From assembly GCA_001414345.1 (NCBI GenBank), contig LLCB01000138.1, positions 78,031-142,030 of the forward strand: DNA of 64,000 nt. The letters run 5' to 3'. How positions within the stretch are numbered: position 1 is the stretch's first letter; every line of letters begins with the position of its first letter. Source of the stretch: Hymenoscyphus infarciens. Lineage: Eukaryota; Ascomycota; Leotiomycetes; Helotiales; Helotiaceae. Position numbers and translations under genes: made by a program. The notes under the pieces were generated by a model that saw only the letters and a list, made by a program, of their open reading frames with translations, was not told the origin of the DNA and did not search any database. Of the stretch, positions 1-64,000 are shown piece after piece.

Positions 1-2531
1 TAATTAAATACTAAAGTACTTTTCTCTTTATATAATATATTAAAACCTTTACTAAATATATTACCTTCTCTATTATCTCTAAAGGTATAAAAGGTACTAT
101 TACTCTAATATCTTAATTACTTACTTCGTGAAAATATTAATAATATACTTCGATTTAGAGTACTAATTAAGTATAAGAGTCTAGAAGTTTTATATATATT
201 AAAGAACCTCTTATCTATAATTAAATTTAATAAGCTTTTAACTTTAAAAGTAAGAGACGATTTAAAAGCTAGCTTAATTAAGAAAGTTAACCTACGCTAA
301 AGAGTATCTTTTAAAGTCTCTTTACTAGGTTTTATTTCTAAGCTAAAGCTTAATAATAATTAATACTAAATATACTATTTATTCTATTTTAAAAGTTATT
401 TAATAAATTATTATATATTAGATAAATATATATATTTAAAGTACGTCTTTATCTAAGAGATATTAGCTATAGTATAAGAAGCTAGCTAAGAGTATATAAT
501 ACTTAAAAGAGATATATTTAACGCTTTTTAAATAGTATAAATTATACTATAAATATACTAGCTTTTAGGTTTCTAATAGAAAGGGATTTATTACGATTAT
601 ATAGTACTACTCTTTAGCTTTACTATAGTACTATTTATCTTTAATTTTTTTATAGAAGCTCTTAAATAGATAATATAGTTATACTTAAGATAGTATATTA
701 TAAGCTACTATTTAGATAACGAGTTTACTATATTTAAAGCTATTAAAGCTACGTCTTAATTTCGTAAGAAATAAGCTATAGAGTATAAGACTCTTATACG
801 AATACTAGGTATACTAATTAATAATAAAAAGAGCGTCTAAGGTACGCTCTTAGAAGTAATAGAATATCTAATAGATACTATTACTTTTAAGATCTCTATA
901 CTACTAGAAAAGCTAGCTAGAATAAAGCTTAAAATACGCTAATTTATTAACTATAAGAGTATTACTTATAATAAGCTTAAATCACTTACTAGCTTCTTAT
1001 CTTTTTACACTCTAGTAGTATAATTAAGCTAAGCCTTCTACTATAACTTCTAGATATTTATATATATATATAGCTTAACTACGTACTTTATATAAAAAGA
1101 AGACGTCTTTTAAAAGAAGTCTAAGAGAATCTTCAATAGTAGAATATAATACTACTACGGTTTAATAATATATACTTCTCTATTAATATCTGCTTATATA
1201 TATACCTCTTTTATAATACCTTTATTAAGAGCCTAGAGGCCTTCTTTTTAGAAGTAGATAATCTAAGATATAGTTAGTAAGAGTATATATATACGCTACT
1301 TATAGAATACGCTCTTTAGTTATCTCTCTTAGAGAATAGAAAGAATACTTAATTTAATATAAATATCTTTAAGATTAAAGTAGTAAAAGTATTCTTTAAA
1401 TAATAGAGAAGAATATAAGTAATAAAGAGAGTAGTAATCTATATAGATAATACTACTATATAGATTAGATATAATAAGTAGTTCTTAAGATATCTCTACT
1501 AAAATCGCCTCTTATAAGCTACTTTATACTAGACTATCTAATATAATATTAATATGTAATTAGAGTATATACTAAGAGTAGATAATATCTTAGTAAATAC
1601 TCTCTTATATAATCTATAGAGAATAGTAGCTAATTAGTATCTATACTAGTAGTCTCTTAATTTAATAATCTCTCTCTTAATTATCTTAAATATATAAAGA
1701 ATAAAGTTAAGATATCTAAGATATATATAAGACTCTTATAAGAGGTTCTAGATTAAGAGACTCTAGTAAATATAGCCTACGACGACTTTAGTACTTTATA
1801 AGTAAGTTTTAAGAAGAGTATATAGAGGGATTAGTTAAATTAGCCTTTTTACGATTTACTTAATATATATTAAATATAACCTAGATCTAACGCTATTCGA
1901 GTTCTTACTTTTATAATAAATTATAGCAGACGTTTAAGTAATATAGAGCTTTTATAAGAAGAAGAAGATAGAGCCTTTATTAATAGTATAATTATACTAG
2001 ATTATATTTTAAGCTTTAAAGACTAGGCCTCGAGTTCTATAGCTAGAATAGCTTAATAGTCTTAACTTTAAAGCTACTATAAAGCTAGCTTTTATAGAAT
2101 TCCTTTATATAGTAGAGATTACGTATAAAGGCGCTAATTTAGCTAATTATAGAGTATTTATATATATACGTCTTTAATAACGAGACGTTACTTTTACTAA
2201 AGAAGACGAATATATAATAGTATATCTTTAATCGAGTAAATTAGACTACGAGTATATAGAAGTAGAGATATTAGTATTAGATATAAAGTTACTTTTATAC
2301 TCTATAGTAGTACTTTAAGCGCTTTTTAATTTTAATTCCTAATCTTTTATAATACTACTCTTTTACTAGAAAAGTAGCTCTTTTATAAGAAACCGATATA
2401 TTAGCTCTTTATACTACTATCTTTAAATAGTTAGTATTAGTAATAGTATATTTTATTTAGAATATAGTTCTTATAGAGATATTATATAATATACTTTTAA
2501 TAGTAGTATATTAGATATAGATATTTAGATA
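1..2531 (+). pseudogene. RIP-degraded reverse transcriptase/RNase H retroelement relic, DIRS-like
   Basis: No open frame survives, but the plus strand still reads as an RT core broken by stops. Around 590-660 it gives YYDYIVLLFSF followed by FNFFIEALK, which looks like the YYEYLVLPFGLTNAPATF block after proline-to-leucine and glycine-to-serine changes. At about 800-940 it gives LGILINN and then EVIEYLIDT with LLEKLARIKL, the form of the connection region after the RT palm. At about 970-1050 KSLTSFLSFYTLVV resembles the SLLGFLNFAARVV segment of fungal DIRS-like elements. Downstream bases to 2531 are equally degraded and I could not identify a recombinase. CA and TG dinucleotides are nearly absent. 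It could also be a gypsy-type RT; the DIRS assignment rests on the post-RT segment and is inference. Confidence 0.45.
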
Positions 2532-2536
2532 CTTAG

Positions 2537-2930
2537 TATAAGAGGTTATATACGTATAGAGTAGACTATAGAGTAGGCTAAAGAGTAGGTTAGAAGTACG
2601 TAAGTTGAATCGGTATAGAGTAGGTTAGGTGATTACTAAATTACGTTTCTAAGAAGTTAAAGTATAAGTATAAAAGACTTAGTGAATTTTAACTTGATTT
2701 CTAACTAAAAGATAGAAGAGAGCTATATATACTTCTAGAGTAAATACTAGAAGCTTCTATAGCTTATAAATCAAAGGGGTTACTAGAAGGTTCTAGGGAT
2801 CACGTGTTCGCTTAACCGTAACCGAGAACGTAACCGAACCTTCTAGATAATACTAGAAAGAACTAGTATAGACTAAGGTTTAAACCTAAAGCCTATTAGT
2901 AAGTAAGGTAATTATTACCTAATACTAATA
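2537..2930 (-). repeat. 3' LTR of the copia element
   Basis: This 394-bp repeat matches 8086-8479 without length change at a constant offset of 5549 bp. Differences are scattered, mostly C/T and G/A, for example GAATCGGTATAGAGTAGG versus GAATCGGTATAGAGTAGA. It is the left copy, hence the 3' LTR because the element reads on the minus strand. Confidence 0.85.
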
Positions 2931-3189
2931 CACTCTCTTAATAAGTACTTTACTTAATAATAGAGGAAATACTTACTTAACTTTAAAGTAGAAGTAAGTA
3001 AATAAAGTAGAAGTAAATATTAACTTAACTTTAAAGTCTAAGTTAATAGACTAAGTAAGAGCTAAAAGTAGACTAATAACTAATCTAATCTTAAAGAACG
3101 AATACCTCTTTAAAGAGAGTAGTAAAAATAAATAAAAGTATCTCTTTAATAGAGAATACTAAATATATAGCTTATATAAAGCTAAGTTC

Positions 3190-6100
3190 TTTAAGAAAGT
3201 TCTTATACTTTACTTTATTTAAAGCTTTAGTAAAGCCGTCTGCTTTTTGTTCTTTAGTAGAGACGTATATAACGTCTATAATACTCTTAGTAATAAGGTC
3301 TCTTATAAAGTAATATTTCACGTTTATATATTTAGTACGTTTATGAAATATAAGGTTCTTGCTTAAGTCTATATAGCTTTTATTATTAATATATAGAGGG
3401 AACTTTACTTGTTTATAAAAGCCTAACTCTTTAAGTAAAGCTATAATATATATAGCTTCTTTAGTAGCTAGATTAAAAGCTATATATTCGGCTTTAGTAG
3501 AGCTTTAAGCTATAATAGACTAAAGCTTACTACGCTAAGTAAAGAGACTACCTGCTATATAGAATATATAGCTACTAGTAGACTTCTCGGTACTAATATC
3601 TCTAGCGTAATTAGCGTTAGTAAAGCTGCTTATATAAGAGAATAAGTTACTATAGTATTTAATACTATAATTAATAGTAGTATTAAGATATCTTAGAACT
3701 CTTTTAATAGCTTTAAAATGATTAGAGCTAGGATTACTAGTATACTTAGCTAATCTTATAACTGAATAAGCTATATTAGGTCTAGTTCCTAGAGTAATAT
3801 ATAGTAAATAACCTTGAAATAGCTTTATATCTAATTTAGACGCTTTATCTTTATTAGGTACTAGTTTTACTTTAGCTATTATAGGCGTATATATAGAATT
3901 AGCTTCTTTAAAGCTATACTTTTCTAATACTTTAGCTATATAATTACTTTAGTCTAGCTTTAGAACTCGATTATTATAAGAGTCTTTACTTATAGTAACG
4001 TTTATACCTAGATAGTCTTTTATAAGTCCTAAGTCTTTAACTATAAAGTGCTTTTCTAGGTCTTTAATAAGTTCTTTAGCTAATAGAATAAAAGGAGCTA
4101 TTATAGCTATATTATCTATATATATACTAAGTATAATAGACTTCTCTCTATTAATCTAAAGATAAGATTTAGAGTTTAAAAGACTATACTTTAAGTCTTT
4201 AAGAACTTTAGTTAAAGTATAGTACTAGATCTTAGCTAATTACTTTAAGCTATATAAAGCCTTTAAAAGTAATAGACTAGTAATACTATTACTTTCTTCT
4301 ATAAAGTAGTTACTTACTTTTAAGTAAGTACTTAGTTCTTTAGAAGGCTTTATATATAGATTACTAGTATTTATAGGTCTATAAGTAAAAGTAGATACTA
4401 TATCTATCTTATATATAATAAGACTATAAAGTATAGCTAAAGTAAAGACTAGTTTCTACGAAATCTGTTTAATAACTCTAGTATAAGAGTCTATATAGTC
4501 TCTTCTATAGATCTACTTAAAGCCTTTAGCTACGAATCGACTTTTTATCTCTATATAACCGTCTTTAAGGTCTTTAATCTTATAAACCTATCTAGTTTTA
4601 ATAGGTATAATAGAAGAAGTAGAAGAAGAGGAAGAGTCTAAAGAGCTATTAGTTTTCTAAGTCTTATTAGACTCTAAAGTGTTTAGCTCGCTTTATATAG
4701 ACTTAATCTAGTAGTCTTTATAAGGGTTACTAGGACTAATAGCTTCTTTATAAGTTTTAGGTTCTAAAATAAAACCTATAGGCTTTTTAATAGTAACTTT
4801 AGAAGTTATTATTATCTTTTTTTATAAGGTTTTCACCCTCTATTTTAGAGACTAAAAGAGTAGAAGTAGTATAGTTATAAAAGGAAGCTATATTAGCTTT
4901 TTTAGTATAGCTTCTATTATAGTTATAGCTAATAGCTTTTCGAGGTCTTAGATTAATAGATTCCTTTATAGCCTCTTCGTCTTCGCTTTCTACTATAGGA
5001 TTAATATCTTTTATAGCTTCTTCTTCTTCTAATTCTTCTATATTTATAGAAGGCTCTTTGTCTTTAGAAGGTTTATTTATAATCTCTAAAAGAGTATTAT
5101 AGTCTTCTAAATCGGAATCTAGTAGAGTACTATAGTCTTCTTTAGACTTATAGTCTTCTTTATATTCTAATTCTTCTTTAATAGTAATATCTCTAGTAGA
5201 GTCTATAGTCTTTTTATTAAAGTTATAGACTAAATAGTTATTAGAAGAATTAAAGCCTACTAGTATACCTTTATTAGCCTTAACTCCTAGCTTTCCTAGC
5301 TTATCTTTAAGTCTTACTTCTTTTAGCTTAAGATAATAATAAAGAGAGCCTAGTACTTTAATATAAGATATATTAGGCTTTTCTTTTAGAATAGCTTTAT
5401 AAGGAGTACTCTTTATAGTAGAGTTATAAGTCTAATTCTTTATATAAATTATAGACTTAACTAAGTAAGGCTAAAGATATAGCGGTATATTCTTTTCAGC
5501 TACTATAGCTATAAGTCTTTCTAGAATATATCTATTAAGACGCTCTAATATACTGTTCTGTTCTTGACTATAAGGGCTTATATAATCGTTATATATCCCG
5601 TTCTCTTTATAAAATAGATCCTACTTAGTACTCTTAAACTCTTTAGCGTTATCTAAGTATAATCCTTTAATAGAGATATTAAATTAATTCTTTAATAGCT
5701 TATATAGTTCTATTAAAGTATCTAAAGCCTCTAATTTAAGCTTAATAGTATAGATATAGACTAGTCTAGTCTTTCGACAAGTAAAGGTAATAAAGTAAGA
5801 TTCTCCTTTATTTCCTTTAACTCTAAAAGGACCGACTATATCTAGGTTAAAGTAAGTAAGAGAGTCACTATTACTAAGACTCTTTAAAGGTATATAGCTT
5901 ACTTTCTTAGTTAGTTTACCTAGATAGTAAGGTTTATAATTATCTATAGTCTTATTAGACTTATTACTAAGCTCAAAGTCTATAGTATTATCTATAGTTT
6001 TAACTAAATACTCCGGGTTTAAGTAATTAAGTCTCTTATATAATAGAGTAAGATTTTCTTCTTTAATAGACTTATTAATACTATAAACCACTTTTTTAAG

Positions 6101-7399
6101 CTTACTATAGTCTATAGCTAGTTTAGGAAGATAATAAGTATTATTTTACTAAATAACTTTAATCTTAATATTAGCTTTATTATTACTAATATAAGTATAG
6201 TCTTTATTAAGCTTAATATCCTAAACTTTACTAGCTAAAGAGTAAGCTAAAATTAGAGTATTATTAAAGCTAGGAACGTAGTATACGTTCTTAATAAGTA
6301 GCTCTATCCCTTTATAAGTAATAAGTATATTACCTTTACTTAATAAAGGTTCTTTAATATTATTAGCTACTATAATCGAGCTATTTAGATCTTTAAAATC
6401 AAGAAGCTAGTCTTTATTAAGTATAAAGTGTTTAGTAGCTCTAGAGTCTAATACTAGTCTATTATTAGAGCTAGTAAAGCTAGCTATTATATTATTATTC
6501 TTACTATTAGTACTAGCTAATATAATAACTCTAGGTAAAGCTTTAGAGTTATTAGAGTCTTTATCTTTATCTTTGTCTTTATTCTTCTTTTTATTCTTCT
6601 TAAAAGAATTATTACTAGTATTATTACTAGTATTATTAGAGCTCTTTCTAAGCTCTAGGTAAAGTATAAAGCATTTACTCTTAATATGCCCCTTTTTATT
6701 ATAGTAGGTATATAGAGAGCTAGTTTTAATAGAAGCTTTATTAGCTTCTTAATCACTTCTTTAAGTTATTCTAGACTCTTCGTCTATAAAGTCGCTTATT
6801 ATATCGTCTAAGTCTATAGAACTAATATCGTTTCTTATATCTTTATACTTTCTAGATATAAGAAAGCTAGAAAGGCTATTAAAGATAGTAACTAGTATAA
6901 AAGTATTAGATACTTTTTCGTCTAAGCTTCTTAAGTATATAGCTAAGGACTAGATTTCGGATATATACTCTTCTATAGTACTAAAGTTACTATAGTAGGC
7001 GTTAGTTATCTTATTATAATATTAACCTACTAGTTCTAGACTAGAGCTATTAAAGTCGGTCTTAATTTTATCTTAAAGATTAGAAGGAGAGTTAACGTCT
7101 ATATATCTCTTTAAATTATTAGAAGAGATAATAGCTTATAAAGTAGCTAAAGCTTTATTACTCTTAGCCTTATAATCGTCTAGTTTATCTTTGTATTTCA
7201 TAGCTAGTTCGTCTAATTTAGGCTCGTATTTACCTTCTTTTATCTTATTATAGTATAAAGACTTCCTAGGTTCTTTAATAGTACCTAAGATATAAGGTAT
7301 AAAACCGTTTATCTTTAGATAAAGCTCGGCTTCTATAAGCTACTCTATATAATTAGAGTAGTTGATTAGCTTCTCTCTTTTAAATAAAGTAGAAGACAT
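3190..7399 (-). pseudogene. Copia Gag-Pol polyprotein relic (gag, PR, INT, RT, RH)
   Basis: The frame opens with ATG at 7399 (MSSTLFKREKLINYSNY, a gag-like start) and runs leftwards through many TAG/TAA stops. Recognisable landmarks are a CCHC zinc knuckle near 6670-6715, now YTYYNKKGHIKSKC with its first two cysteines turned to tyrosine; an aspartic-protease site near 6430-6460, now VLDSRATKHF where DSGAT is normal; the GAG-pre-integrase/integrase core, still open for 135 codons at 5684-6091 (DIVGPF, FITFTCRKTRLVYIY); an RT catalytic box near 4105-4135 reading SIYIDNI in place of YVDD; and an RNase H motif near 3478-3505 reading SSTKAEYIAF. Cys-to-Tyr and Gly-to-Arg changes are G-to-A transitions on the coding strand, as RIP predicts. 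It cannot encode active proteins. Confidence 0.85.
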
Positions 7400-8085
7400 A
7401 TTTAAAACCTCTTTTTAAAGTCTATATATATATATATATATATATATAGATTAAAACATACTCTTTTAAGTACTTATTAGCTTTTTTAGTTAGAGAAGAA
7501 TAGTAAGCTTTATATTCTCTTTTAAATAAAAATAACTATACTATCTTTCTTTCTTACTAGGCTAGCTTATCTTATATAAGAATAGAATAACCTATATACT
7601 AATTAAGCTATACTTAACCCTTTCTAAGGATAGCTTTTTATAAGTATAGATAATAGTAGTCTTATATAATCTAAAAGTCTACTAGAAGAGATAGCTACTT
7701 CTTACTAGCTTCTTTATATATATAAGTCCTTATATAAAGGTAGCTATAAGCCTAGGCTCCTTAGTTTAAGAAGAAGGCTATACCACCTACTATAGGATAA
7801 CGTAATTGTATAGATATAGCTATAAGTCTAAGTATAAGTAGTATATATACGAGTTTTCGTATATATTTACTTATATCTCTAGCTTTACTCTCGCTAGAGC
7901 TTCTATCTTAGAGACGCAGGACATAGATCTCTTACTAAAGACTTTACTATTAGAGAGGGGTAGAGAGGGTAGAGTATACCACCGAATATAACGGTATTTA
8001 GACTAGAAGTCAGTAATAGCACGTAATATCACGTAAAACGAGTTCGGCTCCAGAGACCTAAAGTTGGCTCTCTAGGCTTATAACC

Positions 8086-8479
8086 TATAAGAGGTTATAT
8101 ACGTATAGAGTAGACTATAGAGTAGGCTAAAAGGTAGGTTAGAAGTATATAAGTTGAATCGGTATAGAGTAGATTAGATAATTACTAAATTACATTTCTA
8201 AGAAGTTAAAGTATAAGTATAAAAGACTTAGTGAATTTTAACTTAATTTCTAACTAAAAGATAGAAGAGAGCTATATATACTTCTAAAGTAAATACTAGA
8301 AGCTTCTATAGCTTATAAATCAAAGGAGTTACTAGAAGGTTCTAGGGATCACGTGTTTACTTAACTATAACCGAGAACGTAACTAAACCTTCTAGATAAC
8401 ACTAGAAAGAACTAGTATAGACTAAGGTTTAAACCTAAAGCCTATTAGTAAGTAAGGTAATTATTACCTAATACTAATA
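8086..8479 (-). repeat. 5' LTR of the copia element
   Basis: Right-hand copy of the 394-bp LTR and therefore the 5' LTR of the minus-strand element. The flanking base run CTTAG at 8480-8484 repeats 2532-2536. Confidence 0.85.
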
Positions 8480-8484
8480 CTTAG

Positions 8485-10303
8485 AAAGTAGACTTTAAAC
8501 ACTTTTAAGAGATATTTTACTCTAAGCTATTAGAAGCGATACCTTTTAAATAGACGCTTTTTAATAGATAGAGCTCTCTCTCTCCTAGTCTAGTAGGCTT
8601 TAGAAGATCTCTATAGTTAGTAGATAGTATATTCTCTATTATAACTATATTACTTTACTATTTACGCTACTTATAGTCTTTTATATATTACTTTTAAGGC
8701 TTTATTCTTTCTTATATTTATAGTAGCTTCTCTTTAATTAGTTAAGTAATCTTACTTAAAGTAGCTAATAATACTTACTCTTTTTACTCTTATATTAGTA
8801 AGATACTTAGAAAGCCTTCTATTTAGCTTAAAAAGAAGAAATATAAGAGAGTATAGAGTAAGATACTAGAAGCTTATTAGTAAATATAGAGATTTTTAAA
8901 ATAGCTTTAAATACGTATATATAACGAAAAGTAATAAATAAAAGAGAATTATAGTAAATTAAGAAATTAGCTTAATAAGTAGAGAGAGATATATATATAC
9001 TATCTCTTATATTAAGTAACCTCTATTCTATTAATACTACTTTCTATCGCTTTTAACGTTATATTAAGCTCTTTTTAACTCTACTCTTATACTCTTTTAT
9101 AATACGCTTACTAGGATTAGTTAGTACTTTTTTAGCTTATTAAATAAGTATAATAGCTAATAGTACTTACTCTTTTTACTCTTATATTAGTAAAATACTT
9201 AGAAAGCCTCTTAATTAGCTTAAAAAGAAGATATAGAAGAGAGTATAGAGTGAGATACTAGAAGCTAGCTATTAAATATAGAAATTCTTAAAATAGTCTT
9301 AAATATATATATATAATAAAAAGTAATAAATATAGTAGTAATATCGCCTCCTCGCTATTATATACTTACTCTCTATTATTTAACTCTTATATTATATTCT
9401 TTCTATTATTTTTAGATAAATAAGAGAGAAGAAAGAGAAAGAAGAGAAGAGAGAGAAGTAAGAGAAATATTTACTTTAAACTCCTTTTATCTATATTAGG
9501 AAAAACCTTCTCTTAGAATATTTACTTATCTTCTTATTTCTAACTCTCTCTTTTACTTATCTACCTCTCTTACTCTCTTTTATACTCTCTTAGTATACGT
9601 AGTATATAGAAGAATAGAATAAGAGAGTAAGAGAGTAAGAGAGTAAGAGTATAAAAGTATAAGAGAATAAGAGAATAAGATAATATAGTTATATATCTCT
9701 TGACTTTTTTAATTTACTATTTATAATTTATAATTTACGATTTAGTTAATTATAGCTTTTAGTATATATAAGATACTCTAAGTTAGTAGATATTTAGAGT
9801 AAAATTAGAAATAAAAAGTTAAAACAGTAATATTAAAGATAGTAATAACTTAGCTAAGAGTTTACTTTAAGAACGTACTAATTTATATCTAATTTAAAAA
9901 TTTTAAATAAAACTTCTAGCTTAGCTAGAAGTAAAGAGAGTAAGAAAGTAAGACTCTATACTAGAGTTAGTAGAGTTTTAGCTAGTTAAAAGCAAAGTTA
10001 TAACTAAATATTCTCGTATAATCTAAGTATCTAGAGATAATAAAAGAGGTAGTTTTAGATACGATATTATCTAAGTTTAGATATAGATATATAGTTATAT
10101 AAAACTTTATTACTTAGGCCTATATAGGCCGTCTCGTTCTCTTTAGCGATTCAGATCTAAATTAGAGTATTTAAAGACTTATTCTTTATTATCTTCTAAT
10201 TCTAATTCTACTTTAGAAGTAGTAGAAGATTCACTATTAGATCGTAGAGAGTTCGGTTCTAGACTAGAAGAGGTATTCTAAACTAAAGTACTAATATCTT
10301 ATA
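8485..10303. repeat. RIP-degraded repeat block with a ~180-bp direct duplication and a MITE fragment
   Basis: About 180 bp at 8763-8941 recur in direct orientation at 9153-9333 (both contain TTTTTACTCTTATATTAGTA and CTTAGAAAGCC, then a GAGTATAGAGT run). The second copy runs into bases 9325-9780, which match the interior and right inverted terminal repeat of the mariner-like MITE family seen complete at 35558-36325 (AATTTACGATTTAG then CTTTTAGTATATA). No readable gene is present; CA/TG dinucleotides are scarce. Confidence 0.5.
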
Positions 10304-10313
10304 ACTTAGCGTT

Positions 10314-10877
10314 AATATTTTAGGTTTCTCTACCTAATCTATTATTCTATTCTATCTTAATACTTCTTCTCTCTCCTACCTCTATTTTAAAGCTATCTCG
10401 TCTTCTCTTATTTTTAAATTCTAGCTTTTCTAGCTACTTCTATTCTATAGTACTTACTTACCTTTCTTTACTAAATAGAGAGGCTAGGATAGAAAGAGTT
10501 AGACTAGTTAATTTCGCTTAAAGCCTAGAAGATAGGTAGAAAAGAGAGTCTAGGCTACTAATTTCGCTTAATATCTAGAAAGTAGATAGAAAAGAGAGTC
10601 TAGGTTACTAATTTCGCTTAATATCTAGAAAGCGAGTAGAAAAGAGAGTCTAGGTTCTAATTAGAGAGTTATATTCCTAATCCTACTCTAGCTTAGCCTC
10701 CTTTTTTTATCTACCTAGCTACTTCTATTCTATTTTTAGAACTTTCCTAGCTACTTCTATTCTAGTTAGAGTACCTATTCTACTAAACTTAGCCTAGCCT
10801 CTTCTATCCTTACCTAAGTAAGTAGCCTATTCTATTCTAAGTACTAGGCTAACTAAGGTAGAGAAAGCTAAAACACT
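10314..10877 (+). mobile_element. Mutator-type MITE, copy 1, with perfect 10-bp target duplication
   Basis: The element starts AATATTTTAGG and ends GCTAAAACACT, imperfect inverted termini (AGTGTTTTAG in consensus, one end altered by G-to-A). It is flanked on both sides by the same 10 bp, ACTTAGCGTT (10304-10313 and 10878-10887). A 9-11 bp duplication is typical of Mutator-like transposons. A 60-bp unit is repeated three times inside (about 10505-10670, containing TTTCGCTTAA and AAAAGAGAGTCTAGG). It matches 12953-13486 in the opposite orientation. There is no coding capacity. Confidence 0.75.
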
Positions 10878-11364
10878 ACTTAGCGTTTTAGCGTTACTTC
10901 TTATCTATAGCTAAAAGATTAGATACTATTTTAGTAAAATTGTTTTTCTAATCTCTCTTCTTTATAATAGCTAAGTTTTAGAGCTAAGATATAATCTTCT
11001 CTTATATATAAAAGAACCTTTCTAATTCTTATACTACTCTAAGTATAGCTATACTTAAGAAGCGACTTCTAAAATTAGTAAAAGTTTCTTTAGTATATTC
11101 TTTATCTTTACTTATTTATAAGAATCTAAAAGTACTCTAAGTATCCTTCTACTTATAACTAGTTAGAAAGTATATATCTAAAAGAGTAATTATATCTTAA
11201 GAGTTATAGAAAGTAAGATCCGATTTAGACTAGTACCTAGGCTTAAGATAATCCCTAGCTAGTCTAGATATTATACTCTAAATAAGAGCTTTATATATTA
11301 GAAGTAAACTATAGTAGTCGACATTTATATAGAGTCTATTATATACTAATAGCTTCTATTATCG

Positions 11365-11539
11365 TGTCACGAGACAAAGGTGGGTTAGACAAAGGATCAC
11401 CTGATGATCCCCACCTTTTAAGCGAGGAGCATAGTATTTAAAGCCTTATGCTCTCCTCTATAGTTCTAGGAATTAAGCATCTACTTTAACTTCACTTTGC
11501 TTATCCCATGCTCTCGATATAGCTTCTGTAATTGCTATA
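11365..11539 (+). repeat. Candidate solo LTR (175 bp)
   Basis: The sequence starts TGTCACGAGAC, a start often seen in fungal gypsy LTRs, ends in TA (possibly a RIP-altered CA), and is bracketed by TATCG at 11360-11364 and 11540-11544. It keeps CA and TG dinucleotides (ACAAAGGTGGGTTAGACA, GGATCACCTGATGATCC) far more than its surroundings, which suggests later arrival or escape from RIP. There is no second copy in the window, so the LTR call is inference. Confidence 0.35.
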
Positions 11540-11544
11540 TATCG

Positions 11545-12310
11545 GTATATAGGTAAAATGCCGTTATCTAAAGATTTAATCTTTTTAGTTATCTTACTTT
11601 TTCGTCGGAGAGTATTTGAAGCGGCTTCGATACTAGGTCGAGTAGAGGTAGATTATTAGAAGACATTAGAGATAGAAGCGTCTCTTAGCTAAAAGGGGTA
11701 TAAAAGCAAAGGTTAGTTCAAACGAGAGTTCGAAAGAGCGTTAGATTAGAGAGAGTTCAAAGTAGCGATTTATTAATTTTGAACTATAAGCTCGCTTATT
11801 CTCTTTTTAAGCATAGCTAGTCGATCCTTTATCCTTTATTCTTCTACTTCTAAAGTTTATATAACTGTCTATATCTAGTCTAAATTTAAGAAGTCCCGCT
11901 AGTCTCTTTAACCTTTTATATTTTAGGACCTTTTAGGTCTTAGTATATAGATATAATTAAGAAAGAGTTTAGAGAGTTGTCTTTCAGAAAGAGAGATGTC
12001 TTTAGAAGAGAGTAGAACACCTCGTAGTAGAACTAGGTTCGACATTTCAAAGATATCGGTTTTAGAGAGAGAGAGAGAGTAGTAAGATTAGATTCGGAAG
12101 CCTTCGTAATAACTTCTATAAATAGTCGACTTTACTAAACCTTATATAGTATTCTCTATATAGAGAGAGTTATTAGGATTCTAAACACTTAGCGTATTTA
12201 AATCTCTTAATATATAAACACGATTCTTACTAGCTATCTATAACTAATACTAAACTCTAATATTACTAGCTATCTAGGAAGTCTCTAGAATCCCGGCTAT
12301 TTAAGAATAT
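11545..12310. repeat. Older repeat that hosts later MITE insertions; inverted copy at the window end
   Basis: Bases about 12080-12310 match the reverse complement of about 63775-63995 (shared words AGATTCGGAAGCCTTCG, AACACGATT and CCCGGCTATTTAAGAATATTAT). The same repeat continues at 12850-12952 and 13487-13870 after two younger insertions. No reading frame is preserved. Confidence 0.55.
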
Positions 12311-12844
12311 TATAATAGCATACTATCCTAGATAGCTAGGAGTACCTACCATATATGAGGTTTCAGCTATAGTTGTTGTTTCAGCTACTGTTGTCTTATA
12401 TTATCTGTTTTAGGAAGGTTACGTAGGCGACGTATAACGTTGGTCGGTTTCAGACCCTTTTATACTGTCTAAACCTCTTATATATAGCAGCCTACTCCTA
12501 GAGTTAGAGAGGGATAGTTTTTCCTTTTTATATAACGGCACGAAATACACGCTACAGGAGAAGAGGCATATAGGAGTGCGTTCGAGACTAGATAACATAT
12601 GTAAAAACTAGGCACTGATACGGAAGAAAAGGAAAAACTATCCCTCTCTAACTCTAGGAGTAGGCTGCTATATATAAGAGGTTCGGACAGTACAAAAGAG
12701 TCCGAAACCGACCAACGTTATATGTCGCCTACGTAACCTTCCTAAAACAGACAATATAAGACAATAGTAGCCGAAACAACAACCATAGCTGAAACCTCAT
12801 ATGTGGCAGGTACTCCCAGCTATCTTAGATAGCATACTATCACA
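12311..12844. mobile_element. Foldback MITE with ~210-bp inverted arms
   Basis: The left arm, about 12311-12525, and the right arm, about 12630-12844, are near-perfect reverse complements around a loop of about 100 bp. The termini are TATAATAGCATACTATC and, reverse-complemented, TGTGATAGTATGCTATC, the left one consistent with RIP of TGTGATAG. The flanks are AATAT at 12306-12310 and 12845-12849 (or AATATTAT, 8 bp, if the element is drawn three bases shorter). The uninterrupted host sequence is visible near 63785-63800. CA/TG content is higher than around it, so it is probably a younger insertion. Degenerate relatives lie at 13494-13870, 60780-60960 and 63110-63665. Confidence 0.75.
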
Positions 12845-12952
12845 AATATTATTATTCTAGTCTAAATCTAGGCTAAATGGTATTCGAAACAAAAGAAAGT
12901 AATAATAAGCTCGAAGAGATATTATTTATACCGTCTCTAGTAAAGAAGAGTT

Positions 12953-13486
12953 AGTGTTTTAGCTTTCCTCGTCTTAGTTTACCTAGTACTTAGAATAGAA
13001 TAGACTACTTACCTAGATAAGAATAGAAGAGGCTAGGCTAGATTAGAATCTAGGCTAGGCTAAGTTTAGTAGACTAGGTACTCTAACTAGGATAGAAGTA
13101 GCTAGGAAAGTCCTAAAAACAGAATAAGAGTAGCTAGGTAGGTAAAAAAAGAAGGCTAGGCTAGAGCAGAATTAGGAAGACAACTATCTAAAAGTCCTAA
13201 TTAGAACTTAGACCCTCTTTTCTACTCACTTTCTAGATATTAAGCGAAATTAGAGACCTAGACTCTCTTTTCTAGACTTTAAGTAAAATTAACTAGTCTA
13301 ACTCTTTCTATTCTAGCCTCTCTATTTAGTAAGGAAAAGTAAGTAAGTACTATAGAATAGGAGTAGCTAGGAAAGCTAGAATTTAAGAATAGAAGAAGAC
13401 GAGATAGCTTTAAAATAGAGGTAGAAGAGAGAAGGATCGTCGAGGTAGAATAGAATAATAGATTAGGCGAGGAAACCTAAAATACT
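12953..13486 (-). mobile_element. Mutator-type MITE, copy 2, with 10-bp target duplication
   Basis: The element begins AGTGTTTTAGCTTTCCTCG; its other end, reverse-complemented, begins AGTATTTTAGGTTTCCTCG. It is flanked by AAGAAGAGTT at 12943-12952 and 13487-13496. It is the inverted relative of 10314-10877 but has one fewer of the internal 60-bp units. The host repeat without the insert can be read near 63655-63690 (reverse strand, ...GAAGAAGAGTTTAGCC...). Confidence 0.72.
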
Positions 13487-13493
13487 AAGAAGA

Positions 13494-13870
13494 GTTTAGC
13501 CTTTTTATATAATAATACGAAATATATACTACTATAGAAGAGGTATATAGAAGTACGTTCAGTAGAATAATATACGTAGATACTAGGCTCTAAGATAGAA
13601 GAAAAGGCTAAACTAGCTCTTTTCTAACTCTAGAAGAGTAGGTAGCTATATATAAGAGATTAGATAATATAAAAGAGATACGAAACTAAACAACGACATA
13701 CGTTAGCTAATATAAAAGCCTAAACTCTACGAAGTACGTCCGAAAGTTAAGATAGACATATAGACGTATCTAAATTAGATAACATAAAACAACAACTACT
13801 AAAACCTTATATATATAGTATATACTATTTAATCTCGGCTATATAGAATTATATACTATTATACTTATAT
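13494..13870. repeat. Degenerate foldback-MITE copy (centre plus right arm)
   Basis: The sequence follows the centre and right arm of 12311-12844 (ATACGAAATATATACT, AGAAGAAAAGGCTAAACTAG, TATATATAAGAGATTAGA) with many C-to-T/G-to-A differences. The left arm is missing here. Confidence 0.5.
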
Positions 13871-14796
13871 AAGATTAATATTTAGAATATATCGTCAAAT
13901 GTTTATATATATATTTAAATAATTTATACGAGCTAAATAAGCTCTTAAATAATATCTTTTTCTAAAAAGTAAAGCAGGTTTTGAAATATTATAAGTTTAT
14001 CTTTTATAATATAAATAATTTATTTTCTATCTTTCTAACTATATATACTTATTTAAATAAAGATATATACTATTTTAAAGTTTTTACTAGTGAATTCTAT
14101 TTTATGTTTTAAGTTTTATATTTTATGTTTTTATATTAGCTAACTCTCTACTATTATTTTTCGTATATTACTAGAGAGTTAGTTAAAGTTAATATTTCTT
14201 TAAAAGACAGTATTTTTGTAAATAGATATCTTTAAAAATAATCTACTTTATAGATAAGAAAGAAGAATTTAAGTAATAGAAACTAGAGGAATTCTATCTT
14301 ATTCTAAGGCTTAGTATTTAAGTAAAAATCTACTTTTAGAAAAGGTTTTTCTTCTAGATAGAAAATCAGAACTAAAATAATTTAAATAAAATCTACTTAA
14401 TATTCTCTTAGATATATATACTTTAAGTAAATAATTATATTTAGAAACAATCTTCTATCTAAATAACAAACAAAGAATTATAAGAATATATATAACACGA
14501 ATTTGAAAATCAAGCTATATTTATGAGTCAGCTTACTTTAGTAAATAGATGATTTGAAAATAGATGTTTTAAAAAGATAGATAAATGAAAATCAGTATAT
14601 TAATTTATAGGATTGATAATAAGGCGTGAAAAGATCTACTCTTAGTTTACTTTCAGAGCATCACTTACCGTGAACGATTACACAAGAAGATCCGAGTAAC
14701 TTGGTAAGCTAAAAAGAGTTCAGAAAGTGATAAATAAACGCTAAATCTTAGTGGACTCAGTTGGAATCGTACATTTCTCTATCCACACATTTCGTA
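13871..14796. other. Transition from RIP block to gene island; no gene seen
   Basis: Up to about 14,600 the sequence is AT-rich with poly-T/A runs and no repeat I could match. From about 14,620 CA and TG dinucleotides and average GC return abruptly. The last 180 bases are probably the 3' flank of the protease gene that follows on the minus strand. Confidence 0.5.
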
Positions 14797-16494
14797 CTAG
14801 AGAAGAGACACACTCCCGGCCTCCCAACCCATCTTTTGCTCTATATCCCTAAAAATCAGGTGCAATGGGCTTACATATGTAAGGTCAAAGTTCTCGTCTG
14901 ACCCCCAGAGCATTCCAAAAGGGCGAAATTCCTCATCTAACAAGACCGACCCCGAGTCCCCCTGGACGCAAAATCGACGCTTATCTTCTTTTCCAAGCCC
15001 AACTACACACCATTCCCTGGTAACTGACCGGGAAATCTGGCCAAAAGCCGGTCTGACGATGGTGCACTTTATTGGGCTCATTTCGGCCCAAGTGCATTCC
15101 GGCGTCATTCTCGTTTTCTTCTTCAAAACTAACGAGTTAGGGCGAGGAAGAGGGTCATTTTGCATAGCTTTGAAAACCGGACCTTTGGAGAAGTAACTTC
15201 TGGCCTTTTCTTGTGTAATACCATCAATGATGGTACCGGCAGAGGGGGATTCGAACGGTTCGAAATTCAAGGAAGAGGGGACATGCTGAAATCCTGTTAG
15301 CCATAATTATTGCTACTTCCCGAAAGAAAGGAAACCTACTCGGTTGCTAGCAGCCACAGAAACGCTCGGAGAAAGCTCGATCAAAGCCCAGTCGCTGGAT
15401 GCTTCCGAGGTTGGCAGCGCCGAGTTACGGCCATGAAGACCAGAGGTTGCTAGAACGTGGCCAAACCACGGGTTGAAATTTTCTTTGTCATCTTTCAAGA
15501 ACCAACCTTCATGTCGAGGTGAGCCTATCTGGCTTTCCGTGGCCCGTATCTCATCAAACGTTGGGCTATGCATCCATAACTCCGTTTTACCTGAGGTATA
15601 TCTATACGGTGGTATGCTAGGGTCATTGTTTACGACATGGCAGCATGTCAAAGCAAAAACCTCTCTTGCACTATTTCCATGCTTGTGTCTTACATAACAA
15701 GCCAAAGTCCCCTGGTTCTCATTGAACCCGATTGAGGAATAGGGCAGTGGTGCCTTGAGAGTATTGAACTCAGGGTTGTATTTCAACGCCCCCTTTTCCT
15801 GCGATTTTGAATCAACAGGAACTTGACCCGGCTTTGCCGAAATCTCAATATGAACCCTACAAAGTGGTTAGAATTGCTGAGTCTGACGACGAAAAGAAGG
15901 AGGACCTACTTTTCCCCGAACCAGTTTGAGGAAAGAAAACTGTCAATATGACTAGCCATCTTGACCGCACAGGTCTCGATGTCAGAGAACTCCATGGATA
16001 GGTATTCCTGGTGTTATTCATTTAGTTTGTGTAGTGTCCAGCAGTTATTGGGGGTAAAATTGACTTACACCAAGACAGAGTGACATTTGAAGAACAAGGG
16101 GAAATGTATGCGAAGCTCCGATCCGCAAAAGGTTTATTAAGATCTGGAGGGTGGGATACTCGCGTTTTATTGTTGACAAAATCTCCCGATGCAGATAGTT
16201 TTCATAAAATGACACCCAAGCTTTATCTCCTTCTTCATTCCCTACTCGCTTTGAGCCAACAGCAACTGCCCGTTTGTGAAAAGTAGGTGGTGGGCTAGGA
16301 AAGGAGTGGTTCCCCGCCAAAAGAATTAATCCTGGAATGCCATATTCATGGCGCTCAGTGAAAGAAACTCCGTACTTTAATCTAAGTGCCACATCTATTT
16401 CCAGTGTCGATATGGTGCATTCAGTGGGAGTGGTTGCCTCTGAAGTGAGCTTTTCTTTTGGGGGGGTTTGTATTTCGGCGGTGGAGATATCCAT
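14797..16494 (-). CDS. Trypsin-fold (S1-like) serine protease, non-secreted, 4 exons, ~509 aa
   Basis: Exons on the minus strand are 16494-16069, 16007-15910, 15856-15340 and 15285-14797. The introns (61, 53 and 54 bp) begin GTAAGT, GTAGGT and GTAGGT, end in CAG/TAG, and keep the frame throughout. The C-terminal two thirds carry a chymotrypsin-like triad: TCCHVV with His near residue 248, SDWALIEL with Asp near 330, and QGDSGS with Ser near 458. The first ~200 residues form a separate region I do not recognise. There is no signal peptide, so it probably acts inside the cell, unlike digestive fungal trypsins. The His/Asp and Ser parts lie on different exons, so a model that skips an intron would give two half-proteases. 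The substrate is unknown. The ATG at 16494 is the first in frame, and an upstream exon is not excluded. Confidence 0.72.
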
Positions 16495-18248
16495 ATCTTT
16501 CTAATGAAATAGGAAGCAAACAAGACGAGTGGGTGTCAAAATCATATCAAGAAAAAATTTGTGTCCTTACCTAGCGCTTGAAGAACTGGAATATGGTGGG
16601 AACCGAGTGGCCATGCTTCAAAGCCCAAAGCCGCAAACCAAATATACCTATGAGCATAGCGAGTAGTTAGTGAAGTTTGCAAACGGCGATTTCAATTGGG
16701 CATTCATCAGGTCGGATGTATTGTGGGCAAGGCGACAGTAAAGCGGCAATGAAACAGCCCTCTTGTCAACCCAGAAAGTTCTTCACCATGAGAAAAGCCT
16801 CCCACCTACTGGATTTCACTCAAACTTTGTTTAGTTTATCACTGTAGAAAAGATAGTTTTAACTTCAAAGATTCATAATTTTGAGCAGGCCAAATGGACA
16901 AAAAGAAGCAAGAAAACTTGACAAAAAGAGATGGATAGTGGCACCTGTCTAGACTGGTGCAACTCAATGAATGTTTGTGACCTACAAGGTGCAAAATTTC
17001 TCCTCTCGCTTGGAAAGCTTAACCGAACACAAGCACCCCAAGCTCTCTATACACAGTTGCTATCTTTTGCCATTAACACTTAGCTCTACTACCTGTAAGA
17101 ATCTATCTTCCAAGGAACATGCAAGTTCTGGCAAGCACAAGTTGCGAGACTCCAACTCAGACTCCCCAATGAAAGGCTTGGTAAGTAACAACAACTTCCA
17201 ACTTTACTAGCAACACAGCAACCCCCAATGTAACGACTCCTGCACCGAAAGCTGACAAGCCTATACTCTATAGGGAAACCCCTCTCAACTCCATCCTCCT
17301 CCTTTCCGCATGGGAAATTCGAAAGCGAAACGCGAAACCAAAACAAGCCAGCACAATCCTTCTCCTTCCCATCTTTTGTATGCCGCCACCGATTTATTCA
17401 TCCCTTTCGTGCCACGACAAACATTCCACTCTTGAATTGCTCTCTTCGACATATCCCGAAAACAAATCTTCGTGGCAGACTATGGGTGCTTTGGTACATC
17501 GTGTAGTTTCGTTGCGAAGCTTCCAATAGTTAGGGTTAGGAAGGCTGTTTGGGAAGGGATCAGCGGTGGTATTGTTGTTGAGGGAGGGGATAGCTTTAGT
17601 AGACGTTTGGCTCAGTGGTGGTCTTATTTGATACATTGTTCTGGGAAGTGGCAGATGACAAACGTGGTGATACGGTGTTGTGGTGCTATAATTTACTTGT
17701 GGTGCATTGGGTGGTCTTTTGGTGATTGGCATTTGTAAAATTGACCGAAGAAGCTCTCCTTGGGTGTACGAACATGGAAGATTGAATTGTTGCATAGAAA
17801 GCACAGAAGGAATGCTTCTCAAATACATTATCTGTTACTGCCATACCTTCAAAGACTTCATGGCGGTGGAAGATGCCAGAAATGACTCAGTCGCTGCTTT
17901 TTGGAGTCTAGGGGTTACAAGAACTCGGGACTGTAGCCCTTCTACAATTCTCCTAATTCCCCTGGTTTAATGAAAGCAATTTGGATCTAATTTTTCACGC
18001 TTTTTTAAGATAGCCCCATTGATTCTTCAAGTCTTGGTGAAATAATTGCTATAAACTTGTGAGTTCCAGCACCCCCTAGTAGCGTCTGCTTTCTGCTGGG
18101 TTTGGTTGTATCACCTTTGATAGATCACGCTCACAATCAAAGTAAAACCATTTGGATGACCGGACGCAAAGGTCTTTCTTATTCCCGGTTTTCGATTCTA
18201 ACAATGCGACACCTTGGAAACTCTCTGTTCTGCGAATATTCCACCTGC
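16495..18248. other. Intergenic, no convincing gene
   Basis: The interval has normal base composition. Short open frames exist on both strands (for example minus 17394-17828, Ser/Thr/Pro/Asn-rich), but none shows a domain, a good start context or splice continuity that I can defend. It probably holds the promoter of the protease gene and the 3' flank of the 2EXR gene. Confidence 0.4.
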
Positions 18249-19436
18249 TCAGGCCCATTCAAACAAATCCCCCCCCTCGATGCGTGGAATATGTACCTGT
18301 CTTCTTGCCATCCTAAGACGCTCACCTCTTGTTACATACCTGGAATCCCATTCAAGTTGATCAACTACCCCCATCCCCGGATCTTTCCAACTCAACGGCT
18401 TAACCTCCCCTCCACTGCCCCTATAATCTTCTTCGGCCTTCGCGAAATGCTCTAAGTAAACCACAACCATGTCCTCGATTGCATTCGTCATGCTGAAATC
18501 CGATTTGTTGTAGACATCATGTGGAAGACGCTTGAGAGACTCGGGATTCGGATCGACTTCGAAGGGTATGGTTGCATTGCCAATCTTAATAATGATTTTC
18601 GGGGTCGTTCGGGGTTGGTCAAGTTTTGCTAATGCTGCGAAAAACATATAGAAGCTTACTGCAGTGAGCCAGAGCGGATGTCGAAATAAATCGGTGGAGT
18701 CGGCAGGGGGGGCGCAGTCTTCTCGATCTGGGGTTGGTTGGAAGAACAGGGTCACCGTCTCGAGGTTTCGGATACGTAGGAAGTAGTCGTACTTGGTGCG
18801 ACCGACACGGGCGATACAATATTGTCGACCGGCACCAAAGACATCATTCGCAAAGTGCGAGAATTGCCGCGTAGAAATCCTCAGGTCGTTTGTCACAAGT
18901 ATATGTGGTAAAATCTCCCACTGTACATGCTTTATTGTCTCGAAGAGTCCTGGGTTCGGCAATAGATTGTGTGGTAGCCAGTAGAAACCATTGTAATTCT
19001 CCAACTGGAAGACATCTCTGGCAGGATCGAAACACCACCAGGTCGTGATTTCCCTCTCTGCACCATTGATTTCCTTAACACGGCTTTGTTGATCAAACCG
19101 AGTGATATCTCGAATGGCCAGCTTGTAGAACTTCAACGTTTCCCGTCGAGACTCTCGGTTAACGTGGAGAGTTACAGGGTAGTATTCTTCGTAGAGTCGT
19201 TTGAGGATGGACGGGTCATCTGTCTTGGGGAGAGATTTGATTTTGGTGGGTTGGAGGCGGAGGGTTCGTGGTGGCAGAAACGACAAACGAAAAATCTCGA
19301 GGCGAATTTCTAGTGGGAGATCTGGGAGGTAATGGAAGGCGATGAGGGGTCTGGTTTCCGTATCGTTTGGCAACGCTGGGTAAGGAGATTCCATTGCGCC
19401 TTGCAAAGAGAGGGGAGGTGGTATGGTTGTTGGCAT
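18249..19436 (-). CDS. 2EXR domain protein, ~395 aa
   Basis: This is an intronless gene with a 2EXR domain. The block FHYLPDLPLEIRLEIFRLSF near residues 35-55, followed by PVTLHVNRESRRETLKFYKL about 50 residues later, is the family pattern of an F-box-like start plus the vNrESR helix. The rest is rich in Trp/Phe and has no other domain I know. The frame stays open about 90 bases upstream, but only through a TTG after a CTTTGCAG tract, so the ATG at 19436 (MPTTIPPPLSLQG) is preferred; ATG at 19394 is another option. 2EXR proteins are abundant in leotiomycetes and dothideomycetes and their function is unknown. A second family member lies next to it at 20060-21184 on the same strand, and a broken one at 57795. 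Confidence 0.85.
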   Translation of the reverse strand: MPTTIPPPLSLQGAMESPYPALPNDTETRPLIAFHYLPDLPLEIRLEIFRLSFLPPRTLRLQPTKIKSLPKTDDPSILKRLYEEYYPVTLHVNRESRRETLKFYKLAIRDITRFDQQSRVKEINGAEREITTWWCFDPARDVFQLENYNGFYWLPHNLLPNPGLFETIKHVQWEILPHILVTNDLRISTRQFSHFANDVFGAGRQYCIARVGRTKYDYFLRIRNLETVTLFFQPTPDREDCAPPADSTDLFRHPLWLTAVSFYMFFAALAKLDQPRTTPKIIIKIGNATIPFEVDPNPESLKRLPHDVYNKSDFSMTNAIEDMVVVYLEHFAKAEEDYRGSGGEVKPLSWKDPGMGVVDQLEWDSRYVTRGERLRMARRQVHIPRIEGGDLFEWA

Positions 19437-20059
19437 GCTGAAATCTGGGTTGGGGGTGGGGTTGGGGAGCCTGAGGTGGTTGAGAAGGAACCGGCTGACC
19501 GCAATGAGTAAATTTTGTGCCTGCAAAGATTATGACGTAAAATGGACTGCGATGAAATGGAAAACATCCGCAGAGAGAGTTGCGCTAGACATCAAAAGCA
19601 ATTTTAAATAGTTTTAATTTGTACTTGCTCGTCTTGCAAGTTTTCTAGGGCAATGGATGTAAATTATCCAAAACACTTCACAAATTATCAACTTCAACTT
19701 GCCAGGGCTAAATTTTGAGGCGCAGATACGGTAGGTTTTGTTTTCTTTTTGATACTTTGAAGAATAGAAAAGAGTTACGAAAAGAAGTTGCATGTTTGGA
19801 CTTGATGTTCACACGCAACTAATGATTAGTTAGCGACCAACAATATTTCGTCTATAGGATAAAAATCATAACACCTGGTAGTCACATCAAAGAGCAAGCA
19901 TTAACAATGACAACTTGAGCTGACTGTGACTCTACAACCTTGAATTGTTCCATGACTATTTTTTCATGAAAGTGTAACTGAATTCTGGCTGGCTTATTGT
20001 TATCTGTTCAAGCTGAAAGTACATAGGCGGCAGAAAGCATCAGGGTTGTGACAATGCAT
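19437..20059. other. Intergenic between the two 2EXR genes; no gene seen
   Basis: This 620-bp spacer separates the end of the 20060-21184 gene from the start of the 18249-19436 gene, both on the minus strand. It should contain the promoter of the latter. I see no conserved element. Confidence 0.4.
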
Positions 20060-21184
20060 TCAACACCAGAGCAACAATGACAATCGAATGCTTAAATCAA
20101 GGCCCTCCTTCGCGTTGTTGTCCACCCGCACCTTGCCACCGACACCGAGTTCACCACACAGCTCTATTTCTTTTCCTTCCGCCAGTCGAAGTGGACATGG
20201 CCATTCCATTGGAGGAAATGCTTTAGGAATCCCCATCTCAGCATCCTTCCAGACCAATTGAGGACCAAGCCTTTGTGTTGCAGTTTCCCAATAAATTGAA
20301 TCTTTGTCCCGGTGGTGACGAAAGAGTCGCAGCAGATGTATAATAACACGTCTAATCTCAAGCCACTCACTGCTACAGATACGATGGACAACAGCGACAT
20401 CACTAAGACCTGCAGCCCGCAAGCTTTGCTGGAGGTTGTTTCCTAGAGCTTGAATCTCCAAAGGAAAAAGAGCACCCTTTCTCTTGATTGTGATCGTTGG
20501 CAACCTTGGATAAAACACAGCTGCAGTATATAGAGCGCATTTCCAAACATTGAATTTAGCTGTCGCATCTTCGGAGGTATCTTTATCGATGAGGATAACA
20601 TTCTTCAAGCTTGGGAGTGCTGGGAGCATGGTAGATTCGATGTCGAGCTCTCCATTGTCCATGACAGACTCGTAATATTCAGCTTGACTTTGCCAGTTCT
20701 CCTCGATCTGGATCGTTTGGATGTGCTTCTCAACACCGACATTGAGTTTCGAAAAGTGGTGGAACCAATGGTGGAAATTCTTCTTTACGTTGAAGACGTC
20801 TTTGGTCGGATCGAAGCAGAGGAAGTATCGAAGGTATGGTTCAGTGTTTCGGTGGGGACCAAATTCGTATGCCGTTTCAGTCGGGATCTGGAAGAATTTT
20901 CTGTCGTCGGACCAGATAGCTTGAACTGCTAGCTTGTAGAATCGTAAGGTTTCATGCCGACTCTCCTGATTGATATGAAGGGTGACAGGATGTGCAGGTC
21001 TTGGTGAAGGGTGCTCGTCGATGATACCGTCTTCTTCGCCGTGGAAGGGTGGCACAATAGGAGGTTGGATATCGATGACTCGGGGGCTTTCGAGAATGCA
21101 GTGGATGATTTTGAGTCGGATTTCAGCAGAGAGGTCATTGTAGTTGAGACTGGTGGCTCGCTGTTTCAAATTGATGGTCGCCAT
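20060..21184 (-). CDS. 2EXR domain protein, 374 aa
   Basis: Second intronless 2EXR gene. LNYNDLSAEIRLKIIHCIL (near residues 14-32) and HPVTLHINQESRHETLRFYKL (near 63-83) match the two conserved blocks of its neighbour. Outside these blocks the two proteins are diverged, so this is an old duplication. The start at 21184 has a good context (CCAAAATGGCG). The long C-terminal region (FPPMEWPCPLRLAEGKE) is unknown. Function is unknown for the family. Confidence 0.85.
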   Translation of the reverse strand: MATINLKQRATSLNYNDLSAEIRLKIIHCILESPRVIDIQPPIVPPFHGEEDGIIDEHPSPRPAHPVTLHINQESRHETLRFYKLAVQAIWSDDRKFFQIPTETAYEFGPHRNTEPYLRYFLCFDPTKDVFNVKKNFHHWFHHFSKLNVGVEKHIQTIQIEENWQSQAEYYESVMDNGELDIESTMLPALPSLKNVILIDKDTSEDATAKFNVWKCALYTAAVFYPRLPTITIKRKGALFPLEIQALGNNLQQSLRAAGLSDVAVVHRICSSEWLEIRRVIIHLLRLFRHHRDKDSIYWETATQRLGPQLVWKDAEMGIPKAFPPMEWPCPLRLAEGKEIELCGELGVGGKVRVDNNAKEGLDLSIRLSLLLWC

Positions 21185-22349
21185 TTTGGCTGCTCAAGCA
21201 CGCTGAGAATAATTAACATTAAGTACTTTGCGGTTAATTCGCCAAAGGCACATACCTAACGTCAAATTCTGGATCAGAGTCAGTTCGTGAGAACTAAACT
21301 AGTAACTGCAGGTTGCATGAAGCCACTTGCAAATGTGTGAAAGTATTCGTTTGGTGGGTTTTTGGCAATAATGGAGGACAGTCAATTGCTCTGCAGGTGG
21401 GTTGAAGGTGAACCGATAGCGATACCTGCAACAAAGTCATACTGTGTGCAGTCATTCTCCAGCCCCACTTTAAGATATAACCCTAGAGCGTCTCTATGTG
21501 GATCATAAAAAAGGCAGTAAATTTCTAGCTTGTTGTTCCCTACGCATTAAAATTCACTGTTACCCTAAAAACTTTGAAACAGATCATCTTGGTTGTTCTT
21601 AAATACCTTGGTCACTTTTTTAAATTATTCCAAAGTTCTAAAGTAATTATTTTGAACTGCTGGAGAAAGCTTGAAGAACGGGCTGCAGGTGCGTTGTTAT
21701 TGCCACTTTTACTGTCCACTATCAGAAAGTGGGTGATGTTCAAGTTGGTATATGCTTAAGCGAGATGATTCTGTTTGCCATAATTAAAATGCAGTTAAAC
21801 CTCTTTTTCTTTCTGTTTTGAGTGAAAAGCGAGAAGTGATAAACACATAACCCACAATGAAGAAAGGGTAACCAGAAAAAAAGTTATGGCACTAAGGGAA
21901 AAATCGTTTCCTGGAAGAGACTCAGCGTCTCTGTATAATTGTTGACTGGCTTGTGCCATGAAAACTCAAGGGGATAAGTTCCAGCTCTGGTGTGTTGGGA
22001 CGAGGTCCTTCTAGACGCTGGGAGATACCCCTTTCATCTTCGAGACTGGCTGTTCCATGTCATGCTTGGACTCTTTGACAAATTCAGCAACACATTAATA
22101 TAAAAAGGGTGATCACCACCACCACCAAGATTTCTCACAAACGGACTGTCTTCTGTGATTGATACGTCACTTCGTCACTTCTGAGAATCTCCATCCGCTG
22201 CTGTTTGCTTCGCCTACTGGCTCCACGAAACAAAGCTCTGTCAAGAGGCAAGTCACCACTTCCATACCTAAATGACTTGCTGCTTGTACCAATCTTTTCT
22301 TAGCAGAATAAACTTTCGCCAACTGTGTTTTCCACCTCACAATACGAAG
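21185..22349. other. Intergenic, divergent promoter region
   Basis: This space lies between a minus-strand 2EXR gene and a plus-strand DUF7918-like gene, so it must hold both promoters. I see no gene. GGAGATACCCCTTT at 22021-22034 recurs upstream of the second DUF7918-like gene. Confidence 0.4.
22021..22034 (+). promoter_or_regulatory. Shared 14-nt upstream word of the DUF7918-like pair (copy 1)
   Basis: GGAGATACCCCTTT lies about 320 bp before the ATG at 22350. The identical word lies at 24528-24541, about 345 bp before the paralogue's ATG. It contains CCCCT, the core of the fungal stress-response element. A regulatory role is inference. Confidence 0.35.
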
Positions 22350-23517
22350 ATGGCCATCATTGAGGTCATTCCAGGCCTCGAGGTCGCAATCCTTGTCAAA
22401 AATACCCCTGCCAAGGAATACGAGAATATCGAGGACGAGGAAAGCGACTTTAAGACAAACAAGGACAGCCCAACCAAACAAGTTACGCGATACATCGAAT
22501 CCCTCACGAATAAAGAATTCCAAATCTGCATCAAGGCCAAAAGAGACTATCGATTCAGTCATGACGCTCTCAGGATCGATTTCACAGCTGACGGAGTTCC
22601 CATGGCTTTCTTCGAAGTTCTTTGGAAGCCGGACCGCCCGCAAAATACCACTCTCGTTGTGAAAGGGGTGCCAGTAGGGGACTGGGCTAGAGGCCATGGT
22701 GGTCGCAAAGCATTCAAGTTCACAAAAATTGACACCGGTAAAGCTCCTCAATTTGGTTGTCATATTTCAACAAGAAAAAAAGAACTAACTTAAATCCACA
22801 GTATCCGATACTACAGCATCACACAAAACCACAGAGGAGGAAACCCTTTTAAGAAAAATGGGCCAGATCAGTGTCGAAGTTTACGAGGCAAGACGTGAAA
22901 GAAACGTCCCCATATCAACAAACTTCGAAAATGCTATGCTCAACGCCCCAAGCTTGATGCATGAGAAGGACATGAAAGGCGACGAGAAATCCCATGGTGT
23001 CTCGTACTACAACCCTCTCGTTCAAAAATGCTATCCAACGCTAACTAACCCAGGCTCGGTACTGTAAGGCCCACTGGAAAGAAAATGCGAAGAAGGGGCG
23101 ACTATGCAAGGAGAGTAACCGATAAGATGTCTCCGATGGCTGTTTATATCTTCAAATATCGATCCAAAGGTAAGCCACTCTTCACCAAACAGCCCGTGAC
23201 AAGTACGAGTTTCTGACCAATGAATCACACAGAACGTCTTCAGCAGCTCCAAATCCTTCCTCGCGATCCCGAATACAATGGCACCCATGGTCTCAACGCA
23301 TTGAAGGTATGTGCCCCCACCCTCAAATTCTTCATGGTCTCTATGAATCCTTTTGCAATTAGCACTACAGTTCGCTAATGTCAAAAAAAAATAGAAAGAA
23401 AAGGCCCCTGGTTTCCCACGAGCACGAGGCATCAAGCACGAAGGATCTGAACCAGCAACATCACTGCAAAGTTTCAACATGTCGGACATTGAAGTTATTG
23501 ACCTGGTCGATGACTAG
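22350..23517 (+). CDS. DUF7918-like protein, 5 exons, ~300 aa
   Basis: Exons are 22350-22737, 22802-23003, 23054-23169, 23233-23306 and 23395-23517; joined they give 301 codons including the stop. The N-terminal domain starts MAIIEVIPGLEVAILV, with EYENI and TRYIESLTNKEF, the layout of the fungal family annotated DUF7918 (name from memory). Near residue 225 comes MSPMAVYIFKYRSK, also typical. The tail ends IEVIDLVDD, a hydrophobic-acidic stretch that resembles a SUMO-interaction motif. The start at MAIIE is chosen because the paralogue at 24885 aligns from exactly there; an in-frame ATG 78 bases upstream is not conserved. Exon 2 has the same length (202 nt) in both paralogues. The donor of intron 2 is the weak GTACTA. 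There is no signal peptide or membrane segment. Function is unknown. Confidence 0.78.
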
Positions 23518-24884
23518 AGTCCCAGCCCTTGGCATCAGAGTTTGAGCAGTGTATCAAGGGAAATGTTAACCCCAGGCTGTGTTTAATTACTTTCTTCTTA
23601 TTCCAGAGCTTGGTGAGGAGATTTGTTCTATGGGAAGAATCCTTTAGTTTTGATAAGTTGGCGTTTTGGCAAAAAGTGGAATAGTAGGTATCTAGCACAG
23701 AATGTCACATCCCCCTTTCATAAGAGTGTAAGTCGTAAAGTACATGGCACCTGTTTTCTATCTTTCGATATTTTCTATTATGGAAGGTTTTCATTTCCTG
23801 GGTTTGCTGCGACCAGCATAGCTTCTGATATGCTCTATTTACGAACGGTAATGTTAGCCAACAGCGTTGAATTGTTAAAAGGGTTGCTAGGTTATGTTAG
23901 CAGAGACAGGATGGAATAAATGTGTTAATTGAGTAAGCTTCTGGGCTTCTTGCATGACGGAATTCAGAGAGTTTGAAGATCTGTGGAATTGTTTGCGTGT
24001 TATTTATCAATGATCTTCAAGAATGGCAGCAATAAACAAGTAGATTGAATTCAAGACAGAACTTGTTATATTGATGATCGATACATGAATCTTGACACTC
24101 CTCCCAGAAGAAAACTATCTCGTTGTAGACAATAAATACATCAGATTCGCACATGCCCAACATATTTAGTGAGGGTAGTTTCAGGCAGTAGACTGAAATA
24201 CTGAAGCGGATCAACAAGTTTGACCCCCATGGCTTAGAACGATAAAGTTTGACTGTCCCAAAGCATGTAGGGTAGAATGTTTACCACAACGAGCTATTTA
24301 CTGCTGCTTCTTTTGTCCCCTAGATAGATTCAAGACTTTCTGGTTACAAGCAAGCTACTTTTTCCCAGCACTGTTAAAAACTGTTGTGAAGATTCAATAC
24401 AGTATTTTCACTTTCGTCAGTCTTGCATTTTACAACATTACATATTATAAGCACCTTCTTATAAAGGAAAGTGTTTATGCTGGGGCGGTCGAAGATAGTG
24501 TTAAACCCCGAACTTTAAGCGATAACCGGAGATACCCCTTTTGACAATCGCCGAACAGGGGCTGAGGTCGCAGCCTCGCACTTAACAACTCCACACCTCG
24601 ACAACAAACGCAGCAACTCGCAATAAACCTGCTGGGTGCTGGTCAAGATTTACTCGGAGGTTGGATTCTTCGTTATCGATCCTTGCATCACCCTATCTAA
24701 GAAAAGGCGCCAGCCTACCAGGTTCACGGAAGACGAGGCTAAACCCCCTCAGTAGGTAATGTTGTTGGATGATATCACACAGATTTCTTGTGCTAATTCC
24801 CCCAGCTTCTTCTCACCAACCCCGCGTTTCTGCGATAATATTCCCCGAGAAATCACGCCTTCTTCTAGTACGAATACGACCAGG
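23518..24884. other. Intergenic between DUF7918-like genes; no gene seen
   Basis: The interval is ordinary in composition. It contains the promoter of the second DUF7918-like gene, including the shared word at 24528-24541. Short open frames have no features. Confidence 0.4.
24528..24541 (+). promoter_or_regulatory. Shared 14-nt upstream word of the DUF7918-like pair (copy 2)
   Basis: GGAGATACCCCTTT is identical to 22021-22034 and sits at a similar distance from the start codon (about 345 bp before 24885). The surrounding sequence is not similar, which argues against simple carry-over from the duplication. Confidence 0.35.
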
Positions 24885-26097
24885 ATGGCCATCATCGAAG
24901 GAGTTCCAGGCATCGAGGTTGGGATCCGCGTTAAGAACGAGCCGGCACATGAATATGAAGACAGAGACGACCAGGCCGAAGATGATGCTAAGAATAAATC
25001 TGGCTCGACGAAGCAAATCACCCGGTATATCGAATCTATAACCGATGAAGAATTTCAACTCTCCTTGTCAGTCCATCCTCAAATCCGCGGCTCCGCAGCG
25101 CCTCTCCTCTTCTACGTCTATATTGATGGCGTGGCATGCTTCGGGAAAAGCTACGAGGGAGGGAAGTGGAACTATATCGTGCAAGGAAAAAGAGTTGGCG
25201 AATGGAGCACCGGGGAGGGAGGTTATCAGGCATTCAAGTTCTCTCGAATCGAAACTAGTAAGTCCACAACTCTTCTTTGAGTAATAGTCTAATTTCATGG
25301 CACAACAGGCTCCGAGGAGAAATACAGGGGAAATTTTAAAGACGACACCAAAGCATTAAACGGCATCGGTGCCGTAAGGGTCGAAGTTCACCACGCCCAG
25401 AAGGGAAGTGGAAAACGAATAGGCAACCCCAGAGACAAGACAAGTCTTCAAGCACCTAATGTTGTTCACGAAAAGGCTATGAAGGGGGAAGCAAAATCGC
25501 ATGGGGTTTCGTAAGATTGAGATCACTCCCAGTATTCCAGGGAACTAATTAAAGTCAATAGGTTCGGAGACTTCAAGCCTACGGGCAAAACCTTGTCATC
25601 ATCGTGTAAGGTCTTGGGAGACAAGAAGTCCCCTATGGCTGTTTTTGTTTTCAAATATCGATCTAAAGGTATGTCTTCGTCTAGATTTGGGCCTTGTCCC
25701 TCACTTACATCTTGTTAGCTTCCTTGAAGAAGCTGCTCGTCATCCGAGGGGCACCTGAGCAAGATGTCTTCGAAGGGCTTGGTAACGAGGAGAGAATGAA
25801 AGCGGAGCGTTATATTCAAGAACTGAAAGTAAGTAACTTCACGGATTCTTTTTTTTCCAGTGGTCAAGTGCGCCCTTTTAAACACCATACCCTGAGAATG
25901 TTGGATTGCTGAATTGCGCATATATGCTCGAGAACTATTTACTGACTGGATTCTGTTAGAACAAAAGTGCCCAAAATTCTGCCCACCGAAAAGGCGTCAA
26001 GCGCGAGCGCACCGATTGCGACCATAGCCACGAATCACGGAAGAAATCCAAGAAGCCGGATGTAGAAATCGAAATGGTCGACTTAACTGATGACTAA
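24885..26097 (+). CDS. DUF7918-like protein, 5 exons, ~309 aa, with basic tail
   Basis: Tandem paralogue of 22350-23517. Exons are 24885-25257, 25309-25510, 25562-25668, 25719-25828 and 25960-26097, with intron phases as in its neighbour. The protein starts MAIIEGVPGIEVGIRV, keeps TRYIESITDEEFQL, FKPTGKT and MAVFVFKYRSK, and has a longer last exon with basic clusters (HRKGVKRER and RKKSKKPD) that could be a bipartite nuclear signal. It ends EIEMVDLTDD, again like a SUMO-interaction motif. A nuclear role is inference; no enzymatic motif is visible. The two proteins differ enough to be functionally distinct. Confidence 0.8.
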
Positions 26098-27395
26098 AAA
26101 TCATCTGACTATAGATGAGTGCTACCATTGTGTCGCAAGTGGTGGATTCCGCCACAAGGCATCATTGATATTTGAGGGTTTGGCGTTGTGGATTCGGCTT
26201 GCTCAATATACCCCCTTGTTTTTATGGAGCCTGGAGTTTTGCGACGTCGAGGCGGGTTAAATCATTCTGTACCCAAGGGCTCAATGGAAGCTGAGTGGTT
26301 TCTTCAAATTCGTTTATTTAATATGAGTATTATTGTTTTCGGAACTTCCGATGCCTCTACAGCATGCACTCTAATAAATAAATCCTGGTGGTAGTGGTGG
26401 TCTTCTCGTAATAGAGATTGAAAGAGGCAGCTCAAGGATTGTACTTGCCTACCTGGCTCTCCTTATTCTAACCTTATAGGGTAATTCAAGTAATTATCCT
26501 GAAGATATAGAACCATTGCCAAGTTCTACTAGGATGCTAGAACAATAAGCTATTTGCCGCCGCTTTCAACGTCCGTTTTGAGGTGGGATTTACTTCAGAA
26601 GGCAAGTGCGAGGGATGGGGTAATCGCTCGGTCCACCCTCACCCAATCCGCGATTATATGCAAAGCCTAAGAATGAGCCTTCCTCCGCTTCAACTCCACC
26701 CGCTCCTTCCTTCCTTCCTTCCTTGCCCACCTAGATAACCTTCGACAAGTTTAATTTACATACACGCTTTCTGTAAGACGGCTGTTCTCAGGCTTCTCTC
26801 TAAGAGAGTAGGTTAAACCTCTTAGTAGAGTTTGAAAGAAAGAGTATGTACCTCGCAGTTCAAGTTCTTCAAACGCCTTGCCAATTAGTTGTTCTAAAAC
26901 ATTTAAGTCAAAAACTTAAGTTGTTCTCCAAGTCTTTGAAATTTTTGGTTTAAATACCACTAGATGTTGAAAGGTAGGTTGGCAGGGGCGAACCTGACTG
27001 CCACTTCCAATGTCCATCGCTGGAAAAGCTCAACAAAAAGTCCAGTATTCAGGTGTCCAGGACGCCCTAGCAATGGCATTCGAGGCCGGCCTACAGGGCG
27101 AGTGCTCTTTGTCTATAAACACAACCAGCTTAAACTATTTTCCAAAAGATATCCATGGAAATATTCTGGCCATCTCCCGACAAAAAGAGGTTCTTTTCAT
27201 CAATAAATCTGCCTCACTAAATGTGTCAATGAGCACTTACTACAATCACGACGACAGCTTCCATTCACAGAAGCCCCCTTCGAAGGTTGTTCACGTATTT
27301 CGGTCTCCATAAATAGCCAGTGATGCTCTTTTTTATTTCCTTCCCCTGTTTCCAGGCAATCCCAAGCAAATACGAACCCCATTCTCACATAAAAA
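26098..27395. other. Intergenic with small microsatellites; no gene seen
   Basis: This 1.3-kb spacer contains a CCTT run near 26703-26724 and a GGT-rich run near 26383-26400. A 100-codon frame at 27010-27312 has no domain and overlaps the promoter of the next gene. Confidence 0.4.
27308..27315 (+). promoter_or_regulatory. TATA-like core promoter CATAAATA
   Basis: CTCCATAAATAGCC lies about 80 bp before the ATG at 27396. The next two genes of the same family have TATAAATA 111-133 bp before their starts. The role is inferred from position and similarity. Confidence 0.4.
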
Positions 27396-28058
27396 ATGGA
27401 CACAGACGACTTATCCCCAATATTTTGCTACTTACCCTCGGGTCCTTCATTTATCCTCCGCAAAAAATTCATGAGCCGTTACATGTTCCACATAGCTGCC
27501 TTCCACCAACTAGCACAGTCCAAAAAATCTGCTTCTTCCTCCCAAACGTCCGAGATTGATGACCTCGAAATTCTCCGAAACTTCCCACTGTTGAGAAAAC
27601 ATTGGCTCGGAGTTCTTCGCGAGTTCCACTCGGAAACATTTTCTTGTAAAGACAAGAAACTGCTTTCGGATTTTCATCGTGCGATGATACAAGATCTTGA
27701 CTCCAGCTGGGACGGGTCTAAGCATGACATGTCTTATCCTGAACGCCGTAGAGCGAGCGATGTTTCCGAGGCAGAACAACGGCTGGAGGCAGTAAAGCTT
27801 GTTCTAGAAATTCGTTTTGAAGACGCGATTGGTCCTGAAGAGCAACACGTCCGTAACAACCTACCTCAAGAATTGCGCAACCCCTGGCAGGCTGTCCAGG
27901 AAATGTGCAGCTTGTTACTCGAAGCGAACGTGGGATTTGAAGAAAGTAGATCAATCATGGAGGCCACGCTGACGGAGATCGCAAAGGACCACACTCGTTG
28001 GTTGGGGAGATTTGCCAAGAGTGGCGATGAGACTTCCAGGAAAAAAACGAGAAGGTAA
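27396..28058 (+). CDS. Unrecognised helical-module protein, member 1 (220 aa)
   Basis: Intronless. I do not recognise the family. One copy of a module shared with the next two genes is present: SRYMFHIAAFHQLAQS near residues 27-42, then EILRNFPLLRKHWLGVLREF near 58-77, then LLSDFHRAMIQDL near 88-100. A second helical half follows (EAEQRLEAVKLVLEIRFEDA; WQAVQEMCSLLLEAN). There is no signal peptide, no membrane segment and few cysteines. The C-terminus is basic (SRKKTRR). This is the most diverged of the four modules. It opens a same-strand cluster with 28794 and 32231. It reads as a soluble all-helical protein (inference); function is unknown. Confidence 0.68.
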   Translation: MDTDDLSPIFCYLPSGPSFILRKKFMSRYMFHIAAFHQLAQSKKSASSSQTSEIDDLEILRNFPLLRKHWLGVLREFHSETFSCKDKKLLSDFHRAMIQDLDSSWDGSKHDMSYPERRRASDVSEAEQRLEAVKLVLEIRFEDAIGPEEQHVRNNLPQELRNPWQAVQEMCSLLLEANVGFEESRSIMEATLTEIAKDHTRWLGRFAKSGDETSRKKTRR

Positions 28059-28793
28059 CACAACAGTCTCTAGTAAACTCCTCATCCAACGAGCCTAATA
28101 ACTGGGCCTTTGGGGATCTAAATGCTCACAGTTCAAACTGGAAGGGTCCGTGGTTGGGTTTTTGTATTTTAATCGCCAGACTTTTGCTTTTATTCGTTGA
28201 TTAATATACTTTCGTTGTATTTTTGATTACTGCTAAGCAAGCCAGTCCCAAATTAACTTCTCTTTGTCCGTGCATTACTTCCAACACAACCAACACCATT
28301 TAGACAACTGGTAGGAATCGTCTTGATGTGCCTTGTAGTATATTAAACACAAAGAAATAAAACGTCTTCTCAGTTGTTGCAGGAAGGACATGCGACCACA
28401 CTAGTGGCTGACCTGTATGTATTCCAGGCTCCTGCCAGCCTTTACTCTTCAGACGTTTATTACCACACTACATAAGTGATTACTTTCACGTATTTCAATG
28501 AGCCCAGCCATAAGCCCTTGATCTGTGATCCAGTCCCTTATGCTCCATCAGTTCTGACTCCAGATTTCTGGTATATCAGCTATTCCAATCACTCAACTGG
28601 GTTTCCATTCACAACAAACCATGTATCCATCACATTCACACCTTCCAAAATTCTATAAATACTCAAATTTTCCCCCTTCATTTTTTCAAGTCTACAAATT
28701 AAACTTACAACAACTATCCTAAATTACAAAACTTACGCCTTTGCACAATCTTTACACAGAAGGATAACACCAAGTTTCCGAAACTGCTTCGAC
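28059..28793. other. Intergenic, holds the promoter of the second module gene
   Basis: No gene is seen. A TATAAATA box lies at 28654-28661 and is followed by a C/T-rich then CAA-rich leader of about 130 bp, a common fungal 5' UTR pattern. Confidence 0.4.
28654..28661 (+). promoter_or_regulatory. TATA box TATAAATA
   Basis: TTCTATAAATACTC lies 133 bp upstream of the ATG at 28794, with a pyrimidine run and TCAAGTC downstream that could mark the transcription start. Confidence 0.5.
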
Positions 28794-30032
28794 ATGGATC
28801 TCTTCCAGCTTGATACAATTGATTTCGAAAGCCTCTTAAGTATCTATAGGTTTAACATCGCCGTGTTGAACAGGCTGCACTCCATGGACTTTTCCGGAAA
28901 CCACTATATATCAACACGTCCCTATTCACCCAAAGGCTACTGGGAGATTATTTCTGCCTTCCCTGAAGCCATAAATCATTGGAACAGTTTCCTCGAATAC
29001 TTAGGACGAGCCAAACACTACTTAATGACAACTACGGTGATCCCAGAAGGCGTGGAGTACCATAAACTTTGGCATGGCCTTGATTGTGCAATGAAAAATG
29101 CCGTTGCTCAGAATTTCGAAAGCATAGGTAGTAATCGCAAAGACCACTGGGCTCGGGAACTTTCCCGTATACAACAACGTCGCGAGGTTCTCGAAATGCT
29201 CGGAAGAATTCACCTTGATGAGCTACCGGGCGATCGATCAACTATCGATGGACTCACCTCATTGACCGACATAAATACCGAAATATGGCATCTTTTCATG
29301 ATGATGGATAGGATTGTGCCGGATATGGGTAAACTACAGAGACTCAGAGTGGTGTACGCTTCGCTCGATGATATCAAACAAGATTATTATCATGATCGAC
29401 CAAACATTAATAGGCTTCCTCCAGAAACGCTTCGTGCACTCATCAATACCTATATGTTTCACATCTCCGTCTTGCATATTTTGCATGATCCAGCAAGCGC
29501 AAAGCATACAAATTCCAAACGTAAGTCTGGCTGGGACATTGTCGAGGAATACCCAGATGCTCAAGAGTCATGGAACGATCTGCTGTGCAGAGTCTTGACG
29601 CACAATTCCCAACCCACAACAAAGGACCAAGCGGATCGCCACAGCATCTGGAAGCAGCTTGACAACGCAAAGCGGGAAAGGTATGGGCGGGAATTCACTG
29701 AACTTGGCATATGGGCAATGACATATCAAGATTGGGAGCTCACACAACGACGCATGAAAGCCTTAGATAAACTCCTCCCCAGTCATGAAATAACTGAACC
29801 CTCTGAGCCTCACGACGAATGTTTTGTCGATTTACTGATTATCCTATGGCTGTTGGGTGAAAAGTTCGTGTTCGAGAGAAAGATTCTCGTTATTGAAAAA
29901 GCTCTTCAGGCAATTCAAAACAATTATGGAGAGCGCGAGAAAAACGATCTGGGATATCGGGATTACAAGGAGAAAAAGGAGAATGACCGTAAGCAATTCA
30001 TCTCAGATAATTACGGGGAAGCGTTTCCATAA
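28794..30032 (+). CDS. Unrecognised helical-module protein, member 2, with two tandem modules (412 aa)
   Basis: Intronless. The protein contains the module twice. The first copy has YRFNIAVLNRLHS near residues 18-30, GYWEIISAFPEAINHWNSFL near 48-67 and LWHGLDCAMKNAVAQNFESI near 92-111. The second has YMFHISVLHILHDP near 220-233, GWDIVEEYPDAQESWNDLL near 243-261 and IWKQLDNAKRERYGREFTEL near 283-302. Each copy is followed by a helical stretch ending in a bulky aromatic or charged helix. The tail is highly charged (GYRDYKEKKENDRKQ). There is no signal peptide or membrane segment. The internal duplication and the single-module neighbours suggest growth by gene and module duplication. Function is unknown; a helical interaction scaffold is only a guess. 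Confidence 0.75.
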   Translation: MDLFQLDTIDFESLLSIYRFNIAVLNRLHSMDFSGNHYISTRPYSPKGYWEIISAFPEAINHWNSFLEYLGRAKHYLMTTTVIPEGVEYHKLWHGLDCAMKNAVAQNFESIGSNRKDHWARELSRIQQRREVLEMLGRIHLDELPGDRSTIDGLTSLTDINTEIWHLFMMMDRIVPDMGKLQRLRVVYASLDDIKQDYYHDRPNINRLPPETLRALINTYMFHISVLHILHDPASAKHTNSKRKSGWDIVEEYPDAQESWNDLLCRVLTHNSQPTTKDQADRHSIWKQLDNAKRERYGREFTELGIWAMTYQDWELTQRRMKALDKLLPSHEITEPSEPHDECFVDLLIILWLLGEKFVFERKILVIEKALQAIQNNYGEREKNDLGYRDYKEKKENDRKQFISDNYGEAFP

Positions 30033-30796
30033 CCATGGGCTTCGTTGCTCACCCTCCGGCGATGTTGTGGATATCTAACTTGCGAAAGGGTTGTTCATGA
30101 GTGAAAGTTGTAGGGGGCGGCTTTGAATACTGTATGCTATTTTGCGAGATTTTTATTGCTTGTTCTGCGTTGCGTTTCTATCTCTAGCTCGGCTCATCTA
30201 TAATGGTAGTGTCATTGGTAGCCTTATTAAGACATAGCCACAACTCTAGTTATATTTTTGGATTAGATTAGATTGCGTTGAAATACTATAATAAGCTAGA
30301 TTTACATCCTATTCTCTAAATTGACGAAGTCTGAACTTGGTGTTATTTTTGAACAGCATCAAGAATCTTCCTATCCTAGGCAGCTTTCGTGGACCTCTCC
30401 GTGATCATGCTGGGGATCCATTCCCTAAACATTATTTCATACGATCCTTCAGTATCTTTCCCCAATTTCTCTACGACAGCTTAAAAAACAAGGAGATTAA
30501 TTGAAACTATCCAACATTAAAAAGCTGATATCTCAAGTTTCCTATACAATCGCAACTAGAGCTGAGTATATCTCGTATAGTGGGGGGAATAGTTTAGAGG
30601 ATGGAAGACTACGCTTCTTGTGTCCTCCCTGGACCTGATATACTGGAAGCCAATATTTGAGAGAAGCTAAGAAGCGCTCTTGGAATAAATGGCCCAATTT
30701 GGTTCCAAAACTTTACCACGTCCCTTATACTTAACTTTTGCAATTTACGATTTATAATTTGCGATTTAGTCGTTTCCGGCTTTTAGTATATACGTA
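30033..30796. other. 3' flank and edge of a RIP block; MITE end at 30735-30790
   Basis: Composition drops to AT-rich from about 30,720. Bases about 30735-30790 match the right inverted repeat of the mariner-like MITE family (AATTTACGATTTATAATTTG, GCGATTTAGTCGTTTCCGGC) but its other end is not next to it. No gene is seen. Confidence 0.45.
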
Positions 30797-31068
30797 CGGT
30801 ATTCGGAATATACTAAAAAGTCGGATTAACTAAATCGTAAAATATTACTTTCTATAAGTATAAAAGAGAATAATTTTCGATTTAAATTTCCTCTCTCTCC
30901 TTCTCTCTCTACTCTCTATATTAAGACTAGATAGTCTTAACTATAGTAACTAGCTAATTAGAGAATAGAGAGAAATAATAAGTAATATATATATAGTAGT
31001 AATATCACTCTCTTACTATTATCTTCTTACTATTATATTATATTCTTCTTATTATTTCTAGATATATA

Positions 31069-31115
<47 letters not shown>

Positions 31116-31483
31116 AAGAGAGAGAGAGAAAGAGAGAGATAGAAGGAGAGAATTATTTACTACTTTTACTAAACTTCTCTTATCTCTACTAGGAAAAACT
31201 TTCTACTAAAATATTTACTCGCTCTCTCGCTCTCTCTCTCTCTCTCTCCTCTCTCTCTTCTATACTTTTTTATATATATAATATACTAAAGAAGGAAAGA
31301 GTAGTAAGAGAGAGAGACTAAGAAGTATTAAAGTACTGTTTTACCTCTTTTTTAATAAAGAGCTTAGATAATAATTATTAAGTTCTACTTTAGCTCTAAA
31401 TACTCGACTTTTACGATTCACGATTCACGATTTACGATTTATGATTTAGTCGATTCCGACTTTTTGGTATATCTAGGACGCTC
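30797..31483. mobile_element. Mariner-like MITE copy (687 bp, TA target)
   Basis: The left end is TA|CGGTATTCGGAATATAC followed by AAAAAGTCGGATTAACTAAATCG; the right end is its imperfect reverse complement, finishing GGTATATCTAGGACGCTC|TA. TA flanks both ends, as for Tc1/mariner insertions. The core holds long AG runs (31070-31140) and CT runs (31205-31255) that pair with each other. Relatives are at 35558-36325, about 49655-50270 and a fragment at 9325-9780. There is no coding capacity. Confidence 0.6.
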
Positions 31484-32230
31484 TAATATTCCAGCTTTTT
31501 TTGTATCTATACCAAATTGTAATATTCGTTTGAATTCAATGATATTATTACCAATAGATGCTAGTGAAGTTGTCTTAGAATACTCGTAAAGAGATCATCA
31601 TTCTTCTATAAGAGTTTTAGTTGTTAGATGTTCTCTAATTATTACTTCGGGGTTTCTCACCTAATCAAGTGTCTATTCACGAACAGCCATTGAAACTCAT
31701 TCACTTAACCCAATTTCCTTTGAATCATTGACAGAGTTCTGGTATATAAACTTGTAATTTGGTCTTACTCCTTTCTTTGCAAGATCTTTTGTTTGATTCG
31801 TAGGTCTCGCCAATGATAGTTTTCTGGACACTAATGTTGATCTGTTGGCCAAGCACGAACGCTCTTTGTCTTTACCACTACCACAAATCCAACCAAAACA
31901 AAATAGATCGTCGAATACAGTGTTGCTAAGATAGCTGTAGATAAACAAAGTCTATCATTTTCAACAAAATTTGTTCAACTCCATTGTGATCGTGTCTTTT
32001 CCAAAGTTTAAGCGGGAACTCTGACAAGTCATGTCATTCAGTTGCCCCAATCACTACCTCAAGCATGCGACTCATAGAAATCTGGCACCTACCATTCACA
32101 GACTCTAAGCTCTATAAATAACGAGAAGTTGTGCTTCGCTCTCTTTACTTCATCTTACACAACCTACACGGAAAGCGATTCCACAATTACAAAAACAAAG
32201 CTTCTACACGACAGACAAACAGCACGCATC
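31484..32230. other. Intergenic, holds the promoter of the third module gene
   Basis: Base composition returns to normal by about 31,680. No gene is seen; the minus-strand frame at 31697-31948 has no features. TATAAATA at 32113-32120 precedes the next gene. Confidence 0.4.
32113..32120 (+). promoter_or_regulatory. TATA box TATAAATA
   Basis: AGCTCTATAAATAACG lies 111 bp upstream of the ATG at 32231. It also lies only 9 bp upstream of an in-frame ATG at 32129, too close for that ATG to be transcribed from this box, which supports the later start. Confidence 0.5.
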
Positions 32231-32866
32231 ATGGTTATTGAAAAACTTCATGGGAAGAGAATCTTCGCTCATGTCATGAGCACATATTTATTCTACATCG
32301 CCGTCTTGAATGAGATAAAAAATCCTAAAAAGGTGCAGCAGGTCCCTGAAGATATTCGCGATCCTTATTTCGACGTCGTCCAAGAGCATGAAAAGGTTCA
32401 ATCATACTTCATCAACTTGCTGAACTCAGCATTGCTCGTATATGATGAACATGTCGAGGATAAAAACCTACTTTGGAAGGAGCTGGGTACGGCCAGGGCC
32501 AACGCCATCCAAACAAATTTTATTTCTCTAGGGTCATGGAAATTCGACGAGCCTGAACGTATGGAAATCAGACGCTCTATCTTGGGCGGATTGCGCAACA
32601 ACAGCCTTCACGTCACATTCTCCGAGCAAGATGAAGAGCCCCGAGATCTTATTTATCAGGAGGTTATCGATATTTGCACCCCCTACGGTAAATTATTTAC
32701 CAGGGCGCCGTATGACGAGTCCACGTCTGCAACTCACGGAGAGCATGAGAACGGTGTTAGGGCCATCGAACGCGCAATTAATATATTGGCCGAATTCTAT
32801 AAAAAAATTGGTGCCTGGTCAGACACCTCCCAAACTCCGAATACCACTTCGGTCCTAGGCGAATAA
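32231..32866 (+). CDS. Unrecognised helical-module protein, member 3 (211 aa)
   Basis: Intronless single-module member. YLFYIAVLNEIKNP near residues 18-31, YFDVVQEHEKVQSYFINLL near 46-64 and LLWKELGTARANAIQTNFIS near 80-99 align with both modules of the 28794 gene, especially the second. A later helical segment (GVRAIERAINILAEFYKKIG) matches the KALQAIQNNYG helix near the end of that protein. The start at 32231 (CATCATGGTT) is preferred over 32129 because of the TATA box at 32113 and because the extra 34 residues have no counterpart in the paralogues. A MITE lies 104 bp past the stop. There is no signal peptide. Function is unknown. Confidence 0.72.
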   Translation: MVIEKLHGKRIFAHVMSTYLFYIAVLNEIKNPKKVQQVPEDIRDPYFDVVQEHEKVQSYFINLLNSALLVYDEHVEDKNLLWKELGTARANAIQTNFISLGSWKFDEPERMEIRRSILGGLRNNSLHVTFSEQDEEPRDLIYQEVIDICTPYGKLFTRAPYDESTSATHGEHENGVRAIERAINILAEFYKKIGAWSDTSQTPNTTSVLGE

Positions 32867-32970
32867 CTACCCCGCTCTGGCCGCTCTGACGACAGGTAGA
32901 TGGATAACGCGGTAATCACGGAGGGGTGTCTGGATGGAAAAGGGTACGAACTATTGTATTCATATTGACG

Positions 32971-33738
32971 CAGTGTGGTCGATAGTATTTAGAATATTGT
33001 ACCACCACGATATATTGTTAGAAACCCACTTTAATATGTACTATTTATACTATTTAAATGCTACGATATCTAATAATATTATCCTTTATATTATTGGTAT
33101 TTTAATCGATATTGTAATAATATCGTGGTGTTGCTAAGCTATAATATTTAAGCTTTTTACCCCGGATTTTACTCTACTTCTTTTCAGCCTTTTATTTTAG
33201 CTTTATATAGTATAACGTATAATATAAAAAATATACAGCTGAATAGCTAGAATTATAGATCTATTTAAATAGAGTATTTTAAAAAAAGAATTATATAAAT
33301 AGCTCTTAAATTAACCTAAATATTATAAGGTTAAAAAGGTAGCCTGTGCGAGATGAAAACATGTCTAGAAATCTCTTAACACCAAGTACTAATTAACGAC
33401 AACGTTAGATTACTAGCTAGAATATAATAAACTAGTGTATTGAATTCTATTAAGTTTTACCCTTTAATTATAGGTAAATATTAACTAAATCGATGAATAA
33501 AAATTATTTTAGTCTAATAAGTAAGTGATAAAAGAGTATATAGAAAAAGTGTAAATAGCCTCATTTTGAGAAAAAGTGGGTTTTAGCGCTTACGAGTTAT
33601 TAAAAGATATACTGTATAATATCACGATATTACGATCGTATTATAACGTATTTAGATACGTACTACTAGGATATTATAATAATATATTAATCTAAAATAC
33701 TGTAGTATTTTATCACGATAATACTATCGACCACACTG
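32971..33738. mobile_element. hAT-type MITE (768 bp) with perfect 8-bp target duplication
   Basis: The element starts CAGTGTGGTCGATAGTAT, and its other end is the exact reverse complement over 18 bases. TATTGACG stands directly on both sides (32963-32970 and 33739-33746). An 8-bp duplication and CAGTG-type termini are characteristic of hAT transposons. The interior is AT-rich, contains a nested inverted pair (CACCACGATAT near 33003 and ATATCGTGGTG near 33120) and has no coding capacity. Confidence 0.85.
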
Positions 33739-34108
33739 TATTGACGAACTTTGCTGTTACTCTTCTCGCCTGACTTTTCAAATTTGATTATATAACGAAA
33801 CTTGGGTTGGCTCTGACCTAAGTTTCCGGAGGCTCGAAGTTTAGTTACTATTTGTTATTATCCTTGGTTGAAAGTCTCCAAAAATATAAGCACTATTACC
33901 TTTCATTTCAAACATCCTATTAGTGCCCAAAAACACTCTGTCACGTTTCTGAACAAAATTCAAAACGCCTAGCCACATTAGAACACTTGAGTGAGAGTTC
34001 CTTGCTATTAGTTGATGCTTTTAATTAAAGAAATACTTAGCGAATCTGATTCACACTAATTAAGCTTAAACATTAGATTTTAGTTTAAAACTACTCTAAA
34101 TAAGAGTA
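33739..34108. other. Spacer between two MITEs; no gene seen
   Basis: About 250 bp of normal composition (the rest of the sequence interrupted by the hAT MITE) is followed by AT-rich sequence. No reading frame or repeat was recognised. Confidence 0.35.
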
Positions 34109-34591
34109 TAGTAAGTTGCGAGTTATGCTTCCCTTTTAACGATTTTTTTTAAACTATACGTTTTTAGAAAAATTCTTATTTCCTAGACACTCTTTCCCTC
34201 TTTACTTAATAATAACGTAAGTTATTATATCTTTAAGAATAGCTAATAAGAGCTCTATACCTCCTTTCTTACTCTATAAATCTTTTAAGAAGAAAACAAA
34301 TACTTTTATATATATTTAAATTTTTATAAGGTCTTAGTAGAACTTTATAAGAGTATAAAAATCTTTCTTATAAAAGAGCAATTTACTATAATAAAGTTTA
34401 TTCTTATTATACTTACTTAGATATAGTAATAAAGAGAGAGGAGGTATAAGAATATATAGTAGTTCTTTCTAGCTAGGTCTTATAACTTAAAGAGTACTTT
34501 AGTTGTCTGTTTTTAAGAAGAGAAGAAAATTTTTAAAAACATATAGTTTATAAAATATCGTTAAAAGACAAGCTTAACTCGTAACTTACTA
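34109..34591. mobile_element. Tc1/pogo-like MITE (483 bp, TA target)
   Basis: The ends are TAGTAAGTTGCGAGTTA and, reverse-complemented, TAGTAAGTTACGAGTTA, with AACTATACG/CATATAGTT pairing further in. The flanks are TA on both sides (34107-34108 and 34592-34593). The right half recurs at 50280-50445. There is no coding capacity. Confidence 0.6.
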
Positions 34592-35557
34592 TAGTTTCAA
34601 ACTAGACTACTAATTACGTCTATACGTAGAATATAAGAATAGCTAAATAGATAACTCTCTTATTCTTCTCTTAATAACACTTTCTCCTACTAAATATAAA
34701 TCCGACTCTTATACTCTCTCTATCTCGTACTTTTCTTATTTTTTTATATCTATAAATCTCTAACTTTAAACTTTTCTCTCTTACTATTGAAGTTCTCTCT
34801 ACTCTCGAACTCCTTTCTATCTCTACTTCTAGCTTTTCTACTCTTTATAAATAAGATACTATTATCTCTCTTCTATATAATAGATATAAATAGGTTAAGC
34901 TATAGTTTATAAGATTTTGATTATAAATTAACTAAGAGCTCGCTTCTAAGAATATTTAAAGAGTTATTTACTTTTACTTAGTTACTTTTTCTCTCTTACT
35001 ATTTCTGTCTTACTTTCTTTTTCTCTTATATTCTATACTATCTTACTAAACCTAAGTACTAAGTACTAATACCACTCCACTTAATCTAAATAAATAAAGA
35101 AATAAATAACTAAAGAAGAACAAAAAATAAATAATAAAAACAAGCTAAAAAAAAGAGAAGATTAGAATTCTATAACTATCTACTCTACTCTTTTAAATAC
35201 TTAATCTAACTTTTCTAGTACCTTCTAATCTGTTTTAAAAAGGCTTCTAGCTAGAGTATATATACTCTATATAATCTCTTACTTCTTTCTTCCTCTTCTA
35301 CTATTATATTATTCTACTACTAAAATTAATTACGTAGAAAAAATATAGCGAAGAGTAGTAGTATAAAAGCAACCTATAAAACTCTAATATCTTATACCTA
35401 TATTCTATACTCTCACAAAAGCCTTTCAAAGTATCTAATAAACCTAACAAACCTCCTTATAAGTAAAAAAAAAAAAAAAAAAAAAAGTAGTAGCTTTGTC
35501 TACTTATATCTATATCTATATCTATATCTATTCCCTACCCTCTACCTCCACCTACTA
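34592..35557. repeat. RIP-degraded AT-rich sequence with poly-A and a TATATC run
   Basis: The start (34620-34680) resembles the terminal repeat of the element at 48726-49622 (ACGTAGAATATAAGAATAGC). A run of about 22 A at 35466-35487 and a TATATC run at 35505-35530 follow. No gene is seen. Confidence 0.4.
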
Positions 35558-36325
35558 GGGCGTCCTATATATACCAAAAGTCGGAAACGACGACTAAATC
35601 GTAAATCGTAAATCGTAAATTATAAAAGTTAATAGATATAGTAAATCTTAAATTATATTATCCTATTCTCTTGCTCTCTTGCTCTCTTACTCTCTTACTC
35701 TCTTGCTCTCTTACTCTCTTGCTCTCTTACTCTCTTACTCTCTTACTCTTCTATCTTATTCTTCTACCTAGGTATATATTACGTATACTAAGAGAGTATA
35801 AGAGAGAGTAGGAGAAGAATAAGAGTAAGGTAAGGGGGTAAGTAAAGTAGAGAGTAGGAGGTAGTAAACATTCTAGGGGAAGGTTTTTCCTAGCGTAGGT
35901 AAGAGGAGTTTAAAGTAAACATTCCCCCTACTCTTTCCCTCTTCCCCTCTTCCCTCTTCCCCTCTTCCCTCTTCCCCTCTTCCCTCTTCCCCTCTCCCCT
36001 CTTCTCTCTTCCTCTCTTTCTCTCTTATTTATTTAAAAATAATAGAAAGAATATAAGATAAGATTTAGGTAATAGAGATAGAGAATAAGGAGGCAATATT
36101 ACTACTATATATATAATACTCGTCTTCCTTCTCTATCCTCTATTTAGTTACTATAGTTAAGACTATCTATAGTGTCTAGTCTAGAGGAGGGGAGGGGTAA
36201 AGGAGGGAGAGAGAACTTAAATTTAAAAAATATATATTTATACTTATAAAAAGTAATACTTTATAATTTACGATTTGCGATTTACGATTTAGTCGTTTCC
36301 GACTTTTGGTACATACAGGATGCCG
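35558..36325. mobile_element. Mariner-like MITE, best-preserved copy (768 bp, TA target)
   Basis: The left terminus TA|GGGCGTCCTATATATACC and the right terminus, reverse-complemented TA|CGGCATCCTGTATGTACC, continue into a shared AAAAGTCGGAAACGAC and then repeated TAAATCG units (35590-35620 and 36260-36290). The core is made of imperfect CTCTTACTCTCTTGCT repeats (35660-35750) and CCCTCTTCC repeats (35935-36005). There is no coding capacity. The gene island resumes directly at its right end. Confidence 0.7.
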
Positions 36326-37384
36326 TACCTACCTAAAAAAACAAAAAAAAAACTATTCCACAAAACAACCAAGAGAGTACCCGCCACTCTCAACACCCCC
36401 ACGACCCACGATTATGGAAGAGGAACTCAGACCCCGAGATCTTCAAAGATGAACTGTGAGTATAGTATAGTATATAATACCTCCCCTTCACCACTAAGGA
36501 CTACAACCACAACCACCTTCACCACCGCGGACCACAAACACCGTCCCCTCTACATATTAGAGCTAAGCACTTCTACTCTTCACCTACTTAGTATCTTCAC
36601 CACCCTCGTCGGCCCAGTCCCCGTGTCGATTCTCAGCATCCCAAGCTCGGTCCTCACTTCTAATTCTCTGGAAACCCCTTTCGGAGAAATGATGAGCTTT
36701 GTTTGTTCCCTGATTCTCTGACCGAGGCTCGAACAATTAGAAAAACCAATCTTCCGACCCAATATTTTTCATTTCTCCGGAGAGGTTTGGGAGAATGGCA
36801 AAACCTCATTCTTAGCTCTCCGAAACCTGCCCGCAGAATGCTTTCAAATCAATACCTCAAACTATCCCAACCATTTCGCACAACCCTCCCTCCCCCTCTA
36901 AACTCATCTCCTCTCCCAACTTTCCTAACAAAACAAAGCTCACATCAAGGTCATATCAAGAAACCAAAATGAATAGTCACACACAATTGTATTTTTTACA
37001 TAAAATCCTACATCATACAAACCCATGTATCAAGAACCCATCTCCGCGTGTTTCCCCACGCACAAGAGAGGTTAGATACCACACTTCTCAGCACCGTTTT
37101 TAGTCTTCATCCCCCAAATCTCCCTCCAATGCAGCTGCACAAACTCCTTCTAGAAACTCCCTCGGGTTTGACAAACTCCAGAAACAAGCAAGTCCATAAA
37201 ACACCCCAGTGAACCCCTCGAAGAGCCACTCAACACCATAAACACCCCTCCCATAAATCAAAGCACAAAAAAGCAAAGTTGAAAAATCAAAAGCAAGAAA
37301 AGGAAAAGCAAAAACACGCCACCCCCACCACCACCACCTCCACCCCACCCCCATGATCCCCAGCGAACCTCAACACCCCCTCAT
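36326..37384. other. 3' flank of the helicase gene; no gene seen
   Basis: C-rich plus-strand sequence with short open frames (36320-36721 is Thr/Ser-rich). None has a recognisable domain. It includes the 3' UTR of the minus-strand helicase. Confidence 0.4.
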
Positions 37385-40300
37385 CTAAAACAAAAGATCA
37401 AGCAAATCCTGAGTATATCCTCCTCCGCCACCACGTCCACTTACATCACCAGCTCCCTTAATTTCATCACCAATTGAGGTCAACGGTTGACAAAGAGTCT
37501 CGCTCAACTCCTCAACAGCATTGGCCTCAACACGCGGGGGCGCAGAAGCCGGAGTAAATCCCACCACAGCAGAAGGTGCAACAGCCGCAACATTAAGACT
37601 AGGTGTAACCTCTAAACGAGTAAAAGCGGAGGGAAGATCATCGGTGATGACCGAAAATCTGGTGGTGCTGTTGCCGTTCGCGTTTGAAAGGGCATGAGTA
37701 TTGGTATTGGCAGTACCATTGGAAATGTAATTGGTAGCAGTACCGTTGGGGTTTGTATTGCCATTAGAAGCGCCGTTCGGGTTGCCGGTGGCAGTGAAAT
37801 TGATAATGGCATGTCCGTTTCCATTGCTACCAATGTTGGTGACAGATTTGGTAGCAGACTTTCGTGGAGGCGAAGCCGAATACAAATCCTCCTCCTCGGG
37901 CTGTATGGCCGGAACTGACGTATTCTCCTTCTTCTCTGGGATCGAAATCGGTGCAGGCTTGTCCGTCTTCTTACCCAACACCGGAAACCCACCCTCATCC
38001 TTTCCAGCCTTAACAAAGTTCGTCGGTGCAAGAATAGTCTCAACAGCACGCTTCTTGAAACGTGAACCATCCTCATTGACCCCAACCTCGGCGAACGTAT
38101 CCTTGAAAGTATATTGAGCAGGTGGAACCTGATCTTTAGCCTTAACAACAACATTAGGACCAACAACACTATGAGCAGCCGCCAAGTCCTGCCACTTCTT
38201 GACACCAGCCTCCACGTCCACCGGTCGCGGGATTGTAGATCCAGATGAAGTAGTTGGTCGAGAAGTAGCCCCATCATTCCGAATATCGCGAGTTCCACGT
38301 CCACGTCCACGTCCACGCCCACGTCCACGCCCACGTCCTCCACTGCGACCTCCCCGACCATTCCGAACCGGAGTAGGGTTAAGAGGCTCCTCCTCCTCCA
38401 ACCAAGGAAGATCAAGATCCGGCATTGCCATATCCACAGCCTCCATCTCGTCCGTAAATCTGACCTGGCATTCGTCGCATCGACAGCCTCCTCCACACGT
38501 TGAACTGCAGCCGTGACCGCAAGGGAGTTGCTTTGGACATGCCGCAAGGCATCTGATTGATTCATGCGAAAAGGGGTGGCAATTGAGTCGACAAGGATGG
38601 CCGCAATCCATGATGCTTGGACATTTCTCGCGACAACCTCCTGCCAGGACGGCCCAATCCTGAGCGTCCTGGATATGAATCGTCTTCTTGTGGTTTGTGC
38701 AAGTGACTGGGAGGCCTTGATTGAGGTCGAATTGTTTGTGATCTGCCATGTACTGGATTAACGGCGACCAGAGGGGTTCGCGGCCTAGTGACGATTCATT
38801 TGTCTCCGGAGAGGCCAAAGTGAGGGCGTTTCCGAAAAGGTAAAAACCGCAACGTGCTCTTGACAATGCAACGACGACTCGGTTTTTGTTTTCGAGAAAC
38901 CCAATGCTGTTCCAATTGTTGCTTCGGACCAAGGAGAGTAGAATAACATCGTTTTCCTCGCCCTGGAAACTGTCGACTGTGAAGCAATTGAAATATGAGG
39001 TCGACTGCAAGGCAGGATGCCTCTTCAACTCCTGAAGAATGGTCTTTCTTTGGCCATTATAAAACTAGATATTGTGTTAGAGTGATAAGGTTTTAAGAGG
39101 GATTGGGTAAAACATACTGTCAAAACAGTGATCTTCCCAGGAGGTACTCCATTGAGTGTAAGGTGAACATAGTGACCAACGACCATCTCAGCTTCGTCGA
39201 GATTGTATTTGCTATTATCGGCATTGACGGCTTCTGGCCAAGTATGTTGAAAGAAATAACAGTTTCTCCCACCCATACCTGGAACTGGAGGACGATTTGC
39301 AACATCCTTGACGGATTCGTGATCGTAGAGGTCCTGGTAAAATGGGTTGGGCTCAACGCACAGAAGCTTCCGGATTTCAGGAATCATTCTACGTTGCTTG
39401 TTCAACATGACATAAGGAATCTTGTTATTCACAAGACTATTATTTATGTTAGCTGCAAAGATAATGAGCGGGGTTTTTGGCGGGTTGTTACTTACCGCTC
39501 AAACATCGAGACATTCATATTATATGGTGCAGTGCCAAGAGAAGCAATATTGCAGTTGGCCTGAAGTTGTTTATGATCTCCTACAAGGATTAGTTGTTGC
39601 AGACTATCAACCATGCCGGCGATGACAGTGCCCTCAAGCGTCTCGGCTGCTTCTTCAATCAATATCGTCCTGGGGTGAAGGGCGGCAATGAGACCTCGGT
39701 ACTTGGAGAGGCCAGTGGTCGTGCATCCAATCAACTTGATACCAATAGCGTTGATAAGTGAAATGTTTGCAGACCACTATATTCAAATTAGCTAGGTCCA
39801 ATGGAATCATTGAGAAGATGAACCAACCTTGGCGAGACGAAGATCATCGATTGCCGCGCGATACTTTGCAAGTTGAGCTCTCAGCTCCTTCTTAATCTTG
39901 GCATCAAGCTTCTTCAACCAGTATCTGTAGACGTCGCCTCGTCTGGCTGCTTGGATGGTGTGCAAGCTTTTGTGCGATGCAAGAAGTTTCTTGACTTCTC
40001 GATCCTCCCTGCTAAGAATTAGTTTTGTGCTTTACTGCCAAGGATATTCCCCGAGGCTTTGACCCCTCTCTACAGGATTCGATGAAAAAAGGACGATGCC
40101 AAAAGGTACTTACATCCCAGAACATCTTCCATTTCTTACTCGGGCAAAACCGATCCAAGTACCTGTCAAGGCTTCCCGCTCGAGCTCTTCGCGACTCAAA
40201 GCACCAGCAGCTCCAGCAGATGCTTCCGCTTCGAGAGCTGCAAGGTGCTCTTGCTGGATCTCCCCGTCTTCGAGGACGAGATTTGGGTTGATCGGAGGGG

Positions 40301-42068
40301 TCCTAGGGATGCATTCCAATGTATCGACAGGCAACCCTGGAGAGAAATGTCAGTTGATTTTATTAAATATCAAACCGATAAAATTACTCACAATTTTCAA
40401 ACGCATCCCCGCCAGTATTCTCCCCATCCCAATCGTCGTCCGAGAGGGAGTCGTGGTGTTTTTGCGAGACAATACTATGCTTCAAGAGCGTACCTATGTC
40501 TACGATATCTCGAGTCAGGGGAAACATGAGCTCTTGGATGATGGCAACAAGGTTTTTAACCTTGTTCTCCGCCAATCTTTTTGCGCCCCAGCCGCCCGCT
40601 GATTTGGCTTTTTCGTGGTTGCGTAACTCGTACATGGTACGCTTGCGGATTTGTTCATTTTCCTTACTGCTCCTACCACCGAGTCGTACGATTTCTGGCT
40701 CAAATTTGAGAACGTGATTCAGTAACTGATCCAGGGCGTGATTGGTTTGAGCAGAAACGATGATCGGTGGGTCGTCTTCCTGCCAATTGGCCAGGAGAAC
40801 TTTCAAAGCACCCACAGAGACAAAGGTCTTGCCGGTACCCGGTGGTCCTTGAATGATTGAAATCTTCTTCGTCAACATGTTTTCGAGGGCTCTAATCTGC
40901 GACGAGTCCATCCCAGACTCGGGGATCTTAGGAAAATCTGCCAGGATGTCGATATGTTCTAAACTTTCTTCCAGAGTCATGTCCTCATCAACAAAACGCT
41001 GTGAGTCTACTTCGGGTAGTAACAGTGAGGCAAAGTTATAGAAAGATTGGTCAGCTACGTATTGAGGCTCAGAAACCTCAGTGTCGAGGTGAGCGAGATG
41101 TTGGGCAAGAGAGAATCTATCGATATTAATTCCGCGAACGGCAACTGTCAGGCGAACATGTCTCCGAGGAACTACTTACTTTTCCGTCATCAACTTCTGC
41201 ATTGCTTCCAACATGCCACGAGAAGCTTCAAAGTAACTGCCGTGTGCTTCGATCATAACATATTCTAAAAACGCATCAGTACTGTGTCGGGTATCGTGGG
41301 GCAGGGAAGAACACTGACCGATGGCAGGGTCAAAAACAACATCTCTATCCTCCGCAAAGAAGATATCAACCTGTGGAGGGTTTTGGTCCAGACCTCCCGG
41401 GATTGGGCGAGCAGCGACGACGGCCACTTTGCAAATTGACTGAAAGTTGTCCTTTTGGGGAGATATCGCTATAAGACTACCGTGGATAAGTCGCTTGGAT
41501 TGCTCCCACCTAATTCGTTTGCCAGCACGCTCGTTCGAAAATTCAACACGGAATGCTGCTCCCATCGAGCTCAGCTGAATACCTTTGATCGTAACCTAGA
41601 ATGATTGGTCAGAATAGTAGATCAGGGACAGTGCAACGTGACATGTTGTGGGTTGGGACTTACATGCGTATATATGGAAGTAGTCTGATCCTCCATCATG
41701 GAAGGCTTGAGTTTGTACGACATGACTGCGTTACGCAGGGGAGCAATTGCATCTTCCCGAAGGATTTTGTAGTGGGCAGATACGTAGTCGAGCTTGGATG
41801 GCCAAGGACCGTCAATGATGTTGTGTGGCAGGTCAGGGTGGGAGTATTCTGGCTCGCGTTGGTAATCGTTCCATTTGAGATCCCGGACAAAACGGCTATC
41901 TGGGCGGAGGGGGTCATGGTCACGGTTGATTTCATCCTTGGTAGGAACTTCGGGGAGATTTCGCCAGTCCTCCGGATACTCGACGTTACGCCAAGGCTTC
42001 TTAATGTGATCGTGAAGGATCTTTTCGCTGTCGTGCCAGTCGAAGGTGGTAGAATTAGACTCTGCCAT
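37385..42068 (-). CDS. NF-X1 zinc-finger SF1 helicase, Hrr1/SAD-3/ZNFX1-like, 9 exons, ~1391 aa
   Basis: Exons are 42068-41664, 41595-41319, 41264-41180, 41116-40392, 40336-40114, 40008-39828, 39776-39496, 39436-39118 and 39064-37385, with frames and splice signals consistent throughout. Helicase motifs appear in order: GPPGTGKT (about 346-353), ILIEEAAE (about 670-677), LVGDHKQL, ITVLTFYNGQRK at the exon 8/9 join, VDSFQGEENDVI and VALSRARCGFY. An NF-X1-type cysteine cluster (CGHPCRLNCHPFSHESIRC) follows near 986, then an RG-rich tract near 1067-1090 and a low-complexity Asn/Gly/Thr tail. Known relatives are fission yeast Hrr1, in the RNA-directed RNA polymerase complex, Neurospora SAD-3, in meiotic silencing, and animal ZNFX1; a silencing role here is inferred. 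The ATG at 42068 is chosen because the ATG at 42095 falls in a likely 5' UTR intron (donor GTAAGTGAATCC, branch GCTAAC). Confidence 0.88.
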
Positions 42069-42078
42069 AACTGCGATT

Positions 42079-42183
42079 CTACTACCGGTTAGCATGGAGT
42101 CGGGGGAGACGCGTGTTGAATGCCGGGTGAGCCCAAGGGAAGATTGACGGAATTTTGAATATAGGCACAGGATTCACTTACTT
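42079..42183 (-). other. Probable 5' UTR intron of the helicase gene
   Basis: On the minus strand the donor GTAAGTGAATCC, the branch site TGCTAACC and the acceptor GGTAGTAG end 11 bases before the ATG at 42068. The ATG at 42095 would lie inside the intron. Confidence 0.45.
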
Positions 42184-42945
42184 GAGTGGTTGGGGGGGTG
42201 TGGACAACTTCTAGAAGTCCAGAGACGATGAGAGGAGTACTATGCTATGGGCCGCCGATGTCGTGCAAGTGAAACTGTCAATGACTTTTCTATACGAAAG
42301 CCTTCAGGTCCTCGCGCTGGTTGGAAGCAGATGCGAGGGGTACCAGGCCGCCGGACCTAGACGATATCAGCAAGGCAGAGCAACAAACAAACACATGCAT
42401 TGAATGGATAGAGAAACAAGCCGGAGAGATGAGGCTTAAGGAGAAGGTTCAGACTGCCACGCAAGGTATCGTGGCTCGATCTGAATTGAGGGATGGTGGT
42501 GTTGATGGCTTGCTTACCAGAAACCTAAGCTGCGAGGGAGCAAGAACCTCACCCACGGCGGCACGACCGAACCGAGAGCGATCGGGCGGCAAGAAGTGCG
42601 CAGACGCTGCGAGTGCAAAGAGGATGGATGTGCAAGACTGCAGGATCAAGTAAATAGAAAGAGGTTGAGATTGAGGTTTCGAGTCGAGGTACGAATTGCA
42701 ATGCAACTGGTATCGTGAGGTCGAGGTCGGGTGGTGTAGAGAGGAGCCGGTGGTTCCTGCCCCAAAGGGGAAAGTCTAAAGAGAAAGAGCGTGCCCACCC
42801 ACAGCCGCCGCCTGATTGGTCAATGGCCAGCACCAACCAGGGCAGCTGCAACTTGAAATGGAGAAACGGACAGTGCAACACAGTGCAAGCCGATTATGTG
42901 TGCAAGCTCGACACCCTCAACAATGACTATGGCTGGCGATTGCGC

Positions 42946-42981
42946 GCTATTGCTATTGCTATTGCTATTGCTATTGCTATT
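42946..42981 (+). repeat. ATTGCT hexanucleotide microsatellite
   Basis: About six perfect units of ATTGCT/GCTATT lie in the spacer between the helicase and spt8. Confidence 0.85.
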
Positions 42982-43125
42982 CGCCGTCTTTCGTTGCGCT
43001 GGCAGATTGTTTGAGCATCGAGAATTGGTATGCAGTTCTTTGAGGTGTTGAGGTGTATGAGAAGGAGCGAAAGTTTGACTTGAGGAAGAGATGATTGAAG
43101 AGAAGAGGGAAATCGGGGGAAAACG

Positions 43126-43206
43126 AGGAGAAGTATGAAGAGGAGTATGAAGAGAAGTATGAAGAGAAGTATGAAGAGATGTATGAAGAGATGTATGAAG
43201 AGAAGG
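43126..43206 (+). repeat. 12-bp GAAGAGAAGTAT minisatellite
   Basis: About six imperfect units, alternating GAAGAGAAGTAT and GAAGAGATGTAT. It lies in the probable 5' flank of spt8. Confidence 0.8.
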
Positions 43207-44213
43207 AGATTATCAGCAAACATTCTGCCACCAAGAAAAGGAAAAAAGCGGGTCGTCGCATGGCTCCTTCCCATGCAATCTGCAATCTGCAATCAACCCA
43301 TCCATCCCATCCACATCCAGCCTCTCCAGTGAGATGGTCAAGGTAGCGGCATCCAAATAGCCAAATAGCCAAATAGCTTACCAGCAGGTCGCCTTGCAAA
43401 CGCAGACGAGGCCTCCCAGGTTCTGGCCTTCTGTCCTTGTTTCCCTTGGTGGGAGTGTTTCTATCCGCTTTGGAGAAAGAGATACCTATTGCGAGGAAGG
43501 AATGACCCTCGTCTAGGGCTGGAATGCATACATGCACACCCTTCTCCTTCTACCGCATACATGAGGCCATCTCCAGCTAGGAACTGGCATCTATGGTCGC
43601 AAGAGAGGCGTCCACGGGATGCCATTTCCAAAGTTGGGAGGCTTTGAAGTTGAACCTGGAACCCACGAGGGGGTGCAAGAGGGAAGAGGATCCTCAATCA
43701 GCATCAACTCTGCATTCAGCCTCCGGAACTCTGATGTGCTTCCATCGTGGCTTGGAGGCTATTCAGATCATAGAAAAGGCGCGTTGCAGCCAGTCTGGAG
43801 AGGATACCAGTCTTCTGAGAAGATGTGAAGGGAGGATTGAGAGTTGAGAGGAGGTTGAGGTGGTTGTTCTCATTATTTCAGTGGAACCGAAGTCGGGCCA
43901 TGGATCAATAATAATCCGATTTTAGTGGATGATGGACATGTGGGGTGGATTCTTGAAGCTCTGGGCTGGGCTCTTCTGGATAGCCTCACTACATGCGAAA
44001 TACATTTGCCGCACTTCCTCCTACGACCATCGGCTGTTCTTGAATTCCAGAAAATCAATTCACAAGCTGAAACCTACAGCGACAATCACCAATTTCCACA
44101 AAGAACCTACAGGAAAGCTTAACATTGGCACCATCCTCGGCAGCCAAAGGGCACTTTCTTCCGCATCCCTACCCGCCTTGGAAGATGTAAAATCCCGAGC
44201 AAACACTTCAAAA

Positions 44214-46314
44214 ATGCCAGAATTCTCTCTAGAGGACGACGACCGAGGCAAGCTCTTTCCCCTGTCCCAAAACTCCCAACTAATTGATACAAGGGTCCAA
44301 CGCCAGCTCAGACAACGAGCAAGATGAATTAATGGACGACGCCGAAGACCAAGAACAAGACCCCGACCAAGACGACAACGCCGACGGCGACGGGGAAGAT
44401 GAAGACAACGAAGATGAAAACGGAGACGAAGATCAAGACGACGAAGACGATTCCCCCGACCAGCCACTTTCCCAACCCCGAAGACCCAGTCTCCCTACCA
44501 CAAACGCGAGTTCAGATGGTACACCCACCACCAACACCAATGGCGCAGGTCCTACCTCACATCCTCGCCCGACTGTTACGCGCACGAGTGCCTCGCCGCG
44601 ACAAGCTTCTGCGCCTGCGCAATCGCCCAAGATGCGCTATGAGGTGAGGGCTGAAGCTCTCACGGCCTCACTCTACGATATCGTGCCTACGATGGCTGCT
44701 CCGCAGAGTACCTCGATTAATGCGATTACCGCAACGCCGGACATGCGATATTGGTTTACGGGGGGCTCCGATTGTTATGTGCGGAAATACGATGGGGTTG
44801 CGACGGTTAATGGGAAGACGCTGTTGACAGTTGCGCAGAGACATCCTTTTGTGGATAGTGTCGTTAAGGCGGGGGTGTTGATGAGTTATTGGGATAACGA
44901 GGAGCCGGTTGCCAAGAATGCGGGGGAGGATCCCTCGCTGAGTCCGGTTTACTCACTGGCTGTGCATTCGCAGGCGCTGTGGATGCTGTCGGGGCTGGAA
45001 TCTGGGGCGATAAATTTATATTCTGTGAGGCATGATGAGGGAAAGAGGATTGCGGCGTTGCAGAAGCATAAGTCTGCTGTTTCGGTACTTACCATAGCGC
45101 AAGATGAGAAGTCGGTTTTGAGTGGGAGTTGGGACAAGAATGTTTTTGATTGGGATCTGAATACTGGACAAGTCAAGCGGTCATTCGAAGGTAGTGGTGG
45201 TCAAATATCTGCCATTGAAGTACGTCCAGCCTCGAGTCTCCCAGTACCAGAAGAATCCGGCGAACCTATTCAAGCGAATGGAAATGGAACCTTCTCAAGC
45301 AACAACGCCGATAAACCCAACGGTCTTTCAAATGGAAACACGAATGGCGCAACGAATGGAGAAGAGGAGAATCATGGCTCACCCGCCGACTCACTATTCG
45401 GAGACAACGCCTCCTTATTCGGGGAAACAGACGGCGTCAACGCCCCCTCGGGAGGTAATTTCGGCGACGAAGACGACGAATTCTCCCGCGCCATTGAAAT
45501 GGGTCTCGACAACCAAGAACCCGTCGATTCAAACGGCGACATCACAATGTCCAACGCCCCCACCGAGAGTGCTGCTGAATCTCAACCCGCGCCAGCAGTC
45601 CAACCACCAGAACCTGTTCAACCCCAAGAAACATCTATAACCACAACAATCGCACCAACAACCCAAGACGCCCTCGCAACATCTGACTCGACCTTCCTCG
45701 CTGCCTCCATAAACGGCACACTCCGCGTCTGGGATCGTCGCGTTCCAAATCCGATTGCGAAAATTCCTACAAGGACGGGGGTACCGCCGTGGTGTATGGC
45801 TGCTTGTTGGAGTCCGGATGGGAATTATATATATGCTGGTCGAAGAAATGGGACGGTGGAGGAGTTTAGTTTACATAAGGGATTGCGGGATGCGGAACGA
45901 ACATTTAAATTCCCCGCGGGGAGTGGGGCGGTGAGTAGTTTGAGGGCGATGCCTAACGGGCGGCATTTGATATGGTATTTCTCCCCCCCTTTTCCCCTTT
46001 TTCTGTCCCTAAATAAACCCGGCCCATTTGTCTTCCCATTCTAGGTAGGGGGTAACCAAGAAACTATCATGGACTGACGAGAGAAAAGCGCCTCACACGA
46101 CATCCTCCGACTCTACGATCTCAAGGAACAAGCTGCATTTAAACACTCCACCGTTCCCTTTCTCATTGTCCCTGGGCCACCGAGAGCGGGTGTTATCTCG
46201 GCGTTGCACATTGATCCTACTTGTAAATATATGCTTTCTGCGGCTGGGAATCGCGGGTGGGAGGGGAGTAGTACGGAGGTGCTTATTGGGTATGAGATTG
46301 GGATTCCCGCTTGA
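44214..46314 (+). CDS. spt8: SAGA complex subunit Spt8 (WD40), 3 exons, ~646 aa
   Basis: Exons are 44214-44247, 44294-45974 and 46089-46314. After an acidic Asp/Glu stretch and a Ser/Pro/Thr linker, the protein shows Spt8 signature blocks: LYDIVPTMAAPQSTSINAIT, TVAQRHPFVDSVVKAGVL, HSQALWMLSGLESGAINL, LSGSWDKNVFDWDLNTGQV and, in the last exon, CASHDILRLYDL and GNRGWEGSSTEVLIGYEI. Spt8 links SAGA to TATA-binding protein. The first intron (46 bp) appears to be GC-AG: CGAG|GCAAGC...ACTAAT...ACAAG; no GT donor restores the frame from the ATG at 44214 (CAAAAATGCC). ATG 44334 would be the alternative start. The second intron (114 bp) must end at an unusual AAAAG acceptor for ATATG to join CGCCTCACAC and give ICASHD. 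The gene lies head to head with the helicase. Confidence 0.87.
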
Positions 46315-46778
46315 GGGGAGCGTGAGGTGTAAAGGAAGCGAGGGGAGGGGCTGGGGAGAGGACGAGGGGATGTATGTGGATGAGGCGAAGGGGGGGAGTT
46401 ATTTGATCATGTATGTTTGGCGTTGGGATACCACGGGTTGGGACTTTTGCTACACTATTTGCAGTTTGTAAAAAGAAAATGCATCGAACCATCAAGTCGA
46501 TTTGACTTGGAGCGGGACGGATGGGTGGACTTGAATTTTATAAGTGGATTTTAGGACCGGAATAAAGGATGGAAAATGAAAATTAAAATGAAATGCTTCT
46601 TTGAAAGCTGCCTTGGTTCCTTGGGTTTGACTGTTCTATGGGATTCAAGTCATTACGCGTGTGGCCACTGGGTATTGGACTTTTCCGATCACTTTTTGAT
46701 AAATTCCATGATATAGTATAAACGCGTTTTTCTATTAGTAGGTGACCTACTAATTATCTAGAGCGTCCTAAAAGTATA
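46315..46778. other. 3' flank of spt8; no gene seen
   Basis: Normal composition extends to about 46,700, then AT-rich. GAGCGTCCTA at 46761-46770 resembles the tip of the mariner-like MITE and may be a remnant. Confidence 0.35.
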
Positions 46779-48446
46779 AGGCTCTGTTTAGATTAAATTA
46801 TTTAGAGAGGATTATTTTAGAGATTATTTAGCTCTAAAGAATCCTAGATTATTTAAAAGAATTAATAATAATCTAAACCTCTAAACATCTCTATAGATAT
46901 TAATTCACCTCTATAGATATTAATTCACCTTAATAAGTATTAATTTCTCTCTCTTAAGTATCGCGTAGATAAATAATAAATTATATAGACTTAGGCTTAG
47001 ACTTAGTTTAGATTAAATTATCTTAAGAATTATTTTAAAGATTATAATTTATAATATAAGCTTAAGTAATCTTTATAATATAAACACGTTAGTATATTCT
47101 AGATATTAATTTAATAATATTAATTAATCTCTTACTAAAATAAATTCTATTAAGCTTAATTTTAAATAGAATTATAATTATTAATACTTAATACTTTATA
47201 TATTTATATTATAACTACTACTACTACTTACTATAGAGTAAGATAATAAAGAAGAGTAATTCTATCTATAATTACTTCTTCTCTAGAGCGTTTTATTATT
47301 ATAGTTATAATTTAAAAAGTGCTATTTTAATATTAATTATCTTAAGCACTCTAGATATATAAAAGAGCTATTATAGAAAAAGAGGATATCACGTGACCTT
47401 CTTTCTCTATATATATAGTAGAGTTTTCACCTCTTAAATTTAAGCTTCTTAGAGTGTTTTTAACTTAAAAAATATATAATAGTTATAAGCCTAGTCTAGT
47501 AACTATAATACTATAATATATCCGCTATATAATAATAATATTACTTCGTATTTTAGAAAACGCTTCTCTACTAGTAGTTAGCTAGCGTATTAATACTCGA
47601 CGTCGACGAGTCTTAAATAGATAAGATATAAGCTTATCTAAGTTCTTTAAAAAAGAGAATCAAGTATAAAAAGTCTAGTAACTAGCTAGCTACTAACCGA
47701 CTATAATAATAATAATCTACTAGCTTACTCTTAAAAAGATTATAAAGCCTAGTAACGGCTAGCTACTCTAAGAGGTGTTTTATAACTAAACCTCCTTCGA
47801 ATTTAGAAGCCTAGTACTCTATAAAGCTAGTATATAACGCTAGCTAATAGCTACTACCTCTGCGAACGCTACTCGCTTTACTATTACGCTAGAACCAGAG
47901 CTATATAAGCTAGAGTTAGAGCAAGAGATAGAAGTTAGATAAGATCGATCTTAAGAAGTAGGAATCTACTCTTAAGAATACTAGAACTACTAGTAGAATA
48001 ACTATAAAGAGAAGCACTTCTAAGTATTATACTAAAGCGTAGGAATTAGAGAGCTATTAGTTAAAAGGTATTTTATAATCTAGCTTAAGCTTATAAGCCT
48101 AGAAAGCTATTATTCTTCTAAACCTAAGAGATATTTTATAGAAAAAGAGAGTATTATATAACCTCTTTTCTCTATATATATAGCAGAGTTTTCACTTTCT
48201 AATTCAAGCTTCTTAGAGCGTTTTCTACTCTTAGAAATACGTGATAAGAGCTAAGTCTATATAGTTTATAATTTATATATATAATAGTTAAATAAGATAA
48301 ATTAATATCTATAAAGATATTTAAAAGTTTAGAGTATTATTAATTCTTTTAAATAATCTAGGATTATTTAGATCTAAATAATCTTAAATAATTCTAAATA
48401 ATCTCTAAAATAATTCTCTATAACTAGTCTAATCTAAATAGAGCCT
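46779..48446. mobile_element. RIP-degraded element with ~150-bp inverted ends, carrying a nested repeat
   Basis: The outer ends are TA|AGGCTCTGTTTAGATTA and, reverse-complemented, TA|AGGCTCTATTTAGATTA, pairing for about 150 bp (46779-46925 with 48298-48446, including AGAGATTATTTAG and CTAGATTATTTAAAAG). TA stands on both sides. The middle (47373-48245) is another repeat with direct ends of its own. There is no coding capacity. GGCTCTGTTT termini recall PIF/Harbinger-type MITEs of other organisms, but the TA flank fits mariner; class unresolved. Confidence 0.55.
47373..48245 (+). repeat. TRIM-like repeat, copy 1, with ~110-bp direct terminal repeats
   Basis: Bases about 47373-47470 recur at about 48137-48245 (TATAGAAAAAGAG, CTCTATATATATAG, AGAGTTTTCAC, AAGCTTCTTAGAG). 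The interior matches the reverse complement of 58905-59737, including the palindromic ACTCGACGTCGACGAG and ATAAAGCTAGTATAT. Short elements with direct ends and no genes are called TRIMs; the assignment is inference. It is nested in the element at 46779-48446. Confidence 0.45.
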
Positions 48447-48725
48447 TAGCTCTTTTATATACTTAGAGCTCTTAAGATAGTCGATACTAAGATAGCACTT
48501 TTTAGATTATAATTATAATAATAAAAGAGTTTAGAGAAGAAGTAATTATAGATAGTAGTAGTAGTAGTAAAAGTATAAATATATAAAGTATTAAGAGTAG
48601 ATAATATTAATTCTATTTAAAATTAAGTAGAATTTATTTTAGTCGAAGAGTATTTTAGATTATTAAATAATTCCTAAAATATACTAATATATTTATATTA
48701 TAGAGATTATTTAAGATTATATTAG
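48447..48725. repeat. RIP-degraded sequence inverted relative to 47080-47350
   Basis: TTTTTAGATTATAATTATAATAATAAAAGAG and the following AGTAGTAGTAGTA run are the reverse complement of sequence at 47220-47335. No gene is seen. Confidence 0.4.
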
Positions 48726-49622
48726 CTCTTTAGTTATTCTTATACTCTACGTATAGACGCGTTTAGTAGTCCGGTTTAAAACTACTCTTATTTAGAGTAG
48801 TTTTAGACTAAAATCTAAGTAGCTTCGAACTACGATACTACTAAGCTAGTTTAGAAGTGCTAAGATATTAAAATCTAAATTAAAGCTATTTATACTTACT
48901 CTATATATAGTAGAGGTACGCCTCCTTCTACCTCTTTATTCAATCTCTCTAGCTCTCTTATATTCTTAATAACTTCTATCTTATAGAATTCTTTCTAGTA
49001 TAGCTAATTACTACTACAAATAGATATATTATACTACTTATACCAGCTCTTAGTCTAACGTAGATAAGATAGGCGCACTTCTTCTAAGAGTAATTTACTT
49101 AAAAGTTTATCTCTTTATATTCTATACTAATAATATAATCTTTTAGTAGAAGCTATATACCGAGTATAGAGATAGATAGAGTATTACTTTCAAGCATTTA
49201 TAATATTACTTAAGAGGCCTTCTTTTTAAGGACTTTTTTAGTAGCTTTTAAGACTCTTTTAGTAGACTTTTTCGTACTAGGAGTAGCATTAGCCTTACGC
49301 TATTCTAGAGGAGGCATATTAATTAAAAAGAAGAATAAAAGAGTATAAAAGAGGCAGTGGAAGTAGTAGAAGTAGATAGAGGAAACTTAGCTTATATACT
49401 CGTATTATAAGCTAACTTACGCTGAAATGCCGATTTTTTTAGTAGAGCTTTTTAAACATAAGAATATAGGTAAATCATTGTTCAATTTCTATATCGCTAT
49501 ATACTTTAGTAGAGTTTAAAGAATGAGATAATGATTTAAATATTTAGTCGCGTCAGAGCTAGAAATATAAAGTTAGAACCGCGTTCTACTAAATTACGTA
49601 GAGTATAAGAATAACTAAAGAG
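48726..49622. mobile_element. Degenerate DNA element (897 bp) with inverted ends and a dead basic ORF
   Basis: The ends CTCTTTAGTTATTCTTATAC and the reverse complement of 49603-49622 are identical, and similarity continues through CTCTACGTA. On the minus strand near 49310-49200 a small frame reads MPPLE, a stop, then RKANATPSTKKSTKRVLKA, a lysine-rich histone-tail-like peptide broken by one stop. A similar end fragment is at 34605-34680. Confidence 0.45.
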
Positions 49623-49654
49623 ATAATCTTTAAAATAATCCTTAAAATAATATA

Positions 49655-50270
49655 CTCTAAATAGAGTCTAAAAGTCTATAAACGACTAAATTATAAATCG
49701 TAAATCTTAAATTATAAAAGTTAAGTATTTATAACTAGAATAGCTAATTATAAATTATACTAAACTATCTATTTACTCTTTTACTTCTTATCTTATTTTT
49801 CTTATATATTATATATATTAAGAGTATAGATGAGAATAGAGATAAGAGTATAGAAGAGAGAGAGTAAGAGAGTAAGAGAGTAAGTAAATATTTTAGAGGA
49901 AAGTTTCTTCTAATATAGATAAGAGAAGTTTAGCTAAAGTAGTAAATAACCTTCTCTCTCTCTCTCTCTCTTATCTATCTAGAAATAATAAAGCGAATAT
50001 AATATAAGAGTTAGATAATAGATAGTAAAGAGGTAATTATAAGAGCGTAATATTACTACTATTTATATAATAGTTATTTACTCTCTCTATTTTTTAATTA
50101 GCTAGTTATTATAGTTAAGACTATCTAGTCTTAATATAAAGAAAGAGAGAGGAAAGAGAGTAAGTGAATTTGATTATTACTTCTCTTTTACTTATAAAAA
50201 GTAATATTTCACGATTTACGATTTATAATTTAGTTGTTTTTAGACTTTTATAGATTTAGAATACTATAAT
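49655..50270. mobile_element. Mariner-like MITE, degenerate copy
   Basis: The inverted ends AGTCTATAAACGACTAAAT and ATTTAGTTGTTTTTAGACT correspond to those of 35558-36325 after C-to-T/G-to-A changes; the interior keeps the AGAGAGTAAG run, TTAGAGGAAAG and the AATAATA block. It interrupts the element continuing at 50280. Confidence 0.5.
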
Positions 50271-50279
50271 AAGTAATAT

Positions 50280-50445
50280 AAAAGAGAGATAATTATATAT
50301 AGCGCTTCTTTCTAGCTAGGCCTCGTCTCTTTTAGAGTACTTTTATTTTCTATCTTCTAAAGAAAATAGAGAGAAAGCCTTAATGAAAAAACGCTCGGAT
50401 TAAAAAAAAAAGTGGGCAAATTCAAGCTTAACTCGCAACTCACTA
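50280..50445. repeat. Truncated Tc1/pogo-like MITE (right part)
   Basis: The sequence ends GCTTAACTCGCAACTCACTA, matching the right end of 34109-34591, and shares TTCTTTCTAGCTAGG with its interior. The left end is missing. Confidence 0.5.
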
Positions 50446-52364
50446 TATTCCTTCCTTCTAAAAAGAGGTAAAGCCTTACCCCTACCGTCATTTATTTCTC
50501 CACCGCTAACTCTCATTCCTCGTATGTTTCCCTTGCCCGTAAAGTAAGGCCTTGCTTTCTTCCTCTTCCCTTGAAATTTCTCGCTTATGCCCGATGCGGT
50601 GTTCCTTCATGTTTCTTGTCATGTGGGGGGATTATTCAGCGATCCTTTGCCACCAATTCCACGTTCTTCACATTTTTGAAGCATCAAGGACTCCTCTTTT
50701 GGATTAATCTCTCATGTCAAACGGGGTAACTGGCTGCGTATGGATTTATGGTGTTGTTTTCAGCTTGGTGGCATTTAGGTGTGAGCGATAGTGTGAGGGC
50801 TAGGGGCCAGGGGATGGTGTGAAGGGTGAGGTTCAAGGTGATTGGAAGAAGGATATTGGCTGAAATTCTGACAGGAGTTCTTCTGAGGCCTTCCTGCACT
50901 CCTTTTTGAGAGAAAGTTGAAGGCCGTGTTGTGGTTGACGGAAAGCAGTGCCTTTTGACCGGGCTTTCCCTTGTGGCATCCTTGTCCCACATCAAGGGAT
51001 GTCATGCTTTCTTGATTTTTACTGAGTAGTGCTTTTGATCTGGAGGGTGTAATTAATTTGTTGTTAGGTTTGACGAAAACATCGCTTTACAGCTGCTTGG
51101 GCTTGTCCTCTTTGACATTTTATTGAACGTCAACGAATATCATCTAACGTCGCGCTCAAATCGAGTAAATGCAGTAAGTTCAGAAATCTCCTAGATTTTG
51201 AGCGTGTTGGACACTTGGGTTTTCAAACTTCATCGATCGCAGCGTTTTCAATCTCCCAGCCTACTAAACACTCCTTCCTCATCCTAGTTAGCTAGCATTC
51301 TTCTCGCCTAACTTTTTACCCCAGCCACCTTCTCCTAGTTAACTAAATCACTTAATTCTCCTGTCCTCTCCTAGCTAAAGTAGCGTCCTCAGTCTTCCTA
51401 GACCTAAGTGGCTATCTAGCTAAGAAAGGCGTTTAGCCTATAGTAGGTTAATTTATAGTAGAGTATAGGAAATTCTTAGTATTACCTTAAATCTTAAGCT
51501 ATGATATTCAAGCCTTGTATTATATAAGATGCGATCATTTCTTATAGTTGCATTGCTTTTAATACTTTTAGATAGTTTAACTAAGACTACTTTTTTCTTA
51601 TCCTAGTCTAGTATACGTTTCCTTTCTTACCCTTCCTTACTTTTTTGTTTCTTTTATCTTATCCTCTCTTCTTAAATCTTAGCTAGCCTCTCCTCTCCTA
51701 CTAAATCTAGCTGGTGACTACAAACGCTTATATTTCAATCGTCATACGGGCCTGATTTAGAGGTGTGGGAAGCAAGTGACAAAATCCCTTCGCTTAAATC
51801 GAATACCCGGTAGGATTTCTCCCATCCCACATGAAAGTCACTCATTGGTCACTTTATTATCTCAATTCATCGTAGGAATATACCCGTAGGTTACACATTA
51901 ATCCTTAACACACGTATTGTCCGCCACAAAGCTTAGTTCTGACCTTTGTCATCCCATCTGCGTTCCCCTAGGATTTCGTTCCTGTCCCGACATACTGCCA
52001 CCTCACATCAGCCCCCCAAAATTCCCACGTGTGACTCAAACACTCCTTTGAACATTAAGCTTCGATTTCTGTACCAAAGGGGCGGCTGATTGTGAATAGT
52101 AAGTTCGGCAATTGGTACAACATCCTTCTGCACGAAATACGAGCTCACGAGTGTTAATCTTGATCCTTACACCTTGTACTTCAATTCCATGAAACATATC
52201 TTGACTATAAAGTAAACTTCAATTCCATAAAATCTTCAATCATCAGCTCATCCCACCATCAGCTTTTGTCTCTTTCTCGTCTATCTCCTTCTCTCCTTCA
52301 CACATTCATTTACTTTCCTTAACCAACATCCAGCAAAAATCCAAGCCACCTCAAATCCTTTACC
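50446..52364. other. Intergenic with a small AT-rich patch; promoter of the PL7 gene
   Basis: The interval is mostly normal composition, with a mildly RIP-like patch at about 51,280-51,720. No gene was recognised; overlapping minus-strand frames at 50717-51005 have no domain. GACTATAAAGTAAAC at 52203-52217 is a plausible TATA region for the next gene. Confidence 0.4.
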
Positions 52365-53120
52365 ATGTCTTTCACACTCAAAACCTCCATCATTCTCATC
52401 TTCGCCGCCTTCCAAGCAGCAACAGCCCTCGACCCCAACTGCGCACCAGGCGGTAACCTCGACCTCAGCAAATGGATGCTCCAACTCCCAACCGGACAAC
52501 CCGGTTCCCCAACCTCAATCGAGGGTGCCAAGCTCGCAAGCTGCACCGGATTCCAAGAAGCAGAAACCTTCTTCACCGACCCAAAAGACGGCGCACTCGT
52601 CATGAAAGTTGCTGGGTCTCCAAAATCCGCACACTGCGTGACCACGAAAAACAGTCTCCATTGCCGAACCGAATTGCGCGAAAGTGATCCTCTCTCTTGG
52701 GATCCTAAACTTGCAACCAACAGACTCAAGGCTACACTTGTTGTTGTGAAAGCGGATAATTCCGCTCGTGGAACTGTCGTGGGACAAATCCACATTGATG
52801 ATAAGATTTCCACGAAGCCGGTTTGCGAACTTTATTACAATTCCAAGGGTCTTATTACCATGGGAGTTGAGAAGACTAGGGCTGGTGGTGCTAGTATCTA
52901 TACTGAGATCGCTACTGTGCCTGTTGGAACGGGTTTTTCGTATGAGATCTCTTATGAGAAGAATGTTTTGGGGGTTAGTGTTAATGGAGGGGCTGTCAAG
53001 ACGCTTAGCACCAATGATTTAGATGCGCCTCTCAGTTATTTCAAGGCTGGCAACTATAACCAAGGCGACAGCCCAAGTGAGGTTCACTTCTATGCTTTGG
53101 ATGTTACGCATGCCAAGTAA
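52365..53120 (+). CDS. Secreted polysaccharide lyase, PL7 alginate lyase 2 family (251 aa)
   Basis: Intronless and intact. Residues 1-21 form a signal peptide (MSFTLKTSIILIFAAFQAATA). The three PL7 hallmarks are present: RTELRE at 101-106, QIH at 141-143 and YFKAGNYNQ at 225-233. These carry the Arg, Gln, His and Tyr that bind the uronate and perform beta-elimination in characterised PL7 enzymes. The length fits a single-domain lyase. PL7 enzymes cut alginate or, in some ascomycetes, glucuronan-type polymers; the substrate here is not predictable by eye. It stands alone, with repeat-rich DNA within about 0.3 kb downstream. Confidence 0.92.
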   Translation: MSFTLKTSIILIFAAFQAATALDPNCAPGGNLDLSKWMLQLPTGQPGSPTSIEGAKLASCTGFQEAETFFTDPKDGALVMKVAGSPKSAHCVTTKNSLHCRTELRESDPLSWDPKLATNRLKATLVVVKADNSARGTVVGQIHIDDKISTKPVCELYYNSKGLITMGVEKTRAGGASIYTEIATVPVGTGFSYEISYEKNVLGVSVNGGAVKTLSTNDLDAPLSYFKAGNYNQGDSPSEVHFYALDVTHAK

Positions 53121-54032
53121 GGGGGGTGTTTTCAGGAGGGGGTGATGTAAGAGGATGATTCTAGAAGTTAAGGGATGGGATTCAGGTATTTTGCTGGGGC
53201 TGTTGGTAGTTTGATTTCTTAGCCTTTTATAGAGCTGTTATACTTGTGTCACGACGACTGGAATTTGCCTATTCATCCTAAGTCAGACTGTCCATTTGAC
53301 GACTCGTGTTGACTTTCCTAAAGCTCATTGAAGCCCAGAAGCCTGTCTGAACGATAGGTCTGCACAACGAATAAAAGCTAGGAATATATTTAGAATATTC
53401 ACGATTTTCTATAGATAAATTACCCTTTGAATTATTTAAGAATAAGAAGCGTTTAGGGTATAAATAGTAGTCGTTTGTTTATAAATATTCTATATTCTCT
53501 ACCCCTTTAATATAGTTTCCTATAGTAGTAAATGCATATAAATATATATATCTTAGTAGATAGCTAGAATTAGAGTAATATTAGTACTAGTAGTTATAGA
53601 AGTAGTTATATTTTTAAGAATATATATATATATAGATAGTTAAAGTTAAGAATGTAAAATTAAAAAGATTATATTATTAAGTTTTAATAATATATATTCT
53701 AGTATATATAATACAAGAAAGCATAAGTATAGGTATATACTATATATAAGATAGACGTACGTGTATATTAAAGTATATATATGTTTACAGTATTCTATCT
53801 AGTAGTTTATTTTCTAAAAAGTGGGAATATATAAATAGACACTTACCTAAATCTTGTATTTATATTAGGAAAAGCAGATTATAGAAGACAATTTTATTTT
53901 TATTAAGTTGGATTCCATGTTTAGAGAGCTGTTGGAATACATTGGGATATGCCTTGAAAGCCATTTTCCCCGTCTCTAGCTAGACAGTTACATATTTATT
54001 TTAGTGACCTTTCCGAACCTATTCTCATAAAC
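53121..54032. other. Intergenic; AT-rich RIP-like patch at 53,380-53,900
   Basis: No gene is seen. The patch is rich in TATATA and poor in CA/TG, and is too degraded to assign. It separates the PL7 gene from the 3' end of the DUF3716-like gene. Confidence 0.4.
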
Positions 54033-55317
54033 CTATTGGAAAGCAAATTTGGGGCCGAATTCGCGAATCTCGTTCCATTGTTCGTCTCCGACATAGCGCT
54101 CTAACCTCCTAGTCCGACCTTGACCTCCCATGATTTCGTCTTCAGATGCTGCTGGTGCAGGTGTGCGAGGAGGATGGCTAATGTTTCGATTGAATCCAAA
54201 CCCGTTAGGGCCAGAAGCCGCAAGAAGAGAGGGGTCGATTGGGATGAATTGAGAAGCTGGTCGATATTCGTCGATTGGTCCCATTTTGATAGGCGGCAAA
54301 GCTGCTTGAGAGGGAGTAGCTGATGGTCTAAACGAGAGATTCATGGCCACTACCTCATCGATAACCTGCAAATCCGGCACCAGTATGTTAGATCCAACCA
54401 ACCTCTGCTTCAAAGCGAGAAGTCTATGCTTCATAATCTCCCAATCTTCCTCCCCCCTACTATTGTGCATGGGTGTAGCAGCCATGGACATAGCAGCCGT
54501 AGCCATGGACGTAGTAGCCTTGGACTTACGATGTCCCCGCCTAGTCGGATAGCGCATGCGTTTCTCTGCTTCGTTGCCGGCAGGGGGGAACGCTGCAATG
54601 ACACCGCGGACAATGGGCGCAACGTTTAATGGCGGGGCAATGAAATTGTTCGTGGGAAGGCCCTCGACACCTCCAGCGGGAAAAGGGGCGTAAGCGTACT
54701 GTTCCTTGGCCTCCTCCTTCTTACCATCTCTCCAAAATGAGCATATTCCTGGTGTGTCGGTGTGCTTGCAAGACATGCAAGCACCCCCGAAAGCTTGCTT
54801 TCCTGAGTTTGGATCCGTGATGGTGACGCAGAAAGGAAAATTCCCTCCCCCCCTACGGCAGCGCTCGCACGGGTAAACAATCGTTCCAACCATAAAGGCC
54901 ATACCACTGTTGTTGTAGCAGTCTCTCCGACAAAGACGCCCAGTTGGCCCTACAACTCTTCCCTCCTTATATGCGAAATCTCTCTGAACTCGCAAGGTTG
55001 CGATGATGGTTTTGGCAAATGAACTCCCTCTTCTGGCTTCGCTGGTGACGAGCTGGGTTCCTTCTGGGCTGAAATAGTACATCTGAAAAACGCAGGTTAG
55101 CCTAACACCCTTAATCCAGTTGACGTTGCAAAACGAAGGATAGCAGCCAAACAGTAATACGTACCACTGGCTCATCAGTCTCAGGCATGGTATATTGATA
55201 AACTTGCTCGCCAGCTGGGGCCATGCTATCAGGACGGCGAGCGACTGGGTATCCCTGCGGCTCTGCGATCTCGAGTAGACCCCTGCCTGCAAGAATTAAG
55301 AGATCTTGATTATCCAT
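54033..55317 (-). CDS. DUF3716-like cysteine-motif protein, 2 exons, ~400 aa
   Basis: Exons are 55317-55165 and 55082-54033; the 82-bp intron starts GTACGT, has GCTAACC as branch site and ends TTTCAG, joining DEPV to MYYFSPEG in frame. Residues about 122-166 hold paired cysteines (YPCERCRRGGGNFPFC, GGACMSCKHTDTPGICSF), the pattern of the fungal DUF3716 family and probably a zinc-binding unit. The remainder is Pro/Ala/Ser-rich and probably disordered, with an RRGHRKSK basic patch. There is no signal peptide. DUF3716 proteins are numerous and lineage-variable in plant-associated ascomycetes; function is unknown. Confidence 0.78.
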
Positions 55318-57794
55318 TTTGTATCCGTCGACTAAGCCTGACGATGGGTGATTTGATTCTGGTTTTTTCGGTATGCAACCTCGTAAGCAGAAAGCTCGCT
55401 TCTGAAGGGAGGCTCGGTTAGCGACTATGCAACTTCATGATATGCGGTTACTGCAAGGGAGGAACTTGGCTTACTGGATCTCAGCGATGGATGTTTTACA
55501 TGAGGAGAAAAAGGTGCGAAGCCAGAGCTTTGAAGTGTTATTCTGCGTGGCACGCGTCTCGGGCCGTGCTCTCGCTTAGCAGACAATCCAAACAAAATGA
55601 GGCGGCAAACCGGAGATCAAAGCGCCGATTGACAGCCTTGCTTGAGCCTTGTAAGTTCTTTTATCGCAGTGAAGTACAAGTTCCATATTCCTTGAACTCA
55701 ATCCAAAGAACTGCTAGGACTGACTGACCTGTTTGTGAACTGCTAAACGATTAGGCACAAGCATGATTAAATTCTCTTCTGCACCTTTTAGAGCCATCTC
55801 AACCCACATTCATTGCTGTTCAAGCCATCGAGGCGTTCAGTAGCTCAACACGTTTGATCCAAGTTGTTGTTGCGTAGTTGTGTATTGGAATTTATAAACT
55901 CTGCTAGAAAAGCGAATTTGTGACACTCTTTTGTCAGTCATGCCAGTGTGATGGGCCGAGCGTACAAGGGGCTGCACCTGAAGTAGTAACAGCCAGAGTT
56001 ATTCACAGTTGTTTGGGTTTGTTTGTGGCTAGAGAAACGGGCACTGCTCTCTACCACCTCCTTCAGCCTAAATTGTTTTAAAAAGTCTAGAACAGCTATA
56101 GTCCTTGCTTTGGAAGCCTTAAAGGAACGAGGAAGTTCGTTCGTCTATTCTCTGATATTCTCTGGAACCATATTCATATTACACAAGAATAGTCACATAA
56201 TGAAAAGGCGAGAGACCAAGATTACTAGCCCAGACTCTTACAGAATCATGTACAACAAGTATTTGTAAGTAGTAGTAATTCAGGGACGTATTAAAGGGAA
56301 GCTAGCAGCAAAGCTCAATCCCAAGCGCAAATGCTCGTTGAAACCACTCGCCTTTGATGGCAAGATTGAAAGGCATGCTTAGGGAAATAGAGGTTTAAAG
56401 CCGAGTGTTAATTTCAAAAGAATGTGTTTGTTGATAGCCTCGCGGGTCTCGCGGATGGATAATTGTAGCGAACTGACGAGGTGGACTTGTCTGAATAATC
56501 TTGATTGCCAAGGTACACACCTAAAAACAGAACCCATCCCCTCTACGTGGAACTATGCCGAATATTAAGTTCTGGCTAGCGAAATAACTGCGTTTCAAAT
56601 ACGACAATTCTGCTGAACGGTTTCAAAGTTGCTTGCTGTCGACAAATCCAGATACAAGCCTTCGACCCCCGAGTGCCATATCCTCCTTCAAACGATACCA
56701 CATCGAAATTTGAACTTACGAGTGTCGATTGTGCAGAATCTGGAATCGCTAAACTTTTCTCTGTTTGGCAGACAGTTTCAACTGTAAAACATTTAGTTTA
56801 CTGTTTACGATTGATATCTGCGAATCGCCTGGTCGCCCTTCAGTCCCCCGCAAGACCTCCACACTCCCAGCTTTCCGAACACCACTCCCCATCCCTGCTT
56901 GGTCTCCAGAAGCAATCGAATGACATTCGGCTCTTGGGGATCCTTCTTTGGAAGCCGTCCTGCGATTGGAAGGCCACCCGGCAGAGCGCCAAACACCCAC
57001 AAAGCATCATGAAGAGCACTTTATCGAATTTCAAACGTCTCCATTCGTCCTCCAACAGTCGAAGATTCTCCGGAACAGTTACTGGTACACACGAAACCTC
57101 AACTCGCTGGTTTATACAAGCGAAAGGGCCTGAAGGATAGAGCTGTTTGCCGTCAAGTCTCTCGGGAGCTTCTATTCATTCTTATCCAAACATCGAAGGC
57201 AGTCTCCTTGAACCCCCCAAAACGAGCAAGAAATACATCCTTGCTTCTTCAATGTGTCCAGTAGGGCATACCTACACCATATATCCAGCAAGGAATAGAA
57301 TTGCGACTCGACTCCTTTTCGAGTAGGCGTAGACCGTGCTTCAGATTGCACGTTGCTGGTACTTGTAAGGTCTTCGAGGTAGTTTCAGGTAATTCCCATG
57401 CTTCTTACCCCAATTCTCCGTTGCTCATGACTCGAGAGATACAGGTTATTGACTTCAGGGCATCCCTTCGGCAACTTCAACCTCCTAGTCCCTTCTTTCC
57501 TCTATCAAGAGAAGCCCAAGAGCCCCTCTCGATATTCCCACCGTTTGTGACATTCCGACAGCCGAAAACTACTATAATCCTACCGACAATTCCCTCAAGA
57601 ACACCTACTCGAACCACCCACACGGCTGATCTAAGCGTCATCGAGCGTTCAAGCACGACTAGTATCACGAATCGAAGCATACTCCTCCCAAAAACCACGA
57701 ATACACTATCTCTTCCGAATTAACTTCTTGAAGTTACGCAAAAACCGTCCCTCTATAAATACACTTGGCTGTTTTGTCGAAGTCAAAAAGAACA
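55318..57794. other. Long intergenic stretch; no convincing gene
   Basis: Normal composition. Several open frames of 60-155 codons overlap on both strands (for example plus 56673-57140 and plus 57301-57723) without domains or a consistent coding signal. TATAAATA at 57754-57761 precedes the broken 2EXR gene. Confidence 0.4.
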
Positions 57795-58260
57795 ATGTCA
57801 GCGCCAAAGGACGAGGGTTTTGAGGAAGTAGCCGACAACCCTGTCACTTTTCCACAATTTAAAAACTTCCTAATTGAGATTCGAGAACACATCTGGAAAT
57901 GGACCCTTCCCGGTCCCTAAATTGTATATATAAAGCAGGCCAGCCTTAATTGTTTTGGATTGAAGTGGATCAGAAGCGATAAGAACGTCAATAACTGCGA
58001 ATGCTAGGGCTGTACGAAGCCGTGGAACCAAGACTTAAGGCGGTGGACTGATAGGGAAGAACACGACACTGAGACGTACTGGGACTATAGGTAGGGCACA
58101 GCGTATTGATACACCACCCCCAAAACGACCCTCGTTTCGAGAGAGAAGACTGTTCAATCAGGGCAAGCTGGTATGGAAGGACGAATGGGAATTAAACATT
58201 TATGTCACGATGGACCTATAGAATTTTTGGGGAGAGACATGGGGATTCCGCACCGATTAC
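57795..58260 (+). pseudogene. 2EXR-domain pseudogene
   Basis: After CTCTATAAATACAC (TATA box 57754-57761) an ATG at 57795 opens MSAPKDEGFEEV, followed by FPQFKNFLIEIREHIWKWTL, a clear 2EXR start (F-x2-LPxEIRxxIW). The frame then hits TAA at 57918 exactly where GPRIVYIK would be expected in the family; downstream codons (IVYIKQA) continue the likeness, followed by more stops and a frame change (TANARAVRSRG in another frame). At least one frameshift and several stops make a functional product unlikely. It keeps ordinary composition, so decay rather than heavy RIP is the likely cause. Confidence 0.6.
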
Positions 58261-58904
58261 CTACCACTACTCCTCTTGTTTGTATGTAGAGATTCATATA
58301 ATGTTACATTGATGAATGGCTATACTCGCGCCTTTTGTGGTTAGGAGCTTGCCACTGGGGCCCTGCCCTCCATTTAGTCCAATTTTGAAACAGATACGCT
58401 TTACATTGATGAAAAGTTGTCCAGCTTGGTAAAGCGCCAGCTTACAGTATATCATTCTTATCTTGACAACTTGTGGGGGTTTATATCCCTTTGTAGTGCG
58501 GATCAATGAAAACTTGTTGACAAAAAGTCAAGAACGTTTGTTTGGACTTTTAAACAGAGGTTTTGTGGAATAGGGGCTCATTATAAATAAAAGACAATGC
58601 CGTAGCTTCTCTTCTGGCGATGTTTGCAGTGTATTAGTCTGGTTTATAGCTATTGTGAAAATTTAGTTGGTTTTGTAGCGGAACTTGAGTTCTTGGACGC
58701 CGCTGACATCGAGCTTGTTCAACTATTAAAGAGAAACTTCTTGTGGAAGCTGCCTACGATAAACAAAATCACTACTGACATATTAGAACAAGAACGAGGC
58801 GTGGTAATTTATAACAGGGAATTAAAGGAATTAGTTAGTCCGTGGATTAAACTTGAGATTATTAAGTATAGATAGGTTTTACTAAATGATTTGAAAAAGA
58901 GGTT
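58261..58904. other. Intergenic; one unassigned 83-codon frame
   Basis: An open frame at 58624-58875 (plus) contains ELEFLDAADIELVQLL and ITTDILEQERGVVIYN. It looks protein-like but has no homologue that I recognise, and could be the tail of a degraded gene. AT content rises towards the RIP block at its end. Confidence 0.3.
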
Positions 58905-59737
58905 CTATAACGTATTTATAGAGAAAAGGGGTTACGTAATACCTCTTTCTTTATACTATACCTCTTAGGTCTAGGAGAGCGATAGCTTTCTAGGCCTATA
59001 AACAAGCTAGATTATAAAAGACCTCTTAACTAATAGCTCTCTAATTCCTATACCTTAGTATAATACTTAGACGTGCTTCTCTTTATAGTTATTCTACTAG
59101 TAGTTCTAGTATTCTTAAGAGTAGATTCTCACTTCCTAATCCTATCTAACTCCTATCTCTTACTCTAACTCTAGTTTATATAGCTCTAGTTCTAGTGTAA
59201 TAGTAAAGTAGGTAGCGTTTATAGAGGTATTAGCTATTAGCTAGTGTTATATATACTAGCTTTATAGAGTACTAGGCTTCTAAATCAAATAAGATTCGGT
59301 TATAAGACACTACTTAGAGTAGTAGTAGCTAGCTTCGTAGCTAGGTTTTTATATTATCTTTACTATAGTTAGTAGATAGCTAGCTAGTTACTAGGCTTTT
59401 TACACTCGATTCCCTTCTTTGAAAAACCTAGATAAGCTTATATCTCACCTATTTAAAGCTCGTCGACGTCGAGTATTAATACGCTACGCTAGCTAAATAC
59501 TAGTAGAGAAGCGTTTTCTAAATATATAGTAATATATTAAATACGTAAGTAGAAGATAATTATTATTATAGAGTATACTATAAGTATAAACCGGGCTTAT
59601 AACTGTCACGTATTTTTAAGAGTAGAAAACGCTCTAAGAAGCCTTATATTCAGAGGTGAAAACGCTGCTATATATAGAGAGAAAAGAAAGTACGTAATAT
59701 CTCTTTTTTCTAAAATAGGTTCTTAGATCCCGAGTAT
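58905..59737 (-). repeat. TRIM-like repeat, copy 2 (inverted relative to 47373-48245)
   Basis: In reverse complement it follows copy 1 closely over about 830 bp (AACGCTTCTCTACTAGTA, ACTCGACGTCGACGAG, GAAGCCTAGTACTCTATAAA). Terminal segments with TACGTA...CTCTATA occur at both ends. It retains slightly more CA/TG than copy 1. There is no coding capacity. Confidence 0.45.
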
Positions 59738-62700
59738 TTATTTAGATAGCGAGGAACTATAAAGAGAGAAGGCTTAGAATATACGTTAGTAAGAACTCTA
59801 ATATAATTTAAACTATTATATAAGAGCTTTTAGAAGAAGTAAAAATACGATTTCTTACTTTTAATAAATATTCTTAGAGAATAAGTGTTATTATCTTAAA
59901 CGTTTTTGTATATTACTTATAGAAGATAGATATAATTAGAAGAAAGCTAGTCTCTCTTACTTATAGTAGATTATATTATAACTATAAAGTAAAGAAAACA
60001 CGATAGAAATTAATAAATTAAGAGAAGTATAAGAAAAGAGAAGAAAAGATTACTTAGGCCTAGTTAAGAAAAGTAGTCTTTTCTCTTAATATAATTATAG
60101 AATAATTATACTACTTAATAAAAAATTAATATTATAATCACTTTTCTATATTCGATTAACTTCGTTAGAGTAATACCTATAATAGATTAGAAATAATAAA
60201 TATAAAGAAAAGCTAGAAATAATTCTTAAGATATTATAGAGTAATTAAATTTAAGTAAATAATCTCTTAATAAGCGTATAATATATAAATATAAAGTAAC
60301 TTTATAGGCTTATAGAATAGTAAATTAAATATATTCTTAATAAAATATCTAAAATAAAGTAGAATTATAATAAAGAACTAAAAACTAGTATAATAGTACG
60401 TAAGCAAAAGTTAGCTTTTAGTTAGAATTTATAGCTATTTTATAAATCTTAAGACTCTATTATAGATTATTTAATACTAGTATCTCACTTTTGAGATATA
60501 AATAGTCTAGACTTCTACTAAAAACTAAGTAAATAACTAATTGAAAATTCTATAATATATATTATGAATAGTAATTAAAACACGTCTTAATTAACGTATA
60601 TAGTATACTAAGACGAAGTAATCTTAGAAGCGATTTACTCTTAACTCTATTTTAAGAAGTATCTAGAAATAGATCTTATAATATTTAATAGTTTAATAGA
60701 ACGCGGTTTAATCGTAGTCTAAGACTTTTAGACTAAGACTAAACCTAGTTATAAGTAGATATTTAGATATATATTTCTAGGAACTATAATAATACGAAAT
60801 ATATACGACTATTAAAGAGGTAAATAAGAGTGTATATTCAATAGAATAATATATATAGATACTAGGTACTAGTATAAAAGAAAAGACTAAATTAGTCTTA
60901 TCTTATTTTTAATAGAAGTATCTATATATAAGAGATTAGATACTATTAAGGTTTAATAATAATAATAACTAAGTTCTATCTAATATAGCTAATATTATAT
61001 AGTAAGAGCTAAAAAGCCAAATATATAATATCTAAACTTTAATTCTTTCTATAAATAAATATTAGATATTAATATCTTTAGCACTTTTAGTTATATAAGT
61101 ATTAGTAGTTTTACGAATACTTGTAATTTAGAACAGCGAGCTAATATAGAAACTAGAGTAATAATAGTATAGTTTTTAAAATCTTATATTTTAGAAGAAT
61201 ATATACTAGAAATTAGAATCGTAGCTAATACTAGATATAGAAGTTAGAAATTTAATTACTAAGACTTCTAAGAAGAGAACTTATATAGAATATTAATTTT
61301 AAGAAAGTTAACTTAATAAGATAACTTATTAAACAAGTCTTTAATAATAAGTATATTTATACGTTTATAGTAAAATACGCTATTTAACTCTATAAGTATT
61401 ATTACTTAGGCTTTAGTGTCTTTTCTTTCTAGATTATTATTTAAGTACTTTTTAGTAAACGCTTTAGAGAATAACTTTCTAGTAATATCTATTTATATTA
61501 TATCTAGTATATAACCTCTATTTCTTCTTTTTTTAAGCTTCTATTTCAAGTAATTAAAAATAAGTCTCTTTCTTACTTACTTTTCTTAGCTACTAAGTTA
61601 CTAAGAAATATATTTACAAAGTAATTACTATTAAAAGTACGTAGAAAATTACTTCCTCTATAAATAAGCTTAACTAATAGAGCTATATATCGAGTTTCTT
61701 ACTAGTATAGTTATTAGTTACTAATAGAGCTAAGATTTTACTCTCTTAACTAACTCTCTAATTATTATAGAATCTACTATTCTTATTATTACTACTAGAG
61801 TCGATAATAGAGAATGAGATTATAATAGAGAGAACTAAGAACTAGAGAGCGATATTATTATATTTAGAAAGAAATACGATAATAACGCTATTAATAAAAT
61901 TAAAATAATAAAGTCTCTAGAAAAGAGATTTTTTATACTACTCTAACTTTAAGAGTATTCTCTCTTTTAAATAACTCTAATAATAATAAAAAGTTTACTA
62001 TTTCAATATATAATATATTTTAAGATATTAAAAGAGGTTTTTATTAATCTTTTAATAAATAAAACTTATACTTATAGAGGAAAAATCAAGTCTTCTCTTC
62101 TAAGATATATATCTTTATATATTACTACTTTTATCTAAAAAGAAGATTAATTAAGTATTTTATAAAATATTACTAAAATAAACTCTATAAAACTCTAGAT
62201 AGTTTAAAGTCTTTTAAAAAGACTCTTCTATATTAATCTAAATAGTTTATAATAATATAGATTACTAGATAAAGTTATAAGAATATAGAATATTTATAGA
62301 ATAGTCTTTTATTCTCTATTATCTAATATAAAGCTAAACTATTTTATTAGTTAAAATACTTCTAAAAAAATAATAGAGTTATAATAATCTTAGAAGTACT
62401 AGAAAATAGATAAGATTGCTTTTTATAACTTAGAGACTTTTATTTTTTAAATTATACTAAGAAATTAAAAATAAGAAAAAGAGATAAGAAAATAAATAAA
62501 AGATAATAGACTAAAAAGATTTATCTACTTCTATTTTATAATATTATCTTTCTTAAGTTAATTAGAGAAATAAAAGTAAAGACTTCATATTACTAGAGTA
62601 GTAATAGAGAGTTATATTTACTTTTAATTTAAATTTTAATTAAATATCTAAATTTATCTAGTTTTATAAAGAAATAAAACTAATAAGTAGTATTACTTAA

Positions 62701-63109
62701 GAAGTAATAGAGAGCTATTAGTTTTCTACCCTCTTATATTCTAAAAGAATTATTAAATTTCTTTAACTTTTTAGAGAAATAGAAACTAATAAATAGACTT
62801 ATTAAAGGTTTAGTTAAATAACCTAGATTATCTTTATCTAATTTTAAATAGAATTATTACGTTTCTCTAGAAGTTTTAAGAGAGAGTAATAAATAATTAA
62901 AGTGACTTAACTAGTAGATAATATAGCTAGTTTATTTTTAGCTAGTTTTAGTTTAAATTAGCGAAATAGATTTTCTCGTCTTTTCTCGTCTAAGATACTA
63001 GATAACCTAGGTCTACTACTTATATCGAGGATATTTATAATAGCTAATACTTAAATATAGTAGATAAAGATAAGAAGCGCTAGCTAGAGAAGTAAGAAGA
63101 CGTAGTAAG
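59738..63109. repeat. RIP-degraded AT-rich block; one MITE remnant
   Basis: CA/TG dinucleotides are scarce and every frame is broken. Bases about 60780-60960 match the centre and arm of the foldback MITE (ATACGAAATATATACGAC, TATATATAAGAGATTAGATA). GAACGCGGTTTA near 60700 resembles the inner end of the element at 48726-49622. I could not identify a parent transposon for the rest. Confidence 0.45.
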
Positions 63110-63665
63110 AAGAATCTTACTATAATAACACGAAACACGTACTCTAAAGAGATATATAGAAGTGTATTTAAGAGAGTGAATACTAGGTACTAAAATAGAA
63201 GAAAAGACTAAATTAGACCTTTTCTAGCTATAAAAGAGTAAGTAGCTATATATAAGAGTTTAGATAGTATAAAAGAGAGTTAGTATAATAGTATACTATT
63301 CTATATAGCCGAGATTATATAGCATATACCGTATATATAAGGTTTCAGTAGTTGTTGTTTTATATTATCTAATTTAGGAAGGTTACGTACGTCTATACGT
63401 CTGTCTAGACTTTCGGACGTACTTTGTAGAGTTCGAGCTTTTATATTAGCTAACGTATATCGTTATTCAGTTTTATACCTCTTTTTATATCGTCTAAAAC
63501 CTCTTATATATAGTAGCCTACTCTATTAGAGTTAGAAAAGGCTAGTTTAGCCTTTTCTTCTATATTAGAGCCTAGTATCTATATACGTTATTCTACTAAA
63601 CGCACTTCTATATACCTCTTCTATAGTTATATATATTTCGTACTATTATATAAAAGGCTAAACTC
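63110..63665. mobile_element. Foldback-MITE family copies in inverted arrangement
   Basis: Bases 63110-63280 and 63480-63665 are imperfect reverse complements (AAGAAAAGACTAAATTAGACC against GGCTAGTTTAGCC and AGAAGAAAAGGC). The stretch 63340-63420 (AAGGTTTCAGTAGTTGTTGT, TTTAGGAAGGTTACGTACG) matches the left arm of 12311-12844. The core is heavily RIP-altered. Confidence 0.5.
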
Positions 63666-64000
63666 TTCTTCGCCGGTGATAGCATAAATAATATCTCTTT
63701 CAAGCTTTTTATTACTTCTTTTATTTTAAATTTAAAGTCGATAATATACCTATTTCGCTTTAGGCTAGAATCGGACTAGAAGGATAATATTCTTAAATAG
63801 CCGGGTAATTAGAGACTACCTAGACAGCTAGTAACACTAGGGTTTAGTATCTATATAGATAGCTGGTAAAAATCGTGTTATAGACACGTTAAGGAAAGTA
63901 GGATATGCTAAGTGTCCCTAAGGCTTCTAATAACCCCAGATTCGGTGAATAAGTCGACATAGTTATCGCGAAGGCTTCCGAATCTGATCTTACCCCCCCC
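63666..64000 (-). repeat. Uninterrupted copy of the host repeat seen at 12.1-13.5 kb
   Basis: The reverse complement matches 12085-12310 and 12850-12952 in order but lacks both the foldback MITE and the Mutator-type MITE, so it serves as an empty-site reference. The window ends in a run of eight C. Confidence 0.55.

Follow-up and report, generated by a model that had tools for sequence, protein, structure and literature searches.

Results

Three intronless genes in a 5.5 kb locus

The window, the whole 64 kb stretch of DNA analysed here, contains three clustered genes that carry four modules (Table 1). It forms the right end of its contig in a 65.6 Mb assembly. The three plus-strand ORFs are uninterrupted and lie exactly where the first-pass annotation had placed them. 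All three exceed 180 aa, the longest ATG ORF to arise when 8 kb was simulated 300 times with a first-order Markov model. Codon bias fails to distinguish the coding frame: the antisense frame gives a similar score and, in gene 1, a second sense frame outscores the coding frame. No signal peptide was seen by eye in any of the three proteins. Neighbours in the window include 2EXR, DUF7918, SPT8-type and DUF3716 genes. The 2EXR neighbours (18249-21184) are tandem, 33% identical and above the Pfam cut-off; the DUF7918 neighbours form a tandem pair with 43% identity.

Table 1. Genes, modules, promoter words and transposable elements of the cluster
Feature	Position	Strand	Description
Word CCATTCACA, gene 1	27261..27269	+	upstream
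TATA-like CATAAATA, gene 1	27308..27315	+	88 bp 5' of ATG
Gene 1 (P0001), module M1	27396..28058	+	220 aa, intronless, C-terminal tail basic
Solo LTR	28375-28547		between genes 1 and 2; TG...CA ends, target-site duplication TCAGT
Word CCATTCACA, gene 2	28605..28613	+	upstream; second CATTCACA at 28633
TATAAATA, gene 2	28654..28661	+	140 bp 5' of ATG
Gene 2 (P0002), modules M2A and M2B	28794..30032	+	412 aa, intronless
Module M2A	28794..29393	+	residues 1-200 of gene 2
Module M2B	29394..30029	+	residues 201-412 of gene 2
Word CCATTCACA, gene 3	32092..32100	+	upstream
TATAAATA, gene 3	32113..32120	+	118 bp 5' of ATG
Gene 3 (P0003), module M3	32231..32866	+	211 aa, intronless
MITE, 768 bp	32971-33738		downstream of gene 3; 19-bp perfect inverted ends, 8-bp duplication TATTGACG

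Four homologous modules

Pairwise homology was assessed by Smith-Waterman alignment against 2000 shuffles, with gene 2 split at residue 200. None of the 2000 shuffles reaches the score of M2A-M2B (z 15.7), M2B-M3 (z 13.8) or M2A-M3 (z 8.9). The first of these pairs is an internal duplication of gene 2, which consists of two complete modules arranged head to tail. The pairwise matches of M1 are weak, with z 4.4 to M2B (reached by 4/2000 shuffles), 2.9 to M3 (33/2000) and 2.1 to M2A (82/2000). When a profile was built from M2A, M2B and M3 alone and run over the 588 window ORFs with 40 aa or more, it picked up M1 (23.7 bits, E 1.2e-6). Shuffling M1 2000 times never produced such a score; the best shuffle gave 9.3 bits. 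Judged by these comparisons, all four copies are homologous, M1 by the smallest margin.

Searches of the whole genome recover the same relationships. Specifically, M2B finds M2A (E 9.6e-6) and M3 (E 9.6e-5), M2A finds M2B (E 7.5e-6), M3 finds M2B (E 1.4e-4), and whole P0002 finds M3 (E 3.0e-4), while P0001 alone matches only itself and no paralog. The consensus regains its four source modules at E <=8.8e-25. With the three proteins, M2A, M2B and the consensus as queries, no other credible copy of the module was found in the 65.6 Mb genome, in searches that score only the candidates of a loose first look and that very diverged copies could escape. One further row, obtained with M2B, is at chance level (E 2.83) and contains three internal stops.

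The shuffle tests and the profile made without M1 bear out the earlier proposal of one homologous module that recurs four times across three clustered genes. The module had been described as three short helices, one of them W/F-containing, and that description needs revision. The homologous module runs to roughly 200 residues and occupies each protein, with protein-level homology over most of the length of all three open frames. The first helix, Y-x-F-x-I, is present in 4/4 modules and the W-x-x-L-x-x-A helix in 3/4, and not every copy keeps the W of the second and third helices. The columns invariant in all four modules are L6, Y19, F21, I23, L64, L85, R114 and P137 (M3 numbering); W, A, G and other residues are conserved in three of the four. 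The modules are 14.5-25.6% identical when all aligned columns are counted and 26-31% identical within the best local stretches. Copies so divergent, confined to one place and with no further credible copy found in the genome, do not fit the suggestion that the family is recently expanding; it is probably old, small and tandemly duplicated. A quartet tree does not order the duplications (support 51).

Promoter words common to the three genes

In 3/3 promoters, the 9-mer CCATTCACA lies 5' of an ATAAATA box, which itself lies 88-140 bp 5' of the ATG in 3/3 genes. An ATAAATA at 60-150 bp upstream is found in all three genes, against control rates of 72/2258 positions in 14200-30000 and 108/2858 in 14000-34000; the control positions include the genes' own promoters, and the promoter words and the distance range were picked after the data had been seen. 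For triples of 250-bp stretches, a common 9-mer arises 33 times in 20000 under a Markov model and 15 times in 20000 when the triples come from the real window. On both strands of the 64 kb, CATTCACA occurs four times (27262, 28606, 28633 and 32093), each time in one of these promoters, in gene orientation, 134-188 bp 5' of the ATG. Across the genome, CATTCACA with an exact TATAAATA 8-38 bases after it was found eight times, two of them here, versus 10 for a reversed control. Because the combination is no commoner than its control, it is not a general promoter type. These words, common to all three genes of the cluster, are new here, and we read them as the putative remnant, or the functional core, of promoters that were duplicated.

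RIP signature and transposable elements

The genes are without RIP signature (TA/AT 0.56-0.62; (CA+TG)/(AC+GT) 1.18-1.41). The region around genes 1 and 2 (14000-30000) is likewise without it (0.76-0.80; 1.22), so its absence from these two genes is not special. The signature is present in 1-14000, 30680-31500 and 33000-37000 (TA/AT 1.45-1.82; (CA+TG)/(AC+GT) 0.14-0.49), and gene 3 therefore lies between two RIP-affected stretches. Six AT-rich stretches of the window have TA/AT of 1.29-1.82.

The segment 28374-28548 recurs across the genome, often as same-strand pairs. It was considered as the common promoter of a dispersed family, a candidate rejected on account of its TG...CA ends, 5-bp target-site duplications and shared internal sequence. 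The solo LTR belongs to an element of short type with at least 43 other places in the genome (40 of 143 candidates scored). Fetching 20 loci gave, with the window included, 32 match rows; matching 5-bp flanks are seen by eye in at least seven loci (L029, L030, L032, L034, L039, L040 and L043), and paired LTR copies have internal sequence in common. Rfam returns a single chance-level row for the solo LTR (E 0.73). A search of 2100 ORFs, each 40 aa or longer, from the 20 LTR loci found no module (best E 5.8).

The MITE, which we take to be hAT-like from its inverted ends and 8-bp duplication, has at least 40 other near-full-length copies at 90-96% identity (40 of 379 candidates scored). The RIP indices and the MITE and repeat copies support the view that the cluster borders a block that is affected by RIP and bears transposons. 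The LTR and the MITE account for what had been called a RIP/MITE block and are outside the gene family.

Searches for relatives and structure models

Among 5.8 billion proteins, P0002 found nothing at E <=0.001 (2464 candidates) and the four-row alignment nothing at E <=10 (1796 candidates), in a database whose fungal coverage is thin. As a control, a 2EXR neighbour protein found two relatives among 2178 candidates in the same database, one 87% identical and one, from Hymenoscyphus albidus, 37% identical; the fungal group is thus represented, but thinly. A search with one peptide pattern returned 47 stretches in viral contigs and 64 in contigs of prokaryote genomes, none confirmed in either set. 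The modules have no significant match in Pfam, NCBIfam, PHROGs, PADLOC or PDB sequences. The family, protein and structure-sequence searches agree with the first-pass annotation that the module belongs to no recognised family. Its description of the family as lineage-specific is plausible, at the thin fungal coverage of the database.

The structure models of M3 (mean pLDDT 55) and M2B (63) are weak, and both are helical. Helix and non-helix states agree at 131 of 186 aligned residues (70%, with 59% expected), in models built from the same four rows, so that the common helix order is not independent. Fold libraries contain no significant match to these low-confidence models of two of the four modules.

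Discussion

At a probability of about one half, most of which attaches to what the module is, we interpret the cluster as an orphan module, helical, intracellular and protein-binding, that was duplicated in tandem long ago along with its promoter. The ancestor would have been an intronless gene for a mostly helical intracellular protein of about 200 residues. The tandem duplication would have carried along the promoter, CCATTCACA followed by the ATAAATA box, and the copies would thereafter have diverged to 14-26% identity. Gene 2 may have become a head-to-tail double module through fusion of neighbours or through internal duplication. The genes would be expressed, and together, and the conserved aromatic and aliphatic positions would make up the core of a bundle of helices.

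Since no enzyme family was matched, we consider a binding or adaptor function likelier than catalysis; the same absence of a match, together with the helical prediction and the conserved positions, favours a protein-binding module. The occurrence of single and double forms suggests pairing. The module would then bind protein, and the single- and double-module products may pair among themselves or with a common partner.

The module may instead belong, in highly diverged form, to a known helical superfamily, namely a HEAT/TPR-type solenoid, a vinculin/alpha-catenin-like bundle or a histone fold of the Bromo_TP/TAF8 kind, and lie beyond the reach of sequence searches with four divergent rows. Families of HEAT/TPR-type repeats appear in the Pfam results, below their gathering scores: Laa1_Sip1_HTR5 with 15.6 of 27 bits, HAT_PRP39_N with 12.3 of 27.7 and ANAPC5 with 13.3 of 23. 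For the histone fold, the C-terminal helices of P0001 align weakly with Bromo_TP (PF07524; 12.7 bits) and with TAF8 chains, but the Bromo_TP score is under the gathering score of 24.6 bits, and the family is listed for one module of four.

Fast-evolving conflict genes, such as those of allorecognition, meiotic drive or resistance-like systems, would be small, intronless and present as strongly diverged tandem copies, as the genes here are, and their modules would recognise one another or a partner that changes rapidly. The adjoining RIP-affected repeats and the nearby DUF7918 and 2EXR tandem pairs also point in this direction, but no Pfam family scores above its cut-off for the modules, and we consider such an origin improbable.

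Domestication of retrotransposon gag-like proteins is very improbable. LTR remnants lie close by, and residues 228-323 of P0002 give a sub-threshold match to positions 5-94 of the 97-position Retrotrans_gag profile (PF03732; E 0.8; 10.4 bits, under the gathering score of 24.1). However, Retrotrans_gag is listed for no single module, and no module turned up at the 20 loci that were fetched for the neighbouring LTR element. Chance ORFs or decayed pseudogenes would suit the undiscriminating codon usage and the failure to find relatives outside the locus, but are extremely improbable given the gene lengths, the homology along most of three open frames, the lack of RIP signature in the genes, and the TATA-like boxes with their common upstream word.

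An old tandem duplication of a helical protein-binding module leaves room for a more specific and speculative proposal, which we regard as rather unlikely. The module may be a new intracellular helical interaction domain that arose in one helotialean-like lineage, in which a co-regulated set of two single-module proteins and one double-module protein would pair through the conserved aromatic helices. They might serve, for instance, as a switch in self/non-self recognition or stress response, the shared CCATTCACA/TATA promoter balancing their amounts. If it is a new domain family, four divergent copies, a fused double and promoter words in one 5.5 kb locus would make a clean small system, which could test whether paralogs near the limit of pairwise detection keep a common regulation and fold. 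As things stand, it is an ordinary orphan tandem family of a repeat-rich fungal genome, whose homology and promoter architecture have now been tested.

Orphan tandem gene families beside RIP-affected AT-rich blocks are a known kind in filamentous ascomycetes. The present cluster resembles them in being clustered, intronless and divergent, at the edge of a RIP block and with no relative found in the databases. The usual type encodes secreted effectors, whereas these proteins show no signal peptide by eye; the double-module gene and the shared promoter words are further differences. From 2EXR (PF20150), the modules differ in having no Pfam match to that family, and the similarity of the module profile to it is negligible (hhalign probability 0.2, 11 columns). 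What the two have in common is that both occur as tandem copies in the same window.

Insertions around genes 1-3

The solo LTR separating genes 1 and 2 recurs elsewhere in the genome, and 20 loci with copies of it were retrieved. At eight of these loci the paired LTR copies enclose a common internal sequence, mostly 0.8-1.7 kb long, and the longest ATG ORF among those listed inside such paired-copy elements encodes 110 aa. Because of this short internal sequence and limited coding capacity, the element is taken to be short and probably non-autonomous.

Features of the window surrounding genes 1-3
Feature	Position	Strand	Characteristics
2EXR genes, tandem pair	18249-21184	minus	family match
DUF7918 genes, tandem pair	22272-26100		family match
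Solo LTR	28375-28547		between genes 1 and 2; TG...CA ends, 5-bp target-site duplication TCAGT
GA/CT-repeat-rich stretch	30743-31464		flanked by 42-nt direct repeats
MITE	32963-33746		19-bp inverted ends without mismatch; duplicated 8-bp sequence TATTGACG

The repeats bounding the GA/CT-rich stretch are 83% alike and lie 680 bp apart, and the stretch carries a RIP signature. We regard it as another insertion, unclassified. The MITE, which we take to be hAT-like from its inverted ends and 8-bp duplication, has at least 40 further near-full-length copies in the genome (90-96% identity); despite these copies, RIP indices are raised in the MITE itself.

Neighbouring genes

The mutual match of the DUF7918 genes spans more than one exon, with the first part 43% identical, and further DUF7918 matches occur on contigs C224 (several), C261 and C614. 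The 2EXR genes share 33% identity across ~140 residues, and one has an 87% relative in the 'lgn' source.

Immediately 5' of gene 1 lies a 100-aa ORF (27010-27312), for which the family search returned no match above the cut-off. Elsewhere, this fungal genome carries an Alginate lyase 2 (PF08787) gene with an intact ORF at 52365-53120.
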